This document shows, piece after piece, positions 1-64,000 of a DNA stretch of 64,000 bases. Where the stretch lies: positions 620,001 through 684,000 of the forward strand of contig JABSSW010000013.1 of NCBI GenBank assembly GCA_018902385.1, in the 5' to 3' direction. The first letter of the stretch is position 1; each line of letters begins with the position of its first letter. The position numbers were made by a program, and so were the translations under genes. This stretch comes from Physcia stellaris (taxonomy: Eukaryota; Ascomycota; Lecanoromycetes; Caliciales; Physciaceae). The notes beneath the pieces are model-generated. The model ran no database searches. It was not told where the DNA came from and saw only the letters and a list, made by a program, of their open reading frames with translations.

Positions 1-2060
1 CAACGTATCAAAATACATAATTTCGTAATCAATTCGTGAAATTTAAATACGTTTTCAATAATTGCAAAATAATAAAAAAAAAAAAACGTGAAATAGTTTT
101 CAACTTTTTTTCAACGATGATTAATTCAAAAAAGTCAATTTTTGATTTAATAAATGAACAATGAAATGAAATAATTAATGAAAATATTGTTAATTTTGAA
201 CATATCGAAAATTTGTTTGAAACGAATTAAATGTTTTTGTAAAATGTTTGAATGAACGACGATATCGTTTACATATGTTTTAACGAAAATTCGAAACGAT
301 CGAAACAATCGATCGATTTGACGTTGTACGTAAACAAAATTTTTTTTGTAATTCATCACGATTACGTTGAAATTTTTTTGATTTTTATGTGTGATTACAA
401 TCAATTTATGTTTGTCGTCTGAATGAATTTTTCATTGATAAAAAAAAATTGAACAATTCAACACAATAATGTATTGACATTTTAAAACAATTGAAATTAT
501 GTCGAATTGAAAAAATAAAAAATACACATTCGATTGAATGATAACGTTGAAATTTCGAATATTCACAACAAATCGATTTTTTTTTGTCGTTGATTTTTTT
601 TCATACGCAAAAAACAAAATAATTAAATGAAATAAATTCGTCGATTCAATTAAATTTATTTGATTCATATAATTTGTCAAAAGTTTCGTCGACAAATTTT
701 TTATTCTTTTTGTTTAAAAAATATATTTTAATTTTGTCGAATATTTTTTGTTTTCAATTCGATTTGAACGAAATTTTCATTCAATTTTTTTGAAATAACT
801 TGACAAAATTTGTGTTTTTTCAAATATCAAAATAAATTGACATCAATTTTGTGATAATTTGCACGACATCGTCGTTAAATCGATGAATGATGACGTCATT
901 ATCGAAAATGATTTTTGTCGAAAATTTCAAATCAGATTTTGATTTCGCATTTTTCAAATCTGAAATAATTGAAATTTCGTTTATGAAAACTAGAAATTGA
1001 AAATCGTTATAACAAATCGACGAAAATTGAACATTTAATTTTGAAAAAACTTAACGTTACGACAAAAACGAATTGTGAAAAGTTTTCGAAATTGCGATCG
1101 TGACGACGATAATTTCAAAAATGAAAAAATTATTGTCATTCAACACGTTGATGACGACGTAAATCGCGACGATAATTTTCTTGAATCAATTAATTTTATG
1201 TTTTTGAATTAAACGTCGTAAAATTAAATCGACGACGTGATTAATTTCGTCGACGTGAATTTGAAAAACATTAATGTAATTTATTTCGATTATGTGATCG
1301 ACGCGATAATTTCGAAATATATGCACGATTTGATTGTTTTCATTGCGAACGATAATTTGTTTAATATTGAAATTTATTAAATGAACGTAAAATGAAAATT
1401 TTAATTCATTCGATTCGAAAAAATAATTTCGATCGAATGAAACAATCGTATAATGCATTGAAAAAATTAATTCGAAACGAAAAAATATTACAATGATTTT
1501 ACGAACATGAATCGAAATTTGAACAATTATTTTAAACGTTCGAATTTTTAAATTAACGATAATTTCACAATTTTCGATGTAAATTGTTTTTTTAAATATG
1601 TTAACATCAATTTTTTTGATTCGATAACGTCATTTTCAAATAACATGTTAATTTTCAAATTATCGATCAAATGAATTTCTTTAATGATTTTAATTCTAAT
1701 CGAATTATCGTTTTTTTGATCAGAAAAATACATAAACAAAATAACATATTCAACAATTATATGTTTGTCGACGTTTAAATCACGTACGAAAATAAAAATA
1801 ATCATAATTTTAATGAATACATTTGAAATTTGTTTTTTGAAAAATTGACGATCGCATAAAATTATGTCAACGTCGATGTTTAAACAAATCGATTCAATTT
1901 CAATTGTTGATGAAAAAATTACGTGAATACGTGCGTAAATTCAATTTCGAAAATCATGATCAATGTCGACGTTTTTGTTGAAATCGACGTTTGAAACAAT
2001 AATAAAAATCGATGCAAATTGAATTTTCTCAAGAAAATCGAAATGAACATTTGTGACAAA

Positions 2061-2231
2061 TGTTACGATAAAACGTATTGAATAATAATGTGATAAATAA
2101 TGTAATTGAATTGTTATTTTTTAAAAAACAAAAAACGAAATATTTGATTCGTGTCGAAATTTTGCAAAAACGTTAATTTTATTTAATCAAAATATTTTAA
2201 TTTCAATTTTATGTGAAAATTTATCGTAACA
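2061..2231. repeat. Left terminal repeat of the 2.3-kb element
   Basis: A 171-bp direct repeat, matching 4237-4406 closely along its whole length, with a 12-bp inverted pair at its ends. ACAAA precedes it. Confidence 0.8.
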
Positions 2232-4236
2232 AATATCATTAACAAAAAAAAATTACAACGTTTTCGTTATGTCGCGTAACGAAAACATACGAATCGTTTT
2301 TCGAAAAATTTATTAATAATATATAAAAAAAAACAAAATAAAAAAACAATTTGTTTTTTCATCACGAAATTAAACATTTTCATTGAAATTGCAATCGTGC
2401 TTTTCAGAATTTTTCGAATGACGACGAAACGTTTAACTGAAATAAATTGTTCGTAAATGTCGATACAAATTATTGTTTAATTCGAAAATATCGTTGCAAA
2501 TACGACAAACGCGAAAAAAATTTGAAAAAGTTTGAATAATAAATGAAACAAATAAACAAATCGAAAATTTGCAAAATGCGATTATTGATTGAAAACGTGA
2601 AATATTTGACATTTTGTATGACGAAATGTTTGATATTTCGAAAATAAACAAACGAAAAAAAATCGATGTTTTGTATAATAAAATGATCGATTTCTCAAAT
2701 CATTTGTTGAAAAATATGAATTTGACGCGATTCGATTTCGCGAACGTATGTTGTTGAAAATTTTTCGAATTTGACGTTTTCGAATTTTGAATAATCGATT
2801 TGTTTTGATTGATTGCAAATTTGAAATATGCGATGATTTTGACTTGATAAAAATAAAAAAAAAATAATTCGAAAATGCGCATCGTTTTTAATGTGTAATA
2901 AATTTGATTTCGTGAATTTTTCAACGAACATTTCGAACAAATCATCGATAATAAAATATAATTTTTGATGTTGATGTTTTGATATTGACTTTTGAAAAAA
3001 AATAGACGACGAAATAGACGAACAAACAATTGTTGCAATTTTCAACGTTTTTGATATGATTTTTGATGTAAAAATTGAAAAACGTGAAGACTTTGATGCA
3101 ATGACTGAACGTGAAACTATTTCGATTCAAAATATTGATTTTCGTGATGTTGCAAATGATAAAAACACTTTTTTTGATGTCGATATTGATATAACAAATG
3201 AAATCAAAAAAAATAAAATATCGAAAATCGATTTTGCAAAATTAATAAATGATGTGAACATCAATGCTGATTTATTCGATGAAAAAAATGTTGCAAATGA
3301 TGTACGTTTTGCGATCATTATTGTGATTTTGACGAATTTCGTTTTCAATGTGAAAAAAAATGTTGATGTTTCGAATTCGTTTAATGTAATTTTGACGATC
3401 GCGTTTGATTTAGATTTTTCGATTTCGTATACAAACTTCGTGAATTTCTGATGATAATTCTGAATATGTTGATGAAATTTTGTATTGTTAAAAAATTTGA
3501 CAAAACAACGTTTGCATGCAAAAATTGTCAATCGAATTTTTTTTTTTTTTTTGTTATGCGAATTTGTTTTCGCTTTTTTAAATTTGTTAAAAATCGTATA
3601 ATCAAAAAACATTGAGAAAACTTTTGAACGTGTATTTTTCATGAATTTTCATGATAAAAAACACATTTTTGATTTCAATTTTCGACATAAACGACAAAAT
3701 TGCAATGTTCGCAACGAACAATCGATCGAAATTCGTTTTGTTTCTTGTTGTAACAAAATTTTAATTTGAAAAAATCGATTTCAATCAATACGAAATAACA
3801 AAAATTTTCGTATAATCAATAAAAAAAATCGAAACAAAAATCTCAATCGATGTCGAAAAACATATCGTGAATGAATGAATAAATTGATTGAAAATTTGAT
3901 GTTTGATGATTGATTATTGAATTGCGAAAAATTCGTGAATAAATATGTTGATGTCGTTGAATTGCGAAAAACTCGTTGCAAATTAAATATTTTGACGTCG
4001 AATAATTGACTTTTTGATGCAATAAATGTTGATATTGCAAAACAACTAAATATTGCAAAACAATTGAAATCGTTATCGTCAAATCGTGATTGATTATTTC
4101 ACGAAAATTGAAACGTTTATCGTTTGTTTGAATTAAATGTTTCACAAAAATTAAATATTGCATTGCAATTGAATGTTGTTCATGTTAATAAAACAACGAT
4201 AAAAATTGTCAATCGTTATTCGATGATGTTATCATT

Positions 4237-4406
4237 TGTTACGATAAAACGTATTGAATAATAATGTGATGAATAATATGATTGAATTGTTATTATTTAA
4301 AAAACAAAAAACAAAATATGAATTCGTGTCGAGATTTTGCGAAAACGTTAATTTTTTCTGATCAAAATATTTTGATTTCAATTTTATGTGAAAATTTATC
4401 GTAACA
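4237..4406. repeat. Right terminal repeat of the 2.3-kb element
   Basis: A 170-bp direct repeat of 2061-2231 with the same 12-bp inverted ends. ACAAA follows at 4407-4411. Confidence 0.8.
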
Positions 4407-6650
4407 ACAAATTTCGACGTTTCTGATACAATAATTGAATCAAAATCGATAATTTCGATTCTCGATTGCGTGATAAATGAATTCGTAAATTCGTTTGATT
4501 TTGAAATTGTCAAAAATTTTTTAATTGAATTTCGAATAATCACATTAATGTTTTGAATAATCATAATAATAAAAAAAAACTGATTAAATACATTTGTTGA
4601 ATAAATCAAATTAATTTTGTCAAAACAATCGAAACGAAAATGTTCGTGTAATTTATTGTTGAAAAAAAAATCATTGTTACATTTTTTGCAAATAGTTATT
4701 TTATTCGATTTTGACAAAAATATTTTTGACGTGATCAAATAAACAACGTTGTCATTTTCGTTTTCGAAATCGTTATAAAAATTTGATTGATAATATGAAA
4801 TATTTTTTAAAACATGATAATCGTCAACATTTTTTTCGTTAAAATAATTTTTTTCAATTTTTTCAATTTCGTTATTGTCGTCAACGTTGTAAATTTTAAT
4901 TTTGTCAAATTTATCAAATTTTTTGACGTTTGATTTGTTGAATTTTTGATTCGAAACGAATTCGTTTGAAAATTTTAACAAAAAAAATTGTTTTGCAATT
5001 GACAAAACAATTGAAAATAAATCGAAAAATTTTTGTTGATAATTTTCTGAAAATTGACGAAATTGATAATTTGATTGAAATTGATAAATTGAATTTTTAT
5101 ATTGATATGAATTGTAATTCGAAAACGATCACATATACGTTGAATAAAAAAAATTGACGTAAAATTGTTGATTAAAATCGTTTTTATTTCGATTTTGTTT
5201 ATTTGAACGATTGTTAAATCGATCAACATTATTGTTGAAATTTTAATCAAAATTATTATTTTGTTTACGATAACGAATTGTTATATTCATTCACACGTTT
5301 TTTTTTCGCGTTTAATTGATTCAAAAATGTAAACAAAATAATGTTTTTCGATGATTCAAATATTTGTGCACGAAAATTCAATTCAAAATTATTTCATGCA
5401 ATAATACATTGATGAAAAATTGATAAAAAATCGATTGTTTTAACATGTCGAAAAATATTTTGTATGTAAAAACGTGATTTGCGATCACGACGAACATCAA
5501 CATAAATATAAATTTCGATTTGTAATTTTTTCAAAACAATTGAAATTCGTTTTTTGAAACGTTTAATGAAATGAACATATCAACGTTCAATGTTAATTTT
5601 TCGAAAAAAATTTTTTTCGATTTCAATAAATTTCGTGTTATATCAAGTCAATGCATTTTTTTTAAAACAAATAATTATTAGTTTTTTCATTTTAAAATCA
5701 AAAAATGTTTTTTTCAAATTTTTCAAATGATCGATGAAAATGAAAACGTTACGATAAAAATTGTGTTTTTTTGAATTAACAATGAATTGATTTGTGTCGA
5801 ACGAATTTTCATAATCAAAATCAAAATAATTCACATTTTCGACAAATTTGAAAATTGATTGTAAAATATTGTTGACAGCAAAAAAAAATGCTTTTTGCAA
5901 CGAATCGCGACATTGAAACGAAAACGATAATCACAATTATGATGTCATTTCACAAAGTCGAATTTATTTCAATTGACGACGAAATTACTGAAAACATGAT
6001 GCGACGAATTTTTTCAATTTGAATAAAAAAAAATGTTTGATTATTGTCAATTTGAATGTTGATTGAACGACGTTCATTGTTTGTAATATTTGATTCGACG
6101 ATAAATTGACGAAAAACGTTTAAATCGAAATCAAAATTAATGATGGACGAATAATTGAAAATTAATGACGAAAAAATAAAATCACGAATTTTTGAATTGT
6201 TATTTCGTCGAAATTTTGAATTAATAAAAATTTCAAACTGAATAATCGTAAAAATTTCGAATCGAATAAAAATATCGAATTTGAATACAAAAAATTGTTC
6301 ATTCGAAAATTGTACACGAAATATTGACGAAAACGATAAATTGTTAATAATTGAATTAATTACGATTTCGAATTTAATTGAAAAATTTCGAAAAACGTTC
6401 GATTGTCGAAAATCGACAATGTCGATTCGAAATTGATTCAAAACGTTTTGCAATGAAACAACGTCGTCAATTCATTGAAATGAATAAACAACGTCGTGAA
6501 TTCGTGTTTTAAAAAATTTGTAAATTTTAACAATGAAAATTTCAATCGTACGTTTATTTTCGTTGTTAAACAATGAATTGAAAAAATGATCAATTTGAAA
6601 AAATTCGTGTATCGATCACGCAAATTGAATAATTTGATTAAAAATTGAAA

Positions 6651-7626
6651 TCAAAATGTCGAAAAAATGTTAAAAAAATGTTTGAAATTGTTTTTTTAAT
6701 TGATGATAAAATGTAAAAAATTTTTTAAACAAATTGACAAACTTTTCTAGTCATGTTTTTGACGAAAAACAATTGCAAATCAAAAAAATGTAATAATAAT
6801 GAGCGATTCGTGAGCAGTTCGTATGTCAGAAACGTAACGACAATATTGAATAGCAAAAAAAGCAATCTGCTATCAAGAAATGATTTCAAAACGAGACAAC
6901 GAGCGTAATTGAAAAGAGAAAAAAATGAAAAAAAGAAAACGCGAATAAAAGCAAAAATTCGATAAAATTTGATTTTACTTTGCGAACAAATGCGAAATTG
7001 ACAAATGCGAATACGTGACGTAATGATTTTGATTCAACGCAACGATGAAACAATTCACGCAATGAAACAACAAATCGAAAAAAAAAAGAATTTGTTTGAT
7101 GAAATAACATTTACAATCAAATAATGATAAATTTCTGATTGCAATGTTAATTGAATGATTAACAATGTTGATTTTGATAATGTGATAAATGATATTATCA
7201 AATTGTTGAAATATTGAATGTAAAAAGTTTGATTAATTATTTAAATGTCAATGATCGAATATATATCATAATAATTACATAATACAAATCATTCAATTGA
7301 TTGAATGTTAATTCGTTAATTGAATGTTAAATACAATTAATTAATTATTTGTTTGTTTTCAAATTTTAATCACATGTCAATTCATAACAAATATTGAATT
7401 TCACGTTCGTTTTGCGTTCAATTTCGTCAAATTTGCAATTGAACAAACATTTACATGTGATAATTGCATGACGAAAAATCAAATTTATTTCAAAATCGTG
7501 TTGAAACATGATAATAATGTAATTAATAATTATAAAAATTTGTTTATGAAAATTGTTTGAATATAAAAAACGAACAATAATCGATTAATTTAATCGAATT
7601 TAATTTTGAATCATTTAAAAACGACA
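6651..7626. other. AT-rich RIPed DNA without a recognisable gene
   Basis: A very AT-rich stretch with only short open frames of skewed composition. Part of it (about 6780-7110) is less mutated. It may hold the 5' end of the left Gypsy relic or an older repeat. I could not find terminal repeats or any protein motif in it. Confidence 0.5.
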
Positions 7627-7796
7627 CGAATACAATTTTCGCAAATATTACGATCAAAATTCAATTGTATAAATCGATCAATTGAATTTAACGTTTTGAC
7701 ATTCGCATATATTTTGTGTTTTATATTTTGCATGTATGTTACAACATAACGAAATTCAAAACAATAAAATGATAATCATTCATAAATTTTTCAATA
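7627..7796 (+). repeat. Left LTR-like repeat, RIPed
   Basis: Aligns with 10615-10789 and with the solo LTR at 34866-35073. Most differences are transitions of the RIP type. Its outer end is unclear. Confidence 0.65.
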
Positions 7797-9417
7797 AATT
7801 ATGAAAATTAAATTAACGATTTTCGTTATATTATCAAAATCAGTAATAATTAATCGTCAAACAATACAACAATTGTGCAATATTCGCAACAATAATCAAT
7901 TTTCGAAACATTCAATCTTGTCAAATCAAAAATTTGCACGCAACATTCAATATCTTGATACACAATATATTTAATACATTTTCAATTACATCGATAACAT
8001 TTATTTACGAATTTTTCGAAACAATCAGCTTTCGACTCATCTATCTATTCGTACGAATTTTTTACGAATTCGCGTATTTATTTACTCGAATCTTTACGCG
8101 AAATTCATTTATCATTTAGTCAAAATGATCGTTTTTATTTCTATTTCTATTTTTACATATGCGATCATTTTCGAACTTGATTTTTTATTTTTTTCGTCTG
8201 TTCTTTGCGATCACGTTTCTGAAAATCATTTCATGACGCAAAATTTCAAAAAAATTTACAGCATGCATTTGAATGAGAATGCTAAGACTTTAAAATGTAA
8301 TTGATACGTGCAAGTCAAAAAGACACAAAAATCTATCATGCCCGAAAGCACGAGTTGGCCATGAAGAGCAAGATAAAGCAGAAAGCGAAGAATTTGTTGA
8401 AACAACAGGAAAAAACCCGTCTGGCCAAAAAACGGGCTGAGTGATATACGTGCAGACGTTGCAAGAGCAAGTTCGACAGCAACACCAAGTTTGACGAGCA
8501 TATTCGCACTCGGCATGCGAAAAAGCCGAAGCCTGCTCAGCAGCCTGTTGAGTCTGTTGTTTCATCTGCTTCCGAATCGAAATCTCCTACGCCTCCTCAA
8601 TCGATAACCGCATCATCTCCTGTTTCGTCATCTCAATCGATCATCTCTTCACCTCTTATGTCACCGATATTGGTAGTCTTGGCACTAGCTACTCCTTCAG
8701 AGTCCTCTTCCGAAACCGCGTCAGATTCCTCGTCGGATGCAACACCCAAAGAAGCCGATATACTGGGCAGAAATCGCCTCACGGCCAATCGCTGCACCCA
8801 AGCCCTCACGTCTCTCGATTGCGACACCAAAATCGGTGTGCAAACCCTTGGAGAAGCCAGCAGCCAGTTGCTCGCTAACTCCACCGCCTACTCCGCCTCG
8901 AGCACTTACATCATCGAGGCCCTATCTCACTGTGGACGATCTCTACCGCATGTTCGCTGGGAAGCCGAGTCCATTTGGCCTGCAGCGGCACCAAATGCGC
9001 TCCTCTTCTCCGAAGGCCACTGGCAGAAGCAATTGCAAATCTGGCCCCATACAAACCCGCATTACGTCATACTTCAATGCGGCGGCCTCACCTGCTTCCA
9101 AATCGGCCAAATTCGAAGCATTTCCAGCAGTGCATGCCCCGGTGAAACAGTCGGCCCGCACATCACTTTCGCGAACTCCTCGATTTTCTTCTCCTTCGGT
9201 GCGCCCTCTCTCTCGACATTCTTTCGCCTTTCTTCTGTTTGCAGGCATTGCCAAGGGCGTGTAGCCACTTATTGGCCTACCGGTTCGGCCATGCCAAATG
9301 CCTCAAGAGTTGGGAACGCTGGCATACCCATGGGGATGCGTTTTTCACGTTTCGCTCGCTCCCGTCCTACTTTGAAGAAGTATTGACCTCCTCGGAGTCA
9401 CTACATTGGGGGAGTTA

Positions 9418-9660
9418 GCATGTTGTTTGTTTGTTTGTTTTGCCCGTCCGCCCTCCTTATTGGCTGTTGATCGGCCTGGGGGGACTAAAAGTTGTTTTAG
9501 TTTTAATGAATTCGATGTTCCCCCTTCCCGTCCTATTTTCGGCCTGGGGAGGTCTACAAGTTGTTGTATGCTTTGCTTTGTTTTATTGTTTCACTAATGT
9601 AGAGATTTATTTTTGTTGTGGCTTCGTCTTGATCTAACACGACTAATCACGCCTCTATTC
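9418..9660 (+). repeat. Imperfect tandem duplication and a TTTG run inside the 7.6-10.8 kb relic
   Basis: A short run of TTTG units (about 9422-9440) is followed by two similar stretches of about 70 bp (roughly 9448-9510 and 9523-9585), each with a CCCGTCC-type start and a GGCCTGGGG core. They look like a degraded tandem duplication in the non-coding part of the element. Confidence 0.4.
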
Positions 9661-9699
9661 TTTACTACTTTTTGAGACTTCAGTCGCCCGATAAATACG

Positions 9700-9925
9700 A
9701 GGGGGAGAGAGTGACAATACAGCTCCGGGGGAGCGTATAGTTCCCAGAATGAAGAAGTGCAGTTCTGGCAATACAGTCTCGGAGGAGTGTACTGACATAC
9801 TGTACGCATAGCTGTTAGAATAGGACGACTAGATAGTATCGCTTCGGAGAAATGTACTATGGAGTCATTACATACTCGCTGGAGTCACATAGTACCGCCT
9901 CGGGGAGCGTACTATGCAGTCATTA
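9700..9925 (+). repeat. Cluster of about four degenerate palindromic (hairpin) units
   Basis: Units near 9717, 9769, 9833 and 9890 share a GC-rich centre (CTCGGGGAG or similar) between near-inverted arms. The clearest is ATAGTAC ... GTACTAT at about 9890-9916. They lie in the non-coding part of the C2H2-carrying relic. Their role is unknown; they could be RNA hairpins (packaging or dimerisation signals) or simple tandem decay. Confidence 0.5.
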
Positions 9926-10614
9926 CACCTGGGCCTTGCAGAGCAAGAATTCGATCAAGAAGGACTGGAGATTTTCGACCTGTTTCGCATACTAATCGAC
10001 CTGATTCTCCGGCAGGTCTTAGTCAGGTCAGAAAAGCTCGAATCTGCACTTTTTGGATCGGTGCACTCCTTCCATAACGATTTCTCGGCCATCTCCAGCT
10101 TTTCGCAACTCGTCGGCATACCTCATGGACTTCCTACAGCCAAATCGCATAGGTATCGGGCCATTGACGTTGCAAGAAGTACCTGAGAAACCTGAGAACC
10201 CTGAGATCCACAATGATGCTACCAGATCATGGTGTGATCTGCATTCTCGTTCAACATCGCACTACTTAGGCAGTTGGTACTTGCTTCATGATGTACCTTT
10301 TACTCAATCCTAGGTACCAGATCCCGCATCGATGCTTCACCTCATGGAGAAACGCAAAACATCTTCAGTCACTCGATCGCGGGCCTTACCAATCGGTCCT
10401 ACGTCATATCTGAAGCCAATAGGTTCACCGAACCTCGATTCGTTCGTTTCTGCAGCCTTCGCATCGGTGTATAGCTTAGCTCTACAGAATCTACGTCATC
10501 GGGAAGCTTGCTCGAAGCTTCAGGCAACCCATCGCTGGGGGAGCTTGCACGGAAGCTCCATGCTGGGCTCGTTAGGATACAGGACAGGAGGTACAAGCGG
10601 TTGCTGTGGGAAAG

Positions 10615-10789
10615 TGTTGGAAATACAGCCTCCGCATATGCTGCAGTCAGGATTCAGTTGTATAAATCGATCCATGAGATTTAGCGTCTTGACATTCGCA
10701 CATCTTTTGTGTTTCACATTCTGTATGTATGTTACAACATAACGAAATTCAAAGCAATAAAATGATAATCACTCATAGATCTTTCAATA
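10615..10789 (+). repeat. Right LTR-like repeat
   Basis: Starts TGTTGGAAATACAGCC and ends TTTCAATA. It is homologous to the solo LTR at 34866-35073 and to 7627-7796, and is only lightly RIPed. Confidence 0.7.
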
Positions 10790-11192
10790 GTTTTCGATTA
10801 TCGTGAATGTTGATATTGACATGATTGTTTATATTGCGTATTTTTTTGTTGTTATGTACAAAATTTTGATGTTTTAAATTTGATCAATTTGTATATATTT
10901 TGCATGAACAAATGATTTAACAAATCGATTTTCAAAATCTCGTTACAATTTCTGTTCTTGTCATTGAATTACAAAGCGAAAAATCTTCAATTCAAATAAA
11001 AACATAATTTTATAAACAAATTAAAACGTCAAAAAAATCAACAACAAAAATCGACAAACGAAACAAAAAAACTGAGAAATGAGAAACGAAAACAATAAAA
11101 CATTGATTTTGATTTTTAAACAAGAAACTCAATTTTTTCAAGTTTTTGTTATTTCGTCATCTTTGCATTAGCATTCATGTCTAGTCTGAACG
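10790..11192 (+). repeat. RIPed copy of the sequence at 16365-16782
   Basis: The ends align directly (GTTTTCGATTATCGTGAATG with GTTTCCGGCTACCGTGAATG; GCATTAGCATTCATGTCTAG with GCATTAGCACCCATGTCTAG), and the middle aligns with mostly transition differences. This copy is AT-rich and the partner has normal GC. It starts exactly at the end of the right LTR. I do not recognise what the repeat encodes. Confidence 0.75.
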
Positions 11193-11518
11193 ATGATTCG
11201 AATGGAAATGAATCTTCGAGCAATATCTTTATTGAGATTAAAGTTTCAAGATATATGTAGAGAAGGTTCGTATCTTCTGACGCTCTGATGCTGAAGGTAG
11301 ATGCGACTATGTCTGATTTGGGGTATGATACCATCCGATCTTGTTGCTCGATCGACAAGAGGGGCTATAGAATTGGGAATCTTCGCAAGACCTCCTTCCG
11401 TATCTAAGTAGTTGCCCCCTCAAAGAGTACATTTCGGCTGTGGCTTGAAGTTAGATTGAGCGTTCAATATGTTGTTTTTCAAATGTAAGATTTCTGTAGG
11501 TAGCGTAAGTAGATCAAG

Positions 11519-11863
11519 ATGGAGGACGGGGTACGAAAGCAGCCATCGGACCAGCAGCTATGCGAGACTTACCAGAAAGCCATCAAGGATGGCAGAGAGC
11601 TGCATTCGCAGGTCGTCTCGTTCCTAATTCGTGAGCCCAGCCAGGGCTTAATCCAGGAGCATTATGATATTGAAAGCGGAATATTTCGACGGCCGCCTGT
11701 CTACGTAGATGAGTTAGCCGCCTACATCGATAAACACCCGCGCTTCGTAGATGTGTCTTCGAGGGGCAGCACGGACAATGCTGCATACATACACCACGTC
11801 AGTGGTAATATGGGTGTGCTTCTCATATATGACATTGACAAGACCCGGTACATAAATATCTGA
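11519..11863 (+). CDS. Small hypothetical protein
   Basis: A 114-codon frame with balanced codon use that begins MEDGVRKQPSDQQL and ends with KTRYINI. I do not recognise a family. No signal peptide or membrane segment is visible. A possible 51-bp intron (11848-11898) would replace only the last residues. It lies just beyond the RIPed repeat copy and could be a remnant or an orphan gene. The alternative is a chance open frame. Confidence 0.3.
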   Translation: MEDGVRKQPSDQQLCETYQKAIKDGRELHSQVVSFLIREPSQGLIQEHYDIESGIFRRPPVYVDELAAYIDKHPRFVDVSSRGSTDNAAYIHHVSGNMGVLLIYDIDKTRYINI

Positions 11864-12141
11864 GCCTCCGTCCTTGCTTTCTGTTTGCGTTCGAACAGAT
11901 GCGTCTCCTAGATAGTGTAATGCTGACTCTAAATCTGAATAAGGGACGAAACCGACGCCGCCAAAAGACTGCGTGCCTCAGAAGTTGGGTGGCAATCGTG
12001 GTTACGCGGCGCATCTGATTATGGGGTGCTGCCTTCAGGGCTGCGGTGCATTGCGGTGCACCATATTGTCAATGAGAACACTACAGGTATTTGTTCCCAG
12101 ATCCAGCGTTTCTTAGCTCTTACCCCATATTGGAGAGATAA

Positions 12142-12501
12142 ATGCTAATTTCGAGACTCTGGACAGAGGTATTGTTCGAAGCAAGTCGGAGATCCTCCGT
12201 GACTCTTGAGGGGAAGCACGGCCGTAAAGAGTACACGGATCAAGACGATGCGTTTCACGCAATCTTGGGGAGCGAGCTTGGGAAAGTCGCTCTAAATATG
12301 ATCCTAGATCATAAACTCGCCATTAGTTATAAAATGGTAGATCGAGTTGTTCTTTTGGGGAGGGATATCCCCGACCAGAGATGGGACCTCGCCAGAACCT
12401 TCCTCCTCCTGCTCTCGGAGCCGCGCTCGCGAAAGCGGGCTTCCACGCAAATACCAGGGCCGGAGCCAGAAAGGAAAAGAAGGAGAACGATGGAATCATG
12501 A
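12142..12501 (+). CDS. Small hypothetical protein with basic C-terminus
   Basis: A 119-codon frame with an in-frame stop directly before its ATG. It has a helical-looking middle (residues about 35-90) and a C-terminal basic cluster PERKRRR that could be a nuclear localisation signal. No family is recognised. It may be a second exon of the frame at 11519-11863, but I could not find a splice that joins them in frame. Confidence 0.3.
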   Translation: MLISRLWTEVLFEASRRSSVTLEGKHGRKEYTDQDDAFHAILGSELGKVALNMILDHKLAISYKMVDRVVLLGRDIPDQRWDLARTFLLLLSEPRSRKRASTQIPGPEPERKRRRTMES

Positions 12502-12639
12502 TCGAAACGACGCCCCGTCACAGCGTCGACTCGACCTTGATGGTGACTGGGGCCGGAGACGGACCCGGCCTCAGCACCGGTGAGATTGAGGCGAATCAGA
12601 ACACTTGCCAGCTAACGGTAAAATACACTTAAGAGGGTG

Positions 12640-15600
12640 TAGTGAGCCCACCTAGTAAGCGGAGTGTTCCCGGATTCGACCGAAGTATAGTTGTCATACT
12701 ATAGCTTGCCATCCGTCCTCGGAGACACAAATCCGACCCTACACCTCCAAGCGGTGTCTCTGGACATCACTCCTCGTCAACTGGGAGTGATGACTGAGTA
12801 GGGCGGTAACTGGACACTCAATGACCAAGTCATCCACATCCTGTTCAGTTCCTTGGATTCACAGCCATATCCATTCGATGCTCTTCGGAGCCAACCGACA
12901 TAGAACGAATACAAAACCAAGTTGGTTCGATACTCTCAATTAGCCTTTATCGATGCAACACTCTCCCATTCAGCTTCCAGCTTCCTTTAGGTTCAGTACA
13001 CGTCGATTTTATTTCCAATCGGCTTGATACTTGTCAATATAATCCGTCTCGACTCAATACTGTGGTTATTCTACCAGTCGACCTCTGGATTAAACAGCAT
13101 TGTCCCGCTCTGCAATGAGTCAAATGTCGCCCATTACCTGTCTTCATACCATGGAGCTATGTTCTTCTCGGAAACTGTCCGCTCCTCTACAATGTTCCAC
13201 CGAGCTTTCAACCAGCCGCAGCAGCTTTCTTTTCACTCTCAGGAAGCCTTTCCCTCACTGGAGATATTCCTGCTTTGTCATCGATCATCTTGGACCTGAT
13301 CATAGGACAGGTGGATGATATCTACGCAGTAAACCTTAAGCTAACTTGGACTCTCGACAATGTCAGCTTTTCTTTCCTCGACAATGTCAGCTTTGCTTTC
13401 CTCGACCAATATCGACAAATTCTCCTCCCAACAAAGATCGACTTACTCTTTTCAACTATCGCTGGCTCGTCTTACCACAAATCATTGGTTTGCTCCGATA
13501 CAATGTCATCTGCTTGCTCCTTCCAAACGATAATGGCCTGCTATTTGCATCACGTAAAGCTGGCATCTCCATCCAGCACTGTCTGGCCTGCTTTATCAGA
13601 TACGCTCGAGGCTACCTTCGTTCAAGAACATCGTCATAATCCTTTATCTATATAGATCATGCCGATTCGCTCGTTACATTGACTCTTGAATGATGTCAGG
13701 CTCTTCTCATCCGAGTTATTCCTTTTCAAGAGTATCAGCCTAGTCCGTCTGCTCACGCTACAAGCCAATCTGCATTGTCGATTAAAATCGAGTTGGTCCC
13801 CCAATTGATCCCGTCTTGTCCGTATCTGATCGCGGCAACTTCTCAGCAAAATTGATTTGTCTTCAACAAGCGTCTTCTCGAAGAACACCGGCCGCATCCA
13901 TTGAAGCTTTATCCTGATCAACTCCGAGCTTGTCTCTTGGACTGCATTGTCTTGCTCCCAGAAAAAGCTACACTTTTCAAAAGCACTGGATGTGCTCCGT
14001 CTAGCGTGTTCCTTCCAATGGACTTTGATTCACTTCAACTGCATGAAGTCTTCGTTGCAGAGAAGGGTGGTGGTTTGCACTCATCAAATCAAATTCTTCT
14101 CAAAAATTGGTAGTCAGCTCCGGTCAAAGAACCTCATTATACTCCTCTAGCACGGCTCTTTCTCCTCTTGATGGTCCGTTCTAAACAACCTTTCTCGTGG
14201 AGTATGTAAAGTGCTTTTTTAACAACGCTGGTGTTCTCTCTCGTCGAACGATCTGAGACAAGCTCGAGTGTGCACAACCACAAGGTTTTCGGGATACAAC
14301 ACTTCCTCATTTGACAGGGAACATCATAGCACAGTGACGGCGTAGAGCTCGCTTGATCATGAACCTCTATACTTCCTCGAGAACACTTTCCTTTTGTTCC
14401 TGCATGCGATGTCAGAGACATTCGGGGGTTCATAAGTAGGTACAACACTACAGTCCTCTGAACACAATGAGCTAACAATTGAAATAGAGTCTCCGAGGAG
14501 GACGCCGGAGAGAGAATCGCTGGATGCTCCAGGACCCGTCCGCCAGGCTTGATCGAAGAACCTCCAGTGCTAGCACTCATTGAGTTGCGTGACAAGGAGA
14601 CTCCGGCGTGTGTCGATAATGTTCTTGCGCATTGATCTCTTAGGTCTATCTGGACAGCGATCACCTAATTTCAATACAAAGCTCACTAAGGTCCATTTGG
14701 GAGAGTCTTTTCCATCTCGGAAGAGGATGAAACGAAGCTAGTCAGAGATAAAGCAACATCGAAAATTATTCCCCTGCCACGCATGTGTGGCATACACATG
14801 TTTTTCTTTTAACAGATACGACTAGGTCTTTGGAGCTTCTACTTCTGGTGGACGAGAACAGAAGATACCAATACACATTGAGCGAGGCCAAAGTTTTGAC
14901 TTCGAAACTGGCTTGAAGTTAGCTATCTCCATACTTTGGGCTTAGCACGAGACCCTTCAGGGAGCGTTACCATCCGTACGGATTCCGATAGCCGAAGGCC
15001 ACGTCGTTTGCCTCCAGATACTTCACTTATGGGCCTTCGCGTGCCAAGGATGACGCAAACTGCATGCGAATCGATCCTAGCCAACGTTGGCAAATCGTAC
15101 TTCATCAGAGATCTTGGTCTTGACGAATTCAAGTAGAACTTATAACTTGCACTCTGTAGCAAAATGAACAGCAAACCACAACCGGCTCAAGTTGATGCTG
15201 CACTGCGGAATTGAGATACTTTACACGATCTGCGATCCTCTTGGCATGAGAATACATCTGACGATGCATTTCCAGTATCGACAGAGACCTCAACTTACTA
15301 TCTCAAGAGTGTAAGAACTAGGAATTGTTTTCAATGAAGGCGGCGCAGGCTCCGATAGGATGCTGACATTAAGACAAGAGGAAAGGAATTCGTGGACAAA
15401 GAAGGCTTACCCCGGCATTTTCCACCTGCTGACCTCCAGAATCGTTCCCAGCAACGGCATCTCACCTTTACACCCAGCGCTTGATACAACAGATTACACA
15501 CAGCATCAGCGATAGATTCACTGCAACAGCTTGGAGGAGAAGAGCGCTAGATTCCTACTGCGATCATTCGGTAGACTCATCATCCAGAAATCCCACAATG

Positions 15601-16364
15601 CTGTGGGTCTGAATAACCATGATGCGCTGCTGTCGTTGCCCGTGAATTACTGGAGTTGCGAGGTATCTCGTCATACCTACGTAGGTTGTCTGTTGGGAGG
15701 GCAGATCAACGAGATTCAGGCTAATCAGAGGGCGGTTTTGTAAGAATGACAGCTAGGCTAAAGCCTCGTTCGCCTCATTGCTGGAACAGAATACTATGTA
15801 CATGGGTGTTTGGGCGGTAGTCTCCTAGCAAGAGCAGTAGCCCACGGGGCACCAGATCGGCCAAACGAACTGGGGCTGCCACTGTGCCGGGAAACAAACT
15901 CCCCCTGTCTACGCGACAGGGTCTCCTGCCGGAAGTGGAGTTGATACGCAGAAGAAACGACCATTGATTGAGGCGTGGGTGGGTGGGAAAAGAAGAGACG
16001 AAAGCTGCAGAGGCCAGAACTCGAGGGGGAAGGTCGCCTATATAGGCGTGCCAAGCCCCAGCCACTGCAATTTCGTCTCATTGTTTCAGCACTCTGGTCC
16101 AGCCAGCCGCATTGGCATTAGCCTTCCAATACACTGAAGCATACTACAATTTTTCTTCGGTAGCATACATTACCTTATCAAGTCGTATGAGCGGTGCAAG
16201 TCCATAGTTTGATTAGGTACATGGCAAAGTTCTCGTACTACCTTAAATAGAAGTGCCTCTTTGTGTGTATTTGCTTCTTCGATAAATTATGAAATACTAA
16301 TCTGTAAAATTGTACTCTTGGAATGAAGAAACCCTACTCCGCACTGATAATTCTCGAGAATCTT
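12640..16364. other. Gene-poor stretch without a supported gene
   Basis: Normal-GC DNA with short overlapping open frames on both strands. The 13.0-14.1 kb part is pyrimidine-rich on the plus strand and contains a short tandem duplication (CTCGACAATGTCAGC repeated at about 13353 and 13378). A 175-codon minus frame at 14137-14664 has no recognisable domain and is not called. No RNA gene was seen. Confidence 0.5.
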
Positions 16365-16782
16365 GTTTCCGGCTACCGTGAATGTCCATACTGACAAGGC
16401 TGTTTCTACCATGGAAATATGCTGCCTACTTCCTTCACTGCTATGTACAAACCCTTGATGTTTTGGAGCTGGCCAGCCTTTAGGCCTCCTGCATGATCGA
16501 ATAGCCTAGCATAGCGGCTTCCAGAGCCTGGGTACCGCCCGGGTCTTATCGACTGGTTCATGGAGCGAAAACCGTCTAATGGAGGTGAAAACATGGCCTC
16601 ATAAGAAGATGGAAACGCCGAAAGCGGTCAACAACAGGAGTTGGTGGGTGGGACAAGAAAACGAGACGAGATTGAGCAATGAAAGGAATGGGGCATTGAC
16701 CTCCTATCCAACTAGGAGGCCAGCCCCTCCAGGCTCCTTTCCTTTCGACATCCTGCATTAGCACCCATGTCTAGCCTGGACG
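16365..16782 (+). repeat. Unmutated copy of the repeat at 10790-11192
   Basis: The normal-GC partner of the RIPed copy. It ends 14 bp before the stop codon of the minus-strand gene at 16796, so it forms that gene's downstream region. Confidence 0.75.
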
Positions 16783-16795
16783 TAAGTAGAGCATG

Positions 16796-17956
16796 CTAAA
16801 CCCAGCTGCCAGGCCAATGGAAGCCAGGACAAACTGGAAACTCCTCGTCATTCCCCAAAAAGACCTCCCCTCTCTTTTCTGCTTCCATTCCATCCAATAC
16901 ATATTTGAGCTCCCTTTGTTTGGTGCTAGATTCGTTAGGCTTGTCGAGGATATACTCAACGTAATCCTCGGCGTTGTCCACGTCTTCCCAAAGAATACGT
17001 CCCCTTGGCTCTTCAGGCTTTTCGATATCGACTATCTCCCACTTGGCTGCTTCCTCTCGTTGTTGCAGCTTCGCAATGAACTGTATCGCAGTCTTCAACG
17101 GGACTCGAATCAAGTTGGCAGGATCGATCGCCTCAACATCATCTCGCGCAAGTGGAAGTGAGCTCGACCTGATGGTGTCGAAATCGATTGGACTACTCAG
17201 GCCGGAAACATGTCCTGTTAGGATTATCACAGCGGTCCGCCTCTCGATATCTTTGTCTAGCGAATAGGTGCCATCCGACTCTCGAGGAGGATGTGGTAAA
17301 TATTCGTCATACAAGACGATAATCGCCTGGCATAGGGGGAGCAGATTGTAGCGTCGCCATCGCTTGAACCGACAAATGATGCTGTCAACCTCACCACTCC
17401 TAATGGAGTTCATCCTCGAAGCTGCTCGATCATACATGTGCGCGTGCGCTTGCAATAGCTCTGGTATTGTCTGAGGTCCAGTCGAGGTAATTCTGAATGG
17501 AATTGCGAAAAAGCCGCCATAACTGATATCAGGACGGAAATTGTGACAGCGAAACCATGCTTTATATATGTCGGCGAAAACTATGCGTGGACAAGAGTCG
17601 GGACGTTTAGCCTGAGCGGACAGCGCCCAGTAGAAGAATGTTGGCTTATTGCACAAAAGTGTAAGTCCCCAGTCGTTTGATATCTCCGGTTCTAGAGATT
17701 GGATTCGGAGCATCAAGGAATTGGCTAGCCAACGATACTTCATGTCTGATCCAAATTCGAATTCTTGTTTTGAAATATAGAATTTCTTGAGCGTTGCTCG
17801 AAGCTCTGTAACGAAAGGCTCCTCCAAGTACCAATCATCTGCAGACTCATCTGCACGCTCATGGTTCGCTGATAGCTCAGAGCTCATGTTGTGGTATATT
17901 GCGAGATGTCGGGCTAATGACGAAAGATTCGAAGGCTCAGAGAAGGAGATTCTCAA
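16796..17956 (-). CDS. Conserved-looking hypothetical protein
   Basis: An uninterrupted 386-codon frame with normal fungal codon use. The start is the first ATG; a second ATG (residue 24, MSSELS) is also possible. The protein is soluble, rich in Trp, Arg and acidic residues, with no signal peptide or membrane segment. The C-terminal third is strongly charged (EEAAKWEIVDIEKPEEPRG). I do not recognise a domain. It sits alone between two RIPed blocks and abuts an un-RIPed repeat copy, a setting where accessory genes are common. It looks intact. Confidence 0.65.
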   Translation of the reverse strand: MRISFSEPSNLSSLARHLAIYHNMSSELSANHERADESADDWYLEEPFVTELRATLKKFYISKQEFEFGSDMKYRWLANSLMLRIQSLEPEISNDWGLTLLCNKPTFFYWALSAQAKRPDSCPRIVFADIYKAWFRCHNFRPDISYGGFFAIPFRITSTGPQTIPELLQAHAHMYDRAASRMNSIRSGEVDSIICRFKRWRRYNLLPLCQAIIVLYDEYLPHPPRESDGTYSLDKDIERRTAVIILTGHVSGLSSPIDFDTIRSSSLPLARDDVEAIDPANLIRVPLKTAIQFIAKLQQREEAAKWEIVDIEKPEEPRGRILWEDVDNAEDYVEYILDKPNESSTKQRELKYVLDGMEAEKRGEVFLGNDEEFPVCPGFHWPGSWV

Positions 17957-18799
17957 TCTCCTTGATGGTCGATAAAAGTACTATTGTATGAGTAACAAAA
18001 CCAGTATAGGAACGTTCAGAAATGGTTGCGATATTTATATATGATCAATCTTCAGGCGAGGCTAGAGCTAATTGAGCGTTTGAAAGTTAGCTGTGATTAC
18101 TGAGAATGCCAAGGACCGCGTAGAAGGAGAGAGCAGCTGGTATTAGACCGTTCTATGTCGATGATCTGGATAGCTTTAGCCTAGCAGAGTGGAGATCTTG
18201 TGTGTGGAAAGAGAGACTACATTCCAAAATTCGAGGGTGTTCGAATGCCAACAGGTGACTTACTTTTGACTACTGTTCCTAGTCAATAACCCATAATTTT
18301 TGGGGAAAACTGTAAAAAGGCTCTGATCAATTAGATCGTGCGCTTGTTACTGTATTGACCAACATGCCAAGGAACCATCAAAGTCAGTTTGTGATTCATT
18401 TAGAGTACTCCCTCGATAACTGAGGTGCGCCCGGCTCCCTCGGCTCCCTTCTGCCCGAGCACACTCCTAACAAGGCAGGGATAGCCGAAGCACATTCCAA
18501 CGGCCCCTCGGACGCAGAGCGTTGGAACTTCCCGGCTTCAACATAGCCTAGCGGCACTGCCATTGTATTAATCATGGGTCGAGAAGCGTACCTGTTATCT
18601 CGACGAAAGCGGCGAAACGCCAGGCCACCAGATACACCGAAAATTGCTCAAGAACACCGAGATGCACAATTCATGGGAATCCTTGGCATCGAAAAATTTG
18701 AACTTTTCCCCTTCCTCAGCAGTTTCCGCTGATTGTTAGCGATAACCCTGACATAATTAATCCTGATAGATGCTGTTGAGCGAGATTAGCTGCTGTTGA
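17957..18799. other. Intergenic DNA before the LINE
   Basis: Normal-GC sequence upstream of the gene at 16796-17956. It should hold that gene's promoter. No gene, RNA or repeat was recognised. Confidence 0.4.
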
Positions 18800-18815
18800 A
18801 AACACGTTATATTGA
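18800..18815. repeat. Left target-site duplication of the LINE
   Basis: AAACACGTTATATTGA, identical to 31296-31311. Confidence 0.85.
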
Positions 18816-19777
18816 CGCAAAAACACAATTTATGCTACAAATTCAATTTTTGAAATAATTCAACAACGAAACGTGATATTGATTTGATTAACGCGTCATT
18901 CGAATCGTCGAATTTTTGCGCATCGATCAATGAACAATTGATAATAATAAAAAAAATAACATGATCGTTGTTAAATCAAACGAACGAAAATGTTCACGAA
19001 CAAAAAACAATGTTGTTGAAAAACATCAAAAAATGTCGAAAATTCGTTCGAACAAAAAAAAAATTATTATCAAAAATTATCGAAAATTGATTTACAATCG
19101 TCGTGACATATTTTGAAAACACACAATTCGCATCAATTCAAAAAAACATAATGAACGCAATAAATAAAATAAATGTTCAATTCAACAAAAAACACGCGAA
19201 AATAAAAAAAAAACAATGTCATGATTCGTCATGAAATCACAAAAATAATTATTTTTTTCAAATTTTTTTTTTTTTTTTTTTCACGATTAAAACGAATTTA
19301 CGCAATTGAACAATCGTCGTTACGATTTTTTCAACGTTCAAAATCATTGCAAACAAAAACATCAAAATCATAATACGTTTAAACGACAACGAAAAAAACA
19401 ACAATTGAATCAATACGAAATTAAACGTATCGTCAATAAAATCAACACGCGCATTACGAAAAAACATACAAATCAAAAATATTCGAACGATTAAAAAATT
19501 TTCGAATGATGATTTCGCGATACACGCAATAAACGCAAAAAAAACGAAAAAATTACGTAACAACAATGCATGAACGACGATATTCGATAAAAAAACAAAA
19601 ACGATTGTTTCGATTTATGCGATTATAATCAACGATATAAAAATCAAAAAATTCGATTTAATTACAATCGACGATAAAAAAACGACGATGCGTAAAATTA
19701 AAAAAAAAAACGAAAATGTGAAAAAATTAAAAAAAATGAAAATTTTGTATTTGTTTTGAAAAAACAAATTCACGACA

Positions 19778-20281
19778 ATGCAACAATATTATATTTTGAT
19801 TATTGAAATCATTATTTCAAAAATAAATAATAACATGTTGAACAACAACATTATGATCGAAAAAAAATTGAAAATTTGTTCAATGTTCAACAAAACATGC
19901 AAAATTATTCAATGTTATAAATGTTATTATCACGAACACAATACAATTCAATGCACAAAAAAAAAACGATACGATTATTGCGCAAAAACGTATGTTACAA
20001 AAAAAAAATATACAAAAATTATAAAATCAAATGTTGTGTATGTGAAAAAACACATAATTCATGAAAAAAAAATGCAAAAAAAAACCAAAAAAAATCGAAA
20101 AAATTATGTATTAACGTTCGATTACGTCAACGAAATTCGAAATTCAAAAATAACAATATATCGTCGTCAAAAAAATGATAACGATTTCGAAATCGATGAA
20201 TATAATTCACGAAAATTCAAAAACGACAATCGTTACGAAAAAATTCAATCAATTAAAAAAATTACAACGACGAAACATTGA
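19778..20281 (+). pseudogene. LINE ORF1 remnant with zinc knuckles
   Basis: A 167-codon frame, Lys/Asn-rich through RIP. It contains a knuckle CYKCYYHEHNTIQC followed by a second Cys cluster (YDYCAKTY), the arrangement of nucleic-acid-binding knuckles in ORF1 of Tad1/I/jockey LINEs. The frame is a fragment; the start is not the native one. Confidence 0.65.
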
Positions 20282-22026
20282 AAAATTACAAAAAAAAATT
20301 TATTTAAACGAAATTAACAAACGCAAAAAAACGAACGCGTATAAATTTTACGTAAAAATGATTTTGTCGATCGAAACAATAATATCATCGCATTTATTTT
20401 CAAATTCATAAAAATTTCGAAAAAAAAATGATAAATCGACGTTATCGATTAAAAATAAAAAAACATCAACGATAAAAAAAAATATAAAAAAAAAAAAAAA
20501 AAAAAATTTTTCGATCACGATCATCAAAACATTTTTATTTGATGTCACGAATCGAAATACGAAATTCAAATCAACGAAAAAATGTTAAAAAACGACACGT
20601 TATTTATATTACAATACAACGTCAATAATTCGAAAATTCAAATCATGATATCGTTGTTTGAAATTAAAAACATAAAAAAATTCGATATATTGATCATACA
20701 AAAATCGTGAAAAAATTCATTTCAATTCACGACAAACAACAAATTTTCGCAACAATTCGAATTATTATACATATTCGACGCAATCACGAAAATATGCATG
20801 TTCGTCAACAAAAAAATAACGAAAATCGTATATTTTTACACGTTTCACAACAAAAATTTGATTTTGTTAAAAATACAAATTGCGAACGACAAAATTATCA
20901 ACATTTATAACATATATAATTCATACAAAAACAACGAAAATTTCAACGTGATATTCAATTTTAAAAACGCGATATAAAAAAAAATCAACGAAAAATACGT
21001 CGTCGTAAAAAATTTTAATTTGTATTATTTCAATTAAAAAAAATCATATGTGAAAACAAACGCGAACGCATACGAATTCATAATTACAATAAAAAAATAT
21101 AAATTGAAAAAAATTACATCAATCGAATTAATTACATGAAATAAACACACGAACGAAAATACAATCGATTTTATATACGCAATATCGTTGTTTCGAAACA
21201 ACATGATCGAAATTGACATCAACGAAAACATGAACAATCATTCGAATCATCGTTCAATCAAAACGATATTGAATTTGCGTACAAAAACGATCACGTCGAA
21301 AATTACAAAAATTTGAACGAAAACGAACATCGATATATTACGCGAAAAATTGCAAACAAAAATAACGAATAACGAAACGTTCATTTTCAACAACGACACG
21401 TACAACAATTAAACAAAAAAATCGACGATCAAATCAAAAAATTGATAAAAATCATTCAAACGATTATCGAAACAATCATTTCAATTAACAAATCGAACGT
21501 ATACGCGAAATCAAAATTCATCGAAAAATGCAAACAAACATCGAAAACGATCAAATCGATCAAAAAAATATCAAAACAACGACAAAATCGAAAATTTGTG
21601 AAAATCGTACAAAAAAATGAAAAATCGTTTGAATCACGTAATTTTTAAAATCATAAAAACACAATACAAAAAAAAAAATCGAAAAAATGTAATATATCAA
21701 ACAACATGTAAAAACATGCAAATGAACGAAAAATCGAATTTCAAAAAAAAATGTGTTTGTCGATTTTACACGATTATTCATTTATGTTGTTCGAAATTGA
21801 TTCAATCAAAAAACATTCATATTGTTGAAAAAAAATTTTTTCGTCGTTTACGATTGTTTTAATCGACATATAAAAAATCATATACAATCAAAATTTGAAA
21901 TTGAAAAATATACAATTTCACGAAATGACGAAAATCATAATTAAACAAAATTCGAACAAAATTTCAAACGACAACGATATAATCAATAAAATATGAAAAT
22001 AAATAAATGACATTATCGTATCACAT

Positions 22027-22323
22027 TTGCAACGCATATACAATGTCAATTTGAACGAAAATTATTGTTCGAAATATTTTCGAAAATCGATTACGATCGC
22101 ATTACGTAAATCAAATAAAAATATTTATTCGATGACGATTTCGTACAAATCAATAATTTTATTCAATATTATAAACAAATTCATTAAATTCATATTGATT
22201 AAACGAATCAATTTTTTGACAAAAAAATACGATTTATTATCACGCACACATTTCGAAATCAAAAAAATCGTGTTTACGAAACACGCATTATATTACATGA
22301 TAAAACAATTATATTCGACATGA
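22027..22323 (+). pseudogene. LINE reverse transcriptase fragment
   Basis: The 98 codons match the pattern of the N-terminal reverse transcriptase region of jockey/Tad1 LINEs: an ITIALRKSNK segment, SYKSIILFN and a following KRINFLTKKYDLL. It belongs to the LINE's second reading frame, which continues on both sides in other frames. Confidence 0.7.
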
Positions 22324-23221
22324 AACAAAAAATTGATAATCGTGATTATGTTTTTCGACGTGATGAACGTTTTCGACAATATAACGCGTTTAAAATTGTT
22401 ACACAATTTCAAAACGAAACGTTTAAACGAAAAATTGATACGATATATTGATATTTTTTTGTTCAATAAAATGACAATATTGAAAACGAACGAATACGAT
22501 ATCGAATAATTCGAAATATTCATACAAATTTCACAAAATTCATTTATGTTATCGATTTTTTTAACGCATTTTTATTGAAAATTTTGAAAAAAATATTTCA
22601 ACGAACGAATTCGTCGACGATGTAAAAATGTTAACGAAAAATCATATTTTCGAAAAATACAACGATATCATAATCAAAACACACGAAAAAATTTACGTAT
22701 CGTAAACATTGAAACATGAAATGAAATTTGCATTTTTTAAATATCAATTTATTTATTTCAATCGAAAAAAAAACGTTATCGAATCGATATTATTTTTGAA
22801 TTCAATCAAAAAATCAAAACAAACAAAAAAATAAAATATTTAAACGTCATAATGAACGAAAAATTCAATTGAAAAACACAAATTAATTAAAACAAAACGA
22901 AAACATTGAAATCAATAAAAATATTACACAATTTTGACGATATTACATGAAATGTTAAATTTTCGAAAATAAAACAAATGATACAAACGATTTTCGTTTT
23001 ACAATTTACATACGCATGTTCGATGTGATACACGTCGACGAAAAAAAATCACAACAAAAAAATAACGAAAAAATTAACGAACGTTCAATATTAAATCGAA
23101 AAAATCATAACGAAAACATACAAAACGATTTCGAAAAAACGTTTAACATCGAAATCAATTTAATATTCATGTATTTACGTTTGAACAAATTCATTAATGC
23201 GTTCGCAATAAAATTGATAAC

Positions 23222-23459
23222 TATCATGAAGTCGTGTTTGAATAGACGTATTATTGATTAATTAAACGAAAACAATAAATCTGCAAAAGCAAATAGATAC
23301 AAAATGATGAAATTGCAAACAATGTGCGAACGTCAAGTTTCAAATCACGTTAATTTCGTCAAAAAATTAAAACATAATTCGATTCAAACATATCTGTTTA
23401 ATCATTTATCATATCAATTATCTATTTGTCAAATCTATTTGTCAGACATGTTCGTAACA
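23222..23459 (-). repeat. 3' LTR of the nested Gypsy element
   Basis: 238 bp, starting TATCATGAAG and ending CGTAACA, preceded by ATAAC. The T run right after it (23460-23475) is the polypurine tract read on the minus strand. Confidence 0.85.
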
Positions 23460-26400
23460 TTATTTTTTTTTTTTTCTTCGAACGTCGTTTCGACGATTCG
23501 TTGTTGTTTCGAACTTTGAAAACGTTGTTGAAAATCTTGTTGATCAATTCGTATAATTGCAAAATTCAAAAATTTCACGATCATCATTTTTCATTTTTTA
23601 ATGCTTTATTGTCATTTCAACGTTCGATAAAATTTGACGACAATTTTTGAAAATGTTTTTGACACGATTCAGTTCTTTATGCGATGTAAATTCGAGCTGT
23701 AAATAACATCGAAAAAATAATAAAAACTGAATTGTTGAATAAAAATCGTGAAATCAAAAAAACGAATGAATGAATATTGAATTCGTGATTTCAAATGCTA
23801 ATTGAAAATAATTTCGATTAATGTCAACATGACGATTTTTTTTCGAAAACGACGACGATTCGCTGAGAAATTTGATTCGTTGACGACGATTTGAAATATT
23901 GAAATCAACGTTTTGAACGATTTTGAATTTGTTGTCGTGAAATGATTACGATGAAAATCGTTTATCATTTCGCGAACATTATCGAATTTTTCGTTGTCGA
24001 CATAATATCACGTTCGATCATGAAATCAATTTGATCAATTGACACGATATTGAAAACGATTGTAATGATATCGAAATTTCAAAATATCGTTCATTTTTCA
24101 TTCGAAATTCTCGTTGATTATGACGAAATCGAAAAATTCATTGATTTGATTTTCGAAAAAATCACGAAAATTTTTGCGAAAAAATCAACAATGAAACACA
24201 TCGTAAATTCGCATGATTTTTGACAATTCGAATCGATAAAAATTGTTTTTACGTTTTAATATTTTGTACGAATTTAATTTTTTGTCATCAAATTTGTCAA
24301 ATGATTTGATCGTTTTGATGTTTCGTCGATTCAAAAAAACGAAATTTTTTTCGACGTATTTCACGATTTTTCGATATTTGTTGATTTGAATTGTCATACG
24401 TTTTTGAATCATTTTTGCATGATTTCGTACGTAATTGAAAATATTTTGCATCGTGTCGATGATATTTTTTGTTTTGACGATCAGAAATCGCTTTTTCGTT
24501 GTAACATACGAAATAAAATTTGATAAAAAATTCATACGAAAATGAAAATTCTTATTGATGAAAAATGATGATAATTTTGTTGTTGCAAATATCGCGTTAT
24601 TGTTTGCAAATTCGATCATGAATAATCAAACGTTTCAATCGTTTTGCATGTAATTGCAATATTGTCGCAATTGTTTCTCGATATTTTGATTGACTTTTTT
24701 CGATTTGCTTATCGATTTCTGAATGAAAAACGATGAAAAATTTACATTTGATGTCGAGAATTCTGCAAAAACTTGTCAAACGAATGATATGAATTGAAAT
24801 TTTCGATTTGACGTTATAAAGAAAAATAATTCATGCGTACGAAACACGTAATTGATAAATATTTTGATCGTGATTTTCGCATTTGTATTTTTATCGTCGA
24901 CGATGCAAAACACGTAATGACGTTTTTTATTAAATTTGTCGATTATCGTGCAAATGACGTTGTGATCGTGAACGTCGAACAATTCGATGATAAAATTCAT
25001 GAATATGTCGATTCAACGTTGCAGAAAAATGATCAAAAAAATGAATAAATCATTTTTTCGATTTCGAAAAATTTTCGTACGTTGACATTCATGACAATTG
25101 CGTACGTATCGTCGAACGAATTTGCGCATGTTAAATCAGTAATAATCGCGACGTATAAAATTCTTCATACGATTGAAATTTGAATGTTTCGAAATCGAAA
25201 ATTCATGAATTTTTTTGAAAAAATCAACGAATAAAAAAACGTCGACAGACATTCATAATCGATTATTTCGATATAAAACATCGTTTTTTTCATTGCAATT
25301 TCGTAAATCGATTTCGTTCATTGATGTGAAATCTTGTTCGATGATTTCACGATACGTCGTGCAATCATCGTCAATTTTATTGACGACTAAAACTCGTTCG
25401 TAAATAAATTCGTCAAATTTTATCGCGTGAATTTCGAATCGTTTTGAAATGAACAGTATTTGCTTTCGATATTGATGTCGCTCATCAATTTCGTTTTTGA
25501 ATCGAAAATCAAACATACGAATCAAAACATTTGTTTTGACGTTTTGAATTTCGAATTGAAATTGAATGACAATGTTGAATTTCGAAAAAATTTCTGCTCA
25601 ACGAATTTGACGAAAAGTAAATTTTTTTGACGTCATGAAAATTTTCAATTTTTGTGATCGATGAAAATTTTGATCGATTTTTCGATGTTTTCGAATTCAA
25701 AACGTCAATGTTCTAAACAGCGAATAATGATTAATAGTTTTTTGTCATAAATTTCGTAATTGCATTCGATTGAAATCATGTTGCGATTGTAAAAAACAAC
25801 GAAATGCAACATTTTTTCGTCGTTATATTGAAATAATACTTTTGCATTGACGTAATCAAAAAAATCGATTTTCAAAATGACTTGTTTGATTCGATCGTAA
25901 TGTCGTAATATGAAAATTTTCGTCATTGTTTTCTTGAAAAAATTGAAAACTTTTTCGATTTTTTCAATTCATTCGAAATTCACAAATTTCTTGATCATTC
26001 GAATGAAAATTCGAATTTTTTTCGAAAAATCACGAATGAATCGTCTGTAAAAATTGACGAAATTCACGAAAATTTGTATTTTTTTCAAATTCGTAAAACG
26101 TTTTCAATTGACAATGATTTTTATTTTTTTCGAATTTATGCGAAAATCATTTATCGATAATATGACGTTCAAAAATGTCATTTTTTTTTTGAAAAATTCG
26201 CATTTTTCAATATTCATTTGTAATTCGACTTTTTTGAATTTTTTCAATATTTTACGAACGTGAACGATGTGTTTTTCTTGAATTTGCTGTAAATGAAAAT
26301 ATCATCTAAATAAACTTGACAGAAATCGTTCAAAAAATGAATAACAAATTGTTCATATAATGTTGTCAATTCGCGAATTCGTTGATCAATTCGAAAAATA

Positions 26401-29400
26401 ACACTCGATATTTGTATGATTTTATGAAAATAACGAACGTGATGAGTTTTTCATTTTTTTCACTCATTCGAAATTTGTTGAAAATCGATATAATATTCAC
26501 TTGATCAAATATTTGCAATTTTGCATTTTGATTAAAATTTTTCGATCAAAAAATAAATATCGATTGCGTTTTGTGATGTGATTAAGTCGTCGATAATTCA
26601 CACACAAACGTAATTGATCGTTCGACTTGATTGCAAATAAAACGAACGAAACGTATGCAATTTGACTGAATACGATAAAGCTTTTCTGAAAATTATTTTT
26701 CAAATACTTTTTGAATTTCTGAAATTTGAATTCGAACAAAAAATATATTTTGCTTCGAAACAATGAATTGTTATCGTTTAGAAATTCGATTTTGTGATCG
26801 TAAAATCGATGCGATGACAATTCAATTGTTTTTTGAAAATCGAATATTTTTGACAAATGTTTGAAGTATTTGAATATCTTTTTCATTATGCGTTCAAAAA
26901 TCGACTTGATTTGTTCGTGTTTCAGAATTTTTTTGATCATGACAGTAATTTTCAACGATTCAAAATTTGTTCGCAATGTTTTGAACGCGAAATCGATTTG
27001 ATTGATCGTAATGAAAAAACATTGCATTTTTTGCTTTTTATTCTTGAAGTCGACGAATAAACAAAAAAAAATTGTTTCAATCATGACGATATTCATCGAA
27101 TCGTCTGAATTCAATTTCGATGATGAAAAAATTTCGAATTGTTGTTTTTTGATTTTTCAACGCTTGTTGCGTTGTTTTTTCAAATTTCTTTTTTTGATGA
27201 ATGTCGTTTTCGTAATTGTTGTAATATCAATTTTTGAATTATTTGATTCGATGACGAACGACTCGTCATCGTCATCGACGTTCGAATGAATTGAACATTC
27301 GAAACATTTCGAATCGAATACATTTGATTCATTTTCAACTGTAAAAAGCAAAAATTTGATTTTAAAACGAATCAAAATGATATATCGAAATTTTATTATC
27401 GTTATATGTTTCGAGTTGTTCGTTTGCGATAATACAATATCACGACGTCAATTAAATACATTTCATCGTCGATTTGATTTGAAAATTTTCAAACGTCGAA
27501 TTTGAACGACTTGATTGAATATATTGTCATGATGATTGCATTTAAACGATTTGAAAATCAATTTATCGTAAATCATGTTCAATATGATTTCATGTTTGTT
27601 CATTCACGACTTTTCTAAAATTATCGAATGATTATTCAGATCGATGATTAACAAAAAAACGATCAATTCGAAATGCAATTTTATCGTTAATTTAAAATAT
27701 ATGACATGAATTATTGATGAAATTTGACGATCGTCGAATTCAATCAATGATTTCGATTTCAATAAAAATACGAATTTCATGCTCAGCATGTTGCATACAA
27801 GTTGCGCGATTTCTTTATCAATGAATGCATAATCAATTGCATCAATGTTTATTAAAATTTCTAATCTATGTCTATTATCGTTGAATGATAACGTACAATT
27901 GATAACTAAAAATCGTTTGATGAAAAGTCAAACAAATCATCATCGTGAATAAAGAAAATTCTTAAACATTCATCAATCGCGTTTTTGATGTGAATTGTTA
28001 ATTTTTCGAATCAAAATCGTTCGATTCGACGATTAAATTCATGTACGATATTTGCATTTTGTGTCAATGACGTTTTTGATGTTTGTGAACGTTCGAACAT
28101 TTTTTTCAAACGTGATTCAATTCGTCACATGTGAAACATTTGTTCGTGACGATCAATTTGTCAATCATCGAATCACGAAATTTGATTTTCACATTGAAAT
28201 GAAAATGAATCGTTGATTTCACAAAAAAAACGAATGTAACAAATTTCGTGAACGATATCGAAATCGAAACGACAAAAATGAATTTAAATTGAAATAATTC
28301 AAAGCGTTGTTGACGTGTTGTTTTTTTTTTTTTGAAACTCGTCTGTCGATTGTAAATTTGTTGAAAAGTGATTTTGATTTCGTCAAAAATAATAAATTCA
28401 CGAGAATACACGCTCATAATTTTTTTCAAATTTCAAAATATCTTTTTCATTAATTTTTCAATCTTGATAATTTCGCTATAATCTGTTGAGTTACTGAGAC
28501 GAAAAAAAATGAAATAAAACGATTGAAAGTTTTGAATGCTCATGATCAATGTTCGAAATTGATTACGCATGTTGCGTTTGAAATCAAAATCATCGTAAAT
28601 GTTTGACAGAAATTTCAACATCATAAATCAATTTTTGAAATGATTGAAATCGATGTCACGTATCGATTGAATGTGATCGTCAATCTCGTCGACAATTCAA
28701 TCAATGACAAAAATAACGACGAACAGATTCGTATTGTAATGATCGTTGTTGATCGTCATCTTATCATGCATCTTTGTTTTTCACACACGTCAAATGAGAT
28801 TCACTTCATCGATAAACGTGAATGAATCAGAATGTTTGACGAAACGACGTTTTTTTGAAACGTTGAGAACAGACGCATCGTCGTCATCGTTGTTTTCACG
28901 TTTTTTTTCGTTGACGAATAGAATTTGATATTTCAGCTTCAACGCGTCGTACTTGTTTTGAAGAATATTATAGACGACATCGTTTTGAATTTTCAATGAA
29001 CGTTTTTTTGTTAATTCAAAATTAATCTTTGCAAATTTGTTGATGTTGCTTTGAAATTCATTCGCAAACTTCTGATATTGATTAAAAATTTTCAAATAAA
29101 TGTCTCGATTCGAACGCAAAGCATCGAATTTTTGCAAAAAACTGACGACATGATTTTCGACTCATCATTTCAATTGATTGACGTTGATGACGTTCAGAAA
29201 ATGAATGACATCGTCATTTTTCATCGATACATTTATACGCGAAAAAACGAACTTGCGACGTTTGAATTGAATCACGATTTTCTTTTCATTGATGTTGTCG
29301 ATTATTTGTTTCAAATGACGATCGACTTCGACACGAAAAACTTCAAATGACGAGATTTCAAATGAAGAAAAACTATGATGATTTCGAATCATAACGAGAA

Positions 29401-29629
29401 ATAAAAAGCTGACGATTGTAAATAGAATGAATAAATTGTTTGTTGTTCGTTTTATCGTTTTTTATCGTCGAAAACTTCGTCGTTGTTTCGTCAAAAAGTT
29501 TTCAAATCGTTTGTTTGATCAGCAAAACTTTTCGTCGTTTGTCTCGTCAAAAAAATTTGATCGATTTGAAATTTTATTTTTGAACGTTCGCGTATTTCGA
29601 CGAGCGATAAAAATGAAAACTTATTGTAA

Positions 29630-29866
29630 TATCATGAATCGTGCTTGAATAAACGTATTATTGATTAATTAAACGAAAACAATAAGTTTGCAAAAACAAA
29701 TAAATACACGATGATGAAATTGCAAACAATGTGCGAACGTTAAATTTCAAATCACGTTAATCTCGTCAGAAAATTAAAACATAATTCGATTTAAACATAT
29801 TTGTTTAATCATTTATCATATCAATTATCTATTTGTCAAATCTATCTGTCAAACATGCTCGTAACA
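29630..29866 (-). repeat. 5' LTR of the nested Gypsy element
   Basis: 237 bp, aligned end to end with 23222-23459 and followed by ATAAC at 29867-29871. Confidence 0.85.
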
Positions 29867-31295
29867 ATAACAAATTTAACATACGACACGATTATACGCA
29901 ATCGTTTCATCAAAAATCGAAAATCGTCAATTCATTGAAAAAATTAATAAATAAATTCGAAAAAAAAAAACGAACATCAAAACATACAATATGAAAAAAT
30001 TTTATTTTTTGTCGTATCGTCATGATTAACATCGTCAATTGCATGTATCATGAAAAACAAAAAAAAAAAAAATCGAAAAATATCACAAAATACAATTAAC
30101 AACGAATTCGATTAATTACATATATTCAAATAAAAACGACATTAACGACAAAATGAATATAACAACGATATTTTCAAAAACGAAATTTATTACAACGAAA
30201 ACGTATTTGAAACTCATTACGTTATACACGATTTATTTTGTTAAATTATATAATATCGTTTTAACAATGAATATGCGATTGCATTCGTTTTTGAAATTCG
30301 CAAAAAAATCGAAATTCGTTATATGTATCGACAATCAAACAACAATTCAAACGATGACAATTCAAAAATTAATTTCGATCAATATTTGATAAAATGAATA
30401 ATTTGATTGATCAACGAATTGCGAAACAAATATATCGAAATAAAATTACATTGAATTTCGATTCATATCGATATCGAAAACAACGAACAAAAAAACGTTG
30501 CGATCAAACAAATCACGAATTGAAAATTGAAAAAACGAAAAAAAAATGAACATCGATCACAAAACACAACAAACGAATGTGCAAATGTTGAAAAACGCAA
30601 TCAAAATCGTAATTAATAAATCGATTAAACAACAATGATATCAAAAATGAAAAAATTGCAATAAAAAAAAATTTATACAAATTTACATCGAAATCGAATA
30701 CGACAATAATGCGATTACACGAAAAATTCATTAAAAAATTCAACGTCATAACAATACAATTTCGCACGATCAAAATAAAATTAAAAACGTTTTTATACAA
30801 CAAAAAACAAATCGAAAATTTCATGTGTTCATGCATATGTAACAAACAAACGATCAAACACGTGCTTTTCGAATACAAAAAATTGAAAAAATTTCGCAAA
30901 AATTTATGAATTGACGAAATTAAAAAAACGAAATAAAAAAAAATAAAATTGATGAACGTATTGATCAATTCGATCAATTTGACAAAAACGACAAAATTCA
31001 TCGAAAAATCAGAATTCATTGATTATTTACGAATTTCAATTACAGACGACGAAAAATAAAAATTGCAAAAAAAATGCATTGAATTGAAAATTTTCGTACA
31101 AAATGAAAATGAAAAAAAATTATGAAAATAAAAATGTTTGAAATGATTTGTTCGAATCGAAAAACTAAACATCAAAAGCAAATAATTCTGTATAAAATCA
31201 AAAATTTTTTAGAAAATAATTAATTCGATTGTTTTTAATCGTATAACGAATTTTTAAAATCGATTTCGAATGTTTAATGAATCAATCAATCAATC

Positions 31296-31311
31296 AAACA
31301 CGTTATATTGA
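31296..31311. repeat. Right target-site duplication of the LINE
   Basis: AAACACGTTATATTGA, directly after the AATC tail and identical to 18800-18815. Confidence 0.85.
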
Positions 31312-32353
31312 GTTTAAATTTTCGTATTCAAATCTTTTTCGAACGTTATTATTTCAAAAATTACAACAATTTCAATAACAATTCAAATTTCATAAAACTA
31401 AATCATCATATTCTCAAAGTTTAATATACATATCATTATTTTTTAAAACAAAATGATATGTTTTGAACTAGTTGAGATTTTTGCATGTTCGCGGGGCGAG
31501 GGGAAAAATAAAATTTTTCGATGTCAAGGATTCCCATGAATTGTGCACCCCCAAGAATCCAACGTCTATCTCCCCGATCAGATTCCGCAACGCTACCGTG
31601 TTAATCAGAAGGGACCTCTCGTCCGAATCTATCACCACTGCACAAGCACTTCGGGATCTACCTACTCCACCAATGCCTCCAGTAAATGGCCCCTGTCACG
31701 CAGGGCCGAAAAATTCGTTTTTGATTCTGGAGATCATTTCTCACAGATTAGACTGTTGGAGCCACCTGCCTGGTATGCAACAGAAGATTTATGCAGCATA
31801 CTGTAGGATGAACTCTCAATATCTCACTGTTAACTGAAAGCAAATCGAGCACTTTTTGGGCTCTTAAGATTGCGCAATGACAATCGAATTATATTCATAA
31901 AACCTTGAGTTAATGTAACGTATACCTCAGATCAGGACAACGTTTCCCGAAGCCGATCGTTGGGGCGAAGTCGAACCGCCTCATCTACGGGATTCGGTCT
32001 CGTGTGGCAGATAACAGAGCTAACATATCTCGTAGCATTGAGACACATGTTTCAAGATGGAAATTTAAGATTACCAGTATCAACATGGCAATCACAAGGT
32101 AATGATCTCCAGGTCTCAACATGATGTTGCCATGAGTGCAATAATCTGGATTCTAAAGCACAATCATTACTGGCAAGGCTACACGGAGGCCGAATAAAGA
32201 ATATTTTACTGATAGAACTCCTTTCACGGCAAGGTCTCTCATTGAATCTACTCGCTAAGGCCCAACACTTCCCCGATGACGGAAGAAGTGCCACATTGAC
32301 GGACCCTAGTTTCAGCATTTTCATAGTGGAGAAGCGATACCACCCCAGTAAGC
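31312..32353. other. Flank of the LINE; no supported gene
   Basis: The first 150 bp are still AT-rich although outside the LINE, consistent with mutation spreading past the repeat edge. The rest has normal GC. Open frames on both strands at 31472-31837 show no domain I can name. Confidence 0.4.
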
Positions 32354-33199
32354 TCAACCTACTGCACCAACACCGGCTCCAACTCCAGCTCCCACCCCCA
32401 TACCAGTAGACATATTCCTCCGGTCATTCTCCAACATGGCCAAACCCGTCACCACAAGCTCATCCACCAGACCCTGCGGCAGATTCTGGTTCACAATCTC
32501 CAGCTTCCCAGTCCCATGCATCGAGAACCAGCTGGTATCGAATTTCGCGAGCCACTCGCCCCGCTCCGTAGTACAAGCCACCCCGAGGCCCATCATGCTC
32601 ATAGCCGCCCACTTCAGCGGCCCAATGCTGCTCATGAACCTATAGGAGCGGTCGCGAAAGCCATTGTACTCGAGCTGCTGCGGGCGGCCGTTGATGACGA
32701 GCTCGATGCGGCGGCTCATCATGGGGAAGTTGATCGTGCCAACCATCTGCCCAGTGTAGGCGGAGACGATCTCCACGTTGGGCTTTGAACTGCTCCAATC
32801 GGCCGAGTAGCTGGTCTTGAGCTGGTAGGCTGGTGTTCTGTTGTCGGCTTCGAGGAGTTGCCCTTTTCGCTGGGTCAGGCCTCCGCGGGTGAGGTGGAAA
32901 ATACGCGGCTGGGGGTTTGGGAAGGCGGCTGGAGATGGGGAGCGGTTGGCTGGGTTGGCTCCGTTCTGGAAGCCTAATGGGGACGGTGTGCGCTGGGGGT
33001 ACTGTTGCTGAGGCGGGTAAGCGCTATCAAGGTAGCCGGATGAGGACGGGACAGGCTGTTGGTAGTATTGTTGTTGCTGCTGGGGAGGGTATTGCTGAGT
33101 CAGTGGTTGAGTGCTGCTGTATGGAGGTGGTGGATTGCTTTCATCATTGGAGGGATAGGGCATTCCCCCGGCTTCTTTCTCTTTGGAATGGAAAGCCAT
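32354..33199 (-). CDS. LURP1-related/Tubby C-terminal-like fold protein with Pro/Gln-rich N-terminus
   Basis: 281 codons from MAFHSKEKEAGG; an in-frame ATG 48 codons upstream is possible but its extension looks non-coding. Residues 1-95 are Pro/Gln/Tyr-rich (PPPPYSS, poly-Gln). Residues about 100-255 form one beta-rich domain (IFHLTRGGLTQRKGQLLEA ... GTINFPMMSRRIELVINGR ... GEWLAKFDTSWFSMHGTGKL ... GLVDELVVTGLAMLE), the pattern of fungal LURP-one/Tubby-like proteins. The C-terminus is a Gly/Val repeat. The molecular role is unknown; related folds bind membranes or act as scaffolds. The gene looks intact although the RIPed LINE ends about 1 kb away. Confidence 0.75.
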   Translation of the reverse strand: MAFHSKEKEAGGMPYPSNDESNPPPPYSSTQPLTQQYPPQQQQQYYQQPVPSSSGYLDSAYPPQQQYPQRTPSPLGFQNGANPANRSPSPAAFPNPQPRIFHLTRGGLTQRKGQLLEADNRTPAYQLKTSYSADWSSSKPNVEIVSAYTGQMVGTINFPMMSRRIELVINGRPQQLEYNGFRDRSYRFMSSIGPLKWAAMSMMGLGVACTTERGEWLAKFDTSWFSMHGTGKLEIVNQNLPQGLVDELVVTGLAMLENDRRNMSTGMGVGAGVGAGVGAVG

Positions 33200-34865
33200 G
33201 ATGGATTGTTCGGAAGATTTTGGTATTGGATCAGTCTTATACTTTCGTGGTTCAACGTTCAATACAACTACGTGAGGTATACGATAATGGAAAATTGAGG
33301 TTGAGGAATGAGGAGAGTTCGAGGACGCCTTTATGTCGACCACTACCTGACACTATTCACTAAGCGTGAAAGGCCACATCAGCCCTCGATTTCCAAGACA
33401 ACACGCTCATTACGGTACGACTTCGCTATGAGTGGTTCTCACCGTGATCCTTTGTCGACCAGACACAACTTGAAACAACTCAGCCTCGCACCAAGCAATT
33501 TCCTTAGGGGAGGCACAAATACAACAAACCTGACAGCCACGAGCGATGAACACGTTGTTCGTTACATATCATTATTTTATGTCGCTTGAAATGCCTGGAC
33601 TTTTGGTTAATACTTCATTCTGTGATTGGACTGATTGTTTCAGATGTATGTTCCAGGTGCCAAGGTCTGATTTAAGTCTCGCGTTTTTTTGGGGAGGGAG
33701 GGGGGGGTGCACCCATTGACCCCTGTCCTGTGCCCTTGAGAAGCTTCTCTGCTGCCCCCTGGCGACTGTCCATTCACCACGTGCCAGCGCCGGGCTTTCA
33801 TATATCCCTACTTGCATCTTTGCCGACGCTGTTGAGGAGTACATCTTTGTTTTTGCGATCTCTCCAAGCAAACTTCCTCAGAGTCTGATTAAGAAATAAG
33901 ATGATTCAGTCAGAGTAACAACATAAAAATCTCTCGAAGCGTTATCCCATGCGCTGGTGGAATAACCCTTGTTCAGAGCCTGGGGAACGCCCAAAAGGTT
34001 AGTCGGGTGCCCGGGGACTTTTACCAGCGCGGTCTATGTTCCCGGAGCGCGTCATAGGGGCGGCTTTGGGGAAAGCCTCACCTGAACCTATACCTGAAAA
34101 ACGGATGCCGTATTGGCTTGATGAAAATCACTTTCGCTCAAGTATATCGCTCATTTGAATGAGTATTAACTTTCTCATCACTTTCAAGCTTAGATAAGCC
34201 CACACTTGGTCTTAGGCCTTAGATCAGGAGATATCAATACTGCGTTAAAGGGCGGTTGTTCCGTTATGACCAGTTGCGTAATCACGATCCGTGTCACACC
34301 AAGGGCTTGTCACTATTTGAGAGCTGAGGAAGGTTGCGAATATATTTTCTCCTTATTTTATCTTGTCTAAGCGCGCGTTCAACCTTCGATGAGGTAAGTC
34401 AATGGATATTCGATTAATTTTCGTGCCTATATCATTCCCCTCTCGTCCGCTCTTCGTTGTCGATAAGTGTCTGCGAAGGTTAGGAAAACAATACGCAATG
34501 GACAATCATCAGAAGTACTTTTAGAACACGGAGGTGTATCTCAGGGTGCGATGTTTTACTGCGTGAGCGTTCTTCAATTCATCTCAAGCAGCTCTCTGTC
34601 TATTGAAGCCGGATCTCACGTCAACATTGAATAGAATGCCGCTACTGCTGGACTCAGTCTCTTTTTACTTCGAGCCTGAGAGACAATACCTGACAACCTT
34701 CGCAACATTGAGAATTCGCAGCGATTTTACGCACGCTAAATGCCAAGGGTCCGATGCGTGATAATCCTCGCTCTCGCGGGAGTTTTGTGTCAGTGTTATC
34801 ACCCTTTGCTGTTCTGACTGCACCGAGTATAAACATCATGACCATTGCGAAATAACCAGTCATCC
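33200..34865. other. Intergenic DNA without a supported gene
   Basis: It holds the promoter of the 32354-33199 gene. A G-run (about 33692-33712) and a GC-rich stretch (33940-34080) stand out, but no gene, tRNA or rRNA was recognised. Confidence 0.4.
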
Positions 34866-35073
34866 TGTTGAAATACAGCCTCCGCAGGTGTGCTGTGCAG
34901 GTGCTGCAGTCAGGATCCAGTTGGTATAACCTGACGAAAGGAGGACTAGTGCGTCCTTGTTGGGACTAGTGCCTTGGCACCCGCACACTTCTTGTGCTCC
35001 CACCTGCATGTAACTTACTAGAATAACGAGATTCAGAGCAATAGAGTGATAATCACCCATGATTCTTTCAATA
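34866..35073 (+). mobile_element. Solo LTR with target-site duplication
   Basis: 208 bp, starting TGTTGAAATACAGCC and ending TTTCAATA, flanked by CATCC on both sides (34861-34865 and 35074-35078). It belongs to the same family as the LTRs at 7627-7796 and 10615-10789. It has few RIP-type changes and no internal region, so it is a product of LTR-LTR recombination. Confidence 0.85.
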
Positions 35074-35219
35074 CATCCAATGATTAACATTTCACTAGGA
35101 CTCTGTATATACAGAAGAAGAACTCCGGAAGAGTTCATCCTGGATCATCATCAATACTATCGTAATATATATCATTGCATCTGTGCGCTCCTGAATCCCT
35201 CCCTGAATATCTCAGATAT

Positions 35220-35860
35220 CTACAAAGATATCAATCCTTCTGCCATTCCCAACAATGACTTTGGAAACTGGGTTTGCCGCCGATTATTCGTTTGTCTTCT
35301 ACCCTTGCTAGCATCGCCCTTGCTGGAAACCACCTTGCTGATGTTGGCTAGCATCAGTCTTGCCAGGCCGCGCGAAAACAACGTCGAAGAGAGCGGGTCG
35401 TTGATCCTTAGATGGTTCTTCAGATGAAGCTCTCTGATGCTCACCCGAGTGACGTTAGTAAGCCGAGACACCAGCTCAATTGTGCCCGAAGTCCCGTAAC
35501 AGGCATAGTTGGGCGGATGTTCGATACGAACATTCACAAAGCTCCATTCGATGCTTTGGACATGCTTTGCGTAGTCCGGGTGGGTCTTCATGGTCTCTTG
35601 GAAGATGATCTGTCTGTAGCAAGTTTAGGAGTCAGCTCACCCAGCCTCTGGTAAGCATTCAGATGAGACCTGATGCTTGAAGAAGAGGCTGATATAGCTG
35701 TCTGGGGGGTGGCGGAGGATTTGCTCTTGGTATCTGTAAGTCCCTCTTTGTTACGCTTTTCGAAAGGCTAAGAAAAGATTTGCGTTCAGGTTTTCGGGAG
35801 CGGTGCGGAAGATTGCAAACCAAGGTATCATCATCTCCTGACTTGTTCTTTCCCTACGGC
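35220..35860 (-). pseudogene. F-box/LRR-like gene piece
   Basis: A 123-codon frame (35220-35591, TIELVSRLTNVTRVSIRELH) has the leucine-spaced look of the LRR part of fungal F-box-type proteins. Upstream on the same strand, at about 35660-35730, the segment RYQEQILRHPPDSYISLFF reads open and could be joined by a 56-bp intron. No F-box itself is visible. It is probably a remnant; the gene model is uncertain. Confidence 0.35.
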
Positions 35861-36341
35861 TCCCTACTGCTGTGATCCTCCTCGCTATCCGGTTTATTGT
35901 CTATATCGTCGGTAGAGTCACTAGAGTCGTATTCTGGAGTGCGCTTTTCAGCTCAGCCGGACCATGTCGTGCTGCTAAGGTTTGCGGAGTGGTGAATATA
36001 GCCCTCTGGGGTTTCCCGTGCTATTTCTCCCTCTATGCGCTCGTAGCCAAGGCATCGCATGATTGATTACTCTCTGAACGCTCTCTGCAACACTTGATGA
36101 TGGGACAAGCTCTGTATGCGATTGTCGGAGCTGTCGCATACGAACGAGGCGAGGGAGAGAGAGAAAAAAGGGCAGAAGCACTTGCGCAATTTATGCCACG
36201 ACAGTCGAAGAAAACAAAGGAGGTCGTCAGAAAGTACGATCCTCTCCGGCAAGGCATCCAACCAGTCTGGATTCTCACTAAAGGGGCGAACGTTATAGAG
36301 GCCGTACGCGGAAAATGCCTGGTGCACAGGTCGGCCGTTCT

Positions 36342-36812
36342 TCACTCTTGGAACTTCAGGAACGGCTGAGGCGTTCCAGGTAATGTCAGCCAATGGATGC
36401 ATTTGCCGGTGTTGAAATCCGGCGGTAGACATGTTTGAATAATAATAGTCGCAGCTGAGAGCGATTTAGTAGCTGTAGCAAGACGAAGGCAGAATGTGGA
36501 AGTGAGAGTTCGAAGTGAGGCCTCGCCCGGGTACGCCGGCGGTAACGACCTTCGTATCGAAAAGCTTTCAGGGTTGCTGATGATTGTAATGTTGCTTCCG
36601 CTGCAGCAGTCAAGGGTGTTACTACTATACGAACAATGATTGACCAGCTCCAATACGCTCATCCTAGGAATATAATGCATGGCATAGTCGTATATTTGGT
36701 CCTCCATTACCAATACGGGTGGAATAGTTGGTAATTCAAGACTCTCTGTCGTACCTGGCTGGATGGTAGGCGGTCCATACAAACCACGATACACGCATAA
36801 GGTTTTGAACAT
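36342..36812 (-). CDS. Hypothetical protein fragment
   Basis: A 156-codon frame (PPVLVMEDQIYDYAMHYIPR) with protein-like composition and no recognised domain. A second minus frame (36067-36432) overlaps its 3' end in another phase (RPVHQAFSAYGLYNVRPFS) and could be a following exon. I found no clear splice. It may be another decayed gene. Confidence 0.25.
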   Translation of the reverse strand: MFKTLCVYRGLYGPPTIQPGTTESLELPTIPPVLVMEDQIYDYAMHYIPRMSVLELVNHCSYSSNTLDCCSGSNITIISNPESFSIRRSLPPAYPGEASLRTLTSTFCLRLATATKSLSAATIIIQTCLPPDFNTGKCIHWLTLPGTPQPFLKFQE

Positions 36813-37016
36813 GAAGATATAACCTGCGATGGTTGCATCATCAAGGCCATCATTAGCGTAGATGGAGCGTCATGCCGCCATGTCGACTTCGTCGTTCTTG
36901 ATTGTGTGAGATACGGTTTGCATCACCTTGCAGAATGTATCGGCCTGTCTTTATGGCCTGAGGTCTCAGGGTTTGTGGGTGTATTCTTAGGAGACATCTT
37001 TCAATATTATGAAGCG

Positions 37017-37723
37017 TTATGGTCTTGGTGATGGGCTTTGCAGGTTGGGATGGGAGAGTTTGAATGGTTTGTGAATTGGAAAGAGGATGGAGGGCTGGCT
37101 CCCTTTTATACTCGAGCGCGCGATAGGGAAGAAATGATCATCCTCGATTTCAAGTTCGCTCTTTATTTCCTTCTTGTTCGAGTCTGACTTTTCGGGTGCG
37201 AGCATCATGCGTCTGAGAGCCAATAATTGATCTCCAATCGTGGGATGAAGAAGATAGCCAGGGATAAGTCAACACGGGACAATCGGCCAGTAAAAACGAG
37301 GTTGCGGAAAGGTCTTCACGCAGTAACTTTACAAACCCAACGCGTTAGCATATCCATTCTCGATTACCGAGATTTGGTAACTTACACTGAAGATTGAGCT
37401 GAATATGTGGCCATGCAGGCCGATTTGATCAGTGCATCGTCACGATCATACATCAAGAGTCTTTTTTTCTTTCGATTCTTAACGAAGTGAGACAATCTCG
37501 TACTCATAAACCCGGTAGAAGAATGATTTTCTAGCGTCATTGCAAACAATTCTCGATCAATGGGACATAACAAGTCTTTGCCAGCATCAATCAATTTTTA
37601 CACCTCCCTCAGCTCATAGAGATGCATGTAAGTGAACAGTAGGTCTTTGGATCGCAGCTTAAGAGCCTGAGTACAATAAGCCCATGCAAAGAAACCCTCA
37701 AAACTCCAGCTCTTCGTGCTCAT
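37017..37723 (-). pseudogene. Unknown gene with two in-frame stops
   Basis: From ATG 37723 the frame reads MSTKSWSFEGFFAWAY..., meets TAA at 37598-37600, then continues open (ELFAMTLENHSSTGF) to a textbook intron (about 37318-37385: GTAAGT, branch TGCTAACG, terminal AG). The next exon reads YCVKTFPQPRFYWPIVPC, meets TGA, and stays open in the same frame to 37017. Both stops could come from C-to-T changes (CAA and CGA codons). No family is recognised. Alternatives are unrecognised introns or two small genes. Confidence 0.4.
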
Positions 37724-37872
37724 GTCTCTTCTTATTCTTCGTCTGCTCTGCGACTCAAAATCGAGGTTTCTGTGATAGAGAAGATAGAGAGGCTGTTGAG
37801 ATTGTCAGCATCTTCACTCTCAAAATGACATATGAAAGGAAACGTTATTTACATACCTGATGCAAGTCCTAT

Positions 37873-38380
37873 TTATTTTCTTGAGTCATAGGCTCGCTTG
37901 GCCTCTTCCTCGATGGTAGTAGATGCATTGTCGTTACAGGGATTCAGTCTGGACCAAGGGCCCTCCTGGGGTGTCTCATGCAGCCATCGCTGGAGGGCGT
38001 AGCTCATGTTGTTCCTGGAGTTGGTTTCTTCACTGAGCGACCCCGAGGATGCGGGGGCTGACTTGTTGAAGTCGTCATCGTAGATCAGGAGACAACTGGC
38101 GGCGATGACAACTCATATCGGTCACCAATCAGCTGTATCGCTGCCTTGAGTTGCGCGTCGGTAAAGATTGCCTCTACCCAGTCCACCATCTGAACAAGAT
38201 TCTCTAAATATGGCTTCACGCTGTCATTGGAATGATTGTTCCTCTCCGTCAGTCTTTTGAGAAGGTAGCCTATCTTGTTTGGATAGAAATCAGGAACCAC
38301 AATCGACGCAGTGAGTTGGTTATCCATGTTAGCTACTGCGTTGAAAAGTGGCAAGATTACCAATTGGAGCCTCTGAAATA
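37873..38380 (-). pseudogene. Unknown gene piece with an apparent frame change
   Basis: After an intron-like end (CTCTCTATTTCAG at about 38371-38383) the minus strand reads RLQLVILPLFNAVANMDNQL ... to a stop at 38085. A second frame overlaps at about 38090 and reads LLIYDDDFNKSAPASSG ... EEEAKRAYDSRK to a stop at 37873. No plausible intron joins them, so a small indel is likely. No domain is recognised. An upstream exon was not found. Confidence 0.35.
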
Positions 38381-38477
38381 GAGAGATTACATGTTTATCA
38401 GTCATGAGACGACGGTGTTGAGAAGAACAACATAGGGGTTCGAGAAAACGAGAATTGAAATCGCTGCTTTTGGTAAC

Positions 38478-38700
38478 GCTTTATTTCTTTCAATGCTAAC
38501 CTTCCCGGCCGGTATCGACGACGGGTGGGGCCGACCTGTCTAATGCTTGGAAAGCCTGGCTTTGCCAACGAAGGGTATCGCCACCGGTCGGAGTCAGGGC
38601 TCACGCGACTTCTCGGACCACGCGGGCGAATGAAAGCTTGAATGTTGCTTGAAAAATGATCAAAATGGCAGTGCTTGATACTTCACTGAATGTAGATTTC
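38478..38700 (-). pseudogene. Misordered fragments of a centromeric histone H3 (CENP-A) gene
   Basis: Two histone-H3-fold pieces lie on the minus strand in the wrong order. The first (about 38530-38640) reads KLSFARVVREVA, a TGA, then ALTPTGGDTLRWQSQAF, matching helix 1, loop 1 and the start of helix 2. The second, downstream (about 38480-38545), reads RRRYRPGRLALKEIKRYQK, the N-terminal helix region that should come first. Loop 1 is longer than in canonical H3 and resembles CENP-A. No C-terminal helix 3 is visible. The arrangement suggests a tandem partial duplication followed by deletion. The functional copy must lie elsewhere. Confidence 0.65.
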
Positions 38701-38799
38701 AAGAGATCGTGAACGTAAAGATATGAGTTATGATTCGAATTGTTCAGCCTTCACTGCTGTTTGCGGTAGTATTGGCTGGCAAACTGGTGACGGACTGTT

Positions 38800-40858
38800 A
38801 GCATTTGATGCTCTCAACGGTAACACGTTGTATTTCAATTAATAGACGCTTAGTGAGGAGGACTTACTTGAGCACCGACACCCAGAAGAGGCAAGGACAG
38901 AAGTATCCTCTAAATGATTCATCTCCGGCATGCAATTGTGAGTTATGATTGATAAAGACTGGCTATGTCTCCTGAAACATAACAGCGGATAATGGAGTAA
39001 GTGTACCGGTATAGCCAATATAAAGCAAGAGAGGTAAGAGAGAAAGAATCACACATTGGATGACGATGTAGCAGAGTAGCAAATGATATATTGAATGAGA
39101 CGCCCAAGTCCTATAACCTCCATTTCCCGTTGACGAGCTGGTCAGTGCTTGGTCCTCTGTCGCGTTATCCGGATCTTTGCTGCCCTCAAATTGGGCATAT
39201 TCCACTTCGGTCATACCGAATCTTTTCTTCATTTCGGTATCGTATCTCTGCAGATTCGAAGAAATGGACATGCCAGCAACTCTCCGCGGAGATTTCGGGC
39301 AATGCCTTATCAACATTTCGGCTCATCTGCTTCGTGTCCCACGTTCCGGCAACAAAGTACTCGCACAGACTCACTTTGGGTGACGGGTTTCCCAAGCGTC
39401 GTGTGCGACAGAGGGCCTGATCTCCGACGGTTTTGGACCAGGAAACCCCAACGCTTGGAAGCGATGACTTTGGTCGATGTCGCGAGGGAGGCAGCGTCTA
39501 CCGCGTCGACATGTGCAAATCAGCTACCAATTATTGCGCGGTGATCTTGTTTGCGAGAGGGGAGTGACTGCATGCGAGTTGGACGGTGTAGACGGTGGTC
39601 TCGGCCGGATGGTAGCCAGCACTTCTTAGCAAGGGCCGTAGATCTCGTGCATGTCGTATGGATAGCTATGAGCCCTCCATGAGATCCTCGACTTTAACCA
39701 GTTAGGTAGGCCATGCTGATCAAACACGACGGTTACGGAGAGAAAGTGCTTCGAGTGCCGACAGAAGATGTTTTGTAAGGGGAGTGAGCCCGAAGGTAGG
39801 CGCCATGTAAGATGAAAAAAGAAATGAAAATATATAAAAAAATGAAAAATCAACGTCGAATCGAATCTCTGAAGACGTTGAGATCTGCTATAGTTACTGA
39901 AATAGACGTGTCAAACCCTGAAAGATAGGCACAAGAGTTTCGATCAGATCAATGGCGCCGTCGGAGATCTATGTATACGATCCAGGAGTAGCGTAAGCAT
40001 GGAAGTGCTCTAAGTGGAGGTGCTGTAGTTGACCGACTTTGTTGATTGGGAGGATAGCGTGGACAAGGTTCCGTCTGGGGCGATGGTGGTTCAAGTAGTA
40101 GCAAAACGTCGTTTCCTTCCTGATTCGGCTAACATGCGTTGCGTTGATGATCGTCTATGAGGTTGTGTCCAATGATGATCAAATTACTGGGTATCACGGT
40201 ACCGAGAGGGCGATAGTAGTGACCTCGTGAATGTCTGAGAGGAATACGTGATGAAAGCCCATACCAAATGATTCTGATGTAGTGGCACTGTGATTCAACT
40301 GTGGATCTATTTGGAAGCTGGTCCATCAGTGACAACTTGAGTATTTGTAAATATTATTTGTCAATATAGCTAGGACTAGAGACCTATGGATGCTTAGAAT
40401 AGTAGCTGGTGTCTGTAGGAGCATAGTGTTGTGAGGGTCTGCTGTTGGAAAAATGTAGAGGAGAAGGTTAGTACGGGTGGGGAGGGGGGTTTAAGTAGTT
40501 GCGAAGGTCTCTTCCTTCCTAATTGGGGACAGATGTGAACATTGGATGATTGGTGGTTGATTGCTAGGTTGACAGTCCCGTTCACTCGTACTCAAGGCGT
40601 GATCGGGCAATTCATTCTTTAAGTCCTCTCTGATTCATCCCAGTGAGAACGCAAGTTAGCTTCAGAAGGACAGATTGAAGTTATTGCTGGTCTGTCGCCA
40701 TTTTATGTATAGTCAAGGAACGCAGAGAGAGCTCGATAGCATGATCCGAAGACTATGTATTTATATTGTAGATACGAGTATCATGGAAACAGGTGAAAGA
40801 ATCACCTGGCATGCATTCTGGTCAAACTCAGGACCTCAGTCTCCCGTCTTTTCCCAGC
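38800..40858. other. Non-coding or decayed DNA
   Basis: A splice-donor-like GTAAGT near 38878 (minus) and a protein-like minus frame at 39186-39316 (QRYDTEMKKRFGMTEVEYAQ) hint at further decayed exons. From 39400 to 40858 I see no gene, only short chance frames. Confidence 0.35.
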
Positions 40859-43671
40859 TCAGAAGAATAGAATTTGATCATCCGGCCATCCCTGATCCTT
40901 CAATGCAATATGAATGCTCTTCTCTAGTGCCTCAGGCCCGCAAACGAGGACGAGCGTTTGGCTGTCTTTTATGCAGTGCTGCTTGAACAGCTCGCCATTG
41001 ATCCTGCCACGCAGCCCTTTCCACTCTTCAGGGGCTTTCGTGAGGGTATATAGAACTTTTGCCCTGTCTTCGTTGCCCTCGATCATTGCGTCCAGATCCT
41101 CTTTGCAGAGGATATCCTCGACAAGTCTGTTGCCATTCAACACCGTGCAGTGCGTCTTGTCATGCTTGTCATGCATAACGGCGCGAAGCACTTGAAATAT
41201 TGGCGTGATGCCGCTACCCCCAGAGATCATCGCAAAACGTTTGACTGTCCGCTTCTGAGCGTTTATGGAGCACAACCCGCGGCCGTGGTACTCGAATTTG
41301 CCGATGGGGCCTTTGAAATCCACGCCGTGGCCCAGTGGAAGAGCGTCAAGAGCTTTCGTCATCTTGCCCCCTTTGGCTGCCTCAGTGTCAAAGTAGACCT
41401 TGACTAGCACGTCAAGAAATCCCTTTTTTGAGGTTTCTGAGATTGGTGTATATGAACGGATGATGGCTTCCCGGGTTACAGGGTCACGCAGACGGATCAT
41501 CAGATGTTGGCCGATCGGCAAGCCCAGTGTTTGGGTCTCGGATTCGAGTTTGAATGTAAAGATCCGGGTGTCCCAAGAAATGATTTGCTTCGAATGTAGA
41601 ACAGCGGTAGTCCACGCTCGTGGCTGTAGGAATGTAGGTCGCGGTTCAGCAGACTTGTCTGCTATTTCACCCTGGCTAAGAACAGACCTAGCTGCTTCAT
41701 CTAGGGTGCCAATATGATAGCCCGGCATCATACCCTTGGCTGTTTCGGAGTCTGCCGTGCGCAATTAGCTACGACCATAAGATGAAATGGGTGAGACTTA
41801 CGTATTGCCATAAACTCATCGCTACTATCCATACCAGCAGCACTAAGGATACTCTGTGCACCCCCGGGATGCTCCTTCATGAAACCCGTACCATCGTAAA
41901 CCTCACCGTTGACGACAAACCAGGGCGCTTGTTCACTGTCGTGTTTTCGTAATTCATCAATCGTAATCGTCCTTTTGACACCTTCTTTGATCATCGATAC
42001 CTCCTTAACCTCCTCTTTTACCAACTGCTCGGCGTTTTCGCCACCAATGGATTCCCCCCAATAGCCGTTCGCCAAATTACCGCCAGCTTTCTTGACCCTC
42101 TCCATCCAACCTCCAGGCATTAAAGCTGGCTGAGTCGGGTGTTCGAATCGGAGAAAATCACCTTCCTTGCTGATCGTCACCCTGAACCAAGGGTTTTGCA
42201 TCATCCCAAGAACGCTCCAATACATGTCCCTAGGTTGTACATTCATGCTCTCATCCATAGCTCTAACAAGTATATCCTTAGCTTCCGCAAGCTCCGAAAC
42301 GGGTATATCCAAAGACCAAAACGCCCAACAAAAGCAAGATTCCTTCCATGACATATCTAGCCGACCTCCAAACAGATGATGATCGGTTTCTCGATACAGA
42401 TCTTCAGGATATTCAATCTTCGCAAGACGCCAAGAACGACCTTTATCAAGCGATAACTCGACTCGGGTAATCCTTCGCCCACCACCACCATAGGCATACC
42501 CTCTCGCGCGATACTTCTGTGGTGCATTGACCACACATAATTGCTCTTCATGTGATGGGTACACAGTTGCTGAATTGGTGCTCAGGTCATAAATCGCATA
42601 GCGATCATCTGTCCACCATTTGGGGTTATTTGCCGATTCTTCAGGGCTCACCATGGTAGGTAATACCCGATTATCGTAGATATGGTACCAATTATCACTT
42701 GGCTCCTCGGTTATGATCAGCTTCTTCAGCCATTTGACGCTTCGACCCCCAATCTGGCCAGGTATAACAGCTCGGAGTGGTTTTCCGTGGTCAGGCCTTA
42801 AAGTCTCACCATTCATCTTGTAGGACAGCATTATTCCTCGATTGGGATCCATAACCCAGTTGAGTTTCACCGAAGTTCCGTAGAACCCATTTGGCTGAAG
42901 AGAGCTGTCAGACTTCAATCAATATAAGAGCATGCTTCCTTACCAGCTTGTCCGCTCCCTCCATACAAACATATCGGGCCTTTCGTCGAGGCTTAGCCCT
43001 TTTGATCAGATCGGACATGTAGACACCAGTGAAAAGAGCCGTAGAGAGACCTGCAGCTCCCCAAGAGAAACCCTTGCTCTTCCTGACCACGTTTTGCTCT
43101 TTCCGCCTATTGCCGGCGCAAACAAGAGTGATTGGGCATGTTACTTGTTCATAATCTGATATAAGTTGTCGAAGAGTCATCTTGAAAGGTTTTTCGACAA
43201 GCCTAGAAACTACAAGTCAGAAGTGAACTTTCTTCAAAGAATTGACTACTACCCTTCCACGGTGAATTCCCAATTGGGAATATCCTGATCGCGAACTTCT
43301 GGCACGGCGCCATGATTCCTGACATAAAACAGTTCCGGGCTGGTCAGAAAACCTTCGTTGAAGAGTGCTTGAAGTGGCGCTTCTACGTTGAACGGATGGG
43401 TCCCGGTGAGTCGAATCAAGCGTGGATCGCGAGGCACATGGGCGTCAGGCGTCTTCTTATCGATGTCTAGAACCTCGGTTGGTCGACGGGTAGGTGGGGG
43501 TAATGGGATGTCAACATCGGCGTCTTCAGAGTGCAGGCTCTGATCTGAACCGCTCTCATCACTCTGTGGTGGGGTAAGCGGTAGACGTTCATGTTTCAAC
43601 CAGATATCCCTCGAATGCTTGTCCTGTGGCAAAGGGTCTTCCATGGTCCTCGAGAGATGATGGGGAAGCAA
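40859..43671 (-). CDS. niaD: Nitrate reductase [NAD(P)H], four exons
   Basis: Reduces nitrate to nitrite in the cytosol using a Mo-cofactor, haem and FAD. Exons: 43671-43253, 43202-42944, 42894-41802, 41751-40859 (887 aa), with three introns of 49-50 bp, all in phase. A second ATG at 43644 is an equally good start. Visible parts: the molybdopterin domain (VCAGNRRKEQN with the Mo-ligand Cys, GADKLPNGFYGTSVK across exon 2-3), the dimerisation domain, a cytochrome b5 domain with haem motif HPGG, the FAD domain (RSYTPISE) and the NAD(P) domain (GGSGITPIFQV, CGPEALEKS), ending in FF. Length and domain order are normal. It is divergent from nitrite reductase. Confidence 0.93.
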
Positions 43672-44911
43672 CAGGTCAAGCTAGGCGTTGCAGGTAGATA
43701 AGAGAAGCTACAAAGGAAAGAATGGGGGAAATGACCGCTTAGGAAAAAGCAGAGCAGTGACAATGAAGTAAGCGTGAGGCACACATGGATGGATTGGATT
43801 ATTCCCAGGACCAAGAAGGGTAGCCGGACCGTAATGGCAACATGGCTGATATGGCCAATGACGGCAGAGTCAATTCAACACTGCGGCGCCGCGGAGGTGA
43901 ATTACGAGGTCCTGTGCTTGTGCATGGCTGCAAGAATCCTTATCTTTGGCCTGCTAGCGTGGCCGAGGGCTGGATCTACCCGTCTCGAACCAGTCAAAGA
44001 TCTGAGGATGTGGGGAGCAACATGGCACTGCTTGGATCAGACGCAGGGAAGTCATATCTTTCCGACTCATCGAAATGCGTAATGCCATTCTGATTTGGAA
44101 TGCCTCAAGCATGGAGGGTCAATCCTCTGAAGATCCGATCGAGTTGGGGGATACCAGCTCGGGAGCGTTATGCTTGGAGTAAAGCGATTCAAAGCGTAAG
44201 GCCTCACGCCTTCCGAGCATTGAGTCAATCTCCGGTCCGGACGACTCAACCAATTGTCGAGTTCCGTGACCACGACCTGGACTGTTGAGTGGGATAAGAC
44301 TGATGGGGATTGACGATGAATTTGCACGATCGCGCATGGATCGCTAGTTCATAGTCAGGGGTCCAGGCACTTCTTGGCAGGCAAACGCGCTAAAAGGGGG
44401 CAGCTTATCAGAACGACATCCCTTATCGCTCCCTGACCAAAAGGGCCATCCCTCCACCATCCACTGTCACCATCAAGCGTTTCCTGACGCCCGCCGAGGA
44501 AAAGCAAACCCGTGGTCATCATCGACAACCCCCGCCGTCATGCTCCCACGCGCTGAGGCTCCGCAGTTGCAGCTGCAGGCCACCTCCTGCGCCTGCAGCA
44601 CCCTCGAGCTATCCCCGCGGTATTGCCATCATCCACCTTCTGCTGCCTCGGAATGGACGGAAGATGATCCCTCGCTCTGGAGCAGCGGCACTGGGCTTTT
44701 GCTTTTGCCACTTCTGACATGATCCTATCACCCTGGCCATTCGGTAGTCTGGATCCTCTCCCTCAATTATTCAAGCACCTCAGGCTTCACTTCTCTGTTG
44801 CCCATTGCCCACTTGATGGGTCCTTGACATCCTTGAGGGAGTCATCTCAAACACCATCTCTTTAAAGTCGAGTATCTGAGGTCGATCTGTGGCATACAAT
44901 CACCCTTCATC
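43672..44911. promoter_or_regulatory. Shared niaD-niiA promoter region
   Basis: 1.24 kb between divergent start codons. It contains CCGCGGAG at 43889-43896, the complement of CTCCGCGG, which fits the NirA site CTCCGHGG of Aspergillus. GATA-type elements of the AreA class occur at 43696 (AGATAA), 43940 (TTATCT), 44405 (TTATCA), 44423 (TTATCG) and 44725 (CTATCA). From A. nidulans, these suggest nitrate induction with ammonium repression. Several open frames here are chance. Confidence 0.7.
43889..43896 (-). promoter_or_regulatory. NirA-type binding site
   Basis: CCGCGGAG, reverse complement of CTCCGCGG, which matches the CTCCGHGG consensus known for the nitrate-specific Zn2Cys6 activator. It is the only full match I found between the two genes. 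Confidence 0.55.
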
Positions 44912-47900
44912 ATGTCTTGGGCCGATTCATCCCCGGGCATGCAGGCCGGCAAAGTGCCCGTCAACGGCCATGACCCGGAAGAAGACTCTCCTCAATATCC
45001 ACGGCCGCCAGAAAAAGGAAGAGGATTGTTGTCGTTGGGCTGGGTATGGTCGGCATTGCCTTTATGTAAGATATCTGCACCTGTCCTGGACGCCATTGCT
45101 TGAGCTAATATTGGATGCAACAGAGAGAAACTGATCAAAATGGATGAGAAGCGGAGGGAATACGATGTCGTCGTCATTGGAGAAGAACCGCACCTAGCAT
45201 ACAATCGCGTGGGATTGACGAGCTTCTTTCAGCATCGAAAAGCTGAGAATCTCTATCTAAACCCTCATGAGTGGGTGAGTTGGCTGAAATCCTTCTACAC
45301 CTCGTTCGGGGGACTAACTACGCGATTCTTAGTATTCCGGAAAGCCTGACGGAGCCCTCAATTACCATTTGAACACCATAGTCACCGAGATCCATCCCGC
45401 CCAAAAGGTTGTTTCGACATCGCGAGGCGATACAGTCCCTTATGATATCCTTGTCCTCGCCACTGGCTCAGATGCGCTTCTTCCTCGTCACACTCCCGGT
45501 CACGACGCCAAGGGCGTATTTGTCTATCGTACAATCGATGACCTCGAGAAGCTGATCACATATGCGGATACATGCAAAGGTAGTACTGGCGCCGTGGTTG
45601 GCGGAGGCCTGCTAGGGCTTGAAGCTGCAAAAGCGATGATGGATCTTGAAACATTCGGCAAGGTCAAGCTTATCGAGCGAAACAGATGGGTCTTAAGCCG
45701 GCAACTTGATGCTGATGCAGGGGGCATGGTGGTCGACCTTGTGACAAAACTTGGACTCGAAGTACTACTCAGTAAACGAGTAGGGAAAATTGAAGTTGAC
45801 CAAGATAACGCTGTGAAGGGTGTAGTGTTTGAAGATGGGGAGAAGATGGACTGTAAATGCCTGATGTTCGGTATCGGCATAAAAGCGCGCGATGAGTTAG
45901 CCAGAAGATCCTCGATCAAGTGCGCCGACAGAGGTGGCGGTATTGTCATTGACCCCAGCCTCATGACGAGTGAGAAAGACATTTATGCAATAGGGGAGTG
46001 CGCGAGCTGGGAAAGCCAGACGTATGGCCTTATCGCACCTGGTATCGAGATGGCTGACGTCCTTGCTTTCAACCTGACCCAAGCGAAAGTCCACTCACCT
46101 AGGAAATTCAAGCGTCCTGACTTGAGCACAAAGCTGAAGCTCCTCGGAGTGGAAGTCGCTAGCTTTGGAGACTTCTTTGCAGATCGAGACGGTCCTAAGA
46201 ATCTACCTGTGAGAAGGATCGCGACCAAGAAGAGCGAAGGCGAAGGCCCACAAACCATGGTGAAAAGTATTACCGACGGGCCACCTCCACCGCCTGTCAA
46301 GGCTCTCACATATAAAGATCCATTCTCAGCCGTCTACAAAAAGTACCTATTCACGCTAGATGGGAAATATCTGCTTGGTGGTATGATGATTGGAGACACT
46401 AAAGACTACGTGAAGCTGGTACCAATGGTAAAAACCCAGAAGCAGCTGGAAGTACCACCAAGTGAATTCATTATCGGCGCTAGTAAGGGTGGCGAGGACG
46501 ACGCAAGCGATCTCACGAACGACACTCAAATATGCTCCTGTCACAATGTCACCAAGGGGGATGTTGCCAAAGTAGTCCAAGACGGCACTTGCAAGAGTAT
46601 TGGCGATGTGAAATCATGTACCAAGGCGGGTACGGGTTGTGGTGGATGTATGCCTCTTGTGCAAAGTATCTTCAACGCGGAGATGAAGGCTATGGGTACC
46701 GAGGTGCTCAACCACCTTTGCCCTCACTTCGCGTATTCCAGAGCCGATCTCTTCAATATCATCTATGTCAAGAAGCTTAAGACATTTGCAGATGTCATGA
46801 AGGAATGTGGAAAGCAACCAGATTCGGTGGGATGCGAGGCCTGCAAACCGGCACTGGCCTCGATCCTCGCATCACTATATAACCAGCACGTCGTCGACAA
46901 ACCTCTGCATGGGCTTCAGGACACCAACGACAAGTTCCTTGCCAACATCCAACGAAATGGTACATTCTCTGTCATTCCCAGAGTGTCTGCTGGAGAAATC
47001 ACGGCCGACAAGCTTATCGTCATTGGCAATGTAGCAAAAAAGTACGGCCTTTACTGCAAAATTACCGGTGGTCAGCGAATAGATATGTTCGGAGCCAAGA
47101 AACAGGATTTGATCAGCATCTGGACAGAATTAGTCAATGGGGGCATGGAGTCTGGCCACGCATACGCCAAGTCACTCCGCACTGTGAAATCGTGCGTCGG
47201 TACTACGTGGTGTCGCTTCGGCATCGGCGACAGCGTAGGCATGGCCGTTCGGCTTGAAGAAAGATACAAAAGCATCCGCTCACCCCACAAGCTCAAAGGC
47301 GGAGTCTCCGGTTGTGTTCGAGAATGCGCCGAGGCACAGAACAAAGACTTCGGTCTCATCGCCACTGAAAAGGGCTTCAATGTCTTCGTCGGCGGCAACG
47401 GGGGCGCAAAACCGCGTCACTCCGAGCTTCTGGCCAAAGATGTTCCGCCTGACGACGTGGTGCCGATCTTAGATCGCTACCTGATGTTCTACATGCGAAC
47501 CGCAGACAAGCTGCAACGAACAGCCCGCTGGGTCGAGCAATTGCCGGGAGGCATCAAGTATCTCCGCGAAGTCGTGCTAGAAGACAAGCTCGGCATCTGC
47601 GCGGAGCTCGAAAAGCAAATGCAAGAGCTCATCGGAACCTTCTTCTGCGAATGGACGGAGGTGATCAACAACCCCGAGCGCCAGAAATCATTCCACCAGT
47701 TCGGCAACACGAGCGATACCCTCGAGACCATGGAAAAGGTCGACGAGCGCGGCCAGCAACGACCCGCCTACTGGCCCTCGGATTCCGTAAAGGAAGACTT
47801 CCGCGGCACGCAGTGGAGCCAGCTGACCTGGCAGCCCATGATCGAAGCCTCCAAATTCGCAGACATCCCCACCGGCAGCAGCAACCCGGTCAAGCGCGGA

Positions 47901-48392
47901 GACACCCAGCTCGCGATCTTCAAGATCAAAGGGAAGTGGTACGCGATGCAGCAGATGTGCCCGCACAAACGCACGTTCGCGATGAGCGAGGGGTTGATCG
48001 GCGATGATATGGCGTCCGACAAGCTCTGGGTCTCGTGCCCGTTTCACAAGCGCAATTTCACGCTCAATGGTACGGAGGCCGGGAAATGCAGTAATGATGC
48101 TGAGGTCTCGGTGGCTACTTTCCCGGTCGAGGAGAGGGAGGATGGGTGGGTGTATCTCAAGCTTCCGCCTGTGGAGGAGCTAGATGCGAGATTGGGCACT
48201 AGTAAGTGGAAGGTGTTGAAGGGGGAGGGCAAGGATCCCGGGTTCGCGAGGTTGGATGAGAAGATGAAGGGATTGAAGGGGAGGAAGATGTATGAGGCCA
48301 GTCATTTGGCGAATGGGGATGGGGCGAAGGCGGCGGCGAATAAGATTATTGGGAAGGGAGAGGGAGAGGGGGAGGGTGGTATGGATTGGTAG
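44912..48392 (+). CDS. niiA: Nitrite reductase [NAD(P)H], sirohaem type
   Basis: Reduces nitrite to ammonium. Supported exons: up to 45065, then 45124-45274 and 45333-48392, with two 58-bp introns. Visible parts: two dinucleotide folds ([22 protein letters not shown]), a BFD-like [2Fe-2S] segment (CSCHNVTK ... CGGC), sirohaem/[4Fe-4S] ligands (CVGTTWC and CVREC) and a C-terminal Rieske-like domain (CPHKR ... CPFHKR), about 1,100 aa, normal for fungi. The start is unsettled: ATG 44912 opens [14 protein letters not shown] in a different frame from [11 protein letters not shown] (44954)-AG intron of about 70 bp with a weak acceptor, or an indel, would explain it. Confidence 0.92.
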
Positions 48393-49328
48393 AGTATGTA
48401 GAATGTTAAGATTCAAACAGGTGGATACTGGCGTCATTAATATAAGCTGAGATCGCAACACAACGATCGCCCCACTCGGGAAATGGGAAGTGGTATCTAT
48501 ATCCGACGACGAACCATCAAAAAACAGAGTACCAAGTTAATTGGAAAAGGACAGTCTGTTATTCCGGCAAGCCAATTCATCTACTCTACTACTAAAATAG
48601 CCAAAGAAGCCATTCATCAGAAAGCACATCTGCCCTTCCCCTCCACTCCCGCCGATTTCAAGCCATCGCTCTCTCGACCCCAGAGAACACGCAGGCCGGC
48701 ATTACCAACAAGGCAGGCAAACCCCGCTTCTCCGACCACGCAAAGGAAGAAAAGCAGTACCACTTCCAACGAAACTTTATAATTAAGACTGCCCTATCCT
48801 ATCCGTTGCCAGGGTAGAGCTAATAGTTGTTGAAAGGGGTAAGCTCTCATCGTGGGGAGTGCGGCTCATAGACCGAGGAGTAAGAGAGAATAGTAAGCAC
48901 GGCTGCGGAGGAGGGGATTAATGGCTGGCTGTACAATAGCATTCGGTAGTTTTTCTTCGGTGAAATGAGATATCTGAATAAACCACTCGAAGAGAAGCAG
49001 TCTATTTAAAGCAGAGGGGAGATGGGGGGACTGAGAGGCAATAGCAAGCAACATCAAAATGTCTAGCTCGTCATGCCATATTCTTCGAAGAACACTCGAA
49101 GCCATAAGTTAGAGACATAAGATAGTCCGAAGATGCAGTACCTGTATTCCTCTGTCACAGCTGAATTTCCCATGCTTTTTATTTACATTGCTTTTCTTCC
49201 CCCGTAGGACAAGTACGCCACAAAGCAATACCAACCAAATAGCTAATTCCAAACAGGCTTTGTAGTCACGTAATGTACAACCAACTCCACAGCACCCATC
49301 CGAAACTGACTTACTCACTTGCCCACAG
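48393..49328. other. Intergenic between convergent genes
   Basis: It holds the 3' regions of nitrite reductase (plus) and tyrosinase (minus). No further gene was recognised. Confidence 0.5.
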
Positions 49329-50914
49329 CTAAACGTACATATAGCAAAAAGGGCCATCGATGGTCGAATCCGTAGCCGCGATAGTAACAGGGTCCGAAAG
49401 GACGTCGAACTGCATCTCAAAGTCTCGGGTAATATTCGCACTAGGTGGCTCTGTTGCATTCAATCAGCACTGAACACCAAGAACTCACAAAGTTCAGAAA
49501 GGATAGTCATACCATTAAACGCCGTACTCGTCCCAAAGACACTGCCAAACCTCGTATCCGGATCCAGCGCCTGCCAAATCGTCCACAACCGATCCACCTG
49601 CCCATGATGCAAGTAAAAGATAGGATCTCCCGCGCTCACAAGCGCATCATTACCCGGATCGCCGCCAATGGTGAAGTGCCCATTACCGTGGAGGCCACCA
49701 GCCGCTTCAAAGGCATCCGAGAATGCTTCGAGATGGTCATTACCGCCAATCAGTTTCTCGACAGCTGTTGGTCTCGTGCCGTTGGCGTAAAAGGGGGAGA
49801 CGTCACGTTTGAGGCAACGAGGATTGTAGTCTTTCCCGCTGCCGTCGCCGACGCGAGGCTCGAAGGCTGCGGGGCCGAGATTCACGGTGTAGTCCTTGAA
49901 TGGTCCATCGGTGACGCAGCCACCCCCTGTGCCGGGCGGAACGGTGAAGTTGCGACCCGGGAAGGCGAAGGTGAGGGTTCCCTCGTGAGGGACGGATGCG
50001 CCGTTGCTGCCCATTGAGTCGACGGAACCGTCGAAGATTTTGGATTTGAGTGGATCTTGGTAGGTGAGTGACCAGTCCCAGTAGGGTGTTGGGCCCTTGT
50101 AGCCGCATTCGGAGCGTAGCATCTTGTCGTAGATGTACATGTAGTAGCGATGCCAGTGGAGGAATTGACCCTGTGATTTGTAGTGAGCGACCGCAGGATC
50201 AAGATTTAGATAGTATGAATGGGATGATTTACTGAAAAGTGGATGTGTAGGGCTTGGAGAATATGCGTTGAAATGACATCGTCGAAACGGCTACGGGCGC
50301 CTGGAATTTGCTCATTGGATGATTTGTTTGGCAGCTTCTGGAGGCATTGAACTGCCGTGGTATATTCTATACGCTCATCTTTGGATAATGCATGCCTGTA
50401 AATTTCCGAACTTAGTGCCAAACTACGGTCATCATCTCATCAGTACCTACCACTCTCGGCGATACTGCAATGTATCTTTTGTGCAGCCAGACGTGCGGCT
50501 TTCCAGCTTCTTGAGTATATAATCGTTGTATTGGCGTTGCCAACCTTTGACCTTTTCGGCTGCTGCTGCCTCGGGACCGACGGGGGCAGGCTCGAATGGA
50601 TGTGGTCCAGCTGTGGATTCGAGGGAATTGGACCCGGAGCCTGGGGATTGGGCACTGTTCGGTGGTTTGGAAGTACTACTTGGCTGTGTTTCGCTGGTGC
50701 TACTTGTCTGCAGGCCGCCTTGTGGGTTTGGTTTAATCTGTGGCTGTGGGGCACCTTGTGGTTGACCGTTGCCCCAGACAGGGGCGGCTTGGAAAGTGTA
50801 TGGTCCCGGAGTATTTTCCAGGGCGCCAGTCCCAGACCCTTGGTTTTGTGGGCGTGCATGTACGTACACGGCCGTAGTGGAAAGAAGACAAAGCAGCTGT
50901 GCCGTGGACTTCAT
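49329..50914 (-). CDS. Secreted tyrosinase-like copper protein, four exons
   Basis: Type-3 copper oxidase family (phenol or catechol oxidation). Exons: 50914-50451, 50395-50233, 50170-49513, 49450-49329 (468 aa; an ATG 3 codons upstream is also possible), with introns of 55-62 bp. The signal peptide is KSTAQLLCLLSTTAVYVHA. Residues about 22-125 are a Pro/Ser/Gln-rich linker. The CuA site spans THILQALHIH and FLHWHRYYMY; the CuB site spans HGNGHFTIGG and IFYLHHGQVDRLW. The downstream PYWDW motif is typical. The C-terminal domain is short, as in the secreted short tyrosinases of ascomycetes. It may serve pigment or phenolic metabolism. It is convergent with niiA, with no sign of a shared function. 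Confidence 0.88.
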
Positions 50915-50923
50915 GATGAACAA

Positions 50924-53067
50924 TTATATCGTTCGTGCAAAAGGGTCCACAATGCTCGGTATCCAGTGAAATGATCAGCCTATCAAGTAGACTGCTCGAA
51001 CCTGTCGAGTCTTTATCATCGGACATCCTCCCGGCTTATATGTACTCAATGCCAAGCCATCTTGGCTTCTTCATATCCTACATATGGGGCAAGTAAGGGA
51101 CGTGAAAGAATCGCACACGCGCATGCAGTAGCCCCAGACAGCATAAGGTACCCGTACTTTGTTTGGTCAACGCTCGCTGCTCAGACCTTGTTAGCAACAA
51201 TTCCGGCAAGAGAGCGGGCAGGCGACAGGCGAAGCATGAGCGATTGGACGGTCTGTGATGATTCACCTTAGACACAGGCCAGACTAGAGACTTTCTCAGC
51301 CTCGCCCACACGAAGACCAGAGCCAAGACAAAATCTCCGATTGGCGGATTGCGACAGCCGCTTGCCACTCTTGGCTTCATATCTTATGAGACAACATTAG
51401 CTTTTAGGCGCGTCGCTACCTCGCAACTCACCTAGTCATGAAGCTAGAATATTTAGTTCCAGATATGATTGGGGCCGCAAGCATAGTTAGACGCCACGAG
51501 AGCCGCCAAGGCAAGCTACCGCTTCTCGAAACGAATATAAATATAACAGTCAGGGGTAGCTTTCTGAAACATCGTTGTCCAATTGCATCGAGATGCTACC
51601 ACAGGGAGAAGAGGGGAAACCTACACCAGCAGAATACTGTTAGCTAACGCATAAAGCCGCAAACCCGCTATCGCAAGCTAACAGTGAGAAACAATGAGAA
51701 GTAATACTACCCGCGGCTGTTATTCGTTAGTATTCTAGCATCAAGCGCATTCATTTTCTCCAAGCCAATTGATCAATAAACATCAAAATCGTTTGGAGCC
51801 ATGGGCTCACTCCTCAATCACCTACTGGGACCAGCTTGGGACGTATTGTTCCAAGCACTCGAACGAGTGCGTACCATAAATAGCAGGGGCTGCGACTATT
51901 GCGTTGACGTTGTTTAGATCCTGATTGCGATGCGTAACCCTGGTCTCATTAGGCCCGGTCCATCTGATTAGAAGCTCTAGCGCAACTCGGAGCTACCCTC
52001 ATTCTCCAAGGCAGCGCTCAATTCTTGTCTCAGCCTAATTTGATGTGGGTCGTGCAATAGTGTGCCACTAGACGTTCTTTGGAAGGGATGGTTCTGTGAT
52101 CCAAGCTTCATGATTTTCCGTACACGCGTTAGTCGAGCCTAGGTTGACCAGGGATAATCTTTATCCCAATAATCAGCAGTGTATGAACAACCTAGTCAGT
52201 GGCTCAAGCTATAGCGAAGTAACTTAAAATAGCTATCTTTCAAAAATGATGTACAGCTTCAGAGATTTCATCATTGTGTAAAGAAACAAGCACTGGGTAA
52301 AGTAATTGAGAAGAAATATGACCCTACCAAAGGCTCAAGACATGGATTACCAAGCGAATTTGTGGATATGTAGCTGTTGGTTATGTAGGTGAGTGGTCTC
52401 CCTTGTGCATATCTTTATTGTAGGGCTCCAGCGCATGATTTGCGATTGATGTCGCCTGGCCGGAGAGAAAGCGCTCTACGCAAAGGGCAACACCAGGTTT
52501 GTTAGTACCTTCGTGCGTCGCTAGGCAACATATCGCGTGGCAAAATCCACTTTCCCGTAGCTTGAGGGAATGCTGAAGCAGTCGCACTTTTCTAGATAGA
52601 GGCGCCATAATTGGATATAGACGGGTCTCAAAAGCCATTGTATTCCTTGTAGCGTTCACTTAAGATTTGTACGTTATCAGATTTCGAGGCTAGGGTCATC
52701 GAAGTAACCTCGAGAATGCCGTATCCCTCCTTGGGACTACTGTCGGCTTTTTGCCAAAAGCAATGCGCTGAGGAGACTTGTGAAGAAAGTACAGCAAAGA
52801 ACTGGCAAGATTCAGTTGCCCTGGATAGACATTCAGCACCAAACGACATTATAAACACGTGGCAGCCTGACACGGGAAGGAAATTAGCCTCAAAGGCCTT
52901 TTTCGCAGGAGTTCCAGTCAGTTGTTGTCCTGAAACGGGCTACCGTGAATTCGAACCTATCTCCTTTCTGTTCAGTGTTCATTTCGTCCGGGGTAAATGC
53001 ATCACACATAAAGAATGAGGAACTTCCCGGATGACTCGAATTTGAATGTGATTAAACGTACGAATAT
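50924..53067. other. Intergenic, no supported gene
   Basis: Contains the tyrosinase promoter. Opposed frames at 52628-52873 (minus) and 52716-53018 (plus) are both protein-like, but neither shows a domain. No RNA gene was seen. Confidence 0.4.
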
Positions 53068-53469
53068 TTACTTGAAAAGACTCCGAACAATCAAGACCGC
53101 CCAGATTGCGATTCTCAGGTGTGTATCTGTCATCCAGACTAGCCTTCCGCTGCTTCGGCATGAAAAAAAGAACATGTGAGTGAATAGCGAAAGATGGGAA
53201 AGGAAGACGAAGTAGATCAGCTGGTCGAGAAAGATAACCTCTGCAGTATTAGGGTCGTAGAAGCGACAATAGGTGAAGAAGGTGTTCAATAGTATAGCGA
53301 TGTAAACCGGCCACTCCGAGAAGATGTACCAGAATATCAATTGTTCGAAGCTTGGTCTCTGGGGAGTAGTCATGGTGTACGAAGGCGGTAAGTCGTCGTG
53401 TGAGTCTGTCGGAGATGAAGACAACAATGGGAGCGAAGAGAGCGAGGATTCTTTCATGATGCGATCCAT
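53068..53469 (-). CDS. Small predicted membrane protein
   Basis: A 133-codon frame. An N-terminal Ser/Asp/Pro-rich tail with LPPSY is followed by two clear hydrophobic segments (LIFWYIFSEWPVYIAILL and LIYFVFLSHLSLFTHMFFF) and a third, weaker one at the C-terminus (LRIAIWAVLIV). The last codon precedes GTAAAT, so the gene may continue through an intron. An adjacent minus frame at 53513-53749 could be a separate upstream gene or exon. No family is recognised. Confidence 0.4.
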   Translation of the reverse strand: MDRIMKESSLSSLPLLSSSPTDSHDDLPPSYTMTTPQRPSFEQLIFWYIFSEWPVYIAILLNTFFTYCRFYDPNTAEVIFLDQLIYFVFLSHLSLFTHMFFFSCRSSGRLVWMTDTHLRIAIWAVLIVRSLFK

Positions 53470-54224
53470 TTGCTGGCTCTCTGAGTTGAACGGATGGAGG
53501 AGGAAGGTGCGATTAGGCGCGGTAGTAATCAGCGATGATAGACTCCTGTAGGCTGAACATAGCGAGTACGTGTGTATGCCCGATCGCGATATTGCGAAAT
53601 GTCTGCCACTTTAGTGAAGATGGAAGACTGGCAGAGTTAGGTAGTTTGAATATCCACGTGATGCCAGCTGTTTTATCATAAGGTAAGTAGGTTTTGTTGA
53701 GATCGAAATGGACTTCGACGAAGAATTTGTTTCTCCTCAATTGAATCATGATGTGTTTGTAGCACGTTGGAGTATTATTCTAACCATCATTGAGGATGGA
53801 TACATCTCTATCGCTTTGTGCGACATGACTCTTTTAGATATTGATACCTTTGCTGTAAGAGCATAATCACACAGAAGTAAGTAATGTAGGTATCTACTCA
53901 GAAGTGGGCGAAGGCTGCGTATTTCACATGTGATTCGGAAGTGTCACCTATGACAACGGATGAACTCCGGCCCGCTAGCGGGATGACCCTGGTCAAAGGC
54001 AAATAGCGCGGTGTTGATATCGTGGTCCGAAGTTACCAGAAATTTCGATAGCTAGCACCAGCATTCACTGAAGCACCCTTCCTCACCGCCAACCAACCAC
54101 GCTCAATCCGCCCATTGTTCAAAGTCATCTCTCTACTCGCCCTATCTGACTCAGCACTTCTACGAGCCTGACTATCAAACAAAACCCACTTGCATAGCGA
54201 CAACCATAGTTAGGATAGGCCGCT

Positions 54225-56713
54225 ATGAGTGTCGTAGGCGTTGATTTCGGCACAGTCAACACGGTTATTGCGGTTGCAAGGAACCGTGGTGTCGATGTAA
54301 TCACCAATGAAGTCTCAAATCGAGCCACACCGTAAGTCGTAATCGTCTCTAATGCCGGGCAGCCCACTGATTGTTCTGCGACAGGACCTTGGTCGGCTTT
54401 GGCCCAAAGAGCCGTTATCTTGGAGAAGCTGCAAAGACACAAGAAATTTCCAACCTGAAGAATACCGTGGGGTCACTAAAACGATTAGCCGGTCGAGCCC
54501 TTAATGATCCAGACATACAAATCGAGAAAGACTATGTATCCGCAGCGCTTGTCGACGTCAAGGGACAAGTGGGCGCGGAGGTCTCATATATAGGGCAGAA
54601 GGAAACTTTCACCGCGACGCAACTCGTGGCGATGTTCCTGAGCAAGGTCAAGTCCATCGCATCTGCCGAACTCAAACTACCTGTCTCGGATATCGTCATC
54701 AGCGTACCGCCATGGTTTACGGACGTCCAGCGAAGGAGTCTTATGGACGCGGCCGAAATAGCTGGGCTAAAACTCCTACGGTTGATCAACGACACCACCG
54801 CTACCGCGCTCGGATACGGCATTACGAAGCTCGATCTACCCACCGCAGAAGAGAAGCCAAGGCGTGTCGCTTTCGTTGATATCGGTCACAGCAGCTATTC
54901 ATGCTCGATAGTCGAGTTCAAGAAGGGCGAATTAGCGGTGAAGAGCACAGCTTCTGACCGTCACTTTGGTGGACGAAATTTCGACAAAGCTCTTGTTGAC
55001 CATTTCGCCAAAGAGTTCAAAGAGAAATACAAGATTGACATATACACGAATCCAAAAGCTCTCGTTAGGGTAGCGACTGCCGCGGAAAAGATGAAGAAGA
55101 TACTATCAGCCAACGCCCAGGCACCTATAAGCATTGAATCCCTAATGAACGATGTTGATGTGTCCGGCATGATGAAGCGTGACGAGCTGGAGGAGCTTCT
55201 CAAGCCGCTTCTTGAACGTGCTACTGCTCCACTCGAGCAGGCTTTGGCCGAAGCCAAGATGAAGGTCGAGGACATTGATGCCGTTGAAATGGTTGGTGGC
55301 TGCACACGTGTTCCGTCGCTCAAAGACCGAATCAGCAAATTCTTTGGCAAACCTCTGTCTTTCACACTCAACCAAGACGAAGCCGTTGCTCGAGGATGCG
55401 CATTCAGTTGCGCCATCCTTTCCCCTGTGTTCCGCGTCCGAGACTTTTCCATTCACGACATCGTCAATTATTCGATCGAGTTTAACTGGGAACAATCACC
55501 AGACATACCTGACGAGGATACAAGCCTCACCGTGTTCAATAAGGGCAACGTCATGCCATCTACCAAAATACTCACCTTTTACCGCAAGCAACCCTTTGAT
55601 TTAGAGGCCAAGTATGCCAAGCCAGATACGCTGCCTGGAAAGATGAATCCCTGGATCGGACGTTTCTCTGTCAAAGGAGTCAAGGCCGACTCGAAGGATG
55701 ACTTTATGATCTGCAAGCTTAAGGCTCGCCTCAATCTGCATGGGGTCTTGAACGTCGAGTCTGGTTATTACGTGGAGGACGTCGAGATCGAGGAGCCTAT
55801 ACCGGAAGAAAAGGAGGCGGAGAAGAAGGAAGGCGATGTAAGTTCACCTGTGATTCCTCGTTCTTGTTCGCCTGCTTTAGCCAATAACGCTTCGAACGTT
55901 GAGGACACTACACGCGCGAAAGTCAAAGGGATCTTCAAAGATATCTATGCCGGCGCCAAGCGAACACTCTCGAGCGACAAACCGCTGACAGAAGATGCGA
56001 ATCAGGCAATGGAAACAGACCAACCGAACGGAACCGCCGAACCGAAACCAAAGACGCGCAAAGTCAAGAAGCAAGTGCGAAAAGGCGAGCTTCCTCTATC
56101 TTCCGGCACCGCTTCACTAGACCAGGCTTCGAAAGACACGGCTGCGGAGAAGGAGAACTCGATGTTCATGGAGGACAAGCTTGTGGCCGACACCGAAGAC
56201 AAGAAGAACGAACTCGAGACATATATTTACGAGCTGCGCGCGAAGATAGATGACCAATACTCTCCATTCGCCAGCGATGAGGAGAAGACCAAACTGAAAG
56301 AGAAACTCGAGCAGAGTGAGGTAAGCTATTGTTATGCATCCTTGTCGCAGGACAACAACTGATGTTCCCGCTAGGACTGGCTGTACGACGAGGGCGAAGA
56401 CGCCACCCGGGGTGTCTATGTGTCGAAGATGGATGAAATCCGATTTGTGGCCGGACCGATTGTCGGTCGGTATCTGGACAAGATTGAAGAAGAACGGCAA
56501 GCAGCCCAGAAGATTGAGGACGAAAAGGCGGCGAAGAAGAAGGCAGAAGTGGAAGCGAAGAAGAAGGCGGAAGAGGAGGCCAAGAAAGCAGCAGAACCGA
56601 AGAAGAGTGAAGGAAGCAACGGTACCGCTGGCACGGAAGATGCCGAGATGAAAGATGCGGACGCACTCAAACCAGATGGGGTGGAGGAGCCAGCCGAGGG
56701 GGGAAAGAACTAG
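54225..56713 (+). CDS. Hsp110/Sse1-type Hsp70-like chaperone
   Basis: Nucleotide-exchange factor for cytosolic Hsp70 and a holdase chaperone. Exons: 54225-54331, 54385-56320, 56375-56713 (793 aa), with introns of 53 and 54 bp, both in phase. The ATPase domain begins [16 protein letters not shown] and has the altered phosphate-loop usual in Hsp110; [11 protein letters not shown] and [12 protein letters not shown] follow. The C-terminus is highly charged ([18 protein letters not shown]), also typical. GTAAGT at 55838 to AG at 55903 would be a 66-bp in-frame intron at a position where homologues are shorter, giving 771 aa. Likely the orthologue of Neurospora hsp88 and yeast SSE1. Confidence 0.9.
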
Positions 56714-57561
56714 GCCTGAGGTCGGGCGAGGATGATCACCGGGTCTTTGTCACAGGATTCGCCTCATGCATTTGCCAGCATCCATATAGCGGATTGACAG
56801 CGAGTCTGTCGTCGTCTTAGTATGCGTTTGCTTTTCTCCTTAACATAGATGCACGATAGACATGCAGATACTGAGGTGTCGGAAGAATTAGACTAGTTGA
56901 AATGCCAGCAAATAAGCGTCGGTGTTGTGCCTTGATCCAATCGTGATTGCATTTGACTCAAGTAATGCGATGAACTAAAGCACTCATGTTCTCTCCACCG
57001 ATTAGTGGCAAAGTCAACCGGAGTGCGGAGATTGTCGGGTGGAGATGTAGAGAGCTGTTTCGGGACGAAGTAGCAGTGCGTGACCCCGACTCGAGCCTGA
57101 CAGCCGACGTGAATCTGGGCACAGAGCGGAGCAAGGGTAAGCGCCTGCCACCGATAAGCTACTTACTAAAACACCTTTTACCACGTCATGGAAAGCATGA
57201 TCACCTGCTCCGACACTCTTGCAACGTCCTCAAAACCCTCAGATCATGCCCTTGCCAGTGGGAACCCCGTCAGGCCTCGCAATTGGCAAGCGACTTCATT
57301 GTTACAACCCTTTATCGACCCTGGTTGAGCTCCGTCTCCCGACCGCTTTACACCTCCGTTGCATAAATCTATGAGTCTAGCATAACTCTTAGGACGACCA
57401 GTCACTGCAGAATCACCAGAAGATTTCATTTCAGAATCTATCTAGCCTGTGTTTAACAAATTTCGTGGCAGGGCACATCTTTTACTCACCCTCAAGTCTC
57501 ATTTATACCAGAGATCGGGCACAAGCATCAACAACGGACACTCGTCAACTCCCGGCAATGA
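56714..57561. other. Intergenic between Hsp110 and the Atos-like gene
   Basis: 848 bp holding the 3' region of the chaperone gene and the promoter and 5' leader of the next gene. No separate gene was recognised. Confidence 0.45.
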
Positions 57562-60003
57562 GTGGTTTACACCATGCCCGTCTTTCATGACCCTGACAGA
57601 CTTCTATTGGACAACAGGCACCGCTCCAAGAATGAACAAACCCCTCATCCGCCAGCCACGATTATGAGAAAGCCTTCGGAAGAAAGCATTCGTACTGAGT
57701 TCTGTGATGGGCCAGAACCTGATCCGCCAGATTGGATCACGATGTTGGAGGACAAAGCAGCCAGTATGGCCACTAAAGAGGAGGAGAATCGAACAAGTGA
57801 CAGAGCCGAGTTGATTGAGAGGATAAAGAGAGGGGAGAGTCCTACATGGGTGCCAAGTCAGACCCTGGAGCAGGAATGTTTGAAGGAAGATTCAAAACGA
57901 TCTCCATCTCCAACCCGGAATATCATGAGAATGAAGGAACCCTTACGGCTTCTACCTGCAGCAGAGATCTCTCAGTCCCGGCAAGGATCCCATAGTCCAC
58001 CACGAGCATCTCTCAGCCCTCAGGAAGAGATACAACGTCCCAAGTCTGCTCTTCACAGTGGGAACTTTACAGAGGGGTCCGACGAACCTAGACTACAGCT
58101 TGAAATTCCGTCGAGAGACCTGAAAAGATCGGAACATCTGTCTGAAGGACCCCTAGGTACTTCGCCGACTACACCATGGTATGCACCAGGACGTCGGTGG
58201 CCACAACCGGGAACAAGCGAGGGCGCCTCAGGGAATGAAAGAGAACCAGAATGGATGTATCGAAGACCTTCACGGAGCAGGGCACCATCGTTGCAATCAT
58301 ATTCTTCCAGCTATGTCCTCAAAGCTCCGACGACTCCATTGGTACAACAGTCCAATAGCACCGATTTCGATCTTTCCCCAGTATCACCCATGGACCTTTC
58401 CGAAAGCCCAACTAAAGCAAACCGACGCCATACTCTACCGCCTTATGCTCTATCTACATCAGCCATTGATGACATGTCTTCTTCACAATCTACATATCAA
58501 CCTTTGAGTAGCCGCCTTGACGATAGGCTACCACATCAAAGACATCGGCCCCGGAGATCTTTGACGTCGACATGGTCACTTCAGATGGCACCGTCGCCAC
58601 AATCGCCAAGACAACCTGGTTCCCGTAGGCAGTCACTTTCATCGGAAACTGCCTCCCTACATCGTGCTTCTATGGTCGGTTCCTACGAAGAATCAATCCT
58701 CAGAGGACGAATGTCAACAGCCCCATCGAAACCCCTAGATTTCACCGCGCAGATTGGTGTCCTTGGTAAAGATAATTGCAAGCCTAAATGCCCGGCTCAT
58801 GTGACAGTGCCATTTCCTGCAGTGTTTTATAGCTACAACAGCAGTGGTGATCAAATTGTTGGCGACGAGCCAAGCCCATATGTTGGCCAGATCGATCTGG
58901 AACAACTTCTTCCCCCAGCTGAAATAGAGAAAACTGGTAGAAAGCGTCGCCATTCACCCAATATGCGTGAACGCAGCAATAGTCATGCGAGTAATGAACG
59001 TCTGCAGGACCAGCAGGACGAGATAGAGGGAAGCCTCCAAGTGAGAAAGAGAAAGAAAAGGAGAGAAGCCTCGCCACCGCCCGAGGCTCCACCTGGAGGC
59101 AGCTACCGGATACCACAGAAGGGACAGCTCCAAATCATCATTAAAAACCCTAACAAAACCGCCGTCAAGCTCTTTCTTATACCATATGATCTAACAGGCA
59201 TGGAGGCAGGTACGAAGACTTTCATCCGGCAGAGATCCTATTGCTCGGGTACCACGATCGAGACTGCGATTCGCTCCAGCAGTGAGGATCCCTCCGGACC
59301 TCTGACAGCCCAAGAGCAAAATAAAAGACCTACTCTACGCTATCTCATCCATGTCAACATCTGCAGCCCTTCGAAAGGCCGGTTTTATCTCTATCACCAC
59401 ATACGTGTCGTCTTCGCCAACCGGGTCCCGGATAACAAGGAGCAGCTGCAGAACGACATCCAGCTCCCAGATCCTCGATTCAGCGTCTACAAGCCGACGC
59501 GCGAATCCTTGACTCCAAGATCAAGTCTAGGCGCTCAATTGACAGCTGAAAAGGCCTACCGACGGCGAAGCGCAGGCTTCGGCTCCGAGTCCGATGCCAT
59601 TGGCACCCGATACGCGCAGTCGTTAAGTGGCGAATATCCCCACGGCATCTCGACACCAACTCCACCAGTCCCACCCATCCCCTTCGATCTCGCCATGCCA
59701 AGACCCCGACCCAGCGTCACCAGTCCGATGTCCGATGCAGAAACGTCGCGGCCGACTACATCCACCGACTCCCAATCCCCGCTGAGCGATAAAAAGGGCC
59801 ATTTCCGAAGCCATGGGTTCGGTTCCCTGAGAAGCATCTCCAGCAGTGGCAGTGATTCCTACACTAAGCTCAGCAAAGAGGATGCGAGTAACGGAGGCGT
59901 TTATGGGAGACCTGGTACCCCTGAGCCTGGCGAGGGCTTGTTGGCGAGGAAGTTAAGGGGGTTGGGGTTCCCGAGGGGTCTTGGGCCGGAGGAGGATCGA
60001 TAG
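57562..60003 (+). CDS. Atos/FAM214-like protein
   Basis: An uninterrupted 813-codon frame; an ATG 4 codons later (MPVFHD) is an alternative start. Residues 1-390 are disordered, Ser/Pro/Arg-rich. Residues about 393-450 (AQIGVLGKDNCKPKCPAH, VPFPAVFYSYN) form the first conserved Atos block; residues about 512-640 (YRIPQKGQLQIIIKNPNKTA, YDLTGMEAGTKTFIRQRSY, KGRFYLYHHIRVVFANR) form the second. The family occurs from yeasts to animals (Atossa/FAM214) and is linked to transcription and meiotic chromosome segregation. Its biochemical function is unclear. The long Ser-rich C-terminus is typical of fungal members. Confidence 0.85.
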   Translation: MVYTMPVFHDPDRLLLDNRHRSKNEQTPHPPATIMRKPSEESIRTEFCDGPEPDPPDWITMLEDKAASMATKEEENRTSDRAELIERIKRGESPTWVPSQTLEQECLKEDSKRSPSPTRNIMRMKEPLRLLPAAEISQSRQGSHSPPRASLSPQEEIQRPKSALHSGNFTEGSDEPRLQLEIPSRDLKRSEHLSEGPLGTSPTTPWYAPGRRWPQPGTSEGASGNEREPEWMYRRPSRSRAPSLQSYSSSYVLKAPTTPLVQQSNSTDFDLSPVSPMDLSESPTKANRRHTLPPYALSTSAIDDMSSSQSTYQPLSSRLDDRLPHQRHRPRRSLTSTWSLQMAPSPQSPRQPGSRRQSLSSETASLHRASMVGSYEESILRGRMSTAPSKPLDFTAQIGVLGKDNCKPKCPAHVTVPFPAVFYSYNSSGDQIVGDEPSPYVGQIDLEQLLPPAEIEKTGRKRRHSPNMRERSNSHASNERLQDQQDEIEGSLQVRKRKKRREASPPPEAPPGGSYRIPQKGQLQIIIKNPNKTAVKLFLIPYDLTGMEAGTKTFIRQRSYCSGTTIETAIRSSSEDPSGPLTAQEQNKRPTLRYLIHVNICSPSKGRFYLYHHIRVVFANRVPDNKEQLQNDIQLPDPRFSVYKPTRESLTPRSSLGAQLTAEKAYRRRSAGFGSESDAIGTRYAQSLSGEYPHGISTPTPPVPPIPFDLAMPRPRPSVTSPMSDAETSRPTTSTDSQSPLSDKKGHFRSHGFGSLRSISSSGSDSYTKLSKEDASNGGVYGRPGTPEPGEGLLARKLRGLGFPRGLGPEEDR

Positions 60004-60622
60004 CTGGCTAATAATGACTCGTCTTGGTCGGGGAAATACGAAGGCGTTCTTTTGAGGGTATGAAGTGGGGCTTTATATGAGGCTATTTACTCTGCATTAG
60101 AGTCTGTCCTGGAGAAACCGATTTCTGGAGAGGTTTCTTGATGGATTGTGGGTCTGGCTCTAGCATGAAAACCCGGTTACCCGGCTTTGGAATAAATAGG
60201 TCAGGCTGGAAAGCTCCACTTTTTCTTCAACTTCTTGTATATTCAAATTATTTACCCATTTTAATGGAACCAAGGGACTTTTTTCTATGAGCTGGGAAGA
60301 TGCGATCTTGGACGTTGTTGAGATTCTTTGCTGGGAATGAAGTCCGGGGTTCCTGACTTGGGGATGAATTGGAAAGTTATAGAGCTTTTCTCTCTTCTAA
60401 GATTTTAAATGCTCGGTCGCCTAGGTCCAGGAATAGTTTCTCGTCTCCAATATATCGTAATATGACCTAACAACCATCTTGTACAACAAGAGCTAATATG
60501 GGACCCAAAACGAAACACCCTTCCCTTTCGCACCAAATCCCCAAAACCACCAACCAAGTCCGCGAATCCCCACCCCCACCCCCACCCCACCCCATCCCTC
60601 CCAACATCCACGCACAACCCAT
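60004..60622. other. Convergent intergenic region
   Basis: Between the ends of the Atos-like gene (plus) and the Rad26/ATRIP gene (minus). A C-rich run at about 60570-60600 is the only notable feature. Confidence 0.5.
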
Positions 60623-63149
60623 CTACCTCCTCGCACTCCCCCCCCCAAAAGCATCCACCAACGCCTCCCCCTCCTCAGGGGTAACCCAATTCTCCAACAT
60701 CGCCTGCGCCATCTCCACCACCTCCTCCTCAATCCCCTTCTCAAAAACAACCCCATCACTGAAATTCAGCCGCGTGAGCACAATCAGGTATTTATGCGCC
60801 CCGCCGGGCGTCGTCGCCAGCCGTTCCTGGATATTCATCAAGTGCGGGAAATTGCTCGTCAGGTGGAACAGCAGGCGCGTGGCGGCGTTGAGCGCGGCGA
60901 TGCGCTCTTCGTGCGCGGGGCCGTAGTCGTAGAGCGCTTCGAGTTCTTCGTTCATGAAGCGGATGAGGCGCACGAAGACGGGGGTGTTTTTCGCGAGCGC
61001 GGAGCCGCCGTGGACAGTTTCGCACATTTTCTCGAAGAGGCTGAGGGCGCAGAGGCGCAGGGTTGCGATCTCGAGGGGGTGGTAGGGCGGTTGGTTGTCG
61101 GGGACGCGGGGCGTTTCGGTGAAGAGGCTGGAGATGATTTGGATGAGGCCTTGCTCGCTGCTTTCTTGGTCGCCGTCGGTGGCGGAGCGGATCATGGCGA
61201 AGGTTTCGCGGAGCACGCTTGCTCGGAGGAGGTCGAGCGCGACGTGGATTTCTTCGATTGGTTGGTCGATTTTGAGCGCCATGGCGATGAAGTCGACGCG
61301 CATGAGCCGCCAGAAGCGATGTAGGTCCGGGCGGTGGAAGAGGAGGTCGTAGGCCATTAGGTGTAGGATTTCGAGGCATTGTTTTGTGGAAATGCAGGCT
61401 GTTAGGGGGGAGGGGGGTTTGCGCCTGATGCGCGGAATTAGGTTCACGTCTGCGGTGCGTTGGACGAGGGGGGTTAGGGTGTCAGTGAGGTGATGCGCTG
61501 TGTTTGGAGGGCTGAGGGAAAGGATGACGAAGGTTAGGTCCATGAGGAGGGAGACCGGTTTGTACTGACAGCATGGTTAGCTGGATTCGAAGGATCTCTG
61601 ATGGGAGAGAAAAGATAGGAAGCTCACCATGTCCGCGTCTAGACAATGAGACCATAGATCGATTACGACGAGACCAAGAGCAGCAGGAAAGCTATCGACC
61701 TCCATTTTGATAGAGAGACCCGCAAGTCCGTCGTAGAAGAGGGTCGAAAGAGCTTGGTCAGGTTTGAAGGGCAGCGTAAATTCAGCCAGAGCTTCGATGG
61801 ACCGCTTAGAACCTGGTACTAAGCGGTGATTCAAGACCTTTTGAGTAAACTATTTCGGTCAGTATATGTATCTTACAGGTGCCAGGTAGGAATACCTCGA
61901 ATCTCTCATCTTCTTGCCGGACGATCTGGACAGTGGCCTTCGGATCTCCTTGGGGTGGAACTTCGATTTGAGCCTCGATTGACTGATTTTCAGCAAGCTT
62001 AAGCGATTGAGCGTCGTTCGACTCGTTCTTCGTCTGGCTCAGCTGCAAAGCTTTGACGGGGCTGTTCTCCGTTGGCTTCCGTTTTCGCTTTCCTCCCGCC
62101 TTAGGTGTCTCTGGTTTAGATCTTAGGGCTAATCTTGATGGAGACTGGACTTGAATCTCGTCATTACTGAAGCCATCGCCGAAAGAGTCCGATTTTGCCT
62201 TCTTCGGCGTCGTAGCAACATTCTCCTTGCCAGTCGCCTTTGAAACTCCACTCTTCCCTCCACTCTTTGCATTCCTTTGCAGGCCCCTGCGCTGCTCGGC
62301 TTCCCGTGCAAGATCATTCTCAATGAAGGCCTTGTCTGTGGAGATTTTCTGCAATTCAGCCTTGTACCTTTGCATTTCAGCATTGTACCTTGCTTGCTCG
62401 TCTGCCCTTAACTTGCGCTCCTGCTCTAGCCGCTTCTCTTCTTCTTGCTTTTCCTTCAATCTATTTGCCCGAACAATTGCTATCTCGCCGGTCTTGGAAA
62501 AGGCTTCTGTTTTGGCAGCATCATACTCTCGTTTCAACCTTTCATTTTCCCGAGCCAACTCGTCAAGCTTAGCCTGTAAAACAGTTGGATTATCGACTGC
62601 AGGGACCGCTGGTTCGCTGGGTACCTGAATCTCTTGGGATAAAGGTATTTCTCGGCCGTAGACCACTTTTTGAGCGGATGTACCGAAGCCATTAGGTTTT
62701 GTTGCGATTTGTTGACTGGCATATTGCGATTGTTGATGGTACGGCGGCTTCGGCGGGGAATTGGCATAATGCTGATATCTCCGAACCGCCGTCGGGGCGT
62801 TCTCTACGAGCGACTTCTGCGCGTTGACATGACTTTGTAGAAAACTTGGCTGTTCTGCAGCGGCATCAAATATCTCTCCGTCTAGCATCTCATCGTCGAA
62901 GTCCCCATAGTCAGAAGATGGCAGCTTCTGAGTGCCATAACTATCTAGAGACAGTCTTTCAAGACCCCCTAGATTCGCATTGATAGCTGAGGGCATAGAT
63001 CGCTTCGCTAGAGGTAACTGTGGCTGCTGAAAGGCAGGCGGTTGCTGTGTAGATCGGATGGCATCTTGTTGAAGCTCCTGGAAGGCATGGACGGGCAAGG
63101 CGTCGAGATCGTCGTCGGAATATCCGTCGTCTTCTTCGATTCCGTCCAT
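60623..63149 (-). CDS. DNA-damage checkpoint protein Rad26/ATRIP
   Basis: Regulatory partner of the ATR kinase. Exons: 63149-61896, 61849-61628, 61564-60623 (805 aa), with introns of 46 and 63 bp, all in phase. The acidic N-terminus (EEDDGYSDDDLDALP) resembles the RPA-binding start of ATRIP. Residues about 200-290 are a coiled coil (KLDELARENERLKREYDAAK ... EAEQRRGLQ), the region that mediates oligomerisation. Residues about 330-400 carry basic, nuclear-signal-like motifs (GGKRKRKPTE). The C-terminal half is helical, as in S. pombe Rad26 and A. nidulans UvsD. The domain order fits ATRIP; a different coiled-coil nuclear protein is a weaker alternative. Confidence 0.85.
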
Positions 63150-63650
63150 TGTCTTCCATGTATACCTTCATGGGGCCAGAAGATGGTCAAGATCTTGGGG
63201 GAGTAAGAAAGCATAGGAAATGTGCTTCAACATGGACTCTCGTTTCAAGTGTTTACAGCGGGAGCGGCTTCTCCCGGCCCGGAAGATCGTCGCCCCGCTG
63301 ATAGGGCTGAAATCGGACCCCGAATTGATGATTTTCCGCAGCCTGATCCTGTGAAGAACTATGATACTCAGCTGGAAGTCGTCGCTATCCTGAGGGCTGC
63401 TGGCTTTCCTTCTGAATTGAAGCTTATTGTACTCCGGAGAACTCAACACTTTGTTCTGGCAGTCAGCAGACACCGCGCCCACAAACACGACCTCCCAGCT
63501 GACTTTCACGTGCCATTCCGCACACACCCATCATCGCCAGCACATTACCCACAGCTACTCTAGCAGTCCAGCCCCAAGTCTGTTACACCTCAAGTAGGCT
63601 AGAAACCACGAGTGCCCTGTTCCTGAAGCTCCGGGTGAAGAGCCATCGCC
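63150..63650. promoter_or_regulatory. Divergent promoter between Rad26/ATRIP and CDS1
   Basis: 500 bp between divergent starts. No specific site was recognised. Confidence 0.4.
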
Positions 63651-64000
63651 ATGGCAAAACCACGGCGAGGCGTTCAATTCCAGCACAGAAGTAATGGCGA
63701 TGCAAACGGGAGACGACCAAGCACAATCAGTGAGGATGCGTCTGATCCTGGAAGCCCAATTGCACTTCATCCAGATGGCAAGCTCGAAGTAAGCAAAGAA
63801 GAGGTATGTCTCACTGTCATACCTCTGATTCAAGATCTCATGGCCAGAAGCTGATAAACGGACTTTCTAGAGCGAACCGCCGCAACCGTCCGACTATGAG
63901 AAGAAAAAGCAGACATTCATCACACGGACAATATGGACCCTCATAATGATAGGCGGATTCTTCGTTGCAATGTTCTCGGGGCACATTTACATCATAGGCC
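63651..64000 (+). CDS. CDP-diacylglycerol synthase (phosphatidate cytidylyltransferase), 5' end
   Basis: The first two exons (63651-63803; 63871 to the window edge) are joined by a 67-bp intron in phase. The N-terminus is basic and hydrophilic (MAKPRRGVQFQHRS), followed by an acidic linker and then the first membrane segment TIWTLIMIGGFFVAMFSGHIYII, which is characteristic of fungal Cds1. The enzyme makes CDP-diacylglycerol from phosphatidate and CTP in the ER. The catalytic part lies beyond the window. Confidence 0.8.

Follow-up and report, generated by a model that had tools for sequence, protein, structure and literature searches.

How pieces of a centromeric-type histone H3 gene came to lie, broken, misordered and on a single strand, in the genome of Physcia stellaris is the question raised by the locus described here, which belongs to a stretch of 64,000 nucleotides (hereafter the window, meaning the whole stretch that was analysed). 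A sequence-only reading had placed the fragments at 38478-38700, had regarded them as an extra cenH3 copy shaped by partial tandem duplication and loss, and had proposed a CENP-A/H3 search as a check, the lack of any match counting against it. Matches to CENP-A were found. Piece 1, translated as KLSFARVVREVA*ALTPTGGDTLRWQSQAF with an in-frame stop inside, represents helix 1, loop 1 and helix 2 of a centromeric-type H3 and reaches a best E of 0.0037 against solved Cse4/CENP-A chains; the N-terminal helix comes after it in piece 2, and the frame holding this piece (RRRYRPGRLALKEIKRYQK) matches S. pombe Cnp1 with E 0.0009. Together with the match to a gene of the same genome (gene B, see below), these results reject a chance resemblance to cenH3 and bear out the recognition of broken, misordered fragments on one strand. 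The pieces do lie at the place indicated, on the minus strand, but the patch that they form extends over 38469-38641 (173 bases) and not over the interval first given (Table 1). Taken together with its flanks, it corresponds to C13:658395-658884 of the genome.

Table 1. Features of the patch, its flanks and related elements (window coordinates unless another contig or locus is named)
Feature	Position	Strand	Description
Left flank	38642..38884	minus	Decayed paralog of C10:227995-228238; presumed intron donor (AAGTAAGT) common to both
Piece 1	38543..38641	minus	99 bases, spliced-B positions 338-436; helix 1, loop 1, helix 2 start
TGA stop in histone frame	38603-38601	minus	Codon comparison: TTA (Leu) in B, CTG in A
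Piece 2	38469..38542	minus	74 bases, spliced-B positions 243-316; tail end and N-terminal helix
Extra AG at patch/right-flank boundary	38467..38468	minus	No counterpart at the C10 empty site (flanks-joined alignment)
Right flank	38395..38466	minus	Same paralog, C10:227923-227994, resuming directly after the patch
Neighbouring open frame	38088..38384	minus	Relative of frames on C46 (two), C24 and C5; outside the patch
H3-carrying AT-rich repeat family	loci L034-L040, L043-L051		

At the DNA level, the pieces match gene B at C6:415712-415943, with 3.6e-25 (76 bases, 93%) and 1.2e-20 (60 bases, 97%) when B is left unspliced. After removal of the presumed introns of B, 93/99 positions of piece 1 (94%) and 71/74 of piece 2 (96%) are identical to it, and piece 1 falls into two matches if the introns are kept. 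Intron 1 is absent exactly from piece 2, at 38529/38528, and intron 2 exactly from piece 1, at 38619/38618, while all four ends of the pieces fall inside B exons. In the alignment to spliced B, 0 bases separate the two pieces, and no further B sequence was found within 38300-38800 outside these two blocks. A DNA search of the genome with gene B returned B itself, gene A (see below) and the window, and nothing more, with no other B-derived pieces elsewhere. The patch sits in DNA of normal GC content. At its boundaries no poly(A) was seen, and at its junctions no clear microhomology, the inner one being blunt and one of the outer ones carrying the additional AG.

The genome carries two cenH3-like genes, A on C7 and B on C6, and does contain, in B, an extra cenH3-like copy. 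Gene A, with 166 predicted residues and introns of 87 and 50 bases with GT-AG ends, is probably the main cenH3 gene, and among the non-self folds compared it is closest to Cnp1 (73/94). Gene B, at about C6:415581-416103 on the minus strand, would encode 139 residues; its presumed introns of 51 and 52 bases, deduced from those of A and from the patch itself, stand at places corresponding to the A introns. B contains an H3 histone fold (Pfam Histone, E 5e-34). Like Cnp1/Cse4, it has a loop 1 longer than that of H3 and the tryptophan of LRWQS, both of which are also features of A. A search with the whole fold gives E 3.4e-32 for H3.Y and 5.7e-32 for Cnp1, scores that do not separate cenH3 from H3, and the identities of B are 62/92 to H3.Y, 59/92 to the genome's own H3, 57/94 to Cnp1 and 73/97 to gene A. 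What groups B with cenH3, as a cenH3-like gene, is the length of loop 1, the tryptophan of LRWQS and the relationship to A. At the protein level, 46 matches with E up to 1 turn up in the genome; judged by position, they comprise A, B and the window, further H3-like genes and an AT-rich repeat family, the weak ones on C29, C44, C70 and C103 being placed provisionally.

A comparison of A with B across 100 fold codons gives pN 0.177 and pS 0.78 (synonymous sites being saturated), which argues that B was long kept by purifying selection; two selected cenH3-like genes in one fungus may have divided roles. The acceptor of intron 2 of B now reads AC and not AG, and an AG six bases upstream would preserve the frame; present-day B may be decaying, or may be using this upstream AG. 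The N-terminal tail of B shows RGM/RGV-type repeats (L033 = C6:411001-420500, about 4581-5103, minus strand), and some 90 bases upstream of the presumed B start there is a dispersed repeat of about 220 bases that occurs in tens of copies. Since introns are found at the equivalent positions in A, the patch would have lost them and B would not have gained them, and because both presumed B introns are missing exactly, the pieces appear to derive from spliced RNA. The patch is the sole evidence here for past transcription of B and for splicing at an acceptor that B has since lost.

The state of the site without the patch can be read on C10. Over 38667-38884 the left flank is 70% identical to C10:228020-228238, and the presumed intron donor common to both indicates that the flank is a genomic copy. 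When the patch is excised by script, the joined flanks form a 315-base alignment to C10 that runs uninterrupted through the junction, with a score of 215; when it is retained, the alignment ends in the left flank with a score of 173. For the right flank, its first 90 bases compared with the 110 bases that follow on C10 give a score of 48, which 0/2000 dinucleotide shuffles reach. Compared with this empty site, the locus shows a net increase of 173 bases together with the AG, none of the target bases is lost, and no target-site duplication was seen at the patch boundaries. A decayed full gene in place is rejected, since no more of B is present within 38300-38800 and the flanks close up on C10. 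The empty site is a paralog, 68% identical (214/315 positions, 101/315 differing), and neither an allele nor an ortholog. The patch differs from B at 9/173 positions, so that, if rates were similar, it is probably later than the duplication of its target. The open frame next to the right flank has 5 matches in the genome, one of which is itself.

The patch is a clear example of an event of a known kind. Human templated sequence insertions are short copies of distant sequences, whose templates include cDNAs in which several exons are spliced together, and class-2 insertions have neither target-site duplication nor poly(A) (PMC5110952). We consider it probable that the patch is such a class-2 insertion, in which scraps of spliced-B cDNA were joined at a break in a decaying gene copy and then drifted. 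A transcript of the B ancestor would have been spliced, as the missing introns suggest, and the message copied into DNA by a reverse transcriptase; the cDNA scraps would then have been ligated at a broken site in a gene copy that was already duplicated and decaying. The two scraps stand head to tail with their order swapped, and after insertion the patch would have drifted as a relic, a step to which few sites contribute support. As in the human cases (PMC5110952), the copy matches a distant locus, here spliced B on C6; the template would be RNA, to judge from the exact absence of two presumed introns; and there is neither target-site duplication nor poly(A) at the C10 empty site and in the flanks. 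The patch differs from them in being fungal, in consisting of two swapped pieces of one message and in being an old relic beside a paralogous empty site.

In yeast, double-strand breaks capture Ty1 cDNA and mitochondrial DNA (PMC10802722), and mRNA-derived sequence is captured at Cas9 breaks (PMC6368560). The likeness to the patch is that cDNA or mRNA-derived fragments are joined into breaks, the break being presumed in our case; by contrast, the yeast and Cas9 breaks were experimental and the yeast cDNA came from a retrotransposon (PMC10802722), whereas the patch comes from a spliced host message in a natural genome. LINE-mediated processed pseudogenes, as generally understood (class 1 in PMC5110952), have missing introns in common with the patch but differ from it, since it has neither poly(A) nor target-site duplication and its pieces are internal and permuted; a LINE-type origin is rejected by the lack of both marks at the boundaries. 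Tools for reverse transcription and break joining are contained in the genome, as indicated by two Ku-family matches, one of which is read through two stops that may be introns, and by at least 150 RVT_1 matches (150/527 candidates scored), some in long open frames. The locus provides a base-resolution case of a spliced host message turned into a genomic patch in a filamentous fungus, in which the paralogous empty site makes both ends readable. No comparable event was found in the accessible parts of the literature searched on cDNA capture, fungal retrocopies and fungal cenH3 duplicates; subscription journals were mostly outside this scope, and the result is weak evidence of absence.

On the spliced message the two pieces lie 21 bases apart without overlap. 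For message lengths from 1200 down to 500 bases, independent draws produce such closeness 1.8-4.1% of the time in this order and 3.6-8.1% of the time if either order is counted, and the short spacing therefore hints at a serious rival, the rearrangement of a single scrap. A cDNA scrap of about 195 bases (spliced-B 243-436) would have been circularised and then opened within the 21-base gap, or else broken at that point and rejoined with its two halves exchanged, before being inserted; the lack of overlap, the permuted order and the blunt junction agree with this, as does the rarity of such proximity among independent draws. An additional step of closure or breakage would be required, however, the junction lies away from splice sites and hence does not correspond to an ordinary back-spliced circular RNA, and the proximity estimate is post hoc. 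We judge this course of events unlikely, with a small but real chance of being correct. An equally small chance is given to the patch being the fossil of one circularised cDNA or RNA of a cenH3 message, non-back-spliced, reopened and inserted, in a fungus; if this were true and such patches common, the genome would preserve a record of ancestral transcripts in their spliced form, and with it a splice site since lost by the donor.

The absent introns and the order of the pieces would also be accounted for if a full processed copy of B had been inserted, tandemly duplicated and mostly deleted, leaving a permuted remnant. Several events would be needed, and their outer ends would have to coincide with the insertion boundary at a site where the C10 comparison leaves just AG beyond the two pieces; with neither poly(A) nor target-site duplication present, we hold this to be improbable. 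The pieces might also have been carried in by a transposon after its capture of a B transcript, in the manner known from Dothideomycetes, where hAT transposons of Pseudocercospora, Cercospora and Sphaerulina (Mycosphaerellaceae) captured a spliced histone H3 transcript (PMC6710886). The patch resembles that case in being an intronless histone message built into fungal DNA, and repeats with H3-like sequence are indeed present in the genome. The published elements, however, are amplified, RIP-damaged transposons in AT-rich blocks, whereas the patch is one copy of a cenH3-like gene in normal-GC DNA (PMC6710886). Outside B the pieces were seen once in the genome, and their flanks belong to a decayed gene copy and meet at the C10 empty site, so that delivery by a transposon seems very improbable. 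A hAT-carried histone transcript was rejected, with no amplified copies in a repeat and the B pieces found in B and the window alone. Membership of the patch in the H3-carrying repeats was likewise rejected, on its single copy, its normal GC and the at most 40% identity of the repeat frames to A or B (two frames compared). The course favoured by the sequence-only reading, in which a genomic cenH3 copy underwent partial tandem duplication and loss and RIP made the stop, would explain the order of the pieces. It is almost certainly wrong, because both presumed introns are absent, the C10 site closes and the stop arose by T>G; since the gain over the empty site amounts to exactly the two pieces and 2 further bases, a single insertion of RNA-derived pieces is the simpler account.

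The cDNA-derived insertion that we favour would have left a relic, and the patch is predicted to make no protein. Compared with B over 55 of its 56 codons (the stop codon dropped), it has pN 0.049 and pS 0.046, small numbers that suggest a relic-like sequence free of purifying selection. The stop had been ascribed to a CGA-to-TGA change; the codon comparison gives TTA to TGA, a T>G transversion. From B to the window, 2/9 differences are C>T and neither is in the stop, and RIP as its source was rejected. RIP requires longer and more similar repeats. The pieces measure just 99 and 74 bases and A shares about 70% with B, so the danger that RIP had been thought to pose to the functional gene is not supported; the present reading corrects the idea of RIP endangering the centromeric histone.

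The AT-rich blocks show a RIP-like C>T change that affects CpC and CpT but spares CpA and CpG, which is the inverse of canonical RIP. Observed/expected values in window 1-8000, window 19001-31500 and L035 are 0.00-0.01 for CC/GG, 0.05-0.16 for CT/AG, 1.27-1.39 for CA, 3.62-3.97 for CG and 0.43-0.45 for TA, with CC/GG counted once in the 8 kb of the first and 4 times in the 12.5 kb of the second, while the four C-dinucleotides stand at 0.89-1.08 in window 8001-19000 and 32001-64000. Each of the 16 repeat loci checked (the family in Table 1) has TpA/ApT of 0.44-0.64 and (CpA+TpG)/(ApC+GpT) of 1.38-1.80, opposite to canonical RIP indices. Variation between C and T hits 98% of CpC, 88% of CpT, 11% of CpA and 4.5% of CpG sites, in a sample of 309 overlapping local alignments among 13 repeat loci, the alignments having a common ancestry and not being independent. 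A similar tendency is present in the flanks of the patch, where the base that follows a C>T change is C in 16 cases, T in 8, A in 3 and G in 3; it is less clear for the complementary G>A changes sorted by previous base (G 5, A 3, C 6, T 0). Among the 150 reverse-transcriptase matches listed, a TAG stop occurs in 3, and nearly all of those with stops have, on reading, TGA, which agrees with TGG>TGA (CpC on the other strand).

Fungal signatures named in the texts consulted are CpA, CpT and CpG (PMC2621366, PMC4352252, PMC12543289, PMC4014442). In Stagonospora nodorum, CpC is one of several depleted dinucleotides and CpA is dominant (PMC2621366); in Rhizoctonia solani, CpC is the commonest CpN class by distance and the authors stress CpG (PMC4014442); and CA<->TA changes are reported for the H3 elements of Mycosphaerellaceae (PMC6710886). 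In the available text of PMC2621366, PMC4352252, PMC12543289 and PMC4014442, no description of a CpC/CpT signature sparing CpA was found. A DNA methylase domain was detected at three places (C6:791557-792528, C3:340323-341498 and C5:498855-499792), which are candidates for the enzyme behind the unusual signature; one of the three has two in-frame TGA (intron or break).

In the histone-family search, 24/34 matches fall in AT-rich repeats with up to 3 H3-like places per locus, an assignment made by place, with 21/24 in loci whose sequence was fetched. Two types of repeat frame match histone H3, one with 5e-13 and the other, with three extra residues in loop 1, with 8e-12; three other frames scanned from the repeat loci gave no Pfam domains. 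To judge by analogy, these repeats are probably akin to the hAT-carried histone H3 of Mycosphaerellaceae (PMC6710886). A divergent H3-like frame (KPGTRALREICQHQRSTDTL...) was observed on the minus strand of C52:303510-303779 (L041, C52:299001-308500), in mostly normal-GC DNA; the family search read it through two TAG, and it may be either a further H3 variant or a relic.

As for the neighbourhood of the patch, window 36000-40800 has 18 matches in the genome, including one to itself, two of the patch and one of the flank on C10; several of the remainder belong to one gene family on C46/C5 and the rest are short. The short matches to other contigs span 38-377 bases at 65-94%, for example 37951-38068 with C5 (92%) and 39306-39440 with C1 (85%), and may represent either an ordinary accumulation of dead gene copies or additional patches; among these short matches, sequence was read for L055-L057. 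Two control stretches are dominated by dispersed repeats, with 40 of 113 and 40 of 151 candidates scored, and constitute no fair control; no claim is made of a general fragment mosaic at 36000-40800. Further along the window, the frame at 40859-41764 is an FAD/NAD-binding oxidoreductase by Pfam, and the adjoining frames up to 48392 were recognised by eye as resembling the rest of a nitrate reductase and a nitrite reductase, so that 40859-48392 is likely to be a nitrate-assimilation cluster.
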